Source: Xenorhabdus poinarii G6 (GTDB lineage: Bacteria > Pseudomonadota > Gammaproteobacteria > Enterobacterales > Enterobacteriaceae). From it: a DNA stretch of 64,000 bases. Under the pieces are notes generated by a model that was not told the origin of the DNA, ran no database searches, and worked only from the letters and a program-made list of their open reading frames with translations. Location of the stretch: contig NZ_FO704551.1 of the NCBI RefSeq assembly GCF_000968175.1, forward strand, positions 682,001 to 746,000. Reading direction: 5' to 3'. Positions 1 to 64,000 of the stretch are shown piece by piece. Made by a program: the position numbers and the translations under genes. How positions within the stretch are numbered: the first letter of the stretch is position 1; the number at the start of each line of letters is the position of its first letter.

Positions 1-1152
1 TTGTTGATTGATGAAAACCAGGGCTTCCAGATCGTAATCAAACACCTGGCCTTTTTTGTCCGCTAATTTCAAGAATGCCTGATATAACGCATCCAAATCG
101 TAATCACTCTCTTGATACCCCATTTCTGACATGCGATGTTTCACTGCGGCACGGCCAGAACGTGAAGTCAGGTTCAACTGAGTCTCTTTCAGGCCGATAG
201 ATTCTGGTGTCATGATCTCGTAAGTTTCGCGATTTTTCAGGATGCCATCCTGATGGATACCTGATGAGTGAGCGAATGCGTTACTGCCAACAACGGCTTT
301 GTGGGCGGGGATCGGGGTATTGCAAATCTGGCTGACTAATTGGCTGGTACGGTAAATTTCTTTATGATTGATATTCGTATGCACTCCCAACATTTGCTGG
401 CGTGTTTTGATCGTCATAATGACTTCTTCCAGCGAACAATTACCTGCTCGTTCGCCCAATCCATTGATCGTACCTTCTATCTGACGTGCACCGGCCTGCA
501 CTGCCGTAATGGAGTTAGCGACAGACATGCCTAAATCGTCGTGGCAGTGGACTGAAATAATCGCTTTATCAATATTGGGAACGCGATCAAACAGTGTGCG
601 GATAATGCCACCAAACTGATAAGGCGTGGTGTAACCAACCGTGTCTGGAATGTTGACTGTGGTTGCACCTGCTTTGATAGCTTGTTCAACAATGCGGCAC
701 AGATTATCGATATCTGTACGACCGGCATCTTCGCAAGAAAACTCAACGTCATCGGTGTAGTTACGTGCCCGTTTGATGGAACGAACCGCCATGGCAACAA
801 CATCATCAAATGTTCTTTTTAATTTATGTTCAACATGTAGATTTGACGTCGCCAGTACCATATGCAGGCGGAAAGCTTCGGCCACTTTCAGGGCTTCAGC
901 GGCGACATCAATATCATTATCGACACAGCGGGATAAGGCACAGATACGGCTATTTTTGATTTCACGGGCAATAACTTGAACGGATTCAAAATCTCCCGGC
1001 GAAGAAACGGGAAAACCGGCTTCAATAATATCAACCCCCAGCCTTTCCAGTGCATAAGCGATTTGCAGTTTCTCTTTTACACTCAGGCTGGCCTGTAATG
1101 CCTGCTCACCATCACGTAATGTCGTATCAAAGATAATAACTTGCTGGCTCAT
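1..1152 (-). CDS. leuA: 2-isopropylmalate synthase, C-terminus beyond window edge
   Basis: LeuA condenses acetyl-CoA with 2-oxoisovalerate in the first committed step of leucine synthesis in the cytoplasm. Reading from ATG at 1152 gives 384 uninterrupted codons up to the window edge. The frame begins [17 protein letters not shown], the metal- and substrate-binding DTTLRDGEQ motif of the family, and later has the HCHDDLGM metal-binding motif and GLGERAGN. The usual length is about 520 residues, so most of the C-terminal leucine-sensing regulatory domain lies outside the window. A leader peptide, attenuator and promoter sit directly upstream, so this is the first structural gene of a leu operon transcribed leftward. 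Identity is very secure; completeness cannot be judged. Confidence 0.97.
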
Positions 1153-1226
1153 GTTTTGCTCCTGTCAAATGGACTTATTGGGTGATTCGGTTAGATGATC
1201 ATGTTTTATTTTGAGCGCCGCGCAGG

Positions 1227-1260
1227 TAAAAAAAACCCGCGTTGTGCGCGGGTTTTTTTT
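1227..1260 (-). terminator. leu operon attenuator (rho-independent terminator)
   Basis: On the minus strand a GC-rich stem (AACCCGCG / CGCGGGTT) with a short loop is followed by eight T residues. It lies between the leader peptide leuL and leuA, the position of the transcription attenuator in enterobacterial leu operons. The run of A on the other side would also let it terminate plus-strand transcription. Confidence 0.9.
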
Positions 1261-1275
1261 CTGATGAAGGTTAAC

Positions 1276-1359
1276 TTAACGCCATTTTTCATCCACCAAA
1301 ATACCGCGCACATTAAAGGCGATAAGTAGTAGATCGAGTAGAAGAAAAGCGTGATTCAT
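1276..1359 (-). CDS. leuL: leu operon leader peptide
   Basis: A 27-codon frame reads MNHAFLLLDLLLIAFNVRGI followed by LVDEKWR and a stop. Codons 6-12 are CTT CTA CTC GAT CTA CTA CTT: six leucine codons in seven positions, three of them CTA, which is rare in enterobacteria. Ribosome stalling here under leucine starvation would favour an antiterminator over the stem at 1227-1260. The start is preceded by an AAAGG ribosome-binding site. It is too short for most automatic gene calls but its position and composition are diagnostic. Confidence 0.93.
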   Translation of the reverse strand: MNHAFLLLDLLLIAFNVRGILVDEKWR

Positions 1360-1412
1360 GTAAGCTAACCTTTAGGAGTTTGTTAACTGATTTTTAACTT
1401 TCGATGTATTTA

Positions 1413-1441
1413 TTGATACTTTATCTAAAAAATAATGTCAA
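1413..1441 (-). promoter_or_regulatory. sigma70-type promoter of the leu operon
   Basis: On the minus strand TTGACA (1436-1441) and TATCAA (1413-1418) are separated by exactly 17 bases, a perfect -35 and a good -10. Transcription would start about 45 bases before leuL. Confidence 0.75.
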
Positions 1442-2196
1442 GCAATATAAGTCTAATTTTTGAGTGAATCATGCTCGCGGTTGATCTTTTATTGAACGGC
1501 TATTGGATTTGGTGACTATTTTTTACATTTTTAGCGATGTTTTTATCTATTTTTCATCGCTATATATGGAGTAAAATCCGGCTCTGATGGAGAATAAATG
1601 TGATATCTGTTATTTTATACAGTGAATAAGCGGTGACATTTTATTTGACTGTTTTCATACGGATGAATACTGACAGGGTCTAATTAACCAAGGATAGACG
1701 AATGTTAACCACTGTGTTTTTAGGTTAAGAAATCATAACCATATAGAATATTAATAAATTGTGTCTCAATATATTGGAAGAGATAATTTCTATTTAACGT
1801 ATCTAATCATTTTCTGATAGCGCGATGGATAGCGATTTCTGATCTGTTGTGGGAATACAGTCATCATTATTATGAGTTGTTTCTACTCTTCATTTTGTCA
1901 TTATTGGCTAGTCGTTTGTGATGTCAGTCGTTAGTGTAAGTTGAGTTATTTCTATTCATAGATAACGCATTAATATTCATGCTTATAACAATATTACGGT
2001 TACGTAAATAAGAAAGCATTGGTTATGCATATTTGATTTTTGTACAAGGATGAATCTCAATTGATTTACTAACAAATTGGGGTGATTGATCTTATTAATT
2101 GATAATGTTGTTTATGGTGTCTAAAGGGTAAATCTGAAAACGACCAATATCCATTATTGAATGAGATCACTGCTATAAGTCGAGTGGAGTGAATTA
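1442..2196. other. AT-rich leuA-leuO intergenic region
   Basis: About 750 bases without a convincing coding frame lie between the divergent leu operon promoter and leuO. The DNA is strongly AT-rich with many A/T runs. In E. coli the equivalent region carries H-NS-silenced leuO control elements; by analogy this is probably the leuO regulatory region, but no specific site could be assigned by eye. Confidence 0.5.
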
Positions 2197-3144
2197 ATGA
2201 CTGAATACAACTCAGAAACTACAGGAAAAAAAGAATCATGTGATGTTCAATTGCGGAGTGTAGATCTCAATTTGCTTACTGTCTTTGATACGGTAATGCA
2301 AATGCAGAATATTACACGCGCAGCTCAGGCGCTGGGAATGTCACAGCCCGCTGTCAGTAATGCGGTAGCCCGTTTGAAGACGATGTTTGATGACGAATTA
2401 TTTGTCCGTTATGGTCGGGGTATTCAGCCAACAGCGAGAGCAAAACAGCTTTTTGGTCCACTCAGACAGGCACTTCAAATTGTCCATAATGAGTTGCCCG
2501 GCGTTGGGTTTGATCCCAATAATAGTACAAGAATATTTAATCTTTCTATTTGCAGTCCTCTTGATATTCGCTTAGCAGCTAAAATTGTTGGGCAAATAAA
2601 AAAATATGCGTCTAATATCGATGTGGTCATTAAAACACAAATTAGTGATGATATTGAAAATCAATTAAAATATCAGGAAATAGAATTTGTCATCAGTTAT
2701 TCACAATTAGAATGTCCTGGTTTTCATAATTATTCTTTGTTTAATGATGAATTGGTGCTGGCTGTTTCCAGGCATCACCCTAGAATTGGTCAGCAAATTA
2801 CGCAACAGCAATTGCAGGAAGAAAGACATGCGATTGTGGCATTGGATAATGCGGATTCATTCAGTAAGCCTTACTATGAAAACAACCAGTTATTGCGTTC
2901 CGTTTCTTATCAGGGAACGGATTTAAATAGTGTTCTTAATATTGTCTCGCAGACTTATTTAGTTGCCATTGTGCCAAAATGGATGGTTGAACACTATTCT
3001 GAACAGTTAAATATTTATTCAGTACCGCTGCCTCATGGGCAGATTTCTCGCCCTTGTTATTTGATATGGCATGCTTCAACCGATCGGGATAAAGGCCACC
3101 AGTGGATGAAGTCACTGTTAAGCCATCTTGGTGAACAAGAATAA
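2197..3144 (+). CDS. leuO: LysR-type transcriptional regulator LeuO
   Basis: LeuO is a global LysR-family regulator that antagonises H-NS and, in Xenorhabdus and Photorhabdus, influences secondary metabolism and virulence (family knowledge). The 315-residue product has the N-terminal winged HTH around residues 22-80 (VDLNLLTVFD, then AAQALGMSQPAVSNAVARLK) and a LysR effector-binding domain in the remainder. The start has GGAG seven bases upstream. Its place between leuA and ilvIH is the conserved leuO locus. The long AT-rich upstream region suggests nucleoid-protein control. Confidence 0.93.
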   Translation: MTEYNSETTGKKESCDVQLRSVDLNLLTVFDTVMQMQNITRAAQALGMSQPAVSNAVARLKTMFDDELFVRYGRGIQPTARAKQLFGPLRQALQIVHNELPGVGFDPNNSTRIFNLSICSPLDIRLAAKIVGQIKKYASNIDVVIKTQISDDIENQLKYQEIEFVISYSQLECPGFHNYSLFNDELVLAVSRHHPRIGQQITQQQLQEERHAIVALDNADSFSKPYYENNQLLRSVSYQGTDLNSVLNIVSQTYLVAIVPKWMVEHYSEQLNIYSVPLPHGQISRPCYLIWHASTDRDKGHQWMKSLLSHLGEQE

Positions 3145-3449
3145 ATTGTGTTAACGCAGCCAACGTATATGAAATGAGAGCTTGTCCCTCTGGGGATTTA
3201 TCCAATAATGAGGGGAAGCTCTTGGCTCATTTTTCAGCCAAAAAAAGGGGGATTATAAGCCACTTACGCTAGACGATCCTGACCAGATGTCTAATCGCGG
3301 AATGTATCTCTGTTTTTTCAATACTCACTCAATCCCGCATATATTTTCCCATCCAGCAAACGAAGATAACAAAAATACGCTTCCCCCTTTTACTCGGAAT
3401 AGGTAGACTGCGCAAAAATAGCTAACAACTGTAAGCTGAAAAGTAGGCC
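3145..3449 (+). other. leuO downstream region with probable terminator hairpin
   Basis: No gene is seen in this 305-base gap. An imperfect inverted repeat AGAGCTTGTCCCTC / GAGGGGAAGCTCT spans 3177-3222 and is followed shortly by TTTTTC, so it probably ends leuO transcription. The remainder presumably carries the promoter of the acyl-CoA ligase gene. Confidence 0.5.
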
Positions 3450-5300
3450 ATGCCCTTACTCAAGACGCTGAATGAAATCTTTATACAGGAATATATTGTG
3501 ATAACAGATTCTCTGCATTCCTATCACTTGGTTAACCGATTACAGCAACAAGCCAACGCATATCCGGAAAAAATTGCATTTCGACAATGGTCGCCATCAG
3601 AACAACTGGCAATGACTTGGCGGCAGGTGGAATGCACAACAAAATCCGTGGCAAGAGCATTACTGTCATTGGGAATTGAGGTGCAGGGAAAGGTGGGTAT
3701 TTTTGCGCAGAATAGTCTGGCATGGTCACTAGCTGATTTAGCGATTCTTCAGCTTCGTGCTGTGACCGTGCCACTGTATGCGACCAATACCAGTGAACAG
3801 GCGGCATTTATTCTCAATGACGCAGGCGCACAGGTGCTATTTGTTGGCGGGCAGGCGCAATATGACATTGCCATGACGCTGATTGAACTGTGTCCTGGGC
3901 TTACGCATCTTATTGTGATGGATGAGTCGGTGGATTTGAAGGGATGTCCGCAGGCATTGTATTTATCCGCCTTCATTGCTCATGATTATTCACATTATCA
4001 AGTTGAGCTTGATCGCCGTATTGCCGGTCAAAATTTAAATGATCTCTTCACGCTAATCTACACCTCGGGCACAACCGGAGAGCCGAAGGGGGTGATGCTG
4101 GATTACGGCAATATTGCGTCACAGCTTTATCTGCATGATCAGAGATTAACGTTGACTCATCAGGATGTATCACTCTGCTTCTTGCCATTGTCGCATATTT
4201 TTGAGCGGGCGTGGAGTTATTATGTCATGCACACTGGCGCCCTGAATGTCTATTTGACTGACACCAATCTGGTGCGTGAAGCCATGTGTGAGGTGCGGCC
4301 GACGGTGATGTGCTCCGTTCCCCGGTTTTATGAGAAAGTTCACGGAGCGATCCTGGAAAAAGTGTCCCGTGCCCCTTTTTGGCGCCGGATCATATTTAAT
4401 TGGGCATTGAAGCGGGGGGAAAGCCGCTGGATGCATCAGTTGCAAAATAAAAAAGGTTGCCCATTCACACGCTGTAGTTATCAATTGGCTGACAAATGGG
4501 TATTGAGCAAACTGCGTCATCTTTTGGGGGGACGAGTGCGTTTCCTGCCCGTGGCGGGAGCACGCCTTGACGATAACATTACCCGTTTTTTCCTGTCCAT
4601 TGGTCTGAATATCAAATATGGCTACGGCATGACTGAGACTTGCGCGACAGTTTCTTGCTGGAAAGAAAACCATTATCTGTTGGGTTCCATTGGTACGCCA
4701 TTGCCGCATGTTGATGTTCGTATCAGTACAGAAGGGGAGATCCAGGTACGTGGCGCTATCGTCATGAAAGGTTATTTCAATCGCCCGGAAGACACGGTTC
4801 ATGCGTTTACTGAAGATGGTTGGTTGCGGACAGGGGATGCAGGTGGACTGGACGATGATGGTAATCTGTTTATTACTGAACGCCTGAAAGACTTGATGAA
4901 AACCTCAACAGGAAAATACATTGCACCGCAGATGATTGAAGGGGTGTTAGGTCAGGATCGTTTCATTGAACATATTGCTGTTATTGCCGATGCCCGCCAA
5001 TTTGTTTCTGCACTGATTGTTCCCTGTTATGAGGCGTTGGAAGAGTACGCGAGATCCATCAATCTCCATTATCGGGATCGGCTTGAATTACTGCGCAACC
5101 ACCAAGTGGTTGAGTTGTTTGAACGGCGCTTGCAAGAAATGCAGAAAAATATTGTGAAATTCCATCAGGTCAAACGGTTTATTCTGTTACCCGAAGCCTT
5201 TTCGATGGAAAAGGGAGAATTAACGCCGACATTAAAATTACGTCGTAAAATTATTTCTCAACGTTATCAAGATGAGATTGAGTCCATGTATCGGGATTAA
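3450..5300 (+). CDS. AMP-forming long-chain acyl-CoA synthetase (FadD15/FAA-like)
   Basis: This enzyme activates a carboxylic acid with ATP to an acyl-adenylate and transfers it to CoA. The 616-residue product has the AMP-binding P-loop LIYTSGTTGEPKGVM at about 202-216, the adenylate-binding YGYGMTETCA at 390-399, and GWLRTGDAG followed by DDDGNLFITERLKDLMKTSTGKY at about 457-490. It resembles the long AMP-binding ligases of the FadD15 type more than E. coli FadD. It stands alone between leuO and ilvI, where E. coli has no gene. The start is uncertain: GTG at 3498 has a better-spaced AGGA and would remove 16 residues. Substrate unknown. Confidence 0.85.
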   Translation: MPLLKTLNEIFIQEYIVITDSLHSYHLVNRLQQQANAYPEKIAFRQWSPSEQLAMTWRQVECTTKSVARALLSLGIEVQGKVGIFAQNSLAWSLADLAILQLRAVTVPLYATNTSEQAAFILNDAGAQVLFVGGQAQYDIAMTLIELCPGLTHLIVMDESVDLKGCPQALYLSAFIAHDYSHYQVELDRRIAGQNLNDLFTLIYTSGTTGEPKGVMLDYGNIASQLYLHDQRLTLTHQDVSLCFLPLSHIFERAWSYYVMHTGALNVYLTDTNLVREAMCEVRPTVMCSVPRFYEKVHGAILEKVSRAPFWRRIIFNWALKRGESRWMHQLQNKKGCPFTRCSYQLADKWVLSKLRHLLGGRVRFLPVAGARLDDNITRFFLSIGLNIKYGYGMTETCATVSCWKENHYLLGSIGTPLPHVDVRISTEGEIQVRGAIVMKGYFNRPEDTVHAFTEDGWLRTGDAGGLDDDGNLFITERLKDLMKTSTGKYIAPQMIEGVLGQDRFIEHIAVIADARQFVSALIVPCYEALEEYARSINLHYRDRLELLRNHQVVELFERRLQEMQKNIVKFHQVKRFILLPEAFSMEKGELTPTLKLRRKIISQRYQDEIESMYRD

Positions 5301-5574
5301 AAATAGGCCAATCGGCGACTATCCATCAAACAAATGTTTGCAATATGTGAATTGTTGTTTGCTAACGTTGGGGTCTAACGTTATGTTAGTTAGCTCAATG
5401 TTATCGAATTAATGCGTTATTGAAATTGCATTAAACACCGTTGTATTAAAGGCAATCGTATTCAACATCATTCACTTTATACGAATAAAAATGGCGTTAA
5501 TTAAGAGAGCGATTTCCGTTATCTGATTAAATTCCTCACTATTAACTTGCAAACAAAACCTGGAGGCAAACTCG
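5301..5574 (+). promoter_or_regulatory. ilvIH upstream control region
   Basis: The 274 bases before ilvI are AT-rich with repeated ATTAA/TTAAT-like tracts. In E. coli ilvIH is activated by Lrp from several upstream sites; the composition here is compatible with that, but individual Lrp sites cannot be defined by eye. A good ribosome site (TGGAGG) precedes ilvI. Confidence 0.4.
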
Positions 5575-7302
5575 ATGGAGATGTTGTCAGGCGCCGAAAT
5601 GGTCGTTAAGTCACTCATCGATCAAGGCGTAGAACATGTGTTCGGTTACCCGGGCGGTGCGGTATTGGATATCTATGATGCCCTGCATACGGTCGGTGGC
5701 ATCGAACATATTTTAGTTCGCCATGAACAAGGTGCTGTTCATATGGCGGATGGATATGCACGTTGTACCGGAAATGTCGGGGTTGTGTTGGTGACATCGG
5801 GACCAGGGGCAACGAATGCGATCACGGGAATTGCAACAGCTTACATGGATTCAATTCCCATGGTCGTGTTATCGGGTCAGGTTGCCAGCTCCCTGATCGG
5901 TAATGATGCTTTTCAGGAGTGTGATATGGTGGGAATTTCCCGTCCCATCGTAAAACACAGTTTTCTGGTCAAAAAAGCAGAAGATATCCCAACGACCATT
6001 AAAAAAGCGTTTTATCTGGCGGCCAGTGGCCGACCTGGGCCGGTTGTTATCGACTTTCCCAAAGATACCGTTAATCCTGCATTGAAATTTCCGTATCTGT
6101 ATCCTGAAAAAATTAACATGCGTTCTTACAACCCCACGGTTCAGGGACACCGGAAACAAATTAAGCGTGCGCTGAAAACCCTGGTGGCAGCGAAAAAGCC
6201 TGTGCTTTATGTCGGGGGAGGCGTGATCACATCAGCCTGTACAGCAGAACTGGTGAAGCTGGCTGAATATTTTCGCATTCCGGTCGCCAGTTCGTTGATG
6301 GGATTGGGAGCATTTCCGGCGACTCACCAGCAAAGTCTGGGGATGTTGGGAATGCATGGCACTTTCGAAGCGAATAAAACCATGCACAATTCCGATGTGA
6401 TTTTTGCAGTGGGCGTCCGTTTTGACGATCGAACAACCAATAATCTGGCTAAATATTGCCCGGAAGCGACGGTACTGCATATTGATATCGATCCCACCTC
6501 AATCTCAAAAACGGTGGCAGCTGATATCCCCATTGTCGGTGATGCCAAGCAGGTACTTGGTCAGATGCTGGAACTCTTGGATTCGATGGAAAATACCCAG
6601 GATCCTGATGCACTGAAAGATTGGTGGCTGTCCATTGAACAGTGGCGCAGCCGCAAATGCCTTGATTATGACCACACGACAGTGAAAATCAAACCACAAG
6701 CGGTGATTGAAACGCTTTATCGTCTAACGAAGGGCACTGCCTATGTCGCATCAGACGTTGGTCAGCATCAAATGTTTGCCGCGCTGTACTATCCATTTGA
6801 TAAACCAAGGCATTGGATTAATTCTGGTGGATTAGGCACGATGGGTTTTGGCTTGCCTGCCGCGCTTGGCGTGAAACTGGCAAAACCGGATGCGACGGTG
6901 GTGTGCGTGACTGGGGATGGTAGTATCCAGATGAATATTCAAGAACTGTCTACCGCTTTGCAATATGGTTTACCTGTTTTGGTTCTGAACTTAAACAACC
7001 GTTTCCTGGGCATGGTAAAACAGTGGCAGGACATGATCTATGCAGGTCGTCATTCCCAATCTTATATGGAATCCTTGCCTGATTTCGTCAAATTGGCGGA
7101 GTCTTATGGTCATATTGGTATTGCCATCCAGACTTACGATGAGCTGGAGACGAAACTGGCCCAAGCGTTGTATGAGGTCACTGAAAATGAACGTTTGGTT
7201 TTCGTGGATGTTACCGTTGACGAAACAGAACATGTTTATCCAATGCAAATCCGTGGCGGGGCAATGGATGAAATGTGGTTAAGCAAAACAGAGAGGACCT
7301 GA
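5575..7302 (+). CDS. ilvI: acetolactate synthase isozyme III, large subunit
   Basis: IlvI is the ThDP- and FAD-dependent catalytic subunit that makes 2-acetolactate from pyruvate (or acetohydroxybutyrate from pyruvate and 2-oxobutyrate) for valine, leucine and isoleucine. The 575 residues nearly equal the E. coli length. The N-terminus [19 protein letters not shown] is near-identical to the E. coli protein. The catalytic glutamate lies in [12 protein letters not shown], and the ThDP-Mg motif runs from [11 protein letters not shown] to [11 protein letters not shown] near residues 445-485. The stop codon overlaps the ilvH start (TGATG), so the two subunits are translationally coupled. Confidence 0.97.
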
Positions 7303-7796
7303 TGATGCGCCGGATTTTGTCTGTATTACTGGAAAACGAATCGGGTGCATTATCCCGTGTGATCGGTTTGTTTTCTCAGCGAGGTTTTAACATCGAAACC
7401 CTGACGGTCGCTCCGACGGAAGACCCGACATTGTCACGCATGACTATTCAAACCAACGGTGATGCTAAGGTATTGGAACAAATAGAAAAGCAATTGCATA
7501 AGTTGGTGGATGTCTTGCGGGTCAATGAATTAACGGCCGGGGCACATGTTGAACGTGAGATCATGTTGGTTAAATTACATGCCAGTGGCGATGGCCGGGA
7601 AGAGATTAAGCGCAGCACGGATATTTTTCGTGGCCAGATCGTTGATGTGACGTCAACACTCTATACTGTTCAATTGGTGGGAACGAGCAAAAAACTGGAC
7701 GCTTTTCTTGATTCCGTCAGAGAAACGGCGGAGATAGTGGAAGTGGCGCGTTCGGGAATCGTGGGTATTTCTCGCGGAGATAAAATTATGCGATGA
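7302..7796 (+). CDS. ilvH: acetolactate synthase isozyme III, small regulatory subunit
   Basis: IlvH binds IlvI, raises its activity and confers valine feedback inhibition. The product begins [20 protein letters not shown], an N-terminal ACT domain, followed by the second ACT-like domain typical of the family. ATG codons at 7302 and 7305 are both usable; the second matches the E. coli N-terminus MRRIL and sits eight bases from GAGAGG. An in-frame ATG at 7275 lies inside ilvI and is unlikely. A strong terminator follows at 7835. Confidence 0.96.
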
Positions 7797-7834
7797 AAAA
7801 TCGCTATCTGCGGGTTAATATACAGATATTTATA

Positions 7835-7862
7835 GAGCCCTGCTATAGAGTAGGGCTTTTTC
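7835..7862 (+). terminator. rho-independent terminator after ilvIH
   Basis: The inverted repeat AGCCCT / AGGGCT around CTATAGAGT is followed by a T-rich tail (TTTTTC). It ends 23 bases before the cra start codon. Confidence 0.88.
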
Positions 7863-7884
7863 ATAAAATTACTAAGGGGTTAAT

Positions 7885-8892
7885 GTGAAACTGGATGAGA
7901 TCGCCCGCTTAGCAGGGGTTTCACGTACTACGGCCAGTTATGTTATTAATGGTAAAGCCAAACAATATCGGGTCAGCGATAAAACAGTAGAAAAAGTGAT
8001 GGCAGTGGTCAGGGAACATAATTACCACCCTAATGCTGTTGCGGCTGGTCTTCGGGCGGGCCGCACCCGTTCAATTGGTTTAGTCATACCCGATTTGGAA
8101 AATACGAGTTACACGCGTATTGCGAATTATCTTGAGCGTCAGGCACGGCAGCGTGGCTACCAGCTCCTGATCGCGTGTTCTGAAGATCAGCCTGATAATG
8201 AAATGCGCTGTGTTCAGCATCTTTTGCAACGTCAGGTTGACGCAATCATTGTTTCTACGGCGTTGCCGCCTGAACATCCTTTCTATCAGCGTTGGGCCAA
8301 TCGCTCATTACCCATCATTGCGCTTGACCGTGCTTTGGACAGTGAACACTTTGTCAGTGTCGTCGGCGACGATCTCGAAGATGCGAAGATGCTGGCACAG
8401 GAGTTGCGGCAGTTTCCCGCTGAATCAGTCCTTTATTTGGGCGCATTGCCTGAATTATCCGTCAGTTTCCTGCGAGAACAAGGTTTTCGTGAAGGCTGGA
8501 AACCAGATCCACGCACCGTCAATTACCTTTATGCCAATAGCTATGAGCGTGACGCGGCGGCCGAGGCCTTTGCCGCATGGCTGGAAACCAACCCGGTTCC
8601 TCAGGCGTTATATACCACGTCCTTCGCGTTACTTCAGGGGGTCATGGATACGCTTCTTAAGCGTAATGGTCGCTTACCAAGCCAATGGGTGATCGCCACC
8701 TTTGGCGATCATGAATTGCTGGATTTCCTGGAATGTCCGGTATTGTCTGTGGCACAGCGCCATCGTGATGTTGCTGAGCGTGCTCTTGAGCTGGTATTAG
8801 CCAGTTTGAATGAAAAACAGCACCCGACGCCCGGAATAACCAGAATGCGTCGTCATTTGTGTCGTCGTGGCAAATTGAGTCGAAAAGGCTAA
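7885..8892 (+). CDS. cra: catabolite repressor/activator Cra (FruR)
   Basis: Cra is a LacI-family regulator that responds to fructose-1-phosphate/fructose-1,6-bisphosphate and switches carbon flow between glycolysis and gluconeogenesis. The 335 residues start with the HTH and hinge ([20 protein letters not shown]) and continue with a periplasmic-binding-protein-like sugar domain with near-E. coli sequence, for example [20 protein letters not shown]. The start codon is GTG, as in E. coli, with AAGGGG upstream. It sits between ilvIH and mraZ, the conserved order. Confidence 0.97.
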
Positions 8893-8898
8893 TTGAGT

Positions 8899-8919
8899 AC
8901 CCTCATGAAAGATGAGGGT
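8899..8919 (+). terminator. probable cra terminator hairpin
   Basis: ACCCTCAT and ATGAGGGT form a perfect stem around GAAAG just after the cra stop codon. The downstream tail is only moderately T-rich (TGCTGTTTGCTTTC), so strength is uncertain. Confidence 0.6.
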
Positions 8920-9449
8920 GCTGTTTGCTTTCTGAAAATTATCACAATGTGCGTTTTAAAATGATTTTGAGATTATTCTGACAAAAATTCTTCTGAACAG
9001 TTTTTTGTGACCTTTAAAATCGATAATTAACTCGTTGAATTGACAAAATGAATCATGTAGTTCCAGAACATCATTGTTATTCTGTGTGACTTCTTTTCTG
9101 AGGGTAATACCTTTATTCAGTTGATATATCATCATCTTATATTTTCAGATAAATATAATATTTCAGTATGTTATTATTTTTTGTGCTATTGTAACTAAGA
9201 TGTGTGGTTATTATTGATAGATTCAACCTGATTAACAGTCAGGCAACAAGGTGCGATGAATTACATAAATTAATTTAAATGGTAATTTTTTGTACTAAAA
9301 GGATTTCTTAACGGACCGTTTTTTTATCTTATTAAATTATTCAAAATTATCATGATGTTACCTGTTATTTTTATCACCAAAAATGAAAAAACCTTCTTTT
9401 TCTGTTCCCAATCTTTCTGTAAATCTAGCTAAAGCACACCGGCTCTGGC
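8920..9449 (+). other. cra-mraZ intergenic region
   Basis: About 530 bases of AT-rich DNA with no supported coding frame, RNA gene or repeat. It lies upstream of the cell division cluster promoter. Confidence 0.5.
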
Positions 9450-9479
9450 TTGACAAGGTTTTCATACCATCCGTAAACT
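9450..9479 (+). promoter_or_regulatory. Pmra, promoter of the division and cell wall cluster
   Basis: TTGACA at 9450-9455 is a perfect -35. TAAACT at 9474-9479, spaced 18 bases, is a fair -10 (four of six). It is 61 bases before the mraZ start and directly upstream of the MraZ boxes, matching the layout of Pmra in E. coli. Confidence 0.72.
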
Positions 9480-9486
9480 CTTTATT

Positions 9487-9512
9487 GTGGTGATTTGTGG
9501 GATAATGTGGAG
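9487..9512 (+). promoter_or_regulatory. MraZ operator: three TGG boxes at 10-base spacing
   Basis: GTGGT, GTGGG and GTGGA occur with TGG at 9488, 9498 and 9508, exactly 10 bases apart, between the promoter and mraZ. MraZ proteins bind direct TGGGN-type repeats with this spacing, so this is the expected autoregulatory site of the cluster. Confidence 0.72.
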
Positions 9513-9540
9513 ATTTGAGCCATCAAGGGGTAACCTGAGT

Positions 9541-9999
9541 ATGTTTCGTGGAGCAACACTGGTTAATCTCGATAGTAAAGGGCGGCTCACTGTACCAGCC
9601 CGATATAGAGAAATGCTGAATGAAGAATCAACAGGTCAAATGGTGTGTACCATTGATCTCCATCAGCCGTGCTTGTTGCTTTATACATTACCCGAATGGG
9701 AAATCATCGAAGAAAAATTATCTCGCTTATCCAGCATGAATCCAGCCGAGCGTCGCGTTCAACGTTTGTTATTGGGACACGCCAGTGAATGTCAAATGGA
9801 CAGTGCAGGGCGTCTTTTATTAGCTAATACACTGCGTCAGCACGCAGGGCTAACAAAAGAGGTCATGCTGGTTGGGCAATTTAATAAATTTGAATTGTGG
9901 GATGAGCAAGTTTGGTATCAGCAGATACAGAATGATATTGCGGCTGAACATTCCTTACAAGAACCTTTATCAGCAAGGCTACAGGACTTATCACTATAA
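9541..9999 (+). CDS. mraZ: transcriptional regulator MraZ
   Basis: MraZ is a ring-forming DNA-binding protein with two AbrB-like (SpoVT-type) domains that represses its own operon. The 152-residue product begins [20 protein letters not shown] and repeats the DxxGR motif in the second half ([14 protein letters not shown]). I chose ATG at 9541, preceded by GGGG and matching family length; an upstream in-frame ATG at 9487 lies within the operator and would add 18 atypical residues. First gene of the dcw cluster, two bases before rsmH. Confidence 0.95.
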
Positions 10000-10001
10000 A
10001 C

Positions 10002-10946
10002 ATGGCAAATAGTCATTTTAAGCATACCAGTGTACTACTGGATGAAGCGGTCAATGGACTGAATATCCAAGAAGATGGAATTTATATCGATGGCACATTT
10101 GGACGCGGGGGACACTCTCGCCTGATTTTGTCGAAACTCGGGGTCAATGGGCGTTTAATGGCAATCGATCGTGACCCACACGCGATTGAAGCGTCAAAGG
10201 CGATTGCTGACAAACGTTTTTCTATCACACATGGGCCATTTTCTGAATTGGCAACTTATGTCGAGCGTGCGGGACTGGTTGGCAAAATTAATGGGGTATT
10301 GCTGGATTTAGGGGTTTCGTCACCACAGTTGGATGATCCTGAACGGGGTTTTTCATTTATGCGTGATGGGCCGTTGGATATGCGTATGGACCCCACTCGC
10401 GGGCAATCTGCCGCCGCGTGGTTGATGAAGGCTGAAGCCGATGATATTGCGTGGGTGTTGAAAACATTTGGTGAAGAACGTTTCGCCAAGCGCATTGCGA
10501 GAGCCATCGTGACGCGTAATCAGGAACAGCCGATGACGCGAACCAGGGAGCTGGCAGAGTTAATTGCTCAGGCAAGCCCGATTAAGGAAAAACATAAGCA
10601 TCCGGCAACCCGCAGTTTTCAGGCTATCAGAATTTACATTAATAGTGAACTGGAAGAGATCGAACGTGCATTGGATGGCATCTTGCGTGTTCTGGCACCG
10701 CAGGGGCGATTATCGGTCATCAGTTTCCATTCATTGGAAGATCGCATCGTGAAACGCTTTATCCGGCAACATAGCCAGGGGCCACAGGTTCCGGCCGGTT
10801 TACCGCTCACCGAAACGCAGTTAAAAACGTTGGGAGGTCGAAGTCTGAAATCCGTTGGCAAAATGAAGCCAGCAGAGGATGAAATCGCGATTAACCCAAG
10901 AGCACGAAGCTCGGTTTTACGTTTTGCGGAAAAGGTGAGTGAATAA
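10002..10946 (+). CDS. rsmH: 16S rRNA (cytosine-1402 N4)-methyltransferase
   Basis: RsmH (MraW) methylates C1402 of 16S rRNA, tuning the ribosomal P site, with S-adenosylmethionine as donor. The 314-residue product opens [20 protein letters not shown], then has the SAM-binding [10 protein letters not shown] motif near residue 33 and the [17 protein letters not shown] signature. Length and order match E. coli. Its TAA overlaps the ftsL ATG by one base. Confidence 0.97.
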
Positions 10947-11263
10947 TGGCGGGTGAACGTCATGGGTTGGTTGGTGTGATTGGCCGGGATTTAATTTCCC
11001 ATGCCAAACTCCCGCTGATTTTGCTGGTGGCCATTGTCGTTTCCGCCATCAGCGTTGTGACGATCGTCCATAAAACCCGTTTATTAACGGCGAAAAAAGA
11101 TAGTCAGACGCTGATGCTGAATGTTCTGGATATTGAATGGCGTAATTTGCTCCTTGAAGAAAACGTACTGGGTGATCACAGTCGGGTTGAAAATCATGCG
11201 GTTACCCAATTGCATATGCAACACGTAGATCCAGGTAAAGAAAATATAGTGATAACTGAATGA
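10946..11263 (+). CDS. ftsL: cell division protein FtsL
   Basis: FtsL is a bitopic inner-membrane protein that joins FtsB and FtsQ and activates FtsWI at the septum. The 105-residue product has a short cytoplasmic segment, one transmembrane helix around residues 22-42 ([20 protein letters not shown]) and a periplasmic heptad-rich coiled coil beginning [20 protein letters not shown]. The size is slightly below E. coli FtsL (121). Sequence is weakly conserved in this family; position between rsmH and ftsI is decisive. Confidence 0.93.
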
Positions 11264-11290
11264 CTCCAGTTGACAACCAAAAGGTAGGCG

Positions 11291-13066
11291 ATGAAAGCTG
11301 CACGCTCTTTAAAGTCGAAAAAGCGAGAAGATAAAACAAGTTTTGTAAGCTGGCGCTTTGCTCTTCTGTGTAGCGGCATCGGCGTGGCTTTAATTGGGCT
11401 TTTGATTCGTGTTGCCTATTTGCAGATCTTCAGTTCTGAGCGTTTGATCAAAGAAGGGGATTTGCGTTCCCTGCGAGTCCAGTCTATCCCTACCGCCCGT
11501 GGCATGATCAATGATCGCAATGGGCGTCCATTGGCGGTGAGTGTGCCTGTCAAAGCGGTCTGGGCCGATCCGAAAGAAGTGCTTGAACATGGCGGGGTGA
11601 CAAATGATGTGCGTTGGCAAACGTTGGCCGATGCACTTAATGTCCCGCTTGAACAATTAAAAAATAAAATCAATCAGTATCCCAAAGGGCGCTTTGTGTA
11701 TCTGGCTCGCCAGGTGACAACCTCTAACAGCGATTACATCGAGTCATTGAAGTTGCCGGGTATCAGGTTGCGTGGAGAAACCCGTCGTTATTATCCGACA
11801 GGGGCGATTACTGCGCAGCTCATTGGCGTTACGAATATTGATGGTTCAGGCATTGACGGGGCTGAGAAGAGTTTTAATAGCTGGCTGAGCGGAATGCCCG
11901 GCAGCCAAACTGTGCGTAAAGACCGGGCAGGGCGGGTCGTTGAATATATCTCATCGACAGATAGTAAAGCCGGTCACGATTTGGTGCTGAGTATCGATGA
12001 GCGTCTTCAGACGCTGGTATATCGTGAACTGGCGAAAGCGGTTGAGTTAAATAAAGCCGAATCGGGGACAGCGGTATTGGTTGATGTGAATACCGGTGAA
12101 ATTCTGGCGATGGCAAACAGCCCATCATTCAACCCGAATAACTTTACGATGTTGTCGAAAGAAGCGATGCGTAACCGGGCTATCACCGATATTTTCGAAC
12201 CGGGTTCGACAGTCAAACCGCTGGTGGTGATGAGTGCGTTGAATCTTGGCATTGTCAAAGAAAATTCGGTGTTGGATACCAGACCATACCGGTTGACCTA
12301 TGGTTCGAGAGGGCATGAGATCAAAGATGTTGCTCCGCGTGCTGAGTTAACAGTGACCGGGATTTTACAGAAGTCGAGTAACGTTGGTGTTTCTAAGCTG
12401 GCGTTATCGATGCCTGCCTCAGAGCTGGTGGATGTTTATGGCCGCTTTGGGATGGGGAAACCGACGAATGTGGGATTGGTCGGAGAAAGTAGTGGCTTAT
12501 TTCCAACAAATAAACAACGGTGGTCGGATCTTGACAGGGCCACCTTTTCTTTCGGCTACGGGCTCATGGTCACACCATTACAGTTGGCGCGAGTCTATGC
12601 AACGATCGGCAGCCTGGGGATTTATCGCCCGCTGTCAATTACCCGAGTTGATCCTCCCGTCCAGGGCACCCGAGTCTTTCCTGAAGCGATTATGCGGACA
12701 GTCGTGCATATGATGGAGAGTGTCGCATTACCGGGCGGAGGCGGAGTACGGGCTGCGATCAAAGGCTATCGTATTGCCATCAAAACAGGGACGGCAAAAA
12801 AAGTGGGGCCGGATGGTAAATACGTCAATAAATATATTTCTTATACCGCAGGGGTTGCACCTGCGAGTAAACCCCGATTTTCACTGGTTGTCATCATCAA
12901 TGATCCACAAGCAGGTAAATATTATGGTGGTGCAGTTTCAGCGCCTGTCTTTGGCGCAATCATGAGTGGGGTTTTACGAACCATGAATGTGGAACCCGAT
13001 GCATTGCCTGTCGGTGATAAAAACGAATTCATAATCAGTAAAGAGGATAAAAGTGGCAGATCGTAA
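11291..13066 (+). CDS. ftsI: peptidoglycan D,D-transpeptidase FtsI (PBP3)
   Basis: FtsI cross-links septal peptidoglycan and is the target of aztreonam and cephalexin. The 591-residue product has a cytoplasmic basic N-terminus, a membrane anchor (about residues 22-42), the class B dimerisation module and a transpeptidase domain with all three motifs: STVK (active-site serine, near residue 305), SSN, and KTGTAKK. Length matches E. coli (588). The gene end overlaps murE by 14 bases. Confidence 0.97.
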
Positions 13067-14540
13067 TTTACGCGATTTATTGGCTCCATGGGGTGTTGAG
13101 GCACCGGAGCTTCCGCTGCGCGAAATGACATTGGATAGCCGCAAAGCGGCTGCCGGAGATCTGTTTGTTGCCGTTCAAGGGCACCAGACAGATGGTCGAC
13201 AATATATTCCTCAAGCCATCGCTCAGGGTGTTGCTGCGGTGATTGCCGAAGCGAAGGGAAAAGCGGATAGCGGGACGATGCAGAAAATGCATGGTGTGCC
13301 TGTTATCTATCTGGACGATTTAAATCGTAAATTGTCAATGTTAGCCGGTGAGTTTTATCAACATCCTGGTCACCAGCTGAAATTGGTCGGCGTGACGGGA
13401 ACCAACGGAAAAACGACAACCACCCAATTGTTGGCGCAATGGAGTCAAGGGCTTGGGGAAACCAGTGCCGTGATGGGAACGGTGGGAAATGGTTTCTTGG
13501 GTAGGGTGGTGCCGAGCGAAAATACCACGGGCTCAGCGGTTGATATTCAGCTTTATTTACAACAGCTGGTGAACCAAAACGCGACGTTTGCTGCGATGGA
13601 AGTCTCTTCTCATGGCTTGATTCAGGGCAGAACGTCTGCCCTGCCATTTCAGGCCGCTATTTTTACTAATTTAAGCCGGGATCACCTTGATTATCATGGT
13701 GACATGGCAAATTACGAAGAGGCTAAATGGTTACTGTTCAGCCGCCATCATGTGAAACAGAAAATCATCAATGCGGATGATGCCGTTGGGCAAAAATGGT
13801 TGGCTCGCTTACCGGATGCGGTGGCGGTCACGATGGAAAATAACTTGCCGGAAAATTGGCCGGGGCGCTGGTTATCAGCCAGTGAAATTCATTATCATGA
13901 CAAAGGCGCCTCCATTACGTTTACTTCCAGTTGGGGCGGAGGAACGCTCCATAGCCCGCTGATGGGCGCGTTCAATGTCAGCAACTTACTTTTGGTGCTG
14001 GCAACGTTGTTGTCTCTGGATTACCCGCTGGACACCTTGTTGGCGACGGCCGCTTGCCTGGAACCTGTTTGCGGACGTATGGAAGTTTTTTCTGCCCCGG
14101 GTCGTCCGACGGTTGTTGTTGATTATGCCCATACGCCTGATGCGCTGGAAAAAGCGTTAGCTGCGGCACGCCTGCACTGTCAGGGGCAACTCTGGTGTGT
14201 CTTTGGTTGTGGGGGTGATCGCGATAAAGGTAAGCGTCCATTGATGGGGGGCGTTGCAGAACAAGGTGCTGATCGGGTGATTGTCACTGACGATAATCCC
14301 CGCAGCGAAGAGCCTCAGGCTATTGTGGCTGACATCTTGCAAGGATTCATCGATCCAGGACAAGCCGTAGCCATTCACGGGCGGGTTGAAGCCGTCACAA
14401 CGGCGATTATACAGGCCAGCGCCGAAGATGTTGTTCTGGTTGCAGGTAAAGGCCATGAAGATTACCAACTGATTGGTCATCGCCGTCTGGATTATTCTGA
14501 TCGTCTGACTGTGGCGCGTTTACTGGGGGTAATGGCATGA
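13053..14540 (+). CDS. murE: UDP-MurNAc-tripeptide synthetase (mDAP-adding)
   Basis: MurE adds meso-diaminopimelate to UDP-MurNAc-L-Ala-D-Glu. The 495-residue product has the ATP loop GTNGKTTTT at 116-124 and DDNPRSEEP, whose DNPR tetrapeptide is the specificity mark for meso-diaminopimelate. The start codon is GTG, as in E. coli, and the N-terminus [13 protein letters not shown] is identical to that protein. It overlaps both ftsI and murF, consistent with coupled translation. Confidence 0.97.
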
Positions 14541-15919
14541 TCCCCCTGACTCTCCAGCAATTGGCTCAATTAACGGGTGGCACCTTATATCGCGTGACTG
14601 AACAACAGGCTGAAACCTTGCTGATTCATGTTGTGGAAACGGATAGCCGTCAGATCACACAGGGCAGTTTGTTCATTGCCCTACAAGGGGAAAAGTTTGA
14701 CGCTCATCACTTTGCGGCTGAGGTAGTACAGAAGGGCGTTCATGCTTTATTAGTCAATCGTCGCCTTGATATTGACTGCCCTCAACTTGTCGTCGAAGAC
14801 ACGCGTCTGGCGATGGGAAAATTAGCGGGTTGGGTTCGTCAGCAAAGTCGAGCACGAATTGTGGCCTTGACGGGCTCGTCGGGCAAAACATCGGTAAAAG
14901 AGATGACTGCGGCGATCCTCCGTCAATGTGGCAATACACTTTATACCGCAGGTAACTTCAATAATGATATTGGCGTACCATTGACGCTGTTTCGGTTGAC
15001 GGATGAGCACCAGTTTGCGGTTATTGAACTGGGCGCCAACCATATTGGTGAAATTGCCTATACCACGGCGATGACGCGTCCTGAAAGTGCATTAGTTAAT
15101 AATCTTTTTTCTGCCCATTTGGAAGGATTTGGCTCTTTAGCCGGGGTGGCGAAGGCAAAAGGTGAAATCTTTGCCGGTCTTGCGCCGACCGGCACCGCCA
15201 TTATCAATTTGGATAGCCATGATTGGGATCATTGGCAGCACAGTATCAGTGATCAACAAACGGTATGGCGTTTTTCTGCCTCATCAGCGGCAGGCGCTGA
15301 TTTTTACGCAACCGCGATTGTCGAACAACCACTGGCAACCCATTTTTGCCTCCATAGTCCCATCGGAAATGTTGCACTGACATTACCCTTGCCAGGGAAA
15401 CACAATATTGCCAACGCATTAGCTGCCAGTGCGCTTGCTATGTCAGTTGGTGCTTCACTGGATGATATTCGTACTGGATTATCAACATTGAAAGCGGTGG
15501 CCGGACGTTTATTCCCTATCCTTCTGACCGAGGGAAAAGTGATTCTGGATGACACTTATAACGCGAACCCTGGCTCCATGATGGCGGCGGCGAATGTATT
15601 ATCGCAGATGCCCGGTTATCGGGTCATGGTGGTGGGGGATATGGGTGAGTTAGGCGAACAGGCGATTGAGTGTCACCGTGAGGTGGGTGAAGCCGTGGCT
15701 GCCACGCATATTCATCAGGTACTCAGTGTGGGAACGCTCAGTGCGCATATTAGTGACGCGAGTGGTCGGGGACAGCATTTCATCAATAAGACTGAATTAA
15801 TGACCGCGCTGCTTCCTTTACTGGAACAACACGAAATGATTTCCATTTTAATTAAAGGTTCACGTAGCGCCGCAATGGAAGAGGTTGTGAACGGACTGAA
15901 GGAGAACTTCCAATGTTAG
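14537..15919 (+). CDS. murF: UDP-MurNAc-pentapeptide synthetase
   Basis: MurF ligates D-Ala-D-Ala to the UDP-MurNAc-tripeptide, completing the cytoplasmic precursor. The 460-residue product has the N-terminal substrate domain, the ATP loop [11 protein letters not shown] near residue 112, and the C-terminal Mur ligase domain with [14 protein letters not shown] overlap with murE and a seven-base overlap with mraY. Confidence 0.97.
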
Positions 15920-16998
15920 TTTGGCTAGCCGAATATTTGGTTAAGCATTATCACACCGGTTTTAACGTCTTCTCTTATTTGACGTTCAGAGCCATCGTCG
16001 GTTTGCTCACTGCATTACTTATTGCATTGTGGATGGGGCCAACGTTGATTGCTTATCTGCAAAAATTGCAAATAGGTCAAGTTGTGCGTGATAACGGCCC
16101 TGAGTCTCACTTGAGCAAACGGGGAACACCGACCATGGGGGGATTGCTGATTCTGTTTTCTATCACTCTCTCGGTGCTGTTATGGGCTCGTTTGAATAAC
16201 CCTTACGTCTGGTGTGTTTTGGTGGTTTTAGTCGGTTATGGCGTTGTGGGATTTGTTGACGATTACCGTAAAGTGGTGCGTAAGGACACGAAGGGATTGA
16301 TTGCCCGTTGGAAATATTTCTGGCAGTCCGTTATCGCATTAGGTGTGGCGTTTGCGATGTACAGCATCGGCAAAGATACACCGGCGACACAATTAGTCGT
16401 GCCGTTCTTCAAAGATGTCATGCCGCAACTGGGTTTGCTTTACATTCTGCTGACTTATTTTGTGATTGTAGGCACCAGTAACGCGGTGAACCTGACGGAT
16501 GGATTGGATGGCCTTGCCATTATGCCAACCGTCTTAGTTGCGGCCGGTTTCGCTTTGGTAGCATGGGCAACGGGTAACATCAAGTTTGCTCACTACCTGC
16601 ATATTCCTTATCTGTTCCATACGGGAGAGCTGGTGATTGTCTGTACCGCCATTGTTGGGGCAGGGCTCGGTTTCCTGTGGTTCAACACGTACCCTGCGCA
16701 AGTATTTATGGGCGATGTTGGCTCACTGGCGCTGGGAGGGGCATTGGGAACCATTGCCGTATTGTTACGTCAGGAATTCCTGCTGGTGATTATGGGAGGC
16801 GTCTTCGTGGTGGAAACACTGTCGGTTATTTTGCAGGTTGGATCATTCAAACTGCGTGGACAGCGTATTTTCCGTATGGCACCGATCCATCATCACTATG
16901 AATTGAAAGGCTGGCCAGAGCCACGCGTCATTGTTCGCTTCTGGATTATTTCTCTGATACTGGTATTGATTGGTTTGGCAACGCTGAAGGTACGTTAA
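15913..16998 (+). CDS. mraY: phospho-MurNAc-pentapeptide translocase
   Basis: MraY transfers phospho-MurNAc-pentapeptide to undecaprenyl phosphate, making lipid I in the inner membrane. The 361-residue polytopic protein has about ten membrane segments. Catalytic motifs are visible: FVDDYRKV in the second cytoplasmic loop, [10 protein letters not shown], and the [10 protein letters not shown] histidine loop near the C-terminus. Length is as in E. coli (360). Confidence 0.97.
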
Positions 16999-17000
16999 TC

Positions 17001-18326
17001 ATGGCTGAGCGACTTATGACTGAATACAGAGATAAAAAAGTCGTCATTGTTGGATTGGGAATGACCGGGCTGTCCTGCGTTGATTTTTTTATGACCCGTG
17101 GTGTGATCCCGCGTGTAATGGATACCCGTATCATACCGCCGGGCAGCGATAAGCTGCCCGATGAAGTTGAGTGCCACACGGGGGGATTGAATACACCGTG
17201 GTTAATGGCGGCTGACTTAATCGTTGCCAGTCCTGGTGTTGCGCTGGCAACGCCCGAATTGCAGGCGGCGGCTGAGGCTGGCGTTGAAATTGTCGGAGAC
17301 ATTGAACTGTTTTGCCGTGAAGCCACTGCCCCGATTGTGGCTATTACGGGATCAAATGGTAAAAGCACCGTGACCACTTTGGTGGGTGAAATGGCAAAAG
17401 CGGCGGGATGGCAGGTCGGTGTCGGTGGCAACATTGGGGTCCCCGCCCTGGAACTACTGAAACAGCCTTACCAGCTCTATGTGCTGGAACTGTCCAGTTT
17501 CCAATTGGAAACAACGTATAGCTTAAAAGCCGCCGCCGCAACGGTACTGAATGTGACAGAAGACCACATGGTTCGTTATCCCGAAGGATTGTCACAATAT
17601 CGTGCAGCGAAGTTGCGCATTTATCATCAGGCAAAAATCTGCGTAGTCAATGAACAGGATGCGCTGACACTGCCAGAAACCGGAAAAGACAGTCGTTGTA
17701 TCAGTTTTGGTGTGGATAGTGGTGATTATCGGCTTGGCAGTGAACATCAACAACTGATGGTTAATCAACATCCAGTGCTGGCGATAGGCGATATGCGGTT
17801 GAGCGGACAACATAACTACATGAATAGCCTGGCTGCATTGGCGTTGGCGGATGCGGTTGATATTCCTCGTGCGGCCAGTCTTCAGGCCTTACGTACCTGC
17901 ACCGGATTAGCACACCGTTTTCAAACGGTTCATATTAGAAAGGGGGTTCGTTGGATCAATGACTCCAAAGCAACTAACGTTGGCAGTACGCAGGCAGCGC
18001 TCAGCGGATTGAAACTGGAAGGAACACTCTACCTTTTAGTGGGTGGCGATGGAAAAGCCGCAGATTTTAGCCCCCTGAAACCCTATCTTTCGGGGGATAA
18101 CATTCGTCTTTACTGTTTTGGTCGTGATGGGCAGCAATTGGCAACATTGCGTCCTGACATTTCAACACTAACAGAAACGATGGAACAGGCGATGAGAGAC
18201 ATTGCCAATAAGCTGGTTTCTGGCGATATGGTATTACTGTCACCGGCGTGTGCGAGTTTCGATCAGTTCAACGGTTTTGAACAGCGTGGTCATGAATTTG
18301 CTCGCTTGGCAGAGGAGTTAGGCTGA
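17001..18326 (+). CDS. murD: UDP-MurNAc-L-alanine:D-glutamate ligase
   Basis: MurD adds D-glutamate to UDP-MurNAc-L-Ala. The 441-residue frame has a Rossmann-like UDP-binding start ([14 protein letters not shown]), the ATP loop [11 protein letters not shown] near residue 117, and [13 protein letters not shown]. Two starts are possible: ATG at 17001 with AAGG 11 bases upstream, or ATG at 17016 ([10 protein letters not shown]), which matches the E. coli N-terminus MADYQGKNVV in length. The choice is not settled by sequence alone. Confidence 0.95.
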
Positions 18327-19519
18327 TGACACTTCCAGGCCTCGGTAAATTTAAAACGTGGTTGGCGGGCAATGTGGACGCTGACGCCACCAATACCGTG
18401 ATGTATGATCGCACCCTGGTCTGGATGGTATTAGGGTTGATAGTCACTGGCTTTGTGATGGTAACGTCGGCATCCATTCCCGCCGGTGATTTTTTGGTGA
18501 AAGATCCCTTTTTCTTTGCCCGACGGGATGCGATTTACTTGTCACTGTGTTTTCTTTTATCCCTGATTACATTGCGTATCCCGATGGATGTTTGGTTACG
18601 TTATAGCAACTTTATGTTATTAGGGACAATCATCCTGTTGGTTGCGGTGTTGTTTGTCGGGAGTTCAGTCAATGGGGCGTCACGTTGGGTGGCGATTGGT
18701 CCACTGCGTATTCAACCCGCTGAATTGTCGAAACTTTCATTTTTTTGTTATCTCTCCAGCTATTTGGTGAGAAAAGTCGAGGAAGTCAGGAACAACTTCT
18801 GGGGATTTTGTAAACCGATGGGGGTCATGATTGCGTTGGCAATTCTGTTGTTGGCCCAACCCGATTTGGGAACCGTGGTTGTATTATTTGTCACCACATT
18901 GACACTGCTGTTTCTCGCGGGAGCTAAATTGTGGCAGTTTCTTGCCATTATTAGCAGTGGGCTATTTTCTGTAGGTGTCCTGATTGTGACAGAGCCCTAC
19001 CGTATGCGCAGGGTGACCTCTTTTTTAGATCCGTGGAAAGATGCTTTTGGCGACGGCTATCAATTAACTAATTCTTTAATGGCATTTGGTCGCGGCACAC
19101 TCTTTGGCCAGGGGCTGGGGCATTCGGTGCAGAAACTGGAGTATCTACCTGAATCCCATACCGATTTTATTTTCGCCATCATTGCTGAAGAATTAGGTTA
19201 TTTCGGTGTGGTTTTAGTGTTAGCAATGGTATTCTTCGTCGCTTTCCGTGCAATGATGATTGGTCGGCGGGCATTGCAGCTTGATCAACGGTTTTCCGGT
19301 TTTCTGGCCTGTGCTATCGGCATATGGTTCAGTTTTCAGACATTCATTAACGTTGGCGCGGCGGCAGGGATATTGCCGACGAAGGGGTTAACATTGCCTT
19401 TAGTCAGTTACGGGGGGTCGAGTCTGATTGTGATGTCAACGGCCGTCGTATTGTTATTGCGAATTGATTATGAAATACGTCTGGCAAATGCTCAGGCGTT
19501 CGTGAGGAGCCCGAAATGA
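18326..19519 (+). CDS. ftsW: septal peptidoglycan glycosyltransferase FtsW
   Basis: FtsW is the SEDS-family polymerase that builds septal glycan strands from lipid II together with FtsI. The 397-residue product has about ten transmembrane segments and the family signatures [18 protein letters not shown] and, near the C-terminus, [13 protein letters not shown]. It overlaps murD by one base and murG by four. Confidence 0.97.
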
Positions 19520-20586
19520 GTGGCAAGAACCGGCGTTTAATGGTGATGGCTGGTGGTACGGGCGGTCATGTGTTTCCAGGGCTGGCCGTTGCTCACTATT
19601 TAAAAGAGCAAGGTTGGGATATTCGCTGGTTGGGGACGGCGGATCGCATGGAAGCTGACTTGGTGCCGAAACACGGTATTGATATCGAATTTATTCAGAT
19701 TTCAGGCTTGCGGGGCAAAGGAATAAAAGCGTTGCTTGTTGCCCCCCTGCGAATTTTTAAAGCGATTTGGCAGGCGAAAGCCATCATGCGCCGTTATCAA
19801 CCCGATGTGGTACTGGGCATGGGCGGCTATGTCTCCGGGCCGGGGGGGATCGCCGCCCGGCTGTGCGGTATTCCGGTTGTACTGCATGAACAAAATGGCA
19901 TTGCAGGGTTAACGAATCGTTGGTTAGCCAAAATCGCTAAAACGGTTTTACAAGCTTTTCCGGGGGCATTTCCTGGTGCGCCGGTTGTTGGCAATCCCGT
20001 GAGAGAAGATGTACTGGCATTACCAACACCCACGCAGCGTTTGGCCGGGCGTGAGGGTGCTGTTCGGGTACTGGTTGTTGGTGGGAGTCAGGGCGCCAGA
20101 ATACTGAATCAAACTATGCCAGACGTTGCTGCTTGTTTGGGTGATAGCATTACTTTGTGGCATCAGGCTGGCAAGGGGGCTCAAGAAGAAACGCAGAAAA
20201 AATATGCAAGCTCAGTCAAGTCTGAATTCAAAGTGACTGAATTTATTGACGACATGGCTCAAGCCTATGCATGGGCTGATATTGTCGTATGCCGTTCTGG
20301 CGCACTGACAGTCAGTGAGATTGCCGCCGCCGGCTTACCTGCGATTTTTGTGCCTTTTCAGCATAAAGATCGCCAGCAATATTGGAATGCTTTGCCTTTG
20401 GAAAAAGCAGGCGCCGCAAAGATAATTGGGCAACCTGAATTCACGGTTGATGCGGTTGTCGCGTTGCTGACTCAGTGGCAACGTCCACAATTGCTGGAAA
20501 TGGCAGAAAAAGCCCGCTCAGTCGCTATTATCAATGCAACTGAGCGGGTCGCAGCAGCGTTGAACGAGGCTGTAGAGAATCATTGA
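19516..20586 (+). CDS. murG: lipid II synthase, UDP-GlcNAc transferase
   Basis: MurG adds GlcNAc to lipid I on the inner face of the inner membrane, forming lipid II. The 356-residue GT28 protein starts with the glycine-rich loop [16 protein letters not shown], and the donor-binding C-terminal domain contains [12 protein letters not shown] and [17 protein letters not shown]. Length equals the E. coli protein. Confidence 0.97.
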
Positions 20587-20637
20587 GGCCGTTCCAAGTA
20601 GAACGGTGATGTAAACATAACAAGTGAAGATTAAAAC

Positions 20638-22113
20638 GTGAATACACAACAGTTGGCGAAATTAAGAGCTTCAGTGCCTGAAATGAGAAAAGTCAGGCAT
20701 ATCCACTTTGTTGGCATTGGGGGTGCTGGCATGGGTGGTATCGCCGAAGTGTTGGCTAATGAAGGTTATCAGATAAGTGGTTCTGATTTGGCTCCAAATC
20801 CTGTCACACAACAACTGATTGCACTGGGTGCAACGATTTATTTTAATCACCGTCCGGAAAACGTGCGGGATGCCAGTGTCGTCGTCGTCTCTACGGCGAT
20901 ATCAGAAGAAAATCCAGAAATTATCGCTGCGCGTGAAGCCCGAATCCCGGTCATCCGTCGGGCGGAGATGCTGGCAGAGCTGATGCGTTACCGCCACGGT
21001 ATTGCGATTGCAGGAACGCATGGCAAAACCACGACAACGGCAATGATTGCCGGTATCTATGCACAAGCCGGTCTTGATCCTACGTTTGTGAATGGCGGGC
21101 TCGTTAAAGCGGCGGGTACACATGCCCGTTTGGGAAGCAGCCGCTATTTGATTGCAGAAGCAGATGAAAGCGATGCGTCATTCTTGCATTTACAGCCCAT
21201 GATGGCGGTTGTCACCAATATCGAAGCTGATCATATGGATACGTATCAGGGTGATTTTGAAAACCTGAAGCAAACGTTCGTTAATTTCCTGCATAACCTG
21301 CCATTTTATGGTCGTGCGGTGATGTGTATTGATGATCCGGTTGTGAAAGAGCTGCTCCCTCAAATTGGGCGTTATATGACAACTTACGGTTTCAGTGAGG
21401 AAGCTGACGTTCATATCGCCCATTATGAGCAAAAAGGCGCTCAAGGGTTTTTCACTATCAGCCGGGCTAATTTGCCGGATTTACATGTGGTATTGAATGC
21501 TCCCGGTCGCCACAATGCGCTGAATGCAACCGCCGCCGTTGCTGTCGCGACAGAAGAAGGCATTGATGACACCGCTATCCTGGCATCCCTGGCCGAGTTT
21601 CAGGGAACGGGACGCCGCTTTGATTTTCTGGGGGAATTTCCTCTCAGGCATGTCAATGGCAAAGAAGGTTGTGCGATGCTGGTCGATGATTATGGTCACC
21701 ATCCCACGGAAGTTGACGCCACGATCAAAGCGGCACGAGCTGGGTGGGCAGATAAACGCATTGTGATGGTATTCCAGCCGCATCGTTATACAAGAACACG
21801 TGATTTATATGATGATTTTGCCAATGTGTTGAGTCAGGTTGATGTGCTATTGATGTTGGATGTGTATGCCGCAGGTGAAACACCGATCCCGGGGGCGGAT
21901 AGCCGTTCTTTATGTCGCACTATCCGTAGCCGTGGAAAACTGGAGCCGATTTTTGTTCCCGATCCTGATCAAATTTCACACATTCTATCGCAGGTGATAG
22001 AAAACAATGACTTAGTCTTAGTACAAGGTGCCGGTAATATCGGTAAAATAGCGCGCAATTTGGCTGAAACCAAATTACAGCCATCTTTTAATGAGGGAGA
22101 TCATCATGGTTGA
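20638..22113 (+). CDS. murC: UDP-MurNAc:L-alanine ligase
   Basis: MurC attaches L-alanine to UDP-MurNAc, the first peptide step. The 491-residue product begins [20 protein letters not shown] with GTG as start codon, has the dinucleotide-like loop [14 protein letters not shown] and the ATP loop [11 protein letters not shown] near residue 124. A 51-base gap separates it from murG. Its last eight bases overlap ddlB. Confidence 0.97.
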
Positions 22114-23026
22114 TAAAGTTGCGGTTCTATTTGGTGGAACGTCTGCTGAACGTGAAGTTTCATTGCAATCAGGACGCGCTGTTTTGGCAGGGCTGAAAGA
22201 AGCGGGTATTAATGCGCATTCAGTCGATACAAAAGACTTCGATGTGACTAAACTCAAAGAAGCCGGGTTTAATAAAGTCTTTATCGCACTGCATGGCCGT
22301 GGTGGTGAGGATGGTACGTTGCAAGCTTTGCTGGAATTTTTGCAGCTCCCTTATACCGGCAGTGGGGTGATGGCATCAGCCTTGTCAATGGACAAATTGC
22401 GCACAAAACAGCTATGGCAGGGAGCAAAACTGCCTGTTTCACCTTATGTCGTCATTAATTCTCAAAAATTTGAACAAGTTAATGATTTTCAACTCAAAGA
22501 ATATGTTCAAGAATTAGGTTTGCCATTAATGGTTAAACCTAATCTGGAAGGTTCCAGTGTCGGGATGAGTAAAGTGAGTGATTATTCCGAATTACGCGGT
22601 GCATTAGCGCTGGCACTGAAATACGACACTGACGTGCTGATTGAAAAATGGTTGTTTGGCCCTGAATACACCGTGGGGTTCTTGGGGGACGAGGCACTTC
22701 CTGCCATTCGTATTCAAGTTCCAGACGTCTTTTACGATTACGAGGCAAAATATATTTCTGACCAGACGCAATATTTTTGTCCGAGCGGTCTGAGTGAAGA
22801 AAAAGAGCAAGAGTTATTAGCTATCGCATCTAAGGCGTATAAGGCGGTGGGATGTCGTGGATGGGGGCGAGTTGATATTATGGATGATGGTCATGGGAAC
22901 TTCTATTTGCTGGAAGTTAACACCTCTCCCGGCATGACTAGCCATAGTCTGGTGCCTATTGCTGCGCGTCAAGCTGGGATCAATTTTTCCCAACTCGTCG
23001 TGAGAATTTTGGAGTTGGCTGATTAA
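22106..23026 (+). CDS. ddlB: D-alanine:D-alanine ligase B
   Basis: DdlB makes the D-Ala-D-Ala dipeptide used by MurF. The product is 306 residues from ATG at 22106, which follows GAGGGAGA and matches the E. coli N-terminus ([20 protein letters not shown]); the in-frame ATG at 22091 overlaps the ribosome site and is unlikely. ATP-grasp landmarks include [27 protein letters not shown] and [16 protein letters not shown]. Confidence 0.97.
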
Positions 23027-23027
23027 T

Positions 23028-23846
23028 ATGTCGCAGGCAGCCCGGAATACCCGGGAGCGGGAAAATGAATCTCAGCGGTTTCGTCCTAGCAATGGTTACT
23101 ATCTGGTCGGGGTTATCTTCTTCCTGATGGTCGTGGGCACTATCACCTGGGGAGGTTGGATAACCCTGGATTGGATGAAAGATGCTAGCAGAGTTCCGCT
23201 CTCGAAGTTGGTATTGACTGGTGAGCGCCATTACACCACAGATGCTGATATCAGGCAGGCTATTTTGTCGCTGGGTGCGCCCAGAACATTTATGACTCAG
23301 GATGTCAATGTCATTCAGGCAAGTATTAAACGTCTGCCCTGGATTCGGCAAGTTACTGTGCGTAAACAATGGCCTGATGAACTGAAAATACATCTGGTAG
23401 AATACGTGCCTTATGCGCGTTGGAACGACGCCCAACAAATGTTAGATGCTGAAGGTCGATTATTCCGCCTTCCGACGGAACGCAGAGCCAACAAGCAATA
23501 TCCAATGTTGACCGGGCCAGAAGGCAAAGAAAAAGACGTCTTGAATGAATACCATACAATGACGGCTTTTCTTGAAAAACACCAGATAAAACTGAAAGCA
23601 GTGATCATGACAGCACGTAATTCCTGGCAGCTGATATTAGATAACAATATCCGTTTAGAGCTAGGAAATCGAGATAAAATGGAGCGAATGAAACGTTTTA
23701 TTGAAGTTTATCCTGTGTTGCTACAAAACACGGAGAAACGCATCGCCTATATTGACTTACGCTATAACAGCGGTGCTGCGGTAGGTTGGGCTCCTTTATT
23801 AACTGATAAGCCGGTTTCAATGAACGGGCAAGAAAACAAACAGTGA
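23028..23846 (+). CDS. ftsQ: cell division protein FtsQ
   Basis: FtsQ is a bitopic inner-membrane divisome protein that recruits FtsB and FtsL. The 272-residue product has a basic cytoplasmic N-terminus, one membrane helix near residues 25-45 ([20 protein letters not shown]), a POTRA domain and the beta domain ending in [16 protein letters not shown]. It starts one base after ddlB. Confidence 0.95.
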
Positions 23847-23878
23847 CGGGTAATAATACAGAGACAGGCAGAATAACG

Positions 23879-25135
23879 ATGATCAAATCAACGGACAGAA
23901 AATTAGTAGTTGGCCTTGAAATCGGTACAGCAAAGGTATCTGCCCTGGTTGGTGAAATTCTGCCCGATGGTATGGTTAATATTATCGGAGTAGGAAATTG
24001 CCCATCCCGCGGCATGGATAAAGGCGGCGTCAACGATCTTGAGTCGGTCGTCAAATGTGTACAGCGTGCCATTGATCAGGCTGAATTGATGGCAGATTGC
24101 CAAATTTCTTCAGTCTATTTGGCGCTTTCTGGCAAGCATATCAGTTGCCAGAACGAAATTGGCATGGTGCCGGTCTCGGAAGAAGAAGTGACACAAGATG
24201 ATGTGGACAGTGTTGTCCATACCGCTAAATCCGTTCGTGTTCGTGATGAACACCGTATTTTGCATGTGATCCCACAGGAATACGCGATTGACTACCAGGA
24301 AGGAATCAAAAACCCGGTAGGGCTGTCTGGTGTGCGTATGCAAGCCAAAGTCCATTTGATTACCTGCCATAATGACATGGCGAAAAATATTGTCAAAGCG
24401 GTTGAACGTTGTGGATTAAAAGTTGATCAGCTTATTTTTGCAGGGCTGGCAGCAAGTTATGCCGTGTTAACGGAAGATGAACGAGAGTTGGGGGTATGCG
24501 TCGTTGATATCGGTGGCGGTACGATGGATGTCGCGGTATACACTGGCGGTGCATTGCGCCATACCAAAGTGATTCCTTATGCCGGCAATGTGGTGACCAG
24601 TGATATTGCCTATGCATTTGGTACTCCCCCAAGTGATGCTGAAACCATCAAGGTTCGTCATGGCTGCGCATTGGGTTCGATCGTCAGTAAAGATGAGAGT
24701 GTAGAAGTCCCAAGTGTGGGCGGACGTCCTCCTCGTAGCCTGCAACGTCAAACATTGGCTGAAGTGATCGAACCCCGTTATACCGAACTGCTGAATTTAG
24801 TGAATGATGAGATTTTACGATTGCAGGAGCAATTGCGGCAGCAGGGAGTCAAGCACCACTTGGCAGCAGGGATTGTCCTGACAGGTGGAGGGGCCCAGAT
24901 TGATGGTCTGGCCGAATGTGCTCAGCGGGTATTTCATACCCAGGTTCGCATTGGCCGGCCTTTAAATATCACCGGGCTGACAGATTATGTACAGGCGCCT
25001 TGCTATTCAACAGCGGTTGGGCTTCTGCATTATGGCAAAGAGTCTCACCTTGGCGGTGATTCAGATGCCGATAAAAGAACGTCAGTGAGTAGCTGGTTTC
25101 AGAAAGTCAGCAACTGGCTGAAGAAAGAATTTTGA
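23879..25135 (+). CDS. ftsA: cell division protein FtsA
   Basis: FtsA is the actin-like protein that tethers FtsZ to the membrane and signals to the late divisome. The 418-residue product begins MIKSTDRKLVVGLEIGTAKV, nearly identical to E. coli. Actin-fold nucleotide motifs include VVDIGGGTMDVAV and ILTGGGAQIDGL-like sequence, and the C-terminus SNWLKKEF is the amphipathic membrane-targeting helix. I preferred ATG at 23879 on homology; a GTG at 23843 overlapping ftsQ would add 12 residues. Confidence 0.96.
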   Translation: MIKSTDRKLVVGLEIGTAKVSALVGEILPDGMVNIIGVGNCPSRGMDKGGVNDLESVVKCVQRAIDQAELMADCQISSVYLALSGKHISCQNEIGMVPVSEEEVTQDDVDSVVHTAKSVRVRDEHRILHVIPQEYAIDYQEGIKNPVGLSGVRMQAKVHLITCHNDMAKNIVKAVERCGLKVDQLIFAGLAASYAVLTEDERELGVCVVDIGGGTMDVAVYTGGALRHTKVIPYAGNVVTSDIAYAFGTPPSDAETIKVRHGCALGSIVSKDESVEVPSVGGRPPRSLQRQTLAEVIEPRYTELLNLVNDEILRLQEQLRQQGVKHHLAAGIVLTGGGAQIDGLAECAQRVFHTQVRIGRPLNITGLTDYVQAPCYSTAVGLLHYGKESHLGGDSDADKRTSVSSWFQKVSNWLKKEF

Positions 25136-25201
25136 TTTTTTATACAGAGGCTACGGCAATGTCGTGCGCCTCGATATAAAGGCACAAAACGGAGAGAAAT
25201 T

Positions 25202-26365
25202 ATGTTTGAACCACTGGAATTAACCAATGACGCGGTGATAAAAGTCATCGGCGTCGGCGGCGGCGGCGGTAATGCTGTGGAGCACATGGTACGTGAGCGT
25301 ATTGAAGGCGTAGACTTCTTTGCGGTTAACACGGATGCCCAAGCGTTGCGTAAGACGGCGGTTGGTCAGACTATCCAGATTGGCAACGGGATTACGAAAG
25401 GATTAGGCGCCGGGGCAAACCCAGAAGTTGGTCGTACTGCCGCGGAAGAAGACCGTGAATCGCTACGTACCGCACTGGAAGGTGCTGATATGGTGTTCAT
25501 TGCCGCCGGTATGGGGGGAGGAACGGGAACAGGTGCCGCACCGGTTGTAGCTGAAATTGCCAAAGAACTTGGCATCTTAACTGTTGCTGTCGTGACTAAG
25601 CCCTTTAATTTCGAAGGCAAAAAGCGGATGGCCTTCGCGGAGCAAGGGATCACTGAACTGTCCAAACATGTGGACTCATTGATCACCATTCCAAATGACA
25701 AATTATTGAAAGTCCTGGGACGGGGTATTTCCTTGTTGGATGCATTTGGTGCAGCCAATGATGTCCTGAAAGGCGCGGTTCAGGGTATTGCCGAGCTGAT
25801 TACCCGCCCCGGCCTGATGAACGTGGACTTTGCTGACGTTCGTACCGTGATGTCGGAAATGGGGTACGCCATGATGGGATCAGGTATTGCACAGGGCGAA
25901 GATCGTGCGGAAGAAGCAGCCGAAATGGCTATCTCCAGCCCATTGCTGGAAGATATTGATCTTTCTGGTGCGCGCGGCGTTCTGGTTAACATCACCGCCG
26001 GTTTTGATCTGCGTCTGGATGAATTTGAAACGGTGGGTAATACCATCCGTGCATTTGCGTCTGACAATGCAACGGTTGTGATCGGTACATCGCTGGATCC
26101 TGATATGAATGATGAGCTGCGTGTTACCGTTGTGGCAACCGGTATTGGCATGGATAAACGTCCAGAAATTACCTTGGTCACCAATAACAAAGCTTCTCAG
26201 GCAAATACAATGGAACACCGTTACCAGCAGATGTCTGGCGGAATCTCTTCACTGCCTGATGAAAATAAAACGGTAGCAAAAGTCGTCAATGACCAAAATG
26301 CACATACAAACAAAGAGCCGGATTATCTGGATATTCCTGCATTTTTGCGTAAGCAGGCCGATTAA
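25202..26365 (+). CDS. ftsZ: tubulin-like division GTPase FtsZ
   Basis: FtsZ polymerises into the Z ring. The 387-residue product carries the tubulin signature [10 protein letters not shown] near residue 107 and the glycine loop [12 protein letters not shown] at about 18-30. The synergy-loop region [15 protein letters not shown] is near 207, and the conserved C-terminal peptide [14 protein letters not shown] binds FtsA, ZipA and ZapD. A strong ribosome site GGAGAG precedes the start. Last gene of the dcw cluster proper. Confidence 0.98.
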
Positions 26366-26463
26366 TCGCTAAAAATTGGTTTCTCCGCTTTTTGTGCTAA
26401 ACTACCCTGCCAGTCATTCGTTATAGTGATTGGTAGGATAAGTAACATTGCGAGATATAAACG

Positions 26464-27381
26464 ATGATCAAACAAAGGACATTAAAACGTATTGTTCAGG
26501 CGACCGGCGTCGGTTTGCACACCGGTAAAAAAGTCACGCTGATAATGCGTCCAGCACCGGCTAATACCGGGGTCATCTATCGTCGTACTGACTTGAATCC
26601 TCCGGTTGATTTTCCGGCAGATGCCAAATCTGTGCGTGATACAATGCTCTGTACTTGTTTGGTGAATGAACATAATGTGCGCATTTCAACAGTTGAACAT
26701 TTGAATGCAGCGCTGGCAGGCTTAGGCATTGACAATATTGTTATTGAAGTCGATGCACCAGAAATCCCGATTATGGATGGCAGTGCCAGCCCGTTTGTTT
26801 TTTTGCTATTGGATGCGGGTATTGAAGAGCTGAATGTGGCGAAGAAATTCGTGCGAATGAAAGAAAGCGTTCGTGTCGAAGACGGTGATAAATGGGCTGA
26901 ATTGGCACCTTATCATGGCTTCAGCCTGGATTTTACCATTGACTTTCAGCATCCAGCGATTGATACCAGTTCACAACGTTATTGCCTTGATTTTTCGGCA
27001 GATTCATTTGTTCGCCAGATTAGTCGTGCGCGTACTTTTGGATTTATGCGCGATATTGAGTATTTGCAGTCCCAGGGATTGTGCCTGGGTGGCAGCTTTG
27101 ATTGTGCCATTGTGGTTGATGATTACCGCGTACTCAATGACGATGGTTTGCGTTTTGAAGACGAGTTCGTCCGCCATAAAATGTTGGATGCCATCGGTGA
27201 TCTGTTCATGTGTGGCTATAATATTATTGGCGCCTTTACGGCGTTCAAATCTGGTCACGCGCTAAACAACAAACTGCTGCAAGCCGTTTTAGCGCAAGAA
27301 CATGCCTGGGAATTTGTCACATTTGAAGATGAAGCTGAAATGCCATTAGCTTTCCGCGCCCCATCTTTAGTGATGGCATAA
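26464..27381 (+). CDS. lpxC: UDP-3-O-acyl-GlcNAc deacetylase
   Basis: LpxC is the zinc-dependent deacetylase that commits precursor to lipid A synthesis. The 305-residue product (same length as E. coli) has [14 protein letters not shown] with the first zinc histidine, MDGSASPF, and [10 protein letters not shown] with the second zinc histidine and the zinc aspartate. It follows ftsZ by 98 bases. The C-terminal tail that controls FtsH degradation ends FRAPSLVMA, similar to E. coli. Confidence 0.97.
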
Positions 27382-27499
27382 CAGGATGCTAGCAGATGAC
27401 TAACGCGTGTATGGATAAAGCGTGCTGAGAGTAGTCTATGATGCATCAATGGGTTATGTTATCTGTTACGCTCCTTTCGCTGATGTTTTTCATCCGGCG

Positions 27500-28036
27500 C
27501 TAGCGCTTCTTTTGGGCTGTACTGGTACCCTCTCCGGCCAGTGCAGCCAATCGTTCTAACCGCCTTTTCAATTTTTCAGGGCTGTTTTCAGCTAATATCA
27601 TTAGTGTTTTTGCACTTTCATGAGTTAAGCGACGTGTTGGTCGTTCCTGATTATCGTTATTGAATGCTTTTGTTGATGATTTTGAGCACCCTTGTTCATT
27701 ATTATCACACTTAACCATTAATGATGGATTAATCCTAATGTCGATTGAGGATAAAGATGGTAGAATTCCGCTCCTCAATGTAGACAGTAGAGTAGGAATT
27801 TCATAACGAAGCCGAGTCATCCAACTGGCATTTCCTGCTTCCAGTACCAGAATTTGTTTGCGATAATTAGCGACCCTGCACCATGGGTGCAATTGCGCAG
27901 GAAGCAAACTGAGAACGGTACGGTTGAGTTTCAATAATGCGATGGCATGTTGCTGAATGACTTGAAGTGGGCTTTTTCCGGCAACGGCCGTGTCTTCAAA
28001 CAGCGTATCCAGTGATTGTGGGCGGCTATCTCGCAT
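27500..28036 (-). CDS. DUF721 (DciA-like) protein
   Basis: A 178-residue minus-strand gene between lpxC and secM. The first 110 residues fit the DUF721/DciA family (SPLQVIQQHAIALLKLNRTV, HPWCRVANYRKQILVLEA, ASWMTRLRYEIPTLLSTLR), which folds as a small KH-like domain. The C-terminal third is polar and low-complexity, ending in a basic tail. DciA loads the replicative helicase in bacteria lacking DnaC; Enterobacterales generally use DnaC, so the role here is uncertain. It is divergent from secM with only 37 bases between the starts. Family call is fairly secure, function is not. Confidence 0.75.
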   Translation of the reverse strand: MRDSRPQSLDTLFEDTAVAGKSPLQVIQQHAIALLKLNRTVLSLLPAQLHPWCRVANYRKQILVLEAGNASWMTRLRYEIPTLLSTLRSGILPSLSSIDIRINPSLMVKCDNNEQGCSKSSTKAFNNDNQERPTRRLTHESAKTLMILAENSPEKLKRRLERLAALAGEGTSTAQKKR

Positions 28037-28073
28037 AATAGAAGCAGTTCCAGTATTTATTAATGAAGGATTA

Positions 28074-28628
28074 ATGAGTATTCTAAATCTTTGGCGACAA
28101 TTTGGTAGGCGTTATTTCTGGTCTCACCTTTTACTGGGCATGGTTGCTACAGGAATTGGTGTTCCTACGGTTTTCGATGGCGTGGCAGAAAGCCTGCCTC
28201 ATACAAACACGTCTTCTAGCCAGGGAAGCCGACATCAAGCCCTTTTCTCTTTTGAACACTTATTCCAATTACACTTACTTCAATTAAACGGTGTTCAGCG
28301 GCAACCCGCTAATTATTTAAATTACTGGCAACAACATGCCGTTCGTAACGTGATCCGTCAACTTTCTTTTGTTTTTTCGGTGACAGAACCCGTCAGGTGC
28401 GAAGCCACAAAAGAAAGTCATCAGAACGCTTCCCCATCCATGCAACAACTGATGCTGGATACGTTGCATGCGATGCTGATACAAGCACCAACGCTATCCG
28501 AGAAGGTGATCTCAACGGTTGCGATGGTAACGTCTGTACTTCCTGCTTCTCATACGCCAGCGCTTTGGGTTGCTCAAACCCAGGGAATCAGAGCCGGGCC
28601 AATGCCGGGTCATCTCTCTTTGCGTTAA
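28074..28628 (+). CDS. secM: secretion monitor SecM
   Basis: SecM is a secreted regulatory peptide whose translation arrest exposes the secA ribosome site until the SecYEG machinery pulls the nascent chain. The 184-residue product starts MSILNLWRQFGRRYFWSHLL, an N-terminal signal sequence matching E. coli SecM ([21 protein letters not shown]), and ends with the arrest region HTPALWVAQTQGIRAGP, Pro at residue 176. GIRAGP and Trp165 are conserved; at the position of E. coli Phe150 there is His160 and at Ile156 there is Val166. ATG at 28074 follows GAAGGA; an upstream ATG at 27990 lies in the divergent gene. Confidence 0.93.
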   Translation: MSILNLWRQFGRRYFWSHLLLGMVATGIGVPTVFDGVAESLPHTNTSSSQGSRHQALFSFEHLFQLHLLQLNGVQRQPANYLNYWQQHAVRNVIRQLSFVFSVTEPVRCEATKESHQNASPSMQQLMLDTLHAMLIQAPTLSEKVISTVAMVTSVLPASHTPALWVAQTQGIRAGPMPGHLSLR

Positions 28629-28633
28629 TACGG

Positions 28634-28696
28634 CGGTCTTATTTCATGCTAAAGCTTAATAAGACCGTGTTTAAGAAATGACTGGCTACAAATAGC
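28634..28696 (+). promoter_or_regulatory. secM-secA intergenic RNA hairpins
   Basis: Six bases after the secM stop a perfect 10-base stem CGGTCTTATT / AATAAGACCG (28634-28643 with 28658-28667) encloses a 14-base loop. A second small hairpin GGCTA-CAAA-TAGCC (28683-28696) lies just before the secA ribosome site GAGAAG. In E. coli the equivalent secM-secA RNA hides the secA ribosome site until SecM stalls the ribosome. Here the two stems as drawn do not directly include the site, so the exact switch is unclear. Confidence 0.6.
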
Positions 28697-28717
28697 CCTC
28701 TCTGAGAAGTACTAATT

Positions 28718-31426
28718 ATGTTGACTAAATTACTGACAAAAATTTTTGGTAGTCGTAATGACCGGACCTTGCGTCGTTTGCACAAAGTGGTTGATATCAT
28801 CAACCGCATGGAGCCGGATTTTGAAAAACTGTCCGATGAAGCCCTGAAAGCAAAAACGGCTGAATTCCGTACCCGCTTACAACAAGGTGAATCACTGGAA
28901 AAAATGATGCCAGAAGCCTTTGCCACGGTGCGCGAAGCCAGTAAGCGTGTATTTGGTATGCGTCATTTTGATGTGCAGTTGCTGGGTGGGATGGTATTGA
29001 ATGAACGTTGCATAGCGGAGATGCGCACCGGTGAAGGTAAGACGCTGACAGCAACATTACCCGCTTATCTTAACGCCCTGGGCGGAAAAGGTGTTCACAT
29101 TGTTACCGTGAACGATTATCTGGCACAACGTGATGCTGAAAATAACCGCCCATTGTTTGAATTCCTTGGTCTGAGTGTCGGCGTTAACTTGCCGAACATG
29201 CCCGCCCCGGCAAAACGTGAAGCCTATGCAGCGGATATTACTTACGGAACCAACAATGAGTTTGGTTTTGATTACCTGCGTGACAATATGGCATTCAGTC
29301 CAGAAGAGCGGGTTCAACGTAAATTGCACTATGCATTGGTGGATGAGGTTGACTCGATTCTGATCGATGAAGCACGGACTCCGTTGATTATTTCAGGGCC
29401 CACGGAAGACAGCTCTGAGCTGTATATCAAAGTGGACAAACTGATCCCGAAACTGGTACGCCAGGAAAAAGAAGATTCAGATACCTTCCAGGGAGAAGGG
29501 CATTTTTCTGTTGATGAAAAAGCCCGTCAAGTTCACCTGACAGAGCGTGGCTTGATACTGATTGAAGAGTTACTGGTGGGTGCCAAATTAATGGATGAAG
29601 GTGAATCCTTGTATTCACCGACTAATATCATGTTAATGCACCATGTGACGGCTGCTTTGCGTGCTCATGTCCTGTTTACCCGTGATGTTGATTACATTGT
29701 GAAAGACGGTGAAGTTATCATCGTGGATGAACATACGGGGCGTACTATGCATGGACGCCGTTGGTCAGATGGCTTGCATCAAGCTGTGGAAGCGAAAGAA
29801 AGTGTCGAAATCCAGAATGAAAATCAGACGCTGGCTTCAATCACATTCCAGAACTATTTCCGTTTATACGAGAAATTGGCAGGGATGACAGGCACCGCCG
29901 ATACGGAAGCTTTTGAATTCAGTTCTATTTATAAACTGGATACCATTGTTGTGCCAACCAATCGCCCGATGATCCGTCAGGATTTATCCGATCTGGTCTA
30001 CATGACGGAAGCAGAGAAAATTGAGGCAATCATTGAAGATATCAGGGATCGGACAAGTCGCGGCCAGCCTATTTTGGTAGGAACAATTTCGATTGAGAAA
30101 TCGGAACTGATTTCTAATGCATTAACGCAAGCTGGCATTGAACATAACGTCTTGAACGCGAAATTCCATGCTATGGAAGCTGACATTATTGCTCAAGCGG
30201 GTCAGGCTAGCACGGTAACTATTGCAACCAATATGGCAGGACGTGGTACAGATATCATGTTGGGGGGAAGCTGGCAGTCAGAGGTGGCTAAATTAGAAGA
30301 GCCTACCGAAGCACAGATTGAAAAAATCAAAGCAGAATGGCAAGTGCGCCATGATGCTGTACTGGCCGCCGGCGGTTTACATATTATCGGTACAGAACGC
30401 CATGAATCACGTCGTATTGATAATCAGTTACGTGGCCGTTCGGGACGTCAGGGTGATGTGGGTTCTTCACGCTTCTATCTCTCAATGGAAGATTCCCTGA
30501 TGCGGATTTTTGCTTCTGATCGGGTAACGGGGATGATGCGTAAACTTGGGATGCAGCCGGGTGAAGCGATTGAACATCCGTGGGTGACTAAAGCGATTGC
30601 TAATGCTCAGCGTAAAGTTGAAAGCCGCAACTTCGATATCCGTAAGCAATTGCTGGAATATGATGATGTGGCTAATGATCAGCGCCGTGCCATTTATGCT
30701 CAGCGTAACGATTTACTTGATGTAGGTGATGTCAGTGAAACCATCACCAGTATCCGCGAAGATGTCTTCAAGACAACGATTGATGCTTACATTCTACCAC
30801 AATCACTGGAAGAAATGTGGGATGTAGAAGGTTTGCAGGAACGTTTAATCAACGATTTTGATTTGGATATGCCAATTAAAGAGTGGCTGGACAAAGAGCC
30901 TGAATTACACGAAGAAACATTGCGTGAACGTATTCTTGAAAAAGCCATCGAAGTTTATCAGCAGAAAGAAGAGGTCGTCAGTGCAGAAATGATGCGTAAC
31001 TTTGAAAAAGGCATCATGTTGCAAACGTTGGACACATTGTGGAAAGAACATTTGGCTGCAATGGATTACCTGCGTAAGGGGATTCACCTGCGCGGTTATG
31101 CGCAGAAAGATCCAAAACAAGAATACAAACGCGAATCCTTTGCCATGTTTTCTAACATGCTGGAATCACTGAAATATGAAGTGATTAGTACCTTGAGCAA
31201 AGTTCAAGTCAGAATGCCAGAAGAAGTGGAAGCACTTGAACAACAGCGCCGCGAAGAAGCTGAGCGTCTGGCAAAGCAACAACACCTAAGCCACGAAACT
31301 GAGCAAGGTGCGTTGATGTCAAAAGCTGAGGCTCAAATGGCAACTGGCGATCGTAAAGTCGGCCGCAATGATGCTTGCCCATGCGGTTCTGGCAAAAAAT
31401 ATAAACATTGTCATGGTCGCTTATAA
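28718..31426 (+). CDS. secA: preprotein translocase ATPase SecA
   Basis: SecA drives post-translational export through SecYEG. The 902-residue product (E. coli 901) has the Walker A motif MRTGEGKT near residue 103, the DEAD-like [12 protein letters not shown] near 207-218, the preprotein cross-linking domain, the second RecA domain with [14 protein letters not shown], and the C-terminal SecB- and zinc-binding tail [14 protein letters not shown]. It is expressed with secM. Confidence 0.98.
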
Positions 31427-31442
31427 GTTAAGCTAATTAACA

Positions 31443-31514
31443 AAAACCCTCAAATTTTCCTCTGCAAGAACGCGCTTCAATGAAGCCTACTGCGAGGACG
31501 GTTTGAGGGTTTTG
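31443..31514. terminator. structured terminator after secA
   Basis: AAAACCCTCAAA (31443-31454) pairs with TTTGAGGGTTTT (31503-31514), enclosing a further arm with CCTCTGC / GCGAGG and a small GCTTCA-AT-GAAGC hairpin. The outer stem ends in T residues on the plus strand and in A residues on the other side. It lies between convergent secA and the ABC-F gene and can serve both. Confidence 0.75.
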
Positions 31515-31581
31515 TCATACTGAAAACGGTTATACTTGTCTCTTTTCATACTAAAGAGACGCTGTGGGTTCTTTTTCCATC

Positions 31582-33165
31582 CTATAAGACTAATTGCTGC
31601 ATATTACCCACATTTTCAATAAATTGATCATCGTGGGAAATCAATACCATCGCTCCTGTGTAATCATGGAGTGCTTTTTGAAGCAGTTCACGTGACTCAA
31701 TATCCAAATGATTATCTGGTTCATCCAATAACAATAGCGCAGGTGCAAATGGCCCACAAAACAGGCAAGCCAGTGCGACTTTCAATTGTTCTCCGCCACT
31801 CAGATACCCCACTGGCTTTAAGGCTTCATCACCCCGAATACGCAATTGAGCTAATCGGGTACGATAACGATCTTCTGTCCAGCCTGGCGACTGCAATTGG
31901 AAGTTATGGAGTGCAGATTGGTTGTTATCAAGGAAAGAAAAATGTTGATCCATCAAGCGGTGGGACGATGTTATCTGGCAAGTACCGTGTTTAGGCGTGA
32001 GAGACCCCACCATGACTTTGAGTAAAGTCGATTTTCCGCTACCGTTTTTACCGGTGATCGCGAAACGATCACTATTATTGATTGTCAGGTTGATAGGAGA
32101 GGCTGAACCAAAAGGTAAAACAACGTCCTGTAAATGAAGCAATGGCGCGGTGGCGGCTTGTGGTGTTGCGACAACAATGGACAGAGGATCGATAATTTCT
32201 AATTTTTTTCTGGCATCGGTAGCCAGTGAAGTCCTTCGTTGTATTCGCTCTTCATGGTGCTTTGCCTGTCTTGATAACGTGGCTTCGGAACGACCTAATG
32301 CATAATCAAGCATGAGCTTACTTTGATTAGCCTTTTCTCTCCACTGCTTATTCTGGCTGAGCTTTTGACTGTTTTTTTCGCATTCTTTTTGTTTGTCGCG
32401 TAAGGCCTCTTGTCGATTTTTTCTGGTCTGATCCACTTCGCGTTGGATGCCTAGCCGGAGTTGCTCCTTACTTTCCAGCCAGGTTTCCCACCCGCCAATA
32501 CTGCGGGATAAACCTGACCCACTGAGTTCATAAACGACCGAGGCATGTTGTAATAACTGGGTATCATGAGTCACCAGCAATACCCCCCCATTGAACGTGC
32601 TTAGCCATCGAGCCAGCCAAAGGCGGCCTTGTCGATCAAGATGATTGTTTGGTTCATCCAGGATCATAAAGCCGGCGCCTTGCCGTTTTAGCATCAACAG
32701 TCTGATTCGGGTTTGTTCCCCACCACTTAAGGAACAAAAAGGTTGATTTAATACGCTTAGGCTGAGTTCACCTTCTGCCAGTAAGGATTCAGTGTGAAAT
32801 TGCCAATCCCAATTACCTGCCATGACATCAAAATCGGCTTCATCCCCTTGTCCTGCCAGTACACGTTCATTGGCTGCCATGATTTTAGATAGCCCCAATA
32901 TCTCCGCGACATTACCGGCAAAAGGGGTTAAACCTTGTGATAAATAACCCACATCACAAAAATGTTTTACGCTGCCTTCTGTGGGGCGAATCTGTTGTGC
33001 CAGTATTGATGCCAGCCAAGATTTACCAACACCATTTCGTCCAATCAATGCATGTTGTTCTGCGTTTATAAACATATCAATACCCGAAAACAAGGGCATT
33101 GATTCACCAGGAAATTGATAGGTCATTTTCCTTGCTTCGATCAATGATTGGATGTCATTTTGCAT
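31582..33165 (-). CDS. ABC-F family ATPase
   Basis: ABC-F proteins are soluble twin-ATPase translation factors; some protect ribosomes from antibiotics, others resolve stalled ribosomes. The 527-residue product has two ABC cassettes without membrane segments. The first has Walker A GRNGVGKS at 42-49, signature LSGGEQ at 146-151 and Walker B with LDEPNNHLD at about 169-177. A charged linker (about 230-320) follows, and the second cassette has Walker A GKNGSGKS at 372-379 and LLLDEPDNHLD. It is not recognisably Uup, YheS, EttA or YbiT by its linker. It is inserted between secA and mutT, neighbours in E. coli. Confidence 0.88.
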   Translation of the reverse strand: MQNDIQSLIEARKMTYQFPGESMPLFSGIDMFINAEQHALIGRNGVGKSWLASILAQQIRPTEGSVKHFCDVGYLSQGLTPFAGNVAEILGLSKIMAANERVLAGQGDEADFDVMAGNWDWQFHTESLLAEGELSLSVLNQPFCSLSGGEQTRIRLLMLKRQGAGFMILDEPNNHLDRQGRLWLARWLSTFNGGVLLVTHDTQLLQHASVVYELSGSGLSRSIGGWETWLESKEQLRLGIQREVDQTRKNRQEALRDKQKECEKNSQKLSQNKQWREKANQSKLMLDYALGRSEATLSRQAKHHEERIQRRTSLATDARKKLEIIDPLSIVVATPQAATAPLLHLQDVVLPFGSASPINLTINNSDRFAITGKNGSGKSTLLKVMVGSLTPKHGTCQITSSHRLMDQHFSFLDNNQSALHNFQLQSPGWTEDRYRTRLAQLRIRGDEALKPVGYLSGGEQLKVALACLFCGPFAPALLLLDEPDNHLDIESRELLQKALHDYTGAMVLISHDDQFIENVGNMQQLVL

Positions 33166-33397
33166 AAACTGTGTTCCCTTAATCTTAAAAATAGTCGTTT
33201 CAATCTATTGATAGGTTAATTGCTGACACTGTTTGCAGTTTGTTTTTACATGATATGTTCTATATAGCGCAGTCATTGGTTATAGAAGGCAAAACCATTT
33301 TAACTCGAATAAAATACAAGTTTGCGATTTAAACTAATGTTAATGTATTCTGCAAGAGATAGTCACTTTGATTTAATAATAGACAGTAAGAAAAACG

Positions 33398-33805
33398 ATG
33401 ATGGAAAAGAAACATCTGCACATTGCCGCAGGTATTATTAAAAATAGTCATAATGAAATTTTTATCACTCAGCGTCGTGCTGATTCACATATGGGCGGCT
33501 TCTGGGAGTTTCCCGGCGGAAAACTTGAACAAGGAGAAACGTCTGAACAAGCATTGATTAGAGAATTAAAAGAAGAGGTTGGGATCACCGTCATCCATTG
33601 TGAATTAATTGATACCATCACGCATGATTTTCCTGATAGGCGTATTACGCTTGACTTTTTTTTGGTCGATGAATGGGAAAATGCGCCATTTGGTAAAGAA
33701 GGACAATCTTCCCGTTGGGTTTTACAAGCAGAATTAATTGCGAACGAATTTCCGCCAGCGAATCGCAATATTGTGGATTATCTCATCCAAAATGCGTCTT
33801 GTTAA
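33398..33805 (+). CDS. mutT: 8-oxo-dGTP diphosphatase MutT
   Basis: MutT hydrolyses 8-oxo-dGTP and so prevents A:T to C:G transversions. The 135-residue product carries a full Nudix box (GGKLEQGETSEQALIRELKE followed by EVGI, about residues 40-63) and FPDRRITLDFFLV, typical of MutT. ATG at 33398 is followed immediately by another ATG at 33401; either may be used. Confidence 0.94.
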   Translation: MMEKKHLHIAAGIIKNSHNEIFITQRRADSHMGGFWEFPGGKLEQGETSEQALIRELKEEVGITVIHCELIDTITHDFPDRRITLDFFLVDEWENAPFGKEGQSSRWVLQAELIANEFPPANRNIVDYLIQNASC

Positions 33806-33900
33806 AGGATATCCCCGAAGGATTGCCAGTTGTATAGCGGCGCTGAAAGACATGGCGCCGTGATAACATACATTACGTGATATTTATGATGTTACTTGTT

Positions 33901-34095
33901 TTATTCAGGTCCTTCGCTCCAGTTATCATTTTCTGAGCTGTCGCCTTGACTGGATATTTTCTTCTCTTCACTGGCCCATTCACCTAAGTCAATTAATTGG
34001 CAACGTTTACTACAAAATGGGCGGTGAGGACTAATTTCTCCCCATATTACGGTGTTGCCACATGTCGGACATTCGACAGTCAATACTTCAGGCAT
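33901..34095 (-). CDS. yacG: DNA gyrase inhibitor YacG, zinc-binding
   Basis: YacG is a small zinc protein that binds GyrB and inhibits gyrase. The 64-residue product has four zinc cysteines as CPTC (residues 9-12) and FCSKRC (28 and 32), then the conserved [14 protein letters not shown] segment. It is downstream of zapD on the minus strand, as in E. coli, and convergent with mutT. Confidence 0.95.
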
Positions 34096-34212
34096 TTTTA
34101 CTTTCTCCGGCTTAATTTGAAGGCCATACTTTCCATGCTTTATGTTGCAGTTTTATGGGTTAAATTGGCGTCCTTGTTGTCATGCTGCAACCTGAAATTT
34201 ATTGAGCCTATG

Positions 34213-34971
34213 TTAACAGCAGGCCAGTTCAAATGACAAATGAGCCGGAACAACGCCTTGTTCACTATCCATTGGCAGAAAGCGGATAGCGTAACGTGTC
34301 TTATAGCCAGAGATTTGTGGGTAAACTAATGTATCTGGCACAATATCTAATTTTAGTCTCAGTAAATCGGCATCATCTGCATTCCCCTGATAAAAGCCGT
34401 TGTGACTGCTCTTGACAGTGAACGTTGCAGAATGACGAATGAGTTCCAGAATGCTTTCCAAAGCGTGTTTTAATGGACGGAGGCTGTCCAACCAGGTGCT
34501 GACGGATTTATCTCTGGTCGATTGTGGTAAATGTAGCCACAGGTGTAATGTTGGCAAGTCAAAGCTGCAACACCCACCAGGAATACTGAGTCGTTGACGT
34601 ACCATGCTAATAATGCGATCTTCCTTAATCAGTCGGCTCATTCTGGGAGCTTGGCTCAAGGCAATACTGCGTTCTTTCAGTTGTGTTGATAAACGATGGA
34701 TCATCGCTGTATCGGCATTTGGAGCACCGAGCCACTGTTTTAATTTTGCCTGCTGACGATCCAGTTCTTTCAACAGTTCAGAACGGACTTCACCGCGTTC
34801 CAAAATCTCAATTAATTCGGCAATCGTCCGGAAAAACGCGAGGCTACTCGCTTGGGAATCCAGATGACGTTGTTTTTCCAATTGTTGTAGTGAAGATTCA
34901 ATCCTCAACCATGAACGCATTTTTTCATTGAGTGGATGTTCAAAAATAATAGTAGAGATTGCATCACTCAT
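34213..34971 (-). CDS. zapD: cell division protein ZapD
   Basis: ZapD (YacF) cross-links FtsZ filaments through the FtsZ C-terminal peptide. The 252-residue product starts [20 protein letters not shown], matching the family ([14 protein letters not shown]). I placed the start at 34971, because the longer frame to 35034 would be inside coaE and adds 21 atypical residues. It overlaps the coaE stop by eight bases. Confidence 0.95.
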
Positions 34972-35590
34972 TATGGTTTTCCTGTCTGACTGATTTTGTT
35001 TGTTGTAAATATTGTTGATGTAATTCGACCACACGAGCGGTCAGAGCTTGTTTGCTGTTGTTGTGGTTAACAATAACATCATCTGCCTGTTCCAGCCTGT
35101 CCTGACGGCTGGCCTGGGCGGTCAGAATATTTTTGACTTGCTCACGGCTGACGCCATCACGAGCCATTGTCCGGTTAATCTGTACTTCAACAGGGACATC
35201 AACAACTAAAATACGATCGGCCAAATGCATTAAATGATTTTCAATTAACAGCGGAACGACCCAAATGACATAGGGGGTAGTCACCTGAGTTAATTGGCGT
35301 TGTGTTTCTCTTTGTATCAGCGGGTGTAAAAGTGCATTGAGCCATTGTTTCTCTTCAGGAGCAGTAAACACTTTTTGGCGCAATATTGCGCGATTTAAGT
35401 TTCCATCAGGCAGGAGGATATCGGCCCCAAAGTGTTCCGTGATTGCTTGCAATGCAGCAGTACCGGGTGCAACAACCTCTCTGGCGATAATATCTGCATC
35501 AACAATCGGGACACCAAGGGATGAAAAGATATCAGAGATAGTCGTTTTACCGCTACCAATTCCACCTGTAAGTGCAACAATATAAGTCAT
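34964..35590 (-). CDS. coaE: dephospho-CoA kinase
   Basis: CoaE phosphorylates dephospho-CoA in the last step of coenzyme A synthesis. The 208-residue P-loop kinase has GGIGSGKTT at residues 9-17, the [10 protein letters not shown] motif near residue 32 and the lid segment around RDGVSREQV. First gene of the coaE-zapD-yacG unit. Confidence 0.96.
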
Positions 35591-35719
35591 TCTATCCCTT
35601 TAAATAATTCTGATAGCATCATTAAATTGTAACTCAAGGGAAGAAAATGGGCTATAAACAAACACGTATAATTCCTGCGCTGGCTATTGGGAAAAATAAC
35701 GAAATATGTAAATATCTTG

Positions 35720-36919
35720 TTATGTTAATATGGTACCTAATTGAAAAATAGGCAAATACATCGCCAGTAATAGTAGACCAATGATCAATGCCATTATCAG
35801 CATTAGCAAAGGTTCTAATAATTGAACCAAACTATCAGCAAGATCGATTGATTTTTTTTGATACCATTCGGCAAGATTCAATAAAAATAACTCTAACTCT
35901 CCTGATTCTTCACCGATTGTGACAAATTGTTGGCATAAAGAAGGAAAATGTGGCGTTTGTTTTAATGCATCGCTGATTGAAATGCCTTGTTGAATTTGTT
36001 TATGTAAGTTTTTCACGCCAGCAATAAAAAGTGGGTGTTGGGTTGCACTAAGAGCACATTCAAGCCCTGCCATGAGTGTTAATCCTGCTTTTTGTGTCAT
36101 GAATAGGATATGGAATATTTGATTAGTTTGTTGATAAATAGTGAGTTGCCTAAAAATAGGCAGCTTTATAAAAAGCATTTTTTCTTTTGCTTTAAATATT
36201 GGGAAACGATGTCGTAACCAGAGATAACTCATTAATAATATCAATGTCATTATCACCAATAGGATGCCATACTTAATCAATACATCAGAGCCTGATAGAA
36301 CCCATTGTGTTAATAGAGGTAAGTTGGCATTTAATGACAAATAGACTTGTCGAAATTCAGGCAAAACAAAAATTAGCATCAGAACAATAACCAGTAAGCT
36401 GACAAAAGCAACAACTAATGGATAGTGATATGCTTTTTGAATTTTCTTCCTCAACGTATGTTGCTGTTCTAATCGATTCATGATGAGTTGGCAACAATTT
36501 TCAAGCTGACCGGTTTGTTCCCCTACCGCGATAATTTGGCAGAATAAGGGCGGAAATAATTTGGGATAATGTTCGAGTGTTGTTGAGAATGATTCGCCTT
36601 GACGAATTTTCTGGATCATATCTGCCAATACACATCGCCAGAGAGCATGTTTACACTCTTGCAATAAAATACTTAATCCTTTGAGTAGAGGAATACCCGA
36701 TGCCAGTAATGTACTGAGTTGGTGAATAAAGTGCAGGCGATAGGCAATTTCCTTTTCACTATAATAAATGATTTTTTTACATTTAATGACATAGGGTTGA
36801 AGATCGAGATGGCTGAGGTATTGGAATACACTTTTTTTGCTATATCCAATGCTCTCTCCTTTTATGGTGTTGCCTTTTTTATTCACTGCCTGCCATTGGT
36901 AAATATATTCTATTTTCAT
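35720..36919 (-). CDS. hofC: type IV pilus assembly platform protein HofC (PilC/GspF family)
   Basis: HofC is the inner-membrane platform protein on which the HofB ATPase acts. The 399-residue product has two repeated T2SSF domains (LHFIHQLSTLLASGIPLLKGL near residue 65 and IFHILFMTQKAGLTLMAGLE near 270) and three or more membrane helices, the last at the C-terminus. It overlaps hofB by four bases (ATGA). AT-rich codon use compared with the neighbouring housekeeping genes. Confidence 0.92.
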   Translation of the reverse strand: MKIEYIYQWQAVNKKGNTIKGESIGYSKKSVFQYLSHLDLQPYVIKCKKIIYYSEKEIAYRLHFIHQLSTLLASGIPLLKGLSILLQECKHALWRCVLADMIQKIRQGESFSTTLEHYPKLFPPLFCQIIAVGEQTGQLENCCQLIMNRLEQQHTLRKKIQKAYHYPLVVAFVSLLVIVLMLIFVLPEFRQVYLSLNANLPLLTQWVLSGSDVLIKYGILLVIMTLILLMSYLWLRHRFPIFKAKEKMLFIKLPIFRQLTIYQQTNQIFHILFMTQKAGLTLMAGLECALSATQHPLFIAGVKNLHKQIQQGISISDALKQTPHFPSLCQQFVTIGEESGELELFLLNLAEWYQKKSIDLADSLVQLLEPLLMLIMALIIGLLLLAMYLPIFQLGTILT

Positions 36920-38526
36920 ACGGTTTCATGGCCTGTAATTTGATAAATCTCTTCAAGGGTCGTTATTCCATTTTCCACTAATGTCAGCCCCGCTGAAAAA
37001 AGCGTTGATTCCTGTTGTGAGACAAGTGAACGTGAAAAATTGCCCTCAGCGTGTTCTGACAAGACTTGTTGGAGTTCGGGGGTTATTTCGAGAAATTCAT
37101 AGATGGCAGTTCTGCCATAATAGCCGGAAAAGCAGTGATCACACCCAATTGCTTTCCACTTTTTTATAGCGGTTGATTGTTTTATAGAGGTGAATTGTTT
37201 TATAGCGTTTGTTTTTGCAGAAATCGTTTCTTCTGATGAGTTAATCTGTCTGGTTTGGGTGGATACGGCACTATTCTCTGGTGTATCAGTAAAATCAGAA
37301 TGAGCCATACCGGGGATCAGTGTGGGGATGCTCTCTTGTTGTCGGCAATGGGGGCAAAGTTTACGCACTAATCGTTGTGCGATAATCAATTTCACACATG
37401 AGGCGGTGGTATAGCCAGAAATTCCTAGATTTTGCAGACGGGATAGCGTATCAATCGTGGAATTGGTATGCAATGTTGATAAAACCAGATGGCCTGTTTG
37501 TGCCGCTTTCATGGATATCTCGGCGGTTTCATTATCACGGATCTCACCAACCATCATGATATCGGGATCTTGCCGTAATAAGGCTCTAAGGATTTTAGCA
37601 AAATTGAGACCAATCTTATTATTAACAGGCGTTTGATTGACGCCGTTTAAAGGAATCTCAACAGGATCTTCGACACTACAGATATTCTTTTTGGACTGAT
37701 TTAAATATTGCAGGCAGCTATACAAGGTGACGGTTTTGCCACTACCTGTTGGGCCTGTTACTAAAATCATCCCTTGTGGTAAATGGAGTTTCTGTTTTAA
37801 ACGTTGTAGTTGTGGTTCAGGCAGACCCAATTGTTCCAACGATAATTGATGTATGGTATTTAAAATACGCAGTACTATTTTTTCACCATGTAAAGTAGGT
37901 AATGTTGATATCCGTATCGCATAACGATTTTTGTTATCATGCCAGTCAAACTGTCCATCTTGCGGCTGGCGTTTTTCAGCGATATTAAGTTTTGCCATGA
38001 TCTTTAAGCGAGCAGGAATACCCGCATTCATTTGAGGAGGTGGTGTCTGCATAGTATGCAACGCTCCATCAACTCGGATACGTATTTGATAGCCTCGCTG
38101 AGAAGGTTCAAAATGAATATCTGAAGCTCTTTTTTGTATCGAAGTTAATATCATTTGGTTAATAAGTTGAATAACCGGTGTGTCTATTTCTTCATCATTG
38201 AGATCGTTTTTAGGTATTACACCTTGATGAGCATCAAAATTATCAATATGGTACAATTCCTTTTCATTATTTTCTGAGCAGTAATTCGCTATAGAAATTG
38301 ATGTGTTTTCTTGCATCAGCATAGATTCTATTTTTGCTTGCGGCCAAATGTCTATATTCACAATTAAACCTGAAATAAATTTCAGGGCAGCGATAAAATC
38401 CTCATTTGGTGATTGACTACAGGCAATTGTAATTGTATCGAAGTCTTTTTTGATAAAAATTGCGTTATGTTGTTGGCACAACGCTTTTATTTCTTTTTCC
38501 AGCAAAGTATGATCCGTCTTTATCAT
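36916..38526 (-). CDS. hofB: type IV pilus assembly ATPase HofB (PilB/GspE family)
   Basis: HofB powers pilin polymerisation. In its 536 residues it has Walker A GPTGSGKT at 258-265, the Asp box around ICSVEDPVE (282-290), Walker B MMVGEIRD at 324-331, the His box HLVLSTLHTN, and a C-terminal CPHC (391-394) / CDHC (462-465) zinc motif. The zinc pairs are 67 residues apart, stretched by a polar insert with a hexapeptide repeat. The GspE N1 region is short. Catalytic residues look intact. Confidence 0.92.
   Translation of the reverse strand: MIKTDHTLLEKEIKALCQQHNAIFIKKDFDTITIACSQSPNEDFIAALKFISGLIVNIDIWPQAKIESMLMQENTSISIANYCSENNEKELYHIDNFDAHQGVIPKNDLNDEEIDTPVIQLINQMILTSIQKRASDIHFEPSQRGYQIRIRVDGALHTMQTPPPQMNAGIPARLKIMAKLNIAEKRQPQDGQFDWHDNKNRYAIRISTLPTLHGEKIVLRILNTIHQLSLEQLGLPEPQLQRLKQKLHLPQGMILVTGPTGSGKTVTLYSCLQYLNQSKKNICSVEDPVEIPLNGVNQTPVNNKIGLNFAKILRALLRQDPDIMMVGEIRDNETAEISMKAAQTGHLVLSTLHTNSTIDTLSRLQNLGISGYTTASCVKLIIAQRLVRKLCPHCRQQESIPTLIPGMAHSDFTDTPENSAVSTQTRQINSSEETISAKTNAIKQFTSIKQSTAIKKWKAIGCDHCFSGYYGRTAIYEFLEITPELQQVLSEHAEGNFSRSLVSQQESTLFSAGLTLVENGITTLEEIYQITGHETV
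37162..37211. repeat. 18-base tandem repeat within hofB
   Basis: Nearly three copies of an 18-base unit with core TTTTATAGNGGTNGATTG (37162, 37180 and a partial copy at 37198). In the protein this gives the repeated hexapeptides IKQFTS, IKQSTA and IKKWKA inside the insert between the two CxxC pairs. The frame is kept because the unit is a multiple of three. Confidence 0.8.
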
Positions 38527-38611
38527 TATTTCTATTCCTTTAATTTCGTTGTCATTTGATGCGTTTTTTTCTTGTATCTTGTTAAGCCCTATTTGGCATA
38601 AAAGGTATGGT

Positions 38612-39034
38612 TTAAAATTTCAAGGTTTCCTGACATTTTTGTTTTAAAGATTCATGTTTAGACTCACAAATTGTTTTCCATTGAGTCTGGCCACTCTTAA
38701 GATCTTGAATGGGTTTTAGCGTGACATGAAGTTCACTGAGATTTTGTTGGCCCAATACCGTTATTTCCCCCTCTTTGACCGCAATCGTGTTGATATAACG
38801 GCTATTGTGACCTGATGGAATAGCAGATTGACCAGAGTGGCAGTTTTTATAATTTTCAGCTTCAAAGCGACACAGTTCTACACCAGACTTATAAGGAATA
38901 ATTGCTTGTAGCATATCGGTCAATGCTGCTTTTTGGATATATCCCTGATAACTGGGAATCGCAATTGCACCAAGAATAGAGACAATTGCCATAACAACCA
39001 TCACTTCAATTAATGTGAATCCTTGTTGTTTCAT
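38612..39034 (-). CDS. ppdD: prepilin peptidase-dependent major pilin PpdD
   Basis: PpdD is the major type IV pilin. The 140-residue prepilin has a short leader MKQQG cut before Phe, followed by the methylated N-terminus FTLIEVMVVMAIVSILGAIA with the required Glu5, forming the hydrophobic assembly helix. Four cysteines occur after the helix. It is first in the ppdD-hofB-hofC operon; 85 bases separate it from hofB. No prepilin peptidase gene is in the window. Confidence 0.93.
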   Translation of the reverse strand: MKQQGFTLIEVMVVMAIVSILGAIAIPSYQGYIQKAALTDMLQAIIPYKSGVELCRFEAENYKNCHSGQSAIPSGHNSRYINTIAVKEGEITVLGQQNLSELHVTLKPIQDLKSGQTQWKTICESKHESLKQKCQETLKF

Positions 39035-39372
39035 TTTTTCTCCTTCGTGTGATTGACGTTGTGATGTTTGAACAATTTTCTCTGTTCAATCGCAATAGGT
39101 ATCGATGCCGATAAGCATGAAGAAAAAGGAGAAAAAGAAAATATCATTAATCTTATTTATGAAGTTAACTCGAGAAAATAACTTCACGTTACATTTCTTT
39201 GCAAAAATTTTTTGAATCTGCTCGTAAATAAAAAAACATCAGGCATATTGGTTGATTAGAGGTGCTAATATACTAATCTGTTACCCATTTATGGGCTGTA
39301 ACCCGTTGGGCGAAGATGGGTAATATTGAGTGATTCTGGAAAAGCACGATTAACGATAAAGGGGATAATAGA
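39035..39372. other. ppdD-ampD divergent intergenic region (nadC site, gene absent)
   Basis: A 338-base gap between divergent ppdD and ampD. In E. coli nadC occupies this position; here there is no nadC frame or visible remnant. An inverted repeat TTACCCAT / ATGGGTAA spans 39281-39323, 50 bases before ampD, possibly a control element or attenuator stem. The rest is AT-rich. Confidence 0.6.
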
Positions 39373-39921
39373 ATGTGGCTGTGTGAAGGGTGGATTGATG
39401 ATGCGAGTGCGAAAAAGGTGATTTCTCCTTATTGTGATTTTCGTCCAGAAGGGGAGATACCCTCATTATTGGTCATTCATAACATCAGTTTACCACCTGG
39501 AAAGTTTGGCGGCCCTTATATTCATCAACTATTTATGGGAACACTGGATCCGAAAGATGATCCTTCTTTTGATGAGATTAAACATTTACGTGTTTCAGCG
39601 CACTGCTTAATCCGACGTGATGGAGAGATTGTGCAATACGTTCCTTTCAATAAAAGGGCTTGGCATGCTGGCATTTCCTGTTACTGTGGCCGTGATAAGT
39701 GCAATGATTTTTCGATAGGCATCGAACTGGAAGGTACCGATTATGAGGAATTTACTGAAATTCAGTACATCAAGTTAGCTGAAGTGACTAAGCTGTTGAT
39801 TGATAAGTACCCTGATATTCGTAACAATATTACAGGACACAGCGATATCGCACCGGGAAGAAAAACTGATCCCGGCCCTTATTTTTATTGGGAACATTAT
39901 CGTCAATTATTAAAGGAGTGA
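39373..39921 (+). CDS. ampD: 1,6-anhydro-MurNAc-L-alanine amidase AmpD
   Basis: AmpD cleaves the peptide from anhydro-muropeptides during cell wall recycling and keeps AmpR-controlled beta-lactamase low. The 182-residue zinc amidase has LLVIHNISLPPGKFGGPYI with the first zinc histidine, HLRVSAHCLIRRDGEIVQ, KRAWHAG with a conserved His, and GHSDIAPGRKTDPGP with the zinc-binding His and Asp. It is co-directional with ampE, five bases apart. Confidence 0.96.
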   Translation: MWLCEGWIDDASAKKVISPYCDFRPEGEIPSLLVIHNISLPPGKFGGPYIHQLFMGTLDPKDDPSFDEIKHLRVSAHCLIRRDGEIVQYVPFNKRAWHAGISCYCGRDKCNDFSIGIELEGTDYEEFTEIQYIKLAEVTKLLIDKYPDIRNNITGHSDIAPGRKTDPGPYFYWEHYRQLLKE

Positions 39922-39926
39922 GTTGA

Positions 39927-40781
39927 ATGACACTCTTTATCCTATTGTTAATACTGGCATGGGAACGTGTTTTTAAGATGGGAGATCACTGGCAGCTGGA
40001 GCGCTGTTTAGTCCCGTTATTTGTCAGAATACGATCACATGCTCTATGGAGTAGTTTGGGCATGACCTTTTTGGTCGCCTTATTAACCTGGAAGTTGATT
40101 GATATTTCTCGTTCTGTTGCTTTTGGTATTCCTGCCATTGTGCTGAGCATCATAATCAGTCTGCTCTGTATTGGTGCAGGTGCTTTACGTCATGATTACC
40201 GTGGGTATCTTCAGGCTGTGCGTCAAGATGATTTTGAACAGCAAAATGAGTATCTTGCCCATCTGACGATGATCCAGGGGACACTGTCTGATACCACAAA
40301 AGATGAACGATTGCATGAAATACAGAATGCACTCATTTGGATAAATTTTCGTTATTACCTTGCCCCTATTTTTTGGTTGACCGTATTGGGTCACTTTGGG
40401 CCGGCTGTTTTGATGGGATATGGTTGCCTCAGAGCTTATCAAGGTTGGTTGGCACAGCATGCGACGGCAGTGCAGAGAGCACAGTCAGGTGTTGATGGCA
40501 TATTGCATTGGCTAGATTGGCTCCCTGCGCGTTTGGCGGGTATTGCCTATGCTTTATTGGGGCATGGTGAAAAGGCCTTACCTGCCTGGATCGCATCGCT
40601 GACTGATTTGCGGTCATCGCAATATAAGGTCGTCAGTCAATTAGCACAATTTGCGTTAAGTAAAGAATCCCATCTTGATCCTGTAGCCGCGCCGGTTGCT
40701 GCTGTCACGTTAGCAAAAAAGGCAACTTTTACTATTGTGATTATTGTTGCATTGTTGACGATCTACGGAGCATTGGTTTAA
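39927..40781 (+). CDS. ampE: inner-membrane protein AmpE
   Basis: AmpE is a polytopic membrane protein encoded with AmpD and proposed to act in beta-lactam sensing. The 284 residues include the family start MTLFILLLILAWERVFKMG, several hydrophobic segments (about 5-20, 50-90, 142-165, 265-283) and the WLDWLPARLAGIAYALLG motif. A probable terminator stem with CGGGG / CCCC follows. Confidence 0.94.
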   Translation: MTLFILLLILAWERVFKMGDHWQLERCLVPLFVRIRSHALWSSLGMTFLVALLTWKLIDISRSVAFGIPAIVLSIIISLLCIGAGALRHDYRGYLQAVRQDDFEQQNEYLAHLTMIQGTLSDTTKDERLHEIQNALIWINFRYYLAPIFWLTVLGHFGPAVLMGYGCLRAYQGWLAQHATAVQRAQSGVDGILHWLDWLPARLAGIAYALLGHGEKALPAWIASLTDLRSSQYKVVSQLAQFALSKESHLDPVAAPVAAVTLAKKATFTIVIIVALLTIYGALV

Positions 40782-40787
40782 CAATGG

Positions 40788-40836
40788 AAAGATCGGGGGC
40801 GGGTGGGAGTCATTATCTGTATCTGTCCCCAATCTT
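40788..40836 (+). terminator. probable ampDE terminator
   Basis: AAAGATCGGGG (40788-40798) pairs with CCCCAATCTTT (40827-40837) with one mismatch, around a long loop, and ends in TTTT. Weak because of the 28-base loop. Confidence 0.45.
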
Positions 40837-40837
40837 T

Positions 40838-41427
40838 TAAATCAGGTATTCGCTTTTTTGTTACCGTGATATGGCTCAAAATTTATTAGGTATACCTGTT
40901 ATTTTAGTTTATACATTATTATGCAGGATAACTTTGGGTTTCTATTATTATCAAGCAATGTATTTGCTTTTGTTTTTTCATTATCATGTTGTTTTATATA
41001 TTGATTAATGCCATCCATATAAGGTGCAATCCTTTTTATGTATAAATAATTCTTATTTTTTGCTTGGGTTAATTGCGTATTTATTCGTTTTATGGCGTCA
41101 ATAACGACGAATTGTGTTTATCTGTTGTGTTTAAAAAATATTAACTCCCTCTAAGATTTCTCACCTTAACATCCCTCTTGGTTATAATTTTCTAATAAAA
41201 TTTAAAAAAAATTGTTAAGATTTGCAGATTTTTATGATTTACCCCAAGGTCTTTATAGACAGCTAGTGAATACTTTGTTACTTTAAGACCCTGTATTCTA
41301 AATTGGTATTACCAATTGACTTTGGCCCGTTAGCTAGGGTTTAGTTACTAGTGTTTAGTCACTGAGTCTTAGTTGGATTGGGCATAGCCCAAAGCAACAT
41401 TTACTTATTGAATGGCTTACTGCAGAT
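40838..41427 (+). other. ampE-pdhR intergenic region, aroP absent
   Basis: About 590 bases of AT-rich DNA. E. coli carries aroP here; no permease frame or remnant is visible. The last 130 bases hold the PdhR operator and, presumably, the pdh promoter. Nothing else could be supported. Confidence 0.55.
41301..41317. promoter_or_regulatory. PdhR operator
   Basis: AATTGGTATTACCAATT is a perfect palindrome matching the PdhR consensus (AATTGGTnnnACCAATT). It overlaps a TTGACT -35-like hexamer and lies 110 bases before pdhR, so PdhR should repress its own operon and release it on binding pyruvate. Confidence 0.88.
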
Positions 41428-42192
41428 ATGGCCTATAGCAAGATTCGCCAACCAAAGTTATCCGATGTGATTGAGCAGCGTCTTGAACAGCTCATTCTAG
41501 AAGGCTCGCTGCGTCCGGGAGAAAAGCTGCTGCCTGAGCGCGAGCTGGCAAAACAGTTTGAAGTATCACGTCCTTCATTGCGTGAAGCCATTCAAAAATT
41601 AGAAGCCAAAGGCTTTCTTTTCCGTCGTCAAGGGGGAGGAACTTTCGTGCAGAACAATCTGTGGCAAAGTTTCAGTGACCCGCTTGCCCAACTTATTGCA
41701 GAGAATCAAGAATCCCAGTTCGATCTCCTTGAAGCACGTCATGCTTTAGAGGGCATTGCTGCTTATTATGCTGCTCTTAGGGGAACTGATGAAGATTTCA
41801 AACGCATTGAGCAAAGCCATCTTGCGATTCAAGAAGCACAACGAAGTGGTGATGTGAATGTGGAATCTGAGGCGGTTCTGCAATATCAGCTTGTTGTCAC
41901 CGAAGCCGCTCATAATGTGGTATTGCTGCATTTATTGCGTTGCATGATCCCGATGTTAGAACAAAATATCAGGCGCAATTTTGAAGTTATATATACCCGT
42001 AAAGAGATGTTAGCTGCCGTTAGTGATCATAGAGCTGAGATATTTCGATCTATCATGGCGAGAGAACCCGAAAAAGCCCGTGAGGCTTCTCATCGCCATT
42101 TGGCCTTTATTGAAGAAGTGTTATTGGATCTGACTCGTGAACAGACTCGTCGTGAACGTTCATTGAGGCGGCTTCAGCAACATCAGGAATAA
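41428..42192 (+). CDS. pdhR: pyruvate-responsive repressor PdhR
   Basis: PdhR is a GntR-family (FadR subgroup) regulator of the pyruvate dehydrogenase operon. The 254-residue product has the winged HTH at about residues 10-75 ([40 protein letters not shown]) and an all-helical FCD effector domain ending [14 protein letters not shown]. Length equals E. coli. It is first in the pdhR-aceE-aceF operon. Confidence 0.97.
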
Positions 42193-42333
42193 GAGCCTGT
42201 CCATTGGGACGTCATAGACAAATCAAATTCCCGAATGGGGTGGGTTCTAAACTTGACTGTACAAATCCTGACTGCCGCGTTTGTACGGTTTTTTGACTCT
42301 TTTATCCAAGAGTTTTAGCGGCATATAGCAGGG

Positions 42334-42388
42334 CCTATCTTCCGGTCATAACAGGCTGTTTCGTCAAAGAGTATGACCAGAAGATAGG
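42334..42388 (+). promoter_or_regulatory. long stem-loop in the aceE leader
   Basis: CCTATCTTCCGGTCATA (42334-42350) pairs with TATGACCAGAAGATAGG (42372-42388) over 17 positions with one mismatch, around a 21-base loop. It ends 44 bases before the aceE start and has no T tract, so it is more likely an mRNA-stability, processing or regulatory element than a terminator. Confidence 0.7.
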
Positions 42389-42432
42389 CTCCAACAACCA
42401 TTAGAAATAGATAAACAGATAAGGAATACACC

Positions 42433-45096
42433 ATGTCAGATATTTTGAAAAATGACGTGGATCCGATCGAAACTCGCGATTGGTTACAGGCGATCGAATC
42501 GGTCATCCGTGAAGAAGGTGTTGAGCGTGCTCAGTTCCTGATTGATCAGGTTTTGAGCGAAGCTCGTAAAGGTGGCGTTAACGTTGCTGCTGGTGCAGCA
42601 AGTCGTAATTACATCAACACTATTCCTGTTGAGGATGAACCAGCTTACCCTGGTAACCAGAATTTGGAGCGCCGTATTCGCTCTGCTATTCGCTGGAATG
42701 CGGTGATGTCCGTTCTGCGTGCATCCAAAAAAGATTTGGAACTGGGTGGGCATATGGCCTCATTTCAGTCTTCCGCTACTATTTATGACGTGTGTTTTAA
42801 CCATTTCTTCCGGGCGCGTAACGACAATGACGGTGGTGACTTAGTCTACTTCCAGGGGCATATTTCTCCGGGCATTTATGCGCGTGCTTTCCTTGAAGGC
42901 CGTCTGACTGAAGAGCAGATGAACAACTTCCGCCAGGAAATCGGCGGTAATGGTTTGTCTTCTTACCCGCATCCGAAACTGATGCCTGACTTCTGGCAGT
43001 TCCCAACTGTTTCCATGGGTTTGGGACCAATTACTGCGATTTATCAGGCTAAGTTCCTGAAATATCTGGATTATCGTGGTCTAAAAGATACCTCTAAACA
43101 AACCGTTTATGCTTTCTTGGGTGACGGTGAGATGGATGAACCAGAATCCAAAGGTGCGATCACTATCGCTACCCGTGAAAAACTGGATAACCTGGTATTC
43201 GTTATCAACTGTAACTTGCAGCGTCTGGATGGCCCTGTCACCGGTAACGGTAAAATCGTTAACGAGCTGGAAGGTATCTTCGAAGGCGCTGGCTGGCAGG
43301 TACTGAAAGTTCTGTGGGGTGAACGTTGGGATGCACTTCTGCGCAAGGATACCAGTGGTAAATTAGTTCAATTGATGAACGAAACCCTGGATGGCGACTA
43401 TCAGACATTCAAGTCCAAAAATGGCGCTTATGTTCGTGAACACTTCTTCGGTCGTTACCCAGAAACGGCAGCATTGGTCAAAGACATGACTGATGATGAA
43501 ATTTGGGCACTGAACCGTGGTGGTCACGATCCGAAGAAAGTTTATGCGGCACTGAAAAAAGCGCAGGATACTCAGGGTAAACCAACTGTAATCCTGGCTC
43601 AGAGCATCAAAGGTTATGGTATGGGTGATACCGCTGAAGGTAAAAACATTGCTCATCAGGTCAAGAAAATGAACATGGAAGGCGTTCGCCAGTTCCGTGA
43701 TCGTTTCAGTGTGCCTGTCACTGATGATCAGATTGAAAACCTGCCTTACGTCACTTTCGATAAAGATTCTGAAGAATCCAAATACCTGCATGAGCGTCGT
43801 AATGCGCTGGGTGGTTATCTGCCAAGCCGTCGTGTTAACTTTGACGAAAAACTGGAAATCCCGGCTCTGGAAGATTTCAGTTCTCTGTTAGAAGCGCAGT
43901 CGAAAGAAATTTCTACCACTATCGCTTTTGTTCGTGCACTGAACATCATGCTGAAGAACAAGTCGATCAAAGATCGTCTGGTTCCAATCATTGCTGACGA
44001 AGCACGTACTTTCGGTATGGAAGGTCTGTTCCGTCAAATCGGTATCTACAGCCCGAATGGTCAGCAGTATACCCCGCAAGACCGTGAGCAGGTTGCATAC
44101 TATAAAGAAGACGCTAAAGGTCAGATCCTACAGGAAGGTATCAACGAACTGGGTGCGGCTTCATCTTGGCTGGCGGCTGCAACGTCTTACAGCACCAACA
44201 ACCTGCCAATGATCCCATTCTACATCTACTACTCTATGTTCGGATTCCAGCGTATCGGTGATCTGTGCTGGGCAGCAGGTGACCAACAAGCTCGTGGCTT
44301 CCTGGTTGGCGGTACTTCTGGCCGTACGACGCTGAATGGTGAAGGTTTGCAGCACGAAGATGGCCATAGCCATATTCAGTCTCTGACTATCCCTAACTGT
44401 ATCTCTTATGATCCCGCATTTGCTTATGAAGTTGCGGTTATCATGCATGATGGTCTGGAGCGTATGTATGGTGAGAAACAAGAGAACATCTACTATTACA
44501 TCACCACACTGAACGAAAACTACTACATGCCAGCCATGCCTGAAGGTGCAGAAGAAGGTATCCGTAAAGGTATCTACAAGCTGGAAAGCCTGGAAGGTGC
44601 GAAGGGTAAAGTTCAGCTACTGGGCTCTGGTTCTATCTTGCGTCATGTACGTGAAGCAGCCAATATCCTTTCTGCTGAATACGGCATCGGTTCCGATGTC
44701 TACAGCGTAACGTCCTTCACTGAACTGGCTCGTGATGGTCAGGATTGTGAGCGTTGGAACATGCTGCATCCATCTGAAGAACCTCGTGTTCCTTATATTA
44801 CTCAGATCATGAACGAAGCGCCAGCTGTGGCATCGACTGACTACATGAAACTGTTTGCAGAACAAGTACGTAACTTCGTACCTGCAAACAACTATCGTGT
44901 ATTGGGTACTGACGGTTTCGGTCGTTCTGACAGCCGTGAAAACCTGCGTGACCATTTTGAAGTTGATGCTTCTTATGTGGTTGTTGCAGCGCTGGGTGAA
45001 CTGGCTAAACGTGGCGAAGTTGATGTGAAAGTCGTTGAAGACGCCATCAAAAAATATAACATCAACCCAGAAAAAGCCAACCCACGCCTGGCATAA
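42433..45096 (+). CDS. aceE: pyruvate dehydrogenase E1 component
   Basis: AceE is the homodimeric ThDP-dependent E1 that decarboxylates pyruvate and reductively acetylates the lipoyl domains of AceF. The 887-residue product equals the E. coli length and has the ThDP-Mg motif GDGEMDEPESKGAI to NCNLQRLDGPV near 230-265, HEDGHSHIQ and PFYIYYSMFGFQR. Strong codon bias toward highly expressed codons. Ribosome site AAGGA precedes it. Confidence 0.98.
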   Translation: MSDILKNDVDPIETRDWLQAIESVIREEGVERAQFLIDQVLSEARKGGVNVAAGAASRNYINTIPVEDEPAYPGNQNLERRIRSAIRWNAVMSVLRASKKDLELGGHMASFQSSATIYDVCFNHFFRARNDNDGGDLVYFQGHISPGIYARAFLEGRLTEEQMNNFRQEIGGNGLSSYPHPKLMPDFWQFPTVSMGLGPITAIYQAKFLKYLDYRGLKDTSKQTVYAFLGDGEMDEPESKGAITIATREKLDNLVFVINCNLQRLDGPVTGNGKIVNELEGIFEGAGWQVLKVLWGERWDALLRKDTSGKLVQLMNETLDGDYQTFKSKNGAYVREHFFGRYPETAALVKDMTDDEIWALNRGGHDPKKVYAALKKAQDTQGKPTVILAQSIKGYGMGDTAEGKNIAHQVKKMNMEGVRQFRDRFSVPVTDDQIENLPYVTFDKDSEESKYLHERRNALGGYLPSRRVNFDEKLEIPALEDFSSLLEAQSKEISTTIAFVRALNIMLKNKSIKDRLVPIIADEARTFGMEGLFRQIGIYSPNGQQYTPQDREQVAYYKEDAKGQILQEGINELGAASSWLAAATSYSTNNLPMIPFYIYYSMFGFQRIGDLCWAAGDQQARGFLVGGTSGRTTLNGEGLQHEDGHSHIQSLTIPNCISYDPAFAYEVAVIMHDGLERMYGEKQENIYYYITTLNENYYMPAMPEGAEEGIRKGIYKLESLEGAKGKVQLLGSGSILRHVREAANILSAEYGIGSDVYSVTSFTELARDGQDCERWNMLHPSEEPRVPYITQIMNEAPAVASTDYMKLFAEQVRNFVPANNYRVLGTDGFGRSDSRENLRDHFEVDASYVVVAALGELAKRGEVDVKVVEDAIKKYNINPEKANPRLA

Positions 45097-45109
45097 GAGG
45101 TAAAGATTA

Positions 45110-46981
45110 ATGTCTATCGAAATTAACGTACCTGATATTGGTGCAGATGAAGTTGAAGTGACCGAAATCATGGTAAAAGTGGGTGACACAGTTGAAGCTG
45201 AACAGTCACTGATCACGGTTGAAGGTGATAAAGCGTCTATGGAAGTCCCGTCTCCACAGGCGGGAGTAGTGAAAGAAATCAAAGTTACGGTTGGCGATAA
45301 AGTTGAAACCGGTAAACTGATTATGATTTTTGAATCCGCAAATGGTGCAGCAGAAGCTGCCCCAGTTCAGCAAGCAGCGGCAGCACCAGTCGCGGCAACC
45401 GTCGCTGAAAGCAAAGAAGTGAATGTACCGGATATCGGTGGCGATGAAGTTGAAGTGACTGAAATAATGGTAAAAGTTGGTGATACCGTCACTGAGGAAC
45501 AATCACTGATTACCGTTGAAGGTGACAAGGCTTCTATGGAAGTCCCTGCGCCATTCGCCGGTACGGTGAAAGAGATCAAAATTGCGACGGGTGACAAAGT
45601 TCAAACCGGCTCTCTGATCATGGTATTCGAAGTTGCAGGTTCTGGTGCAGCCCCCGTGGTTGCGTCAGCGGCAGCACCAGTCGCAGCGCCTGCGGTATCT
45701 GCTGCAAAAGAAGTGAACGTACCGGATATCGGTGGTGACGAAGTTGAAGTCACCGAAATCATGGTAAAAGTGGGTGATACCATCACTGAAGAGCAGTCTC
45801 TGATCACTGTTGAAGGTGATAAGGCTTCTATGGAAGTGCCGGCGCCATTCGCCGGTACGGTGAAAGAGATCAAGATTGCGACGGGTGACAAAGTTAAAAC
45901 CGGCTCTCTGATCATGGTATTCGAGGTCGCGGGTGCAGCACCTGTGGCACCTGTGGCACCTGCGGTAGCGCCTGCTTCTGCGGCTGAACCTGCGAAAGCA
46001 GCGCCAGCACCAGCAGTTAGCAAGCCAGCAGAAGGTAAAAACGAATTTGCAGAAAATGACGCTTATATCCATGCCACTCCGGTCATCCGTCGTCTGGCTC
46101 GTGAATTTGGCGTCAATCTGGCGAAAGTAAAAGGAACTGGCCGTAAGGGTCGTATCCTGCGTGAGGACGTTCAGGCTTACGTGAAAGATGCGATTAAACG
46201 TGCAGAAGCGGCACCTGCTGCTGCGGGTGGTGGCCTACCGGGTATGTTGCCTTGGCCGAAAGTTGATTTCAGCAAATTTGGTGAAATCGAAGAAGTTGAA
46301 ATGAGCCGCATCCAGAAAATTTCTGGTGCTAACCTCAGCCGTAACTGGGTCATGATCCCTCACGTTAACCTGTTCGATGAAGCGGATATCACTGAAGTTG
46401 AAGAATTCCGTAAGCAACAGAATAAAGAAGCTGAGAAAAAGCAGCTGGGTGTGAAAATCACTCCGTTGGTATTCGTCATGAAAGCCGCTGCGAAAGCACT
46501 GGAAGCAATGCCTCGCTTTAACAGCTCAATTTCTGAAGATGGCCAGAAACTGATCCTGAAAAAGTATGTCAACATCGGTATCGCGGTAGATACACCTAAC
46601 GGTCTGGTTGTTCCTGTTTTCAAAGATGTTAACAAGAAAGGCATCATTGAACTGTCCAGAGAATTGGCTGAAGTCTCCAAGAAAGCACGTGCTGGTAAGC
46701 TGACCGCTTCCGATATGCAGGGCGGTTGCTTCACTATCTCTAGCTTGGGTGGTATCGGTACGACCGGTTTTGCACCAATTGTAAATGCACCAGAAGTGGC
46801 AATCATGGGGCTGTCTCGTTCTTCCATGAAACCAGTTTGGAATGGCAAGGAATTCGTTCCTCGTCTGATTCTGCCTATGTCTCTGTCTTTCGACCACCGT
46901 GTGATCGATGGAGCAGATGGTGCACGTTTCATCACTTATATTAATCAATTGATGAGCGACATCCGCCGTCTGGCGATGTAA
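45110..46981 (+). CDS. aceF: pyruvate dehydrogenase E2, dihydrolipoyl acetyltransferase
   Basis: AceF forms the core of the pyruvate dehydrogenase complex. Its 623 residues comprise three tandem lipoyl domains (about 1-75, 103-178 and 201-276), each with the lipoylated Lys in [10 protein letters not shown], separated by Ala/Pro-rich swinging linkers. A peripheral-subunit-binding domain follows ([20 protein letters not shown], near 322-358), then the catalytic domain with the [14 protein letters not shown] active-site motif near the C-terminus. The second and third lipoyl domains are almost identical at DNA level. Confidence 0.98.
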
Positions 46982-46986
46982 TGCAC

Positions 46987-47182
46987 AGGCCGGTAAATAT
47001 GCCGGCCTAATAATTACTGTCGTGACAGATATTTTCGCCTCGTATCTGGTAGGTTGGGATTTCTGTCACGTTAACGCGCTTTTCAGGTTATTTACAATTC
47101 TGTAAACTTGCTCGCGGTGTGTACGTCCCGGTGGAATATGTTTTTTTTTCGTCTGACCCGCCGGACAAACAATTAAGAGGTC
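46987..47182 (+). promoter_or_regulatory. aceF-lpd intergenic hairpins and lpd upstream region
   Basis: AGGCCGG / CCGGCCT (46987-47008) forms a hairpin after aceF without a clear T tract. A second inverted repeat, CGTGACAG with CTGTCACG, spans about 47022-47071. In E. coli lpd has its own promoter in this interval, which would explain the 200-base gap; no clear -35/-10 pair was assigned. Confidence 0.5.
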
Positions 47183-47185
47183 ATG

Positions 47186-48613
47186 ATGAGTACTGAAATT
47201 AAAGCCCAGGTAGTGGTGCTTGGAGCAGGCCCGGCAGGGTATTCTGCTGCTTTCCGTTGTGCAGACTTAGGATTGGATACTGTTCTGGTTGAGCGCTACT
47301 CTACTTTGGGTGGTGTTTGCTTGAATGTGGGGTGTATCCCGTCTAAGGCACTGCTTCATGTTGCAAAAGTGATTGAAGAAGCAAAAGCATTGGCACAGCA
47401 TGGTATCGTGTTTGGCGAACCACAAACTGATATCGATAAGATCCGCCTGTGGAAAGAAAAAGTGATTTCCCAGCTGACAGGGGGTCTGGGCGGCATGGCT
47501 AAAGGCCGTAAAGTTAATGTTGTTAATGGCTTTGGTAAGTTCACAGGTGCTAATACTCTGGTTGTTGAAGGTGAGAGCGGCACAACAACGATTAATTTTG
47601 ATAATGCCATTATCGCAGCGGGTTCACGTCCAATTCAATTGCCATTCATTCCACATGATGATCCTCGCGTATGGGATTCTACCGATGCTTTGGAACTGAA
47701 AACGGTTCCGGGACGCCTGTTGGTCATGGGCGGTGGTATTATCGGTCTGGAAATGGGCACGGTTTACCACGCCCTGGGTTCTCAGATCGACGTGGTAGAA
47801 ATGTTCGATCAGGTGATTCCTGCTGCGGACAAAGACATTGTTAAAGTATTCACTAAACGCGTCAGCAAGAAATTTAATTTGATGCTGGAAACGAAAGTGA
47901 CTGCGGTAGAAGCGAAAGAAGATGGCATCTATGTAACAATGGAAGGCAAGAAAGCACCGGCAGAGCCACAGCGCTATGATGCCGTTCTGGTGGCTATCGG
48001 TCGTGTACCAAACGGTAAGCTACTTGATGCGGGTCAGGCAGGTGTTGAAGTTGATGAGCGTGGCTTTATCCATGTCGATAAACAAATGCGCACTAACGTA
48101 CCTCACATTTTTGCTATCGGTGATATCGTTGGTCAGCCAATGCTGGCACACAAAGGTGTTCACGAAGGACACGTTGCTGCTGAAGTTATTTCTGGTAAGA
48201 AACATTATTTCGATCCAAAAGTGATTCCATCTATCGCTTACACTGAACCAGAAGTCGCATGGGTTGGTTTAACTGAGAAAGAAGCGAAAGAGAAAGGCAT
48301 CAGCTACGAAACGGCAACGTTCCCATGGGCAGCATCTGGCCGTGCCATCGCATCAGATTGTTCAGATGGTATGACCAAGCTGATTTTCGATAAAGAAACT
48401 AACCGTATTATCGGTGGTGCTATTGTTGGTACTAACGGCGGTGAGCTGCTGGGTGAAATTGGTCTGGCTATCGAAATGGGCTGTGATGCAGAAGATCTTG
48501 CTCTGACTGTTCATGCTCACCCAACACTGTATGAATCCATCGGTATGGCTGCGGAAATGTACGAAGGCAGCATCACTGATTTGCCAAACCCTAAAGCGAA
48601 GAAAAAGAAATAA
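47186..48613 (+). CDS. lpdA: dihydrolipoyl dehydrogenase (E3)
   Basis: Lpd reoxidises the dihydrolipoyl groups of pyruvate and 2-oxoglutarate dehydrogenases and the glycine cleavage system, using FAD and NAD. The 475-residue product has the FAD loop GAGPAGYSAAF, the redox disulfide CLNVGCIPSK near residues 45-50, the NAD loop MGGGIIGLEMG and the His-Glu pair region HAHPTLYES. I chose ATG at 47186 (MSTEIKAQ, as in E. coli) rather than the adjoining ATG at 47183, since AAGAGGT is better spaced. Confidence 0.97.
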   Translation: MSTEIKAQVVVLGAGPAGYSAAFRCADLGLDTVLVERYSTLGGVCLNVGCIPSKALLHVAKVIEEAKALAQHGIVFGEPQTDIDKIRLWKEKVISQLTGGLGGMAKGRKVNVVNGFGKFTGANTLVVEGESGTTTINFDNAIIAAGSRPIQLPFIPHDDPRVWDSTDALELKTVPGRLLVMGGGIIGLEMGTVYHALGSQIDVVEMFDQVIPAADKDIVKVFTKRVSKKFNLMLETKVTAVEAKEDGIYVTMEGKKAPAEPQRYDAVLVAIGRVPNGKLLDAGQAGVEVDERGFIHVDKQMRTNVPHIFAIGDIVGQPMLAHKGVHEGHVAAEVISGKKHYFDPKVIPSIAYTEPEVAWVGLTEKEAKEKGISYETATFPWAASGRAIASDCSDGMTKLIFDKETNRIIGGAIVGTNGGELLGEIGLAIEMGCDAEDLALTVHAHPTLYESIGMAAEMYEGSITDLPNPKAKKKK

Positions 48614-48647
48614 TTCTTTACCATTGCAGTAGGTTAGCAAAGATATT

Positions 48648-48681
48648 AAACGGCTTTCAAATAGGAAGCCGTTTTTATTTT
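48648..48681 (+). terminator. rho-independent terminator after lpd
   Basis: AAACGGCTT / AAGCCGTTT stem with loop TCAAATAGG, followed by TTTATTTTTTT. It marks the end of the conserved chromosomal backbone in this window. Confidence 0.9.
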
Positions 48682-49287
48682 TTTCTAAACGTTGGGTGAA
48701 TGTCCTCTCAGTCAGGTGTTCGCTGCTACAAATTCTCCAACAAGTTTTCGGGAGATACATTCGATTAATTCGTTACCGTTAATTGTCATTACTAACAGTG
48801 GTGAGGATTTATCAATAGGTTTAGTCAAACTGGCAGGATTCCCAATAATGCATGAATAAAACAAGATGCAATAGTATTGTTTATCTATTTTAAAGTGAAA
48901 AAATATACCAATGAAATTTTGATTAGCCTCTATTATTAAACAAAATCAGATAAATATCTCATTGATATTTCAGCTAATATAAAAGCTCCTCAAATTATTT
49001 TTCTCGTGGCTACAGTTCTTAGTCGCATCCATTTACACGGAATGATGGGATAAATATTATCTTTAACTTATATTTCATGATGTTAATTTATCCCACTTAT
49101 CCCACTTATCCCACTTATCCCGAAATGCAGTTATAATATGTCTAACCACACTTTCTCTTTACGGTTCATGGTGTCTATTGGCCACATCAAAGCGTTATAA
49201 CGAGAGACTTGCAGTACTACAAAAATAGCTTATGGTTAAATGCAATAATGGCATGGATATATTTTAATAACATAAAAGGTATTTAAA
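48682..49287. other. intergenic region with inverted and tandem repeats
   Basis: About 600 AT-rich bases with no supported gene. Two features stand out: an inverted repeat GGGATAAAT (49047) with ATTTATCCC (49086), and the tandem TTATCCCAC repeat that begins within its right arm. Conserved E. coli genes downstream of lpd (yacH, acnB) are missing, so this is the left boundary of the accessory region. Confidence 0.55.
49088..49121. repeat. 9-base tandem repeat TTATCCCAC, 3.8 copies
   Basis: TTATCCCAC is repeated three times exactly and then partially (TTATCCC). It lies about 165 bases before the lipoprotein gene. Such short arrays can vary in copy number by slipped-strand mispairing. Confidence 0.85.
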
Positions 49288-49971
49288 ATGAAAAAATGGT
49301 TAGTAGTTGCGGCTTCAGTGCTTGCTCTTTCGGGTTGTAAGGTGGATGTTGAAACAAAAGTAAATACGGATGATTTGACTTCAGTTGATCATAAAGTTGT
49401 TAAAGGAGATATTAATGTTGAAGTGTCATCCTGTACCCACTATGAAGACTCACGTCAGGACTCAAAAGATTTAATCAAGTTAAAACAGAAAATACCCACC
49501 ATTTTTACCAATGCTGAGTATGTCGAATGTTATAGAAAAAATTTTGATTCATATGCTCATTTCACTATTCCTGTCGCGGTGGGTGTGTTACCGGACGATG
49601 GTCAATTAGGTGATAAAGCGGATATTTTCATCCTTTCCCATCAAAAAACCTATGCGGGGGCAGTGATCCCAAAAGATGTGCTGGATAAAATCAAAAAGGC
49701 ACAAAAAGATATGATGGGAAAACTGAATATCAGGATGAGTATTATTCTTGAGAGGGGAAATAAACCTGTACCAACGCTGATTAGCCTTGGGACTTATATG
49801 ACAAGTGCAAAAAATAAAGATTACCCGCTTGTGGCTGATGGGATCAATCTGGCTAAGGAAATGAAATTCAGACTTTCGGATGTCTCTAACTCAGCCTTGT
49901 CTAATGGTGAATTTGTTCCTTTCCTTGTTACATCTGATTATTTCGATTTCCTCCGGAAAGATAAAAAATAG
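49288..49971 (+). CDS. putative lipoprotein of unknown function
   Basis: A 227-residue product with a lipoprotein signal: basic start MKKWLVV, hydrophobic core and lipobox LSGC, giving a mature N-terminal Cys at residue 17 followed by KVDVETKV. The mature protein is hydrophilic with two further cysteines in the N-terminal half (CTHYEDSRQD and VECYRKN, possibly a disulfide). I do not recognise a family. AAAGG is suitably spaced before the ATG. It stands alone between the lpd terminator and an insertion sequence. Lys at +2 after the Cys would predict outer-membrane sorting. Confidence 0.8.
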   Translation: MKKWLVVAASVLALSGCKVDVETKVNTDDLTSVDHKVVKGDINVEVSSCTHYEDSRQDSKDLIKLKQKIPTIFTNAEYVECYRKNFDSYAHFTIPVAVGVLPDDGQLGDKADIFILSHQKTYAGAVIPKDVLDKIKKAQKDMMGKLNIRMSIILERGNKPVPTLISLGTYMTSAKNKDYPLVADGINLAKEMKFRLSDVSNSALSNGEFVPFLVTSDYFDFLRKDKK

Positions 49972-50025
49972 CCTGTTCTTGCCTTGATCCAAAACGACAA
50001 TGATCTCCATACTTAGGCCGCAAAA

Positions 50026-50050
50026 TGAACTGACCCCAGAAAGTTGGACA
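50026..50050 (+). repeat. left terminal inverted repeat of IS
   Basis: Matches the reverse complement of 51428-51452 at about 21 of 25 positions. Confidence 0.88.
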
Positions 50051-50056
50051 TTTTAG

Positions 50057-50830
50057 TTAAACGGCGTGTAAGGCCTGGTTTCGATATGCTATCGGAGTTA
50101 GGCCTTTTAATTTCACCTTGATCCGTTTTGTATTGTAATATTCAATGTATTCTTCTATTTTTTCAATCAGTTCATCCGCACTTTTAAAGTGCTGCTGGTG
50201 ATACATTTCTGTTTTGAGTAAGGCAAAAAAGTTTTCTGCCATCGCATTATCCAAACAGTTCCCTTTCCTCGACATACTTTGTTTAATATCTTTATCAGCA
50301 AGTTGCTTTTGATAAGCCTTATGCCGATATTGCCAACCTTGATCACTGTGAATGAGTGGCTTAGCGTGAGCATCTAGCCCATCTAATGCCTCTTTTAGCA
50401 TCTCTGTCACTAAAGGCAGACTCGCCTTTTTCGCCACGTTGTAAGCGATAACCTCTTGATTAAATAAGTCAATAATAGGTGATAGATAGACTTTTTGTTC
50501 ATTCACTTTAAATTCTGTCACATCCGTTACCCATTTCTCATTAGGTTTTGTCGCGCGAAAATCTCTTGCCAACCAATTCGGTGCTGTTTTTCCAACTTCC
50601 CCACGATAAGAACGATATTTCTTCGGCCTTACCGTGGATTTTAGGTTTAATTGCCTCATTAATCGTTGTACTGTTTTATGATTGATTTTAAAGCCATTTT
50701 TTCTCAATGCTAAATGAATGCGGCGATAACCATAACGACCTTTATGCTCATGATAGATAGTTTTAATCATCTCTATTTCTTGTTCATAAGCACGCGTTTT
50801 TTTAAGCGCCTGGCATTGATAGTAAAACAC
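50057..50830 (-). CDS. IS3-family transposase OrfB (catalytic domain)
   Basis: The 257 residues from the first ATG include the HTH_21 region GRYGYRRIHLALRKNGFKIN and an rve-type DDE integrase core: WVTDVTEF (first Asp), HSDQGWQY (second Asp) and NAMAENFFALLKTE (Glu). The reading frame remains open upstream to about 50905 and overlaps the end of orfA, with extra residues such as LARSVFYYQCQ, so the functional product is probably the OrfAB fusion made by -1 frameshifting. No stop or gap is seen in the catalytic domain. Confidence 0.93.
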   Translation of the reverse strand: MFYYQCQALKKTRAYEQEIEMIKTIYHEHKGRYGYRRIHLALRKNGFKINHKTVQRLMRQLNLKSTVRPKKYRSYRGEVGKTAPNWLARDFRATKPNEKWVTDVTEFKVNEQKVYLSPIIDLFNQEVIAYNVAKKASLPLVTEMLKEALDGLDAHAKPLIHSDQGWQYRHKAYQKQLADKDIKQSMSRKGNCLDNAMAENFFALLKTEMYHQQHFKSADELIEKIEEYIEYYNTKRIKVKLKGLTPIAYRNQALHAV

Positions 50831-50898
50831 GCTTCTTGCAAGATTAATGGCACAAAGTAAGTGCTTTAATGGATATTTCTTTTTAAGAGCTAAAACAA

Positions 50899-51405
50899 TT
50901 AACGCTTTTTCTTTGCTCGTGGGCGTTTCTTCTGTTCCAGCTCTGCTAACTTTTTTAGGACCGCATTTTCTGCACGCAAATAAGCTAATTCTTCTTTAAG
51001 TTCCTTAACTGTCATTTCGTCATCAGATTTCGGCGGGGTTTTAGATCGGGATTTCATTGGGGGTCTTCCTCGCTGAGGACTTTCGAGTCCTTTGATACCG
51101 GTTTCATTATACTTATCAAGCCAGACTGATAAGGTACCTGGAGTCGTTAAATTGAGAACTGCACTAGTGTGAGTGAGGGACCAATCATGTGTCCACATTA
51201 ATTTTAAAGCCTGGAGTTTTGTGACAGCACAAAGAGAGTGAGACGTTGGCAAAAAGGCGTTATCGCCATGAATGGCAACAACTTGAGCCCAGTATCGAAT
51301 TTGTCGAGAAGAGATTGAATATTCCGCTGATAGCTTATCCGATGTGTTACCTGCCAGACATCGTTTAGCAATAATGATTTTTAGCTCACGACTATATTTA
51401 GACAT
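50899..51405 (-). CDS. IS3-family transposase OrfA (DNA-binding)
   Basis: The 168-residue product has two helix-turn-helix segments (LAGNTSDKLSAEYSISSRQI and WSLTHTSAVLNLTTPGTLSV) and a C-terminal leucine-zipper-like coiled coil (ELKEELAYLRAENAVLKKL). It ends in the lysine-rich AKKKR. The A-rich AAAGAAAAAGC stretch just before its stop is the probable slippery site for the -1 shift into orfB. Confidence 0.92.
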   Translation of the reverse strand: MSKYSRELKIIIAKRCLAGNTSDKLSAEYSISSRQIRYWAQVVAIHGDNAFLPTSHSLCAVTKLQALKLMWTHDWSLTHTSAVLNLTTPGTLSVWLDKYNETGIKGLESPQRGRPPMKSRSKTPPKSDDEMTVKELKEELAYLRAENAVLKKLAELEQKKRPRAKKKR

Positions 51406-51427
51406 AAAAAACCCCCCAGTAATTAGT

Positions 51428-51452
51428 TGTCCAACTATTGGGGGTCACTTCA
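51428..51452 (-). repeat. right terminal inverted repeat of IS
   Basis: Pairs with 50026-50050; lies just upstream of orfA on the minus strand. The flanking AAA matches the left flank. Confidence 0.88.
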
Positions 51453-51504
51453 AAACGCGGCTTTTTCATGTCTTCAGTATGAAGGATAAATCATGCCTCT
51501 GTGA

Positions 51505-51770
51505 GAAACCTTCGCGCAGTTATTTGAATTTGATACCCATCAAGCCGACAACACCTTTGATCATTTCCTCTGTCCAATTGTCGAACAAAGTCATCAAAAA
51601 GTGGAGGGGCTGAATCGACACTGGCAGGTGTTGAACTTTGCTCCATGATTAAGCCGGGGCAAAGGCCACTACTGAAATCTTTACTCCATGGGAACAATTT
51701 TATTCTTTAGCCGCATTGTCTGAGGAAGTCCGTTTCCTCCATTTTTTGCGGTTCGCTCTCAGTTTGTGAC
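51505..51770 (+). pseudogene. decayed coding remnant of unknown family
   Basis: Directly after the IS a stop-free stretch reads TFAQLFEFDTHQADNTFDHF and on to HWQVLNFAP. After a frame change GAKATTEIFTPWEQFYSLAA and VRFLHFLRFALSL follow to a stop. The composition looks like real protein and the break suggests a frameshifted gene fragment. I do not recognise the family. Together with the IS it fills the gap between the lipoprotein and the BKACE operon. Confidence 0.4.
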
Positions 51771-51965
51771 AGAACCTGATGAAAGTGCTAACAGTTGGTA
51801 TTCTAACTGGTTAATTTAGATCCGTTTGCCCAAGGCATACACATAATCTTGCACCTTAACCCCGCTTTTGCAACAACCCCATTCAGTCCCCCTTTTTTAG
51901 GGACCGTAATTTCTCTTAATATCTATATTATCAATCAAAATGCATAATATAGGAGCTCGAAAATT
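51771..51965 (+). promoter_or_regulatory. upstream region of the BKACE-HemB operon
   Basis: About 195 bases before the first operon gene. A small inverted repeat GTCCC / GGGAC (51887-51904) and an AT-rich segment TAATATCTATATTATC that could supply a -10 are visible; no clear -35 was found. GGAGC serves as ribosome site for the BKACE gene. Confidence 0.4.
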
Positions 51966-52826
51966 ATGGAAAATTTAATCATCACTGCTGCTGTAAATGG
52001 CGGAATAACTCCCAGAAGTAAGAATCCCGCAGTCCCACATACCCCAAAAGAAATTGCTGATGATGTCGTGCAATGTAGTTTGGCTGGTGCCAGTGTCGCC
52101 CATATCCACGCTCGTGATGAAGCTGGTAAGCCAAGCTATGATAGTAAAGTTTGGCGGGAAATTATTGAGCGTGTTCGCGAGCGTTCCAATATTATTCTCA
52201 ACCTGAGCACGTCCGGTCTAAACCTTCCGCAAGGTTTTCCAGAAGAAGAAGCATGGAATCACCTTCAGTACGGCCCAGAAATAGCCTCATTTAATTGCGG
52301 TTCTGTTAACCATGGCGATAAACCATTTATCAATAGCCCCGCACTTGCCAGAAAACTGGCGCTTGCCATCAAACAACACAATGTTACACCAGAGATCGAA
52401 GTTTATCATTCAGGTGTGATCAACGAAGCAATTACCCTTCAAAAACAAGGCTACCTTGGCTCCAAACTGATGTTTGCATTTGCTATGGGGATTCATGGTG
52501 GGGTTAGCCCGACCTGCAAAGATCTACTACATTTAGTCGATTGTCTCCCAGAAAACAGTATTTGGTCTGCTATTGGCATCGGTCAGGCACAGCTCCCACT
52601 AAATACCTATTCAATTTTGCTTGGTGGTCACGTCCGCACTGGACTTGAAGACAATATTTATTACCGCAAGGGTGAGCTTGCATCCAGCAATGCCCAGCTT
52701 GTTGATCGTATCGTCAGGCTATCTCACGAATTAGGCCGGGAAGTGGCCACTGCCGATGAGGCGAGAAAAATTTTAGGGTTAAGCCAAACTTCCAAGCCAG
52801 AAACAACCGCCGCCACGGTCATGTAA
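51966..52826 (+). CDS. beta-keto acid cleavage enzyme (BKACE, DUF849)
   Basis: BKACE enzymes convert a beta-keto acid plus acetyl-CoA into acetoacetate plus a new acyl-CoA, using zinc. The 286-residue TIM-barrel product has the zinc ligands His46 and His48 in AHIHARD and Glu228 in GGHVRTGLEDN, plus NLSTSG and the family C-terminal YYRKGELASSNAQLV, so it looks catalytically complete. The N-terminal loop is NGGI type. First gene of a six-gene plus-strand operon; 28 bases to the next gene. Substrate unknown. Confidence 0.88.
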   Translation: MENLIITAAVNGGITPRSKNPAVPHTPKEIADDVVQCSLAGASVAHIHARDEAGKPSYDSKVWREIIERVRERSNIILNLSTSGLNLPQGFPEEEAWNHLQYGPEIASFNCGSVNHGDKPFINSPALARKLALAIKQHNVTPEIEVYHSGVINEAITLQKQGYLGSKLMFAFAMGIHGGVSPTCKDLLHLVDCLPENSIWSAIGIGQAQLPLNTYSILLGGHVRTGLEDNIYYRKGELASSNAQLVDRIVRLSHELGREVATADEARKILGLSQTSKPETTAATVM

Positions 52827-52854
52827 TTTCAGTCAGTAAAAGGAATTAAATAAC

Positions 52855-53538
52855 GTGTTAAAAATCAAAGCTATTTCAGACACTAGCATGTATTCAGTCG
52901 TGAAGAAAGGTGCTGAACTTAGCACAGAAAACCCCGTGGTTATTTTGTTACATGGACGCCGCCAAACTGTAGATGATATGTCTAATCTTATCCAAAAACT
53001 GAATCTGGATGATGTGACCTATTTACTACCTTGTGCACCGGACACAACATGGTATCCACATGGGTTCACCCGTGACATTGAAGAGAATCAACCCTTTCTG
53101 AACAATGGCCTCGATTATATCAACGATGTACTTCAGGACTTGCTTTCACAAGGAGTGAGCAGTCAAAACATCTGGCTAATTGGCTTTTCGCAGGGCGCTT
53201 GTATGGCCGCCGAATTTTTGAGGCAATCGTTATATCAGGTTGGTGGTGCAATCATGTTCACCGGAGGTCTATTCGGGCCGAATTGCCCAAAAGCAGCATC
53301 TCAAAAAAATGTATTTAATGAAATGAAAGTGTTTCTAACGGGTAGTAACAACGATACTTGGGTCTCTGCTGAACGTGTGACACAAACGGCCGAATATTTT
53401 GATCAGTTGGGTGCGAAAGTGCATCTACAGATTTTTACCGAACGAGACCACTACATTTCTAAGTCTGAAATTGAGACAGCCAGAGAGTTAATCTCATCCA
53501 GCTTTGCTATGAATCATGGGGAGGTCGCATATGCATAA
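52855..53538 (+). CDS. alpha/beta-hydrolase, phospholipase/carboxylesterase family
   Basis: The 227-residue serine hydrolase has the oxyanion region VILLHGRRQ, nucleophile motif GFSQG near residue 105, an acidic residue in GSNNDTWVS and His in ERDHYIS, the usual triad. The family includes small carboxylesterases and acyl-protein thioesterases. The start is GTG with AGGA upstream. It overlaps the thiolase start by eight bases, so the two are translationally coupled. In this operon it may release a free acid from a thioester or ester; that is inference. Confidence 0.85.
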   Translation: MLKIKAISDTSMYSVVKKGAELSTENPVVILLHGRRQTVDDMSNLIQKLNLDDVTYLLPCAPDTTWYPHGFTRDIEENQPFLNNGLDYINDVLQDLLSQGVSSQNIWLIGFSQGACMAAEFLRQSLYQVGGAIMFTGGLFGPNCPKAASQKNVFNEMKVFLTGSNNDTWVSAERVTQTAEYFDQLGAKVHLQIFTERDHYISKSEIETARELISSSFAMNHGEVAYA

Positions 53539-54733
53539 CGCATATATTTGTGATTTCGTAAGAACTCCCATTGGTCGCTATGGAGGCTCACTTGCTTCGA
53601 TTCGCGCTGACGACCTGGCCGCAGTCCCACTGAAGGCTCTTAAAGAGCGTCACCCAAATGTGGATTGGCGTAAGGTCGATGATGTGATTTTAGGGTGTGC
53701 TAATCAGGCTGGAGAAGATAACAGAAACATCGCCAGAATGAGTTTGCTATTAGCTGGATTTGATAAAGAGGTACCAGGTTCAACGGTAAATCGGTTATGT
53801 GCATCTGGGATGGAAGCAGTTTCTAGCGCTGCTCGCGCCATTAAAGCTGGCGAAGCCAATCTGATCATTGCCGGTGGTGTTGAGTCTATGTCACGGGCAC
53901 CATATGTACTTGGGAAAACTGATTCACCTTTTGCTCGTAATGCTGAATTCTACGATACCACGATGGGCTGGAGGTTTGTTAACGCAAAACTGAATGAAAT
54001 GTACGGCACCTGCTCTATGCCTGAAACCGCTGAAAACCTTGCGGTCAAATTCCACATTACCCGCACAGAACAGGATGCGTTTTCGCTTTTGAGCCAGCAA
54101 AAATATAGCGATGCTAAAGAGCGAGGGTTCTTCAAAAATGAAATTGTACCTGTCGAAGTCAAACGCAAACGTCAGAGTAGCTTAGTTGTTGATACAGATG
54201 AACATCCCAGAGTCTCGAGTTTAGATACCTTGGCTAATCTCAAGCCGATTGTTCATCCAAATGGTTCTGTCAGTGCTGGCAATTCATCAGGCATTAACGA
54301 CGGAGCGGCTGCATTATTGATAGCTTCAGAACAGTCACTGTCAAATTACAAACTGGTACCAAAAGCTAGGATAGTGGCAACAGCCTGTGCCGGAGTAGAG
54401 CCAAATATTATGGGCTTCGGCCCAGTGCCAGCTATTAAAAAGGTACTAGAATTAACACAACTGTCGTTAGATCAAATGGACGTGATCGAGATAAATGAGG
54501 CATTTGCATCTCAGGTACTCTCTGTCGTTAAAAGCCTTGGCATTGAGGGAAACGACCCGCGTCTGAATCAGAATGGCGGCGCAATTGCGCTTGGTCATCC
54601 ACTTGGTATGAGTGGCGCGAGAGTGGTTGGCACGGCGGTTAATCAGCTCGAACAACAACGCGGACGTTATGCGCTTTGTAGTTTGTGCATCGGTGTCGGG
54701 CAAGGAATGGCCATGATCATTGAGCGAGTTTAA
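53531..54733 (+). CDS. acetyl-CoA acyltransferase, PcaF/PaaJ-like thiolase
   Basis: Thiolases of this type make or cleave 3-oxoacyl-CoA; PcaF/PaaJ act on 3-oxoadipyl-CoA (succinyl-CoA plus acetyl-CoA). The 400-residue product has the sub-family features CANQAGEDNRNIARMSLLLA, catalytic Cys90 in NRLCASGMEA, the GHP histidine (GHPLGMSGARV) and the second Cys in CSLCIGVGQG, all intact. I chose ATG at 53531, after GGGGAGG and matching PcaF (M.DAYICDAIRTP); ATG at 53516 lies before the ribosome site. No other beta-ketoadipate genes are nearby. Confidence 0.88.
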   Translation: MHNAYICDFVRTPIGRYGGSLASIRADDLAAVPLKALKERHPNVDWRKVDDVILGCANQAGEDNRNIARMSLLLAGFDKEVPGSTVNRLCASGMEAVSSAARAIKAGEANLIIAGGVESMSRAPYVLGKTDSPFARNAEFYDTTMGWRFVNAKLNEMYGTCSMPETAENLAVKFHITRTEQDAFSLLSQQKYSDAKERGFFKNEIVPVEVKRKRQSSLVVDTDEHPRVSSLDTLANLKPIVHPNGSVSAGNSSGINDGAAALLIASEQSLSNYKLVPKARIVATACAGVEPNIMGFGPVPAIKKVLELTQLSLDQMDVIEINEAFASQVLSVVKSLGIEGNDPRLNQNGGAIALGHPLGMSGARVVGTAVNQLEQQRGRYALCSLCIGVGQGMAMIIERV

Positions 54734-54779
54734 GAAGATTAGTCGCTCTGGAGTGGCTTTGGGTTGATATCACCGGCTG

Positions 54780-55865
54780 ATGTCACTTACAAAAACTATT
54801 TTAGTAAACAAATCCTGGGGTTACATCACCGTGGTATCAATATCAAATTCAAACAATGCAGTTCAACAAGGGTTAACCAAACGCTTACGCCGTTTGCGGA
54901 CGACTTCACTGATGAGAGAATTAGTCCGGGAAAATGAGGTTCAATTAAGTGATTTAATTTACCCAATATTCATCGAAGAAAACATCTCAAGCGAGGTGCC
55001 CATTACCGCTTTACCTGGTTTAGTCAGAATACCGGAAACACAGCTTGCTTCTGAAATAAAAGAGCTTTATGCGTTAGGGATCCGATACGTGATGCCATTT
55101 GGCATTAGTCATCACAAAGACGAAATAGGTAGTGATACATGGAACAGCAACGGTTTGCTTAGTCGTATGATCTCCACTATCAAATCTACGTGTCAGCAAA
55201 TGATGGTGATACCCGATATCTGTTTTTGCGAGTATACAACGCACGGGCATTGCGGTGTATTGACCAATCACGACGTAGATAACGATCAGACTGTGACAAA
55301 CTTAGTCAAACAGTGCATCAATGCAGCACGCGCTGGGGCCGATATGCTAGCGCCCTCTGCCATGATGGACGGCCAGATCATGGCTATTCGCCAAGGGTTG
55401 GATGAAGCTGGGTTTTCTCGTGTCGCCATACTCGCCCATAGCGCGAAATTTGCCTCTTCCTTTTACGGGCCATTCAGACATGCTGTTGAGTGCGATCTTA
55501 AAGGAGATAGACGAACTTATCAGCTCGATTATGCCAATTCCAGACAAGCGCTAAGCGAAGCATTGCTCGATGAGCAAGAAGGGGCTGACATCTTAATGAT
55601 CAAACCCGGTACGCCTTACTTGGATATCTTGAGCAGTTTGCGCCGCAAAACACTGCTTCCTCTGGCGGCATATCAAGTCAGCGGAGAGTATGCTGCTATC
55701 AAGTGCGCCGCTCAAATGGGCATTTTAAACGAACAAGAAACAGTCTTAGAAACACTGACAGGTTTAAAAAGAGCGGGAGCTGATCTCATCGTAACCTATT
55801 TTGCGAAACAGTTTGCAATCTGGAATCAATGTGATTCATACACCCTAGAGCATATAAAGGCTTAA
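54780..55865 (+). CDS. porphobilinogen synthase (HemB) paralogue
   Basis: HemB condenses two 5-aminolevulinate molecules to the pyrrole porphobilinogen. In the 361 residues, the Schiff-base lysines (Lys223 in HSAKFASSFYGPF, Lys275 in LMIKPGTPYLDI) and the zinc cysteines 148, 150 and 158 (CFCEYTTHGHC) are all present. Substitutions occur at usually conserved places: DYAN for DPAN and GEYAAI for GEYAMI. No good ribosome site precedes 54780; GTG at 54831 after GGGG would give 344 residues, nearer the usual 324-340. Its place in an accessory operon with an exporter argues against it being the housekeeping hemB. Confidence 0.87.
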   Translation: MSLTKTILVNKSWGYITVVSISNSNNAVQQGLTKRLRRLRTTSLMRELVRENEVQLSDLIYPIFIEENISSEVPITALPGLVRIPETQLASEIKELYALGIRYVMPFGISHHKDEIGSDTWNSNGLLSRMISTIKSTCQQMMVIPDICFCEYTTHGHCGVLTNHDVDNDQTVTNLVKQCINAARAGADMLAPSAMMDGQIMAIRQGLDEAGFSRVAILAHSAKFASSFYGPFRHAVECDLKGDRRTYQLDYANSRQALSEALLDEQEGADILMIKPGTPYLDILSSLRRKTLLPLAAYQVSGEYAAIKCAAQMGILNEQETVLETLTGLKRAGADLIVTYFAKQFAIWNQCDSYTLEHIKA

Positions 55866-55867
55866 AA

Positions 55868-56758
55868 ATGGGATTGAAGAACTATACCCTGTGCATTCTG
55901 ATCATGGCTATATGGGGCCTTAATTTTTCCGTCGTTAAACTGGGACTAAGTACGCTTGATCCAATGTTGCTGACCGGGCTGAGATTTACATTAGCGGCTG
56001 TTCCAGCCGTTTTATTTGTGAAAAAGCCTGATGTACATTGGTTTTATCTGGCTGCCTATGGTTTAACTTTTTCGGTTGGGGTGTGGGGACTTTCAACATG
56101 GGCGATAGGTGCGGGTTTATCACCAGGCATGGCCGCTTTGTTAATTCAGACGAATGTTATTTTCGGCTTGGTGCTTGGTTGGCTCCTACTCAAAGAATCG
56201 GTGAGCACCAACCGTTTCATCGGTTCATTAATCGCTTTACTTGGATTGGCCTTGAGCCTGACAGTTTCCGATGGTTCTGTCACTATGGAAGGCGTGTTAC
56301 TTATTCTGGTTGCCGCGTTGTGTTGGTCGGTTTCCGGCGTTTTGCTTAAAAAATCAAAAACAAAACAAGTTTTTGCCTTCAGCGTGTGGTCTATGCTCTT
56401 TGCTCCCATTCCACTTTTTTTCATTTCCTACATTCAGGTTGGGACAAACGGCTTTACTGCCTTAATAGAAAATATAACCATACTCGATATATTCTCAATT
56501 TTATACCAAGCTTATTGCACAACGCTGTTCGGTTATTGGATCTGGAATAGGTTGGTTGTGTCTTACCATTTATCTCATGTGGCTCCTTTTACTTTACTTG
56601 TACCAATTTTTGCCATTTTAGGTTCAAATATTTTGTTTCACGAGGCCATATCTTCACAAAAAGTGTTAAGCTGTGCTCTGATCGCAGTTGGTTTATTAAT
56701 TGGTAGTTTTCCTGCTACTAAATTCAAAGTGTTAGCACAGTATCTTAAATTGATGTAA
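55868..56758 (+). CDS. EamA-family (DMT) transporter
   Basis: A 296-residue membrane protein with ten predicted helices in two EamA repeats (MAIWGLNFSVVKLGLSTLDP at the start, LYQAYCTTLFGYWIWNRLV in the second half). Members export amino acids and small metabolites; some import. It begins two bases after the HemB stop, so the two are likely co-translated, and it is a good candidate exporter for the operon product. Confidence 0.88.
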   Translation: MGLKNYTLCILIMAIWGLNFSVVKLGLSTLDPMLLTGLRFTLAAVPAVLFVKKPDVHWFYLAAYGLTFSVGVWGLSTWAIGAGLSPGMAALLIQTNVIFGLVLGWLLLKESVSTNRFIGSLIALLGLALSLTVSDGSVTMEGVLLILVAALCWSVSGVLLKKSKTKQVFAFSVWSMLFAPIPLFFISYIQVGTNGFTALIENITILDIFSILYQAYCTTLFGYWIWNRLVVSYHLSHVAPFTLLVPIFAILGSNILFHEAISSQKVLSCALIAVGLLIGSFPATKFKVLAQYLKLM

Positions 56759-56786
56759 TCCAACGAGTTTAAAAAGGAAGGTTAGT

Positions 56787-57509
56787 ATTTTTAATCATCG
56801 ACAAATGTGTGTTCATACCGCACATGAGCTTATGAATATAGTGTGGAATGATAAGGCACCTGAGTTCGTAAAAGATGTTATGACCTCCACAACTACGATT
56901 GAAAGCCCAATTCAACTGTCTGTAGGATCTGATTCATTTTGCAATACTTTAAAAGTGTGGCAGCGTGCATTTCCAACGTTATTGTATAAAGAAGGTAGCA
57001 TTACAACTCATGATAACGAAATTGTTGTCGAATGGACCGTAAAAGGAAAACACCTAGGTGAATTCTTGGGTATTTCTGCAACGGGTAAAGATCTGGTTTA
57101 CCAAGGGAGTTCACGGTTTACTTTTATGCATAATAAAATCAGCTATTACTCATCTGTCGTTGACATCCAGAGCATATTAGGTCAATTAATGGAGAGCTCT
57201 TTAGCTCAATGCGAAAATCTAAAGCTGCGAAGCCCTTTAGAGGATCTGTATGATGTCATTCAACAATTGCTCTCGCCCTTTTTAACAAGGCGTCAGGTAG
57301 AGTGTCTTTCGTTGTCGACATTAAGTTTGTCAGTAAAAGAAGTAGCCACCATTTTAAAAATCAAAGATAGTTCAGTTCAAACCCATCTGAAACGAGCTTT
57401 CGAATTGCTTAACATCAGCAATAAAAAAATGTTCATGACTTATATTTGTGATAATAACACAATAGAGGTATTAATTAGAATGGGGGTATATCTGAAGCAA
57501 AAAATCTAG
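56787..57509 (+). CDS. SnoaL-like domain / LuxR-type HTH regulator
   Basis: The N-terminal 130 residues resemble the SnoaL-like/ester-cyclase fold (WTVKGKHLGEFLGISATGKD, then FMHNKISYYSSVVDIQSILG), which often binds small hydrophobic or aromatic ligands. Residues 165-225 are a LuxR-type HTH (LTRRQVECLSLSTLSLSVKE, SSVQTHLKRAFELLNI). No receiver or autoinducer domain is seen. Start: the strong AAGGAAGG at 56774-56781 is 23 bases from the first ATG (56805) but five from an in-frame ATT at 56787 (IFNHRQMCVH). I give the ATT start, a rare codon, with reservation; otherwise begin at 56805. Last gene of the operon and its probable regulator. Confidence 0.75.
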   Translation: MFNHRQMCVHTAHELMNIVWNDKAPEFVKDVMTSTTTIESPIQLSVGSDSFCNTLKVWQRAFPTLLYKEGSITTHDNEIVVEWTVKGKHLGEFLGISATGKDLVYQGSSRFTFMHNKISYYSSVVDIQSILGQLMESSLAQCENLKLRSPLEDLYDVIQQLLSPFLTRRQVECLSLSTLSLSVKEVATILKIKDSSVQTHLKRAFELLNISNKKMFMTYICDNNTIEVLIRMGVYLKQKI

Positions 57510-57689
57510 GTTCAATACGTTTTTTCAGCCAAATTTTGGCTTTATTGCAGTACTACACCGGTTGTCTTTTGATAGGTCTTGTCGCGAAGTTGACGAAGAA
57601 AGCTAACATGTTGATGATGTTCACTGAGCGAAATACCATTCCTCCTGAACCGTTGGGTTATAAAATATGCGCCACAACTTCGAAGCCAT

Positions 57690-57920
57690 ATTTAGAAATA
57701 AAAGCGTCGAGTGTTTATCTTATGGCAATACATAAAAGTTAAAGGTTGGTTGACTATTCTCGAGCTGTGGACATGTACGGAGTTATTATTGATTTTTATT
57801 TAAGTGAAACCCGTGATGAGCCGGCGGCACAAACGTTTTTCAATAAAGTCATCAACCGACACGGCTTACCCGAAAGGTAAAACGCCTTATGAGACTCTTG
57901 TTGAAAAAATGAAAGCTTAA
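57690..57920 (+). pseudogene. remnants of IS6-like and another DDE transposase
   Basis: Three frame-shifted pieces are visible: QYIKVKGW near 57727-57750, then RAVDMYGVIIDFYLSETRDE followed by PAAQTFFNKVINRHGLPER up to 57879. The order matches the IS6 family catalytic domain (TYIKVKG, then the RAVD segment and the xHGLPEK segment). Immediately after, in another frame, KTPYETLVEKMKA ends at 57920, typical of the C-terminus of an IS481/IS3-like transposase. Neither is functional. Confidence 0.75.
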
Positions 57921-58090
57921 AATGATCTGTCAGTCGAAGTCAGGGATCTCACACCTAAAGGCTCTTTTTTCGCCCTGCTATATAGATTTTTTCATTTCAG
58001 ATCTGTCCAGAATAAGTTTCTTCCTGTAATCCTGTTTGTTCTATTCACATTCTCTGCCGTCCTCCTCCCTGAAAACGGCATTGATAGGCA
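57921..58090. other. convergent gap between IS remnants and indA
   Basis: No gene seen. Together with the upstream remnant it separates the plus-strand BKACE operon from the minus-strand indigoidine-type genes. Confidence 0.4.
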
Positions 58091-59014
58091 TTAGTGCTGG
58101 GAATGATATACAACGGCCAATTGGCCAGCGACCTCGGCGGTATTCACTAACACGGCTGAATTCGCCGTGGCTGATCGCCCGTAAGTGGCCTGTTCTACCG
58201 CTTTCATAATAAATTTCGTCACTAGACTACCTGTCACCCCTTCAGTGGCAGCTTTCTTGATAGCATTCTGGATCGCTGCCTGAACATCGTCGCTGTCAAT
58301 CGCATCCTCCGGCTTGGTAGGTGTAGCCACAATCATGGCAGCGCTGCCCGGCAATGCATGATTAATATCAATTGCACGGGCTACTTCCGCCAAACTATCC
58401 AGGCGCTGCGGACTACGATAGCCACTGCTGCGGCAATAGAAGGCAGGGAAATCATCAGTCTGGTACGTTACCACTGGTACGCATTGGGTTTCCAGAAACT
58501 CCAGCGTGCGCCCGATATCGAGAATATTTTTAGCGCCGGCACAAACCACAGTGACTCTGCTGCGAGTAAATTGTATTAGATCTGAAGAGATATCCATGCT
58601 GTATTCTCCGCCTCGGTGAACGCCGCCGATGCCGGCCGAGGAAAAGAAGTCAATTCCGGCCAGTTCGGCCAGCATCAAAGACGATGCCACTGTAGTGGCG
58701 CCCATGCCTTTTTGCGCAAGCACAAAAGGCAGGTTATTGCTTGAAACTTTTGTGATAGACGACGTAGTGGCAAAGCGTTCAATCTGTTCTTGGTTCATCC
58801 CAATAAAAATCTCTCCGTCACAGATACCGATGGTTGCTGGCACTGCACCGCTGCGGCGGACTGCCGCCTCTACCGCTAAAGCGGTTTCCATGTTTGCGGG
58901 ATAGTTCAGCCCGTGAGTAATCACGTTCGATTCCAACGCGACTACCGCGTGGTTGTCCGCCAGGGCGGATTTCACTTCAGGATGAATAACTAAAGGTAGT
59001 TGGTTAACTAGCAT
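58091..59014 (-). CDS. indA: IndA, pseudouridine-5'-phosphate glycosidase family
   Basis: The family cleaves the C-glycosidic bond of pseudouridine 5'-phosphate to uracil and ribose 5-phosphate. In indigoidine clusters IndA is a conserved accessory enzyme whose proposed roles include protecting the pathway from damaged side products. The 307-residue product has ALESNVITHGL with the catalytic Glu, ITKVSSNNLPFVLAQ, FFSSAGIGGVHRGGEYSMDI and VVCAGAKNILDIGRTLEFLE with the catalytic Lys, all as in PsuG. Its ATG overlaps the indC stop by one base (TAATG). Pairing with indB and indC makes the ind assignment firm; in isolation it would be called psuG. Confidence 0.88.
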   Translation of the reverse strand: MLVNQLPLVIHPEVKSALADNHAVVALESNVITHGLNYPANMETALAVEAAVRRSGAVPATIGICDGEIFIGMNQEQIERFATTSSITKVSSNNLPFVLAQKGMGATTVASSLMLAELAGIDFFSSAGIGGVHRGGEYSMDISSDLIQFTRSRVTVVCAGAKNILDIGRTLEFLETQCVPVVTYQTDDFPAFYCRSSGYRSPQRLDSLAEVARAIDINHALPGSAAMIVATPTKPEDAIDSDDVQAAIQNAIKKAATEGVTGSLVTKFIMKAVEQATYGRSATANSAVLVNTAEVAGQLAVVYHSQH

Positions 59015-62000
59015 TATGACTCACTTATCATGTCAACAGAGGGAAATAGCGCCGTTTTAAGTTGAGCGATGCTTTCAGGCTGCAGAAGCTGGTAATGACC
59101 TACTTTCAATTGGATTACGCGCGGTGGGTTAGCCCGTAGCGCTGGCGAATTTTCAAGATAGGAATAGTGGTCGCCAGCTGCTTTAATCACGGTAATCGGT
59201 GCCTGGACATGGCGCAGTTGTAATTCTTCAAAGTTGTAGCCAAAGGTGTAAGTTTGTTTGACGATTTTAACGATACGTTCAACTAACTCAGTCTGTAACT
59301 GTGGGAAACGTCGGCAAATAAAACCAATAAAATCGCTTTCACTACTACACTCATCTAGGCAGCGCTCAAGCAGAGGCCCCTCAACTTGACGGGCGAAAAC
59401 GGAAAACAAAATTGCTACAAACACTGGATTAGTGAAGCTAACTTGTTGGTCGTACTCCTGCTCGCGGTCAAACTGCGTTTTCGGTGAACCTGGAGCGATC
59501 AGATATAGAGAGGCGACTTGCTGGCCTGCTGCCTCCAACTGGTAGGCAGCTTCAAACGCTACACGCGCGCCAAAGGAGTAGCCCCACAATGTATAAGGCC
59601 CCTGCGGCTGTAACTTCCGAATCTGCGCGATATCTGCCGCCGCCATCTGCTGAATGGACGACAGTGGTACTTCCCCTTCATTGATCCCCAGCGCTTGCAC
59701 GCCATAAAACGCATGATCTTGGCTCAGGCTCTCTCCTAGCGCTTTAAGACTGAGCGGGTAACCCCCAAGACCTGGCCAGCAGAAAATTGCTGGCGCCGAT
59801 TGACGATTAAAAGGTACCAGACGCGACATCTGCTGTGTCTTAGAATTATTGCGATCTATCCATTCGGCCAACGCTATAATTCTCGGCGCCTGAAATAGAA
59901 TTTGCATTGGTAATTTGATATTGAGTGCTTTGTTTACCTGGTTGATGAACATCACCGCTGTTAGCGAATTCCCACCGCTCTCAAAGAAATCATCGTCGAC
60001 CGAGACTGTGTCCCACTTCATGACCCGGCACCAGATATCGGCCAATTTCTGTTGTAATTCGTTCTGCGCTGCAATGAAAGGTTTTTCACTATTTAACTGA
60101 CTTGCATACTGGCGATTAAGCAACTGTTGGTCAACTTTGCCATTAGCCATCAGCGGAAGATTTTCCATCACGAGTACTCGGTTCGGGATCATATAGTGCG
60201 GTAACTGGGCAGCTAAATCGGCCTTCAGCATCTCGCTTGGGCCTTGCATATGCACCCGGTCTTCATCCATACCATCATGAGTTAACTGAGAATGGCTCAG
60301 CGGGCCGCCTATGCAGAAATAGCAGCTATGCAACTGCCTGCCGTGGCGGGCTAGGAGTGCCCGCATAGCATTCGCGGCAGGCAACTCGTTTCCACTCTTT
60401 GAACTGTAACCAGCCGACATCATGCCTAATCCCAGCGGATTAGCTTGCAGACGATGCAGAGTACGTCCAAGAGTGACGTAATGCATCGGAACATTATCAT
60501 GGTTATTCACCATCATGATACCAAATCGCGCGCGCTGGTATACCTGTTGGTTAATGGCGATAACATGCTGACAGGCTAAAACCTCTTCGTCTAGAAAATG
60601 TAGCGCACCCTGACGATATTCGTACATCCCCGCAGACATGTCGGTTACCCCCCCCGCATGAACCTGCACAAAAAACTCAGGTTCATCGGTCTTCACCTCC
60701 GTATTCGCGGGCTGGATGCGGTAATCGCCAAGATAATAGTCGCTTGATGCGCCGTCGTACCACTGGGGCAAAACACCAGGCTCGGCGTTGGCGACAACCT
60801 GCAGGCCATATTCTGGCAGCAGTTCGTCAAACAATCCCAGCATATGGCCCGCTTCCATTTCCAGAACCTCTTGAATATTGTTCTGATAAATAGGCTCAAT
60901 AGCTGAGCGTTTGCCGATAAAGTGTATCGTTATGCTTGCCATCGACTTCTCCGGCAGTTCGCATACCTGATAAAGTCGATGATATACCGGATGGTAATAA
61001 TAAATTCCCGCTGGCCAACCAAACATTTTATGCAACTCAAGATACATCTGAGCTGCGTAAAGAGCCCCGGGTGACGCGTAAGCATATTTAGGCAATAGGC
61101 GGTTTGCACTTGTAAACTGGCCAAAGTTACGCAGCAACGAGCCAAAGGCTTCCGTCGACAGTGTAAGGAGCGTTCTTACCTGCTCTGTGCGTTGGTGTCG
61201 ACCCAGGATCGATAACAGTTGTGATTCGGTAACCGGCGTCGAGCCTTCAAAGAAACGATAACTTTTACGACTGAAAGCGCGATAGCGTTGAGCCGGTGTA
61301 GCTTCCTTACCTGACAGTTCAATCACAGGAAAGGGCAGGCACTGTTCCTCACTGCGACACCCCATGTTGGATAACTGAGCCTTTACCTGCTGCTTACTCG
61401 TTTTGGACTGGTGATGCTCGCTATGGATCCCTTGATCCATCAACGCTGCGTTCTGCTCATCCAACTCAATACAGGCAATCAGGTTCTGATAGTGCGTGCG
61501 TTCATCTTCATTCACCACGATTGCCGCTCTTTTCACCCAGCGATGACGTTCTATTGCCAGACGAATTTCATCCAGTTCAATACGATAGCCACGCAGCTTA
61601 ATCTGATTATCGACGCGGCCGACAAAGTGATAACAGCCGGCATTATCGCGGTACACGACATCGCCTGTACGATATAAGCGTGAATGCTTGGGCTCGGTTG
61701 TAAAACGGTTATCTAGGAACCTTTCAGCTGTCAGGTCGGGGCGCTGTAAATAGCCATCGGCAACCTGTACGCCAGATATATACAGTTCGCCTTTTTCCCC
61801 TTCCGCGATCGGCTGCTGATATGGATCAAGTACATAAAACCGTGTGTCGTCTACTGGATAGCCTATTGGTACGGCATCCGGCAACTGTTCCAGCGTGTCC
61901 CATTTTACCTCATACACCGAAGAGTTGATGGTGCATTCTGTTGGTCCATACAGGTTGATTAGATGGGTATTCGGTAGGCATTGAAATAATTGCCGCGCAA

Positions 62001-62841
62001 GATTACGCGTTAATATTTCACCGCCGCAAAAGACATGAGTTAACGCTTGGCAGTCCTGTAATAGTGGTTGATCGACCAATGCCTGCAACAGGGTTGGTAC
62101 ACATTGAAGACAGGTGATCTGCTCATGCAGCAACGTTTCCGCCATCAGGTCTGGATCGCTATAGCACCCTTTCGGTGCGATTACTAACGTAACGCCCATC
62201 GCCGGCGCCAGGATTTCCCACTGTGCGGCGTCAAAACTCATCGGCGTTTTCTGCAAAATACGGCTGTGTGTGCCAAAAGCAAAGCGTCTGCTGAGGTAGC
62301 ACATTTGGTAGGATATATTCTGGTAGTTGACCATCACGCCTTTGGGTTTACCCGAACTGCCGGATGTGTAAATTACATAAGCCAGCCTCTCTCTATCCTT
62401 GGCTTCCATGAAGTTAAACGACTCAGGCAAGTGGAATAGATAAGGAATATCATTTTCGGTTATAATAGTAACGTCATGTTCGACTAGCGCTTGCAGTTTT
62501 TCTTTAAGGTGATGTTGACAAAAAATAACGTCGACCCTCGAATCCGCAATCATGTAGCGCAGCCGCTCTTCCGGATATTCAGGCGCCAGCGGCAAATAGG
62601 CATAGCCGGTGGCCAAAATTCCCCAAGCGGCGGTAACTAAGCTTACGGAAGGCTCACAGAATAAACCGATGCAAACTGTGTTCTCATTAACACTCTGCTG
62701 TAAACGGGAATAAATACTGAATATATGCTGGAAAAAATCTTGATAATTTAGTTCGCTGTCAGCATCCCTCACCGCAATGGATTCAGGATGAAGGCTACGT
62801 TTTTGAGATAATTGTTCAAATAGTCCCACAAAATTATTCAT
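59014..62841 (-). CDS. indC: indigoidine synthase-type NRPS (A-Ox-T-TE)
   Basis: Single-module synthases of the IndC/BpsA type adenylate L-glutamine, cyclise and oxidise it, and two units dimerise to the blue pigment indigoidine. In 1,275 residues the order is: adenylation domain (A3 motif YTSGSSGKPKGVM at 158-170, A4 FDAAQWE at 203-209, A8 region with YRTGDV and KLRGYRIELDEIR near 405-440); a flavin oxidase inserted before the A10 motif NGKVD (about 530-850); carrier with GGNSL; and thioesterase with nucleophile GYSFG. No condensation domain, as expected. No premature stop; all core motifs look intact. The glutamine preference is inferred from family architecture. Confidence 0.93.
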   Translation of the reverse strand: MNNFVGLFEQLSQKRSLHPESIAVRDADSELNYQDFFQHIFSIYSRLQQSVNENTVCIGLFCEPSVSLVTAAWGILATGYAYLPLAPEYPEERLRYMIADSRVDVIFCQHHLKEKLQALVEHDVTIITENDIPYLFHLPESFNFMEAKDRERLAYVIYTSGSSGKPKGVMVNYQNISYQMCYLSRRFAFGTHSRILQKTPMSFDAAQWEILAPAMGVTLVIAPKGCYSDPDLMAETLLHEQITCLQCVPTLLQALVDQPLLQDCQALTHVFCGGEILTRNLARQLFQCLPNTHLINLYGPTECTINSSVYEVKWDTLEQLPDAVPIGYPVDDTRFYVLDPYQQPIAEGEKGELYISGVQVADGYLQRPDLTAERFLDNRFTTEPKHSRLYRTGDVVYRDNAGCYHFVGRVDNQIKLRGYRIELDEIRLAIERHRWVKRAAIVVNEDERTHYQNLIACIELDEQNAALMDQGIHSEHHQSKTSKQQVKAQLSNMGCRSEEQCLPFPVIELSGKEATPAQRYRAFSRKSYRFFEGSTPVTESQLLSILGRHQRTEQVRTLLTLSTEAFGSLLRNFGQFTSANRLLPKYAYASPGALYAAQMYLELHKMFGWPAGIYYYHPVYHRLYQVCELPEKSMASITIHFIGKRSAIEPIYQNNIQEVLEMEAGHMLGLFDELLPEYGLQVVANAEPGVLPQWYDGASSDYYLGDYRIQPANTEVKTDEPEFFVQVHAGGVTDMSAGMYEYRQGALHFLDEEVLACQHVIAINQQVYQRARFGIMMVNNHDNVPMHYVTLGRTLHRLQANPLGLGMMSAGYSSKSGNELPAANAMRALLARHGRQLHSCYFCIGGPLSHSQLTHDGMDEDRVHMQGPSEMLKADLAAQLPHYMIPNRVLVMENLPLMANGKVDQQLLNRQYASQLNSEKPFIAAQNELQQKLADIWCRVMKWDTVSVDDDFFESGGNSLTAVMFINQVNKALNIKLPMQILFQAPRIIALAEWIDRNNSKTQQMSRLVPFNRQSAPAIFCWPGLGGYPLSLKALGESLSQDHAFYGVQALGINEGEVPLSSIQQMAAADIAQIRKLQPQGPYTLWGYSFGARVAFEAAYQLEAAGQQVASLYLIAPGSPKTQFDREQEYDQQVSFTNPVFVAILFSVFARQVEGPLLERCLDECSSESDFIGFICRRFPQLQTELVERIVKIVKQTYTFGYNFEELQLRHVQAPITVIKAAGDHYSYLENSPALRANPPRVIQLKVGHYQLLQPESIAQLKTALFPSVDMISES

Positions 62842-63186
62842 AATAATGCTATAAATGCCCTAGATTTATAAGGATACTGTTAGTGTTATTTTAACTATCA
62901 GTAATTTAATTAAGTAATAAGATTAGTGAGTTATATTATTATTTATCACTGTCATTACTTTATTCATCCTTGTAAACTTTCGGAATTCATCCTATTTAAG
63001 AGTTAATAATTGTCAGTCAATATATGAGTGCTGAAGTTTTTTCATGCAAAATCTTTGGCTAAAAAGCCATAAATAACCATACCTTTTGGCGCTGTTTATC
63101 TATCATATTAAATGCTAATATGACGACTTTATTCCCCACTAACTTGTAGGCTGAATAAACAATGTTTCCAGAAATAAAAAGATCTT
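62842..63186 (-). promoter_or_regulatory. indB-indC intergenic region
   Basis: 345 AT-rich bases between indB and indC, both on the minus strand. A small hairpin GGCT-TTTT-AGCC (63058-63069) could end or pause indB transcription. The size suggests that indC-indA has its own promoter, but no clear -35/-10 pair was assigned. Confidence 0.45.
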
Positions 63187-63879
63187 TTAACTGGTGCTAC
63201 GGAGACCTCTTAATAGACACCAATTAACTACATCGGAAAATGAACTAACGATAATGTCGGGCTTGGCCGCCGCTAATATCGTGCGATGTTGAATACCGTA
63301 ATCTACAGCTATTACCTGACAGCCAACTTGGTGTGCCATCAATATATCGTGCGTAGTGTCTCCGACCATGACCGACTCTTCAGCCACAGCCTGGTAGTGG
63401 GCTAGTATGTTATTCCCCGATTCCGGCGCTGGTTTTTTATCCTTCACCTGATCGGCGCATACAACTACATCAAACAGCCCAGCAATGCCCGATGCGATTA
63501 ATAAAGCATTAGCGCTGCGTGCGAACTTATTGGTTGTAACCGCCAGCTGAAAGCCAGACTGTTTCAGTTGAAACAATCCTGCGGCAACCCCGGGAAATAA
63601 CAGTTCGGCCGCCATAGGTAAAATTAGCGTCTGAAATTGCCGTTGATACTCCTCCACGCAGTCTGTTACCCTTTGCCCGTCCTCAGCTTGCGACAAAAGT
63701 TGCGCAAACGCCCGTTCTAATGGCAACCCAATCGTTTCTCGAATTTGTTCATCGTGCGCTGGTTCCGGCAATTTTAACTGCTGAAAAGTGGCGCGAAAGG
63801 CTGAAATAATCGCTTTCGCCGTATCAAACAAAGTACCGTCAAGGTCAAACATAATGACTCGGAGATGGGGTTTCATCAA
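63187..63879 (-). CDS. indB: IndB, HAD-family phosphatase
   Basis: HAD phosphatase homologous to phosphoglycolate phosphatase. The 230-residue product has motif I FDLDGTLFD (Asp12 and Asp14), motif II TTNKF near 117, motif III KDKKPAPESGNN and motif IV VGDTTHDI. In Streptomyces and Dickeya clusters IndB accompanies IndA and IndC and is thought to dephosphorylate a C-glycoside or clear toxic side products; its exact role is unsettled. It is preceded by the tail of another minus-strand gene 17 bases away, implying an operon extending past the window. Confidence 0.85.
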   Translation of the reverse strand: MMKPHLRVIMFDLDGTLFDTAKAIISAFRATFQQLKLPEPAHDEQIRETIGLPLERAFAQLLSQAEDGQRVTDCVEEYQRQFQTLILPMAAELLFPGVAAGLFQLKQSGFQLAVTTNKFARSANALLIASGIAGLFDVVVCADQVKDKKPAPESGNNILAHYQAVAEESVMVGDTTHDILMAHQVGCQVIAVDYGIQHRTILAAAKPDIIVSSFSDVVNWCLLRGLRSTS

Positions 63880-63896
63880 TCCTATTTCTCTGAAGG

Positions 63897-64000
63897 TTAA
63901 TAATTTGGGATTTTAATTAAGCAGTCTTTTTTATTCTCTATTTCTGGACGATAAACCTGCTCCTGCCAATCACCAGCAGGAACCGGTTCCATCGAGATGG
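63897..64000 (-). CDS. C-terminal end of an unidentified gene upstream of indB
   Basis: On the minus strand an open frame enters from the window edge and ends at 63897 with MEPVPAGDWQEQVYRPEIEN then KKDCLIKIPNY and a stop. It is 17 bases before indB, in the same direction, with a ribosome site (GAAGGT complement) compatible with a shared transcript. Only about 34 residues are visible; no family can be assigned. It may be a further member of the indigoidine-type cluster. Confidence 0.5.
   Translation of the reverse strand, partial: ISMEPVPAGDWQEQVYRPEIENKKDCLIKIPNY

What the first reader, a model, noticed from the sequence alone, without database searches (positions are those of the whole stretch)
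51966..57509. Undescribed six-gene operon: BKACE, hydrolase, PcaF-like thiolase, HemB paralogue, EamA exporter, SnoaL-LuxR regulator
The six genes are co-directional with gaps of 28, -8, 46, 2 and about 28 bases, so they look like one transcript in an accessory island. Porphobilinogen synthase performs a Knorr-type condensation of an aminoketone. A thiolase and a BKACE make or exchange beta-keto acids, the other partner type in Knorr pyrrole chemistry, and the hydrolase could free the acid from CoA. I infer that the operon makes a pyrrole or related heterocycle from 5-aminolevulinate (or an analogue) and a beta-keto acid such as acetoacetate or 3-oxoadipate, which is then exported. I do not know of a described pathway with this set. 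All catalytic residues I could check are present. No carrier protein, NRPS or PKS domain is involved, so standard cluster finders could miss it.
Basis: partly seen in the sequence, partly recalled or inferred. Interest (0 to 1): 0.9.

Follow-up and report, generated by a model that had tools for sequence, protein, structure and literature searches.

The report
Heme-inhibitor cassette with spare HemB
Six neighbouring genes found together, behind one shared upstream DNA motif, in an enterobacterium and several Vibrio relatives would likely make and export succinylacetone, a known poison of heme synthesis, and they include a second copy of the enzyme that it poisons, HemB, which likely protects the producer.

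Summary
The operon at 51966-57509 is real. Ten Vibrio/Photobacterium loci share its DNA from at or just before the first gene to the end of the sixth, in the same order. A 19-bp dyad ends 61 bp before the first gene in 11 of 11 six-gene loci. It occurs once in each of 8 carrier genomes scanned and not at all in two relatives whose loci lack the SnoaL-LuxR gene. A rearranged four-gene version (BKACE-HemB-hydrolase-thiolase) in a Photobacterium marks the likely core.

HemB2 is not the genome's only HemB, keeps every catalytic residue checked, and its sister type is the only HemB found in 3 of 9 genomes holding it. So it looks like a working spare porphobilinogen synthase. The closest precedent is the Burkholderia flavophos cluster: a BKACE relative makes a beta-diketone, EamA is its likely exporter, and a duplicated target enzyme gives resistance (PMC12871164). 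By that logic thiolase, hydrolase and BKACE would turn succinyl-CoA and acetyl-CoA into succinylacetone, the classical HemB inhibitor (recalled). The product is inferred, and the BKACE's exact chemistry is open.

The parts
51886..51904 (+). 19-bp inverted repeat GTCCCCCTTTTTTAGGGAC, likely operator/activator site of the operon's own LuxR-type regulator
   Evidence: Only exact match to GTCNCCNTTTTTTNGGGAC in the 3.66 Mb genome; ends 61 bp before the BKACE ATG in 11 of 11 six-gene loci; once in each of 7 Vibrionaceae genomes with the regulator, 0 in G639 and G509, whose loci lack it, 0 in 5 control genomes. Binding is inferred.
51966..52826 (+). BKACE (PF05853), likely acetyl-transferring step
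   Evidence: 306.8 bits Pfam; below the cut-offs of all four NCBIfam BKACE models that it matches; Zn ligands H46, H48, E228 and Tyr147 kept; clade-specific H116 and K119
52855..53538 (+). alpha/beta hydrolase (Abhydrolase_2), likely CoA-thioester hydrolase
   Evidence: Pfam; Ser112, Asp167 and His199, the likely triad, invariant in 5 of 5 aligned orthologues
53516..54733 (+). PcaF-type thiolase (3-oxoadipyl-CoA thiolase), likely run in the condensing direction; second ATG at 53531 may be the true start
   Evidence: TIGR02430 656.7 bits vs cut-off 597; best PDB matches 8gqh and beta-ketoadipyl-CoA thiolases 6pca-6pcd
54780..55865 (+). HemB2, Zn-cysteine-type porphobilinogen synthase, likely immunity copy
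   Evidence: PF00490 436.2 bits; NF009923 599.8 vs 507; catalytic residues; tree
55868..56758 (+). EamA-family (DMT) exporter
   Evidence: PF00892; nearest NCBIfam model PRK11453, 164.6 bits, far below its cut-off of 472
56805..57509 (+). SnoaL-like domain fused to a LuxR-type HTH, likely regulator
   Evidence: PF07366 and PF00196

Best explanation
The six genes form one cassette, shared between genera and plasmids, that likely makes succinylacetone (4,6-dioxoheptanoate), a classical inhibitor of porphobilinogen synthase (HemB), would export it, and carries an extra HemB that is predicted to keep the producer's heme synthesis running. Proposed steps, all inferred from family chemistry: (1) the PcaF-type thiolase condenses succinyl-CoA with acetyl-CoA to 3-oxoadipyl-CoA; (2) the hydrolase frees 3-oxoadipate; (3) the BKACE acetylates it with acetyl-CoA and the adduct decarboxylates to succinylacetone, as BsfD does for flavophos, or, run backwards as a normal BKACE, it joins 3-oxoadipyl-CoA to the acetate unit of acetoacetate, giving 3,5-dioxosuberate, which loses CO2 to the same product; (4) EamA exports it; (5) HemB2 supplies porphobilinogen while the host's own HemB is inhibited; (6) the SnoaL-LuxR protein senses the product or an intermediate and switches the operon at the 19-bp dyad. 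Shown here: gene content, order, the shared block, conserved catalytic residues, a second host HemB and the conserved dyad.
For: Conserved block: in 49001-60000 of the window, DNA similarity to ten six-gene Vibrionaceae loci begins between 51862 and 51966 and ends between 57500 and 57515. Core of four: Photobacterium G509 keeps BKACE-HemB-hydrolase-thiolase in another order, about 61/62/47/61% identical, without adjacent exporter or SnoaL-LuxR. HemB2 is an extra copy: a 42-46% HemB is also present in 9 of 9 Vibrionaceae genomes with the BKACE and the window genome has its own canonical HemB. HemB2 looks catalytically whole: Cys120/122/130, Lys195/247, Arg205/216, Ser273 and Tyr312 (E. coli numbering, roles recalled) are kept in 12 of 12 copies of the operon clade, 9 from operon loci and 3 placed by the tree. 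The sister type is the only HemB found in 3 of 9 genomes that hold it. Chemistry fits one target: the thiolase is a succinyl-unit enzyme and succinyl-CO- is the half of 5-aminolevulinate that HemB recognises. Direct precedent: the flavophos bsf cluster has a BKACE relative making an acetyl beta-diketone, an EamA gene that may be the transporter, and a duplicated target enzyme that confers resistance (PMC12871164). BKACE15 accepts 3,5-dioxohexanoate and its reverse reaction is used in an assay (PMC11961710, passages).
Against: No product or activity was measured. The BKACE keeps the catalytic Tyr (Tyr147; Tyr145 in CcaKce) that is Phe in BsfD, which favours ordinary exchange: 3-oxoadipate + acetyl-CoA to succinyl-CoA + acetoacetate, with no diketone. 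This mark is weak: Phe also stands there in L228, which passes the ordinary 3-oxoadipate BKACE model, and in five other BKACE relatives aligned. The BKACE scores below the 3-oxoadipate and 3,5-dioxohexanoate models. Nine HemB2 positions are unique to the operon clade and none is a checked catalytic residue, so no resistance substitution is evident. HemB2 is the zinc type, by recall the type most sensitive to succinylacetone; protection would then rest on extra enzyme or on the metal-type difference. Even for flavophos the authors call the way the duplicate protects inconclusive. The G509 variant has no adjacent EamA or SnoaL-LuxR, and its HemB is more diverged from the window's (62%) than the canonical HemBs are (73%). 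Relatives of the BKACE (54-75%) occur in Zobellella, Halomonas, Hahella, Chromobacterium, Methylobacterium and others whose neighbourhoods I could not read. HemB in the minimal core is also what a biosynthetic HemB would show.
Confidence: 0.45

Rival explanations
1. One reading: HemB2 is the last biosynthetic enzyme and condenses 5-aminolevulinate (or an analogue) with a beta-keto compound made by the thiolase and BKACE, giving an exported pyrrole.
For: HemB2 is in the four-gene core even where exporter and SnoaL-LuxR are absent from the locus. Both ketone-binding lysines are present. 3-Oxoadipate and succinylacetone carry the same succinyl half as 5-aminolevulinate, so they could enter the A site (inference).
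Against: None of the nine active-site residues checked has changed in HemB2 relative to zinc-type HemB, whereas a new substrate would be expected to leave a mark. The sister type is the only HemB found in 3 of 9 genomes. A duplicated target plus EamA plus BKACE is a known immunity arrangement.
Confidence: 0.2
2. Levulinate rather than succinylacetone: thiolase and hydrolase make 3-oxoadipate, which loses CO2 to levulinate, the other textbook HemB inhibitor; BKACE recycles carbon or has a side role. HemB2 is still the immunity copy.
For: Needs only the thiolase and hydrolase, both in the four-gene core; the BKACE keeps the Tyr of CcaKce.
Against: Leaves the BKACE without a part although it is in every operon locus seen; levulinate is a weak inhibitor (recalled).
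Confidence: 0.1
3. The operon is catabolic: BKACE and thiolase break a foreign beta,delta-diketo acid (such as succinylacetoacetate) down to succinyl-CoA and acetyl-CoA, and HemB2 and EamA protect against its toxicity.
For: Run in their textbook directions the two enzymes could do exactly this (for the BKACE direction; PcaF direction recalled).
Against: No importer or CoA ligase among the six genes; an exporter-type gene is present; rare, patchy, partly plasmid-borne distribution suits a weapon more than a nutrient.
Confidence: 0.13
4. HemB2 is a metal-dependent isozyme that raises porphobilinogen supply, and the other genes are unrelated passengers.
For: Host HemB is the Asp-rich type and HemB2 the zinc-cysteine type.
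Against: The gene set stays together across genera and on plasmids, including a rearranged version, which passengers would not be expected to do.
Confidence: 0.05

Closest known systems
Flavophos (bsf) cluster of Burkholderia (preprint PMC12871164: abstract, Results parts 1 and 2 of 3, Discussion and term-search passages, including part of the Conclusion, seen)
   Same: BKACE-family enzyme, EamA-family gene that may be the transporter, duplicated essential enzyme inside the cluster with its catalytic residues kept; the proposed product is again an acetyl beta-diketone mimicking a substrate of that enzyme
   Different: No PepM or other phosphonate gene among the six; succinyl unit from a PcaF-type thiolase; target would be HemB, not lumazine synthase; BKACE keeps the Tyr that is Phe in BsfD; a SnoaL-LuxR gene and conserved dyad are added
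Alaremycin (Streptomyces), a natural HemB inhibitor (seen only as passages in the reviews PMC12670364 and PMC13402209; primary paper not held)
   Same: Natural product that displaces 5-aminolevulinate in HemB
   Different: By recall made by an aminolevulinate-synthase-like enzyme; not a BKACE route; I could not check whether its cluster has a HemB copy
Beta-ketoadipate pathway thiolase PcaF
   Same: Thiolase passes the PcaF equivalog cut-off
   Different: No other protocatechuate-pathway gene among the six; likely runs in the condensing direction
Kce / BKACE enzymes of lysine fermentation and aromatic degradation
   Same: PF05853 profile and zinc ligands
   Different: Amine-binding Glu of Kce (recalled) is Ile; clade-specific His116 and Lys119; below equivalog cut-offs

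Membership tests
Porphobilinogen synthase (HemB) | ALAD profile over curated cut-off | tested here: met
   PF00490 436.2 bits (cut-off 24.6), NF009923 599.8 (cut-off 507):
Porphobilinogen synthase (HemB) | Two Schiff-base lysines, metal site, A-site arginines | tested here: met
   12 of 12 operon-clade copies and G509; residue roles recalled
Porphobilinogen synthase (HemB) | Makes porphobilinogen from 5-aminolevulinate | not testable with these tools
   needs assay; sister type is the only HemB found in G290, G337, G401
Flavophos-type BKACE beta-diketone cluster | BKACE + EamA + duplicate of an essential enzyme | tested here: met
   the G509 variant lacks an adjacent EamA
Flavophos-type BKACE beta-diketone cluster | Phosphonate genes (PepM etc.) | tested here: not met
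   none among the six genes; so it is not a phosphonate cluster
Flavophos-type BKACE beta-diketone cluster | Catalytic Tyr replaced by Phe in the BKACE | tested here: not met
   Tyr147 kept; Phe is not unique to BsfD
Flavophos-type BKACE beta-diketone cluster | Duplicate enzyme confers resistance to the product | not testable with these tools
   needs bench test
PcaF 3-oxoadipyl-CoA thiolase | TIGR02430 equivalog cut-off | tested here: met
   656.7 bits vs 597
3-oxoadipate or 3,5-dioxohexanoate BKACE | NF053568 / NF053538 equivalog cut-offs | tested here: not met
   209.2 vs 350 and 195.3 vs 430

The most novel reading that the evidence does not exclude
This is the second example, after flavophos, of a general class of small antimetabolite cassettes in which a BKACE-family enzyme makes an acetyl beta-diketone warhead against a carbonyl-condensing enzyme, and the cassette carries an EamA exporter and a spare copy of the target. 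Here the warhead would be succinylacetone, known (by recall) only as a disease metabolite and lab reagent, used by bacteria as a heme-synthesis weapon, with HemB2 as immunity and a SnoaL-LuxR protein as product sensor at a dedicated 19-bp dyad. HemB2 might also join succinylacetone to 5-aminolevulinate into a pyrrole.
Probability: 0.35. Interest if true: 0.92.

Novelty: new variant of a known kind. Interest (0 to 1): 0.82.

Why it matters
If true, a textbook heme-pathway inhibitor has a natural bacterial source, with a complete small genetic system (make, export, sense, survive) that also sits on Vibrio plasmids and that, having no PKS or NRPS domain, standard cluster finders could miss. It would turn the flavophos logic into a class, give a search rule (BKACE beside EamA beside a duplicated essential enzyme), and name HemB as a target that bacteria may already attack in one another. 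Each step can be tested with purified enzymes and standards.

Tried and rejected
Looked for adjacent HemB in the wider BKACE family: of the 80 loci kept (138 encoded a relative), only 4 carry a HemB2-like gene (tblastn E 1e-10, flanks up to 10 kb). Standalone HemB relatives: none of 9 opened loci (15-17 kb each) has a BKACE, hydrolase or thiolase match at E 1e-5. Taxonomic samples: 0 of 393 other order genomes (best 45% identity) and 0 of 368 other class genomes (best 216 bits against 519) carry a close BKACE. Looked for an active-site change in HemB2 that would explain resistance: nine operon-only positions, none among the catalytic residues checked. Sought 3-oxoadipate BKACE family members for pocket comparison: 2 of 185 genomes over cut-off, and only one sequence could be aligned (L227 dropped), not enough to infer the pocket. 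Literature, numbers of papers found: succinylacetone with biosynthetic gene cluster 1, with Vibrio 2, with bacteria/hemB/inhibitor/natural product 0, with bacterial/natural product/biosynthesis 9, with hemB 0; hemB with self-resistance and gene cluster 3; porphobilinogen synthase with Knorr 2; alaremycin 2; Xenorhabdus poinarii with hemB 0; BKACE 37, of which 20 were listed. From listings and starts of abstracts none describes this operon; absence is claimed only for these searches in the held library. No structure prediction was run.
Full report
What is there. Six co-directional ORFs occupy 51966-57509: BKACE, alpha/beta hydrolase, PcaF-type thiolase, HemB, EamA transporter and a SnoaL domain fused to a LuxR-type HTH. 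The genome (3,659,523 bases, one contig) holds a second HemB elsewhere. By size, and by the indigoidine-type genes next door, I suspect Xenorhabdus poinarii; that is recalled, not tested.

Do the genes travel together? Yes. The closest BKACE genes found in named genomes are in Vibrio sp. Isolate32, V. diabolicus, Photobacterium salinisoli and V. neptunius (84-89%; next best 49%), and 4 of 4 have all six genes in the same order. In the V. sp. Isolate32 locus EamA matches in two frames. In 329 genomes of that family, 8 have a BKACE at 83% or more, one at 61%, the rest only more distant matches or none. Of those 9, six are full six-gene loci (counting Isolate32), one (G628) has all six but with broken frames in three, one (G639) keeps only BKACE, hydrolase and part of the thiolase, and one (G509) is a four-gene variant. 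Six of 72,556 plasmid records hold an 80-90% BKACE; three were opened, and all three show the six genes. An Aeromonas HemB is 91% identical. In the window's own genus, 0 of 29 other genomes searched have the second HemB type. Within 49001-60000 of the window, shared DNA begins between 51862 and 51966 and ends between 57500 and 57515 in the ten six-gene loci, so the unit is the six genes plus at most a short upstream stretch. HemB2 is 78-81% identical between window and four Vibrionaceae, against 70-73% for their canonical HemBs, consistent with transfer; the G509 copy, at 62% against 73%, is not a recent one.

A conserved upstream element. Upstream sequence is mostly unalignable, but GTCNCCNTTTTTTNGGGAC is kept (10 loci aligned), ending 61 bases before the BKACE start in 11 of 11 six-gene loci. 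It occurs once in the window genome and once in each of 7 Vibrionaceae genomes with the regulator. It is absent from G639 and G509, whose operon loci lack the SnoaL-LuxR gene, and from 5 control genomes. Loci are related, so these are not independent counts. That the SnoaL-LuxR protein binds there is inferred.

A minimal version. Rearrangement with retention points to these four as the functional core. Beyond that, BKACE and hydrolase relatives share identical longest-contig lengths in six cases outside the known carriers (4201419 Zobellella, 4803686 Halomonas, 6960771 Hahella, 21186 Methylobacterium, and 13231 and 14337 unnamed), and HemB with hydrolase or BKACE on three unnamed contigs (12156, 7365, 5035): compared by eye in the capped listings. 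Other BKACE relatives (Chromobacterium, Janthinobacterium, Acinetobacter pittii, Methylobacterium currus, Rhodopseudomonas telluris and more) showed no such match in the 120 hydrolases listed, and for Pectobacteriaceae CE90 the lengths differ. Contig length is a fingerprint, not proof of adjacency, and it says nothing of HemB in those genera.

What HemB2 is. The nine residues checked are kept in 12 of 12 operon-clade copies (9 from operon loci, 3 placed by the tree) and in G509. The host and Vibrio canonical HemBs lack the three cysteines (Asp-rich type); HemB2 is the cysteine (zinc) type. In the tree the operon copies form one clade (100/99) that groups with standalone HemBs of Shewanella, Photobacterium, Marinomonas and others (94/89), with G509 just outside (the program flags G509 as a long branch, so its place is unsure). 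Among 394 order genomes, 9 others hold the standalone type and in 3 it is the only HemB found. So the lineage most likely makes porphobilinogen.

How it most likely works. Flavophos gives the key (preprint PMC12871164; abstract, Results parts 1 and 2 of 3, Discussion and passages seen): BsfD, a BKACE relative, acetylates a beta-keto acid with acetyl-CoA, and decarboxylation gives a beta-diketone; BsfE is an EamA protein that may export it; BsfB, a second lumazine synthase, confers resistance, as do lumazine synthases from other species, though whether by activity or by sequestration was left open. Applied here, the beta-keto acid would be 3-oxoadipate (thiolase then hydrolase) and the diketone succinylacetone, recalled as the standard HemB inhibitor. 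Every gene then has a role. The alternative of a normal BKACE running in reverse gives the same product. BKACE15 is reported to accept 3,5-dioxohexanoate, and its reverse reaction is used in an assay (PMC11961710, passages).

What speaks against it. The BKACE keeps the Tyr that is Phe in BsfD, though Phe also occurs in ordinary family members, one of them over the 3-oxoadipate BKACE cut-off, so this residue does not decide. The BKACE is below the curated 3-oxoadipate and 3,5-dioxohexanoate models. HemB2 shows no change at the catalytic residues checked, and zinc-type HemB is by recall succinylacetone-sensitive. HemB in the minimal core also fits a biosynthetic HemB. No metabolite was measured.

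Novelty. In the ten paper searches made, no paper listed appears to link succinylacetone, or a HemB copy, to a bacterial gene cluster (judged from listings, of which one search showed 20 of 37). Alaremycin is the known natural HemB inhibitor (passages in two reviews). The architecture is a variant of the flavophos kind with a new predicted target and product.

Noticed in passing
window 58091-62841 (-): Indigoidine-type genes directly beside the operon: an Indigoidine_A protein and a single-module NRPS with AMP-binding, PP-binding and thioesterase domains.
   Followed up: partly
window 50057-51405 (-): IS3-family transposase pair about 560 bases upstream of the operon start, a possible agent of its arrival.
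   Followed up: no
L224, L225, L226 (G337, G290, G401): The standalone PRK13384-type HemB has Gly where E. coli HemB has Ser273 in 9 of 9 genome loci aligned, including the three genomes in which it is the only HemB found.
   Followed up: yes
L175 (G639): Operon remnant: BKACE and hydrolase match in full, thiolase cut short, next to a secretion-type ABC transporter and a large repeat protein of RTX appearance (by reading); the genome has neither the dyad nor HemB2.
   Followed up: partly
L178 (G509) 5800-10422: The four-gene variant and its AraC-type neighbour appear to sit inside a maltose-uptake locus (porin-like gene on one side, malK/malE/malF/malG-like genes on the other, by reading), as if dropped in as a unit.
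   Followed up: no
window BKACE clade: A BKACE subfamily (54% identity and up) with His116 and Lys119 in all 18 members aligned, and in none of the 7 other BKACEs aligned, also occurs in Hahella, Halomonas, Chromobacterium, Methylobacterium and other genera of unread neighbourhood.
   Followed up: partly
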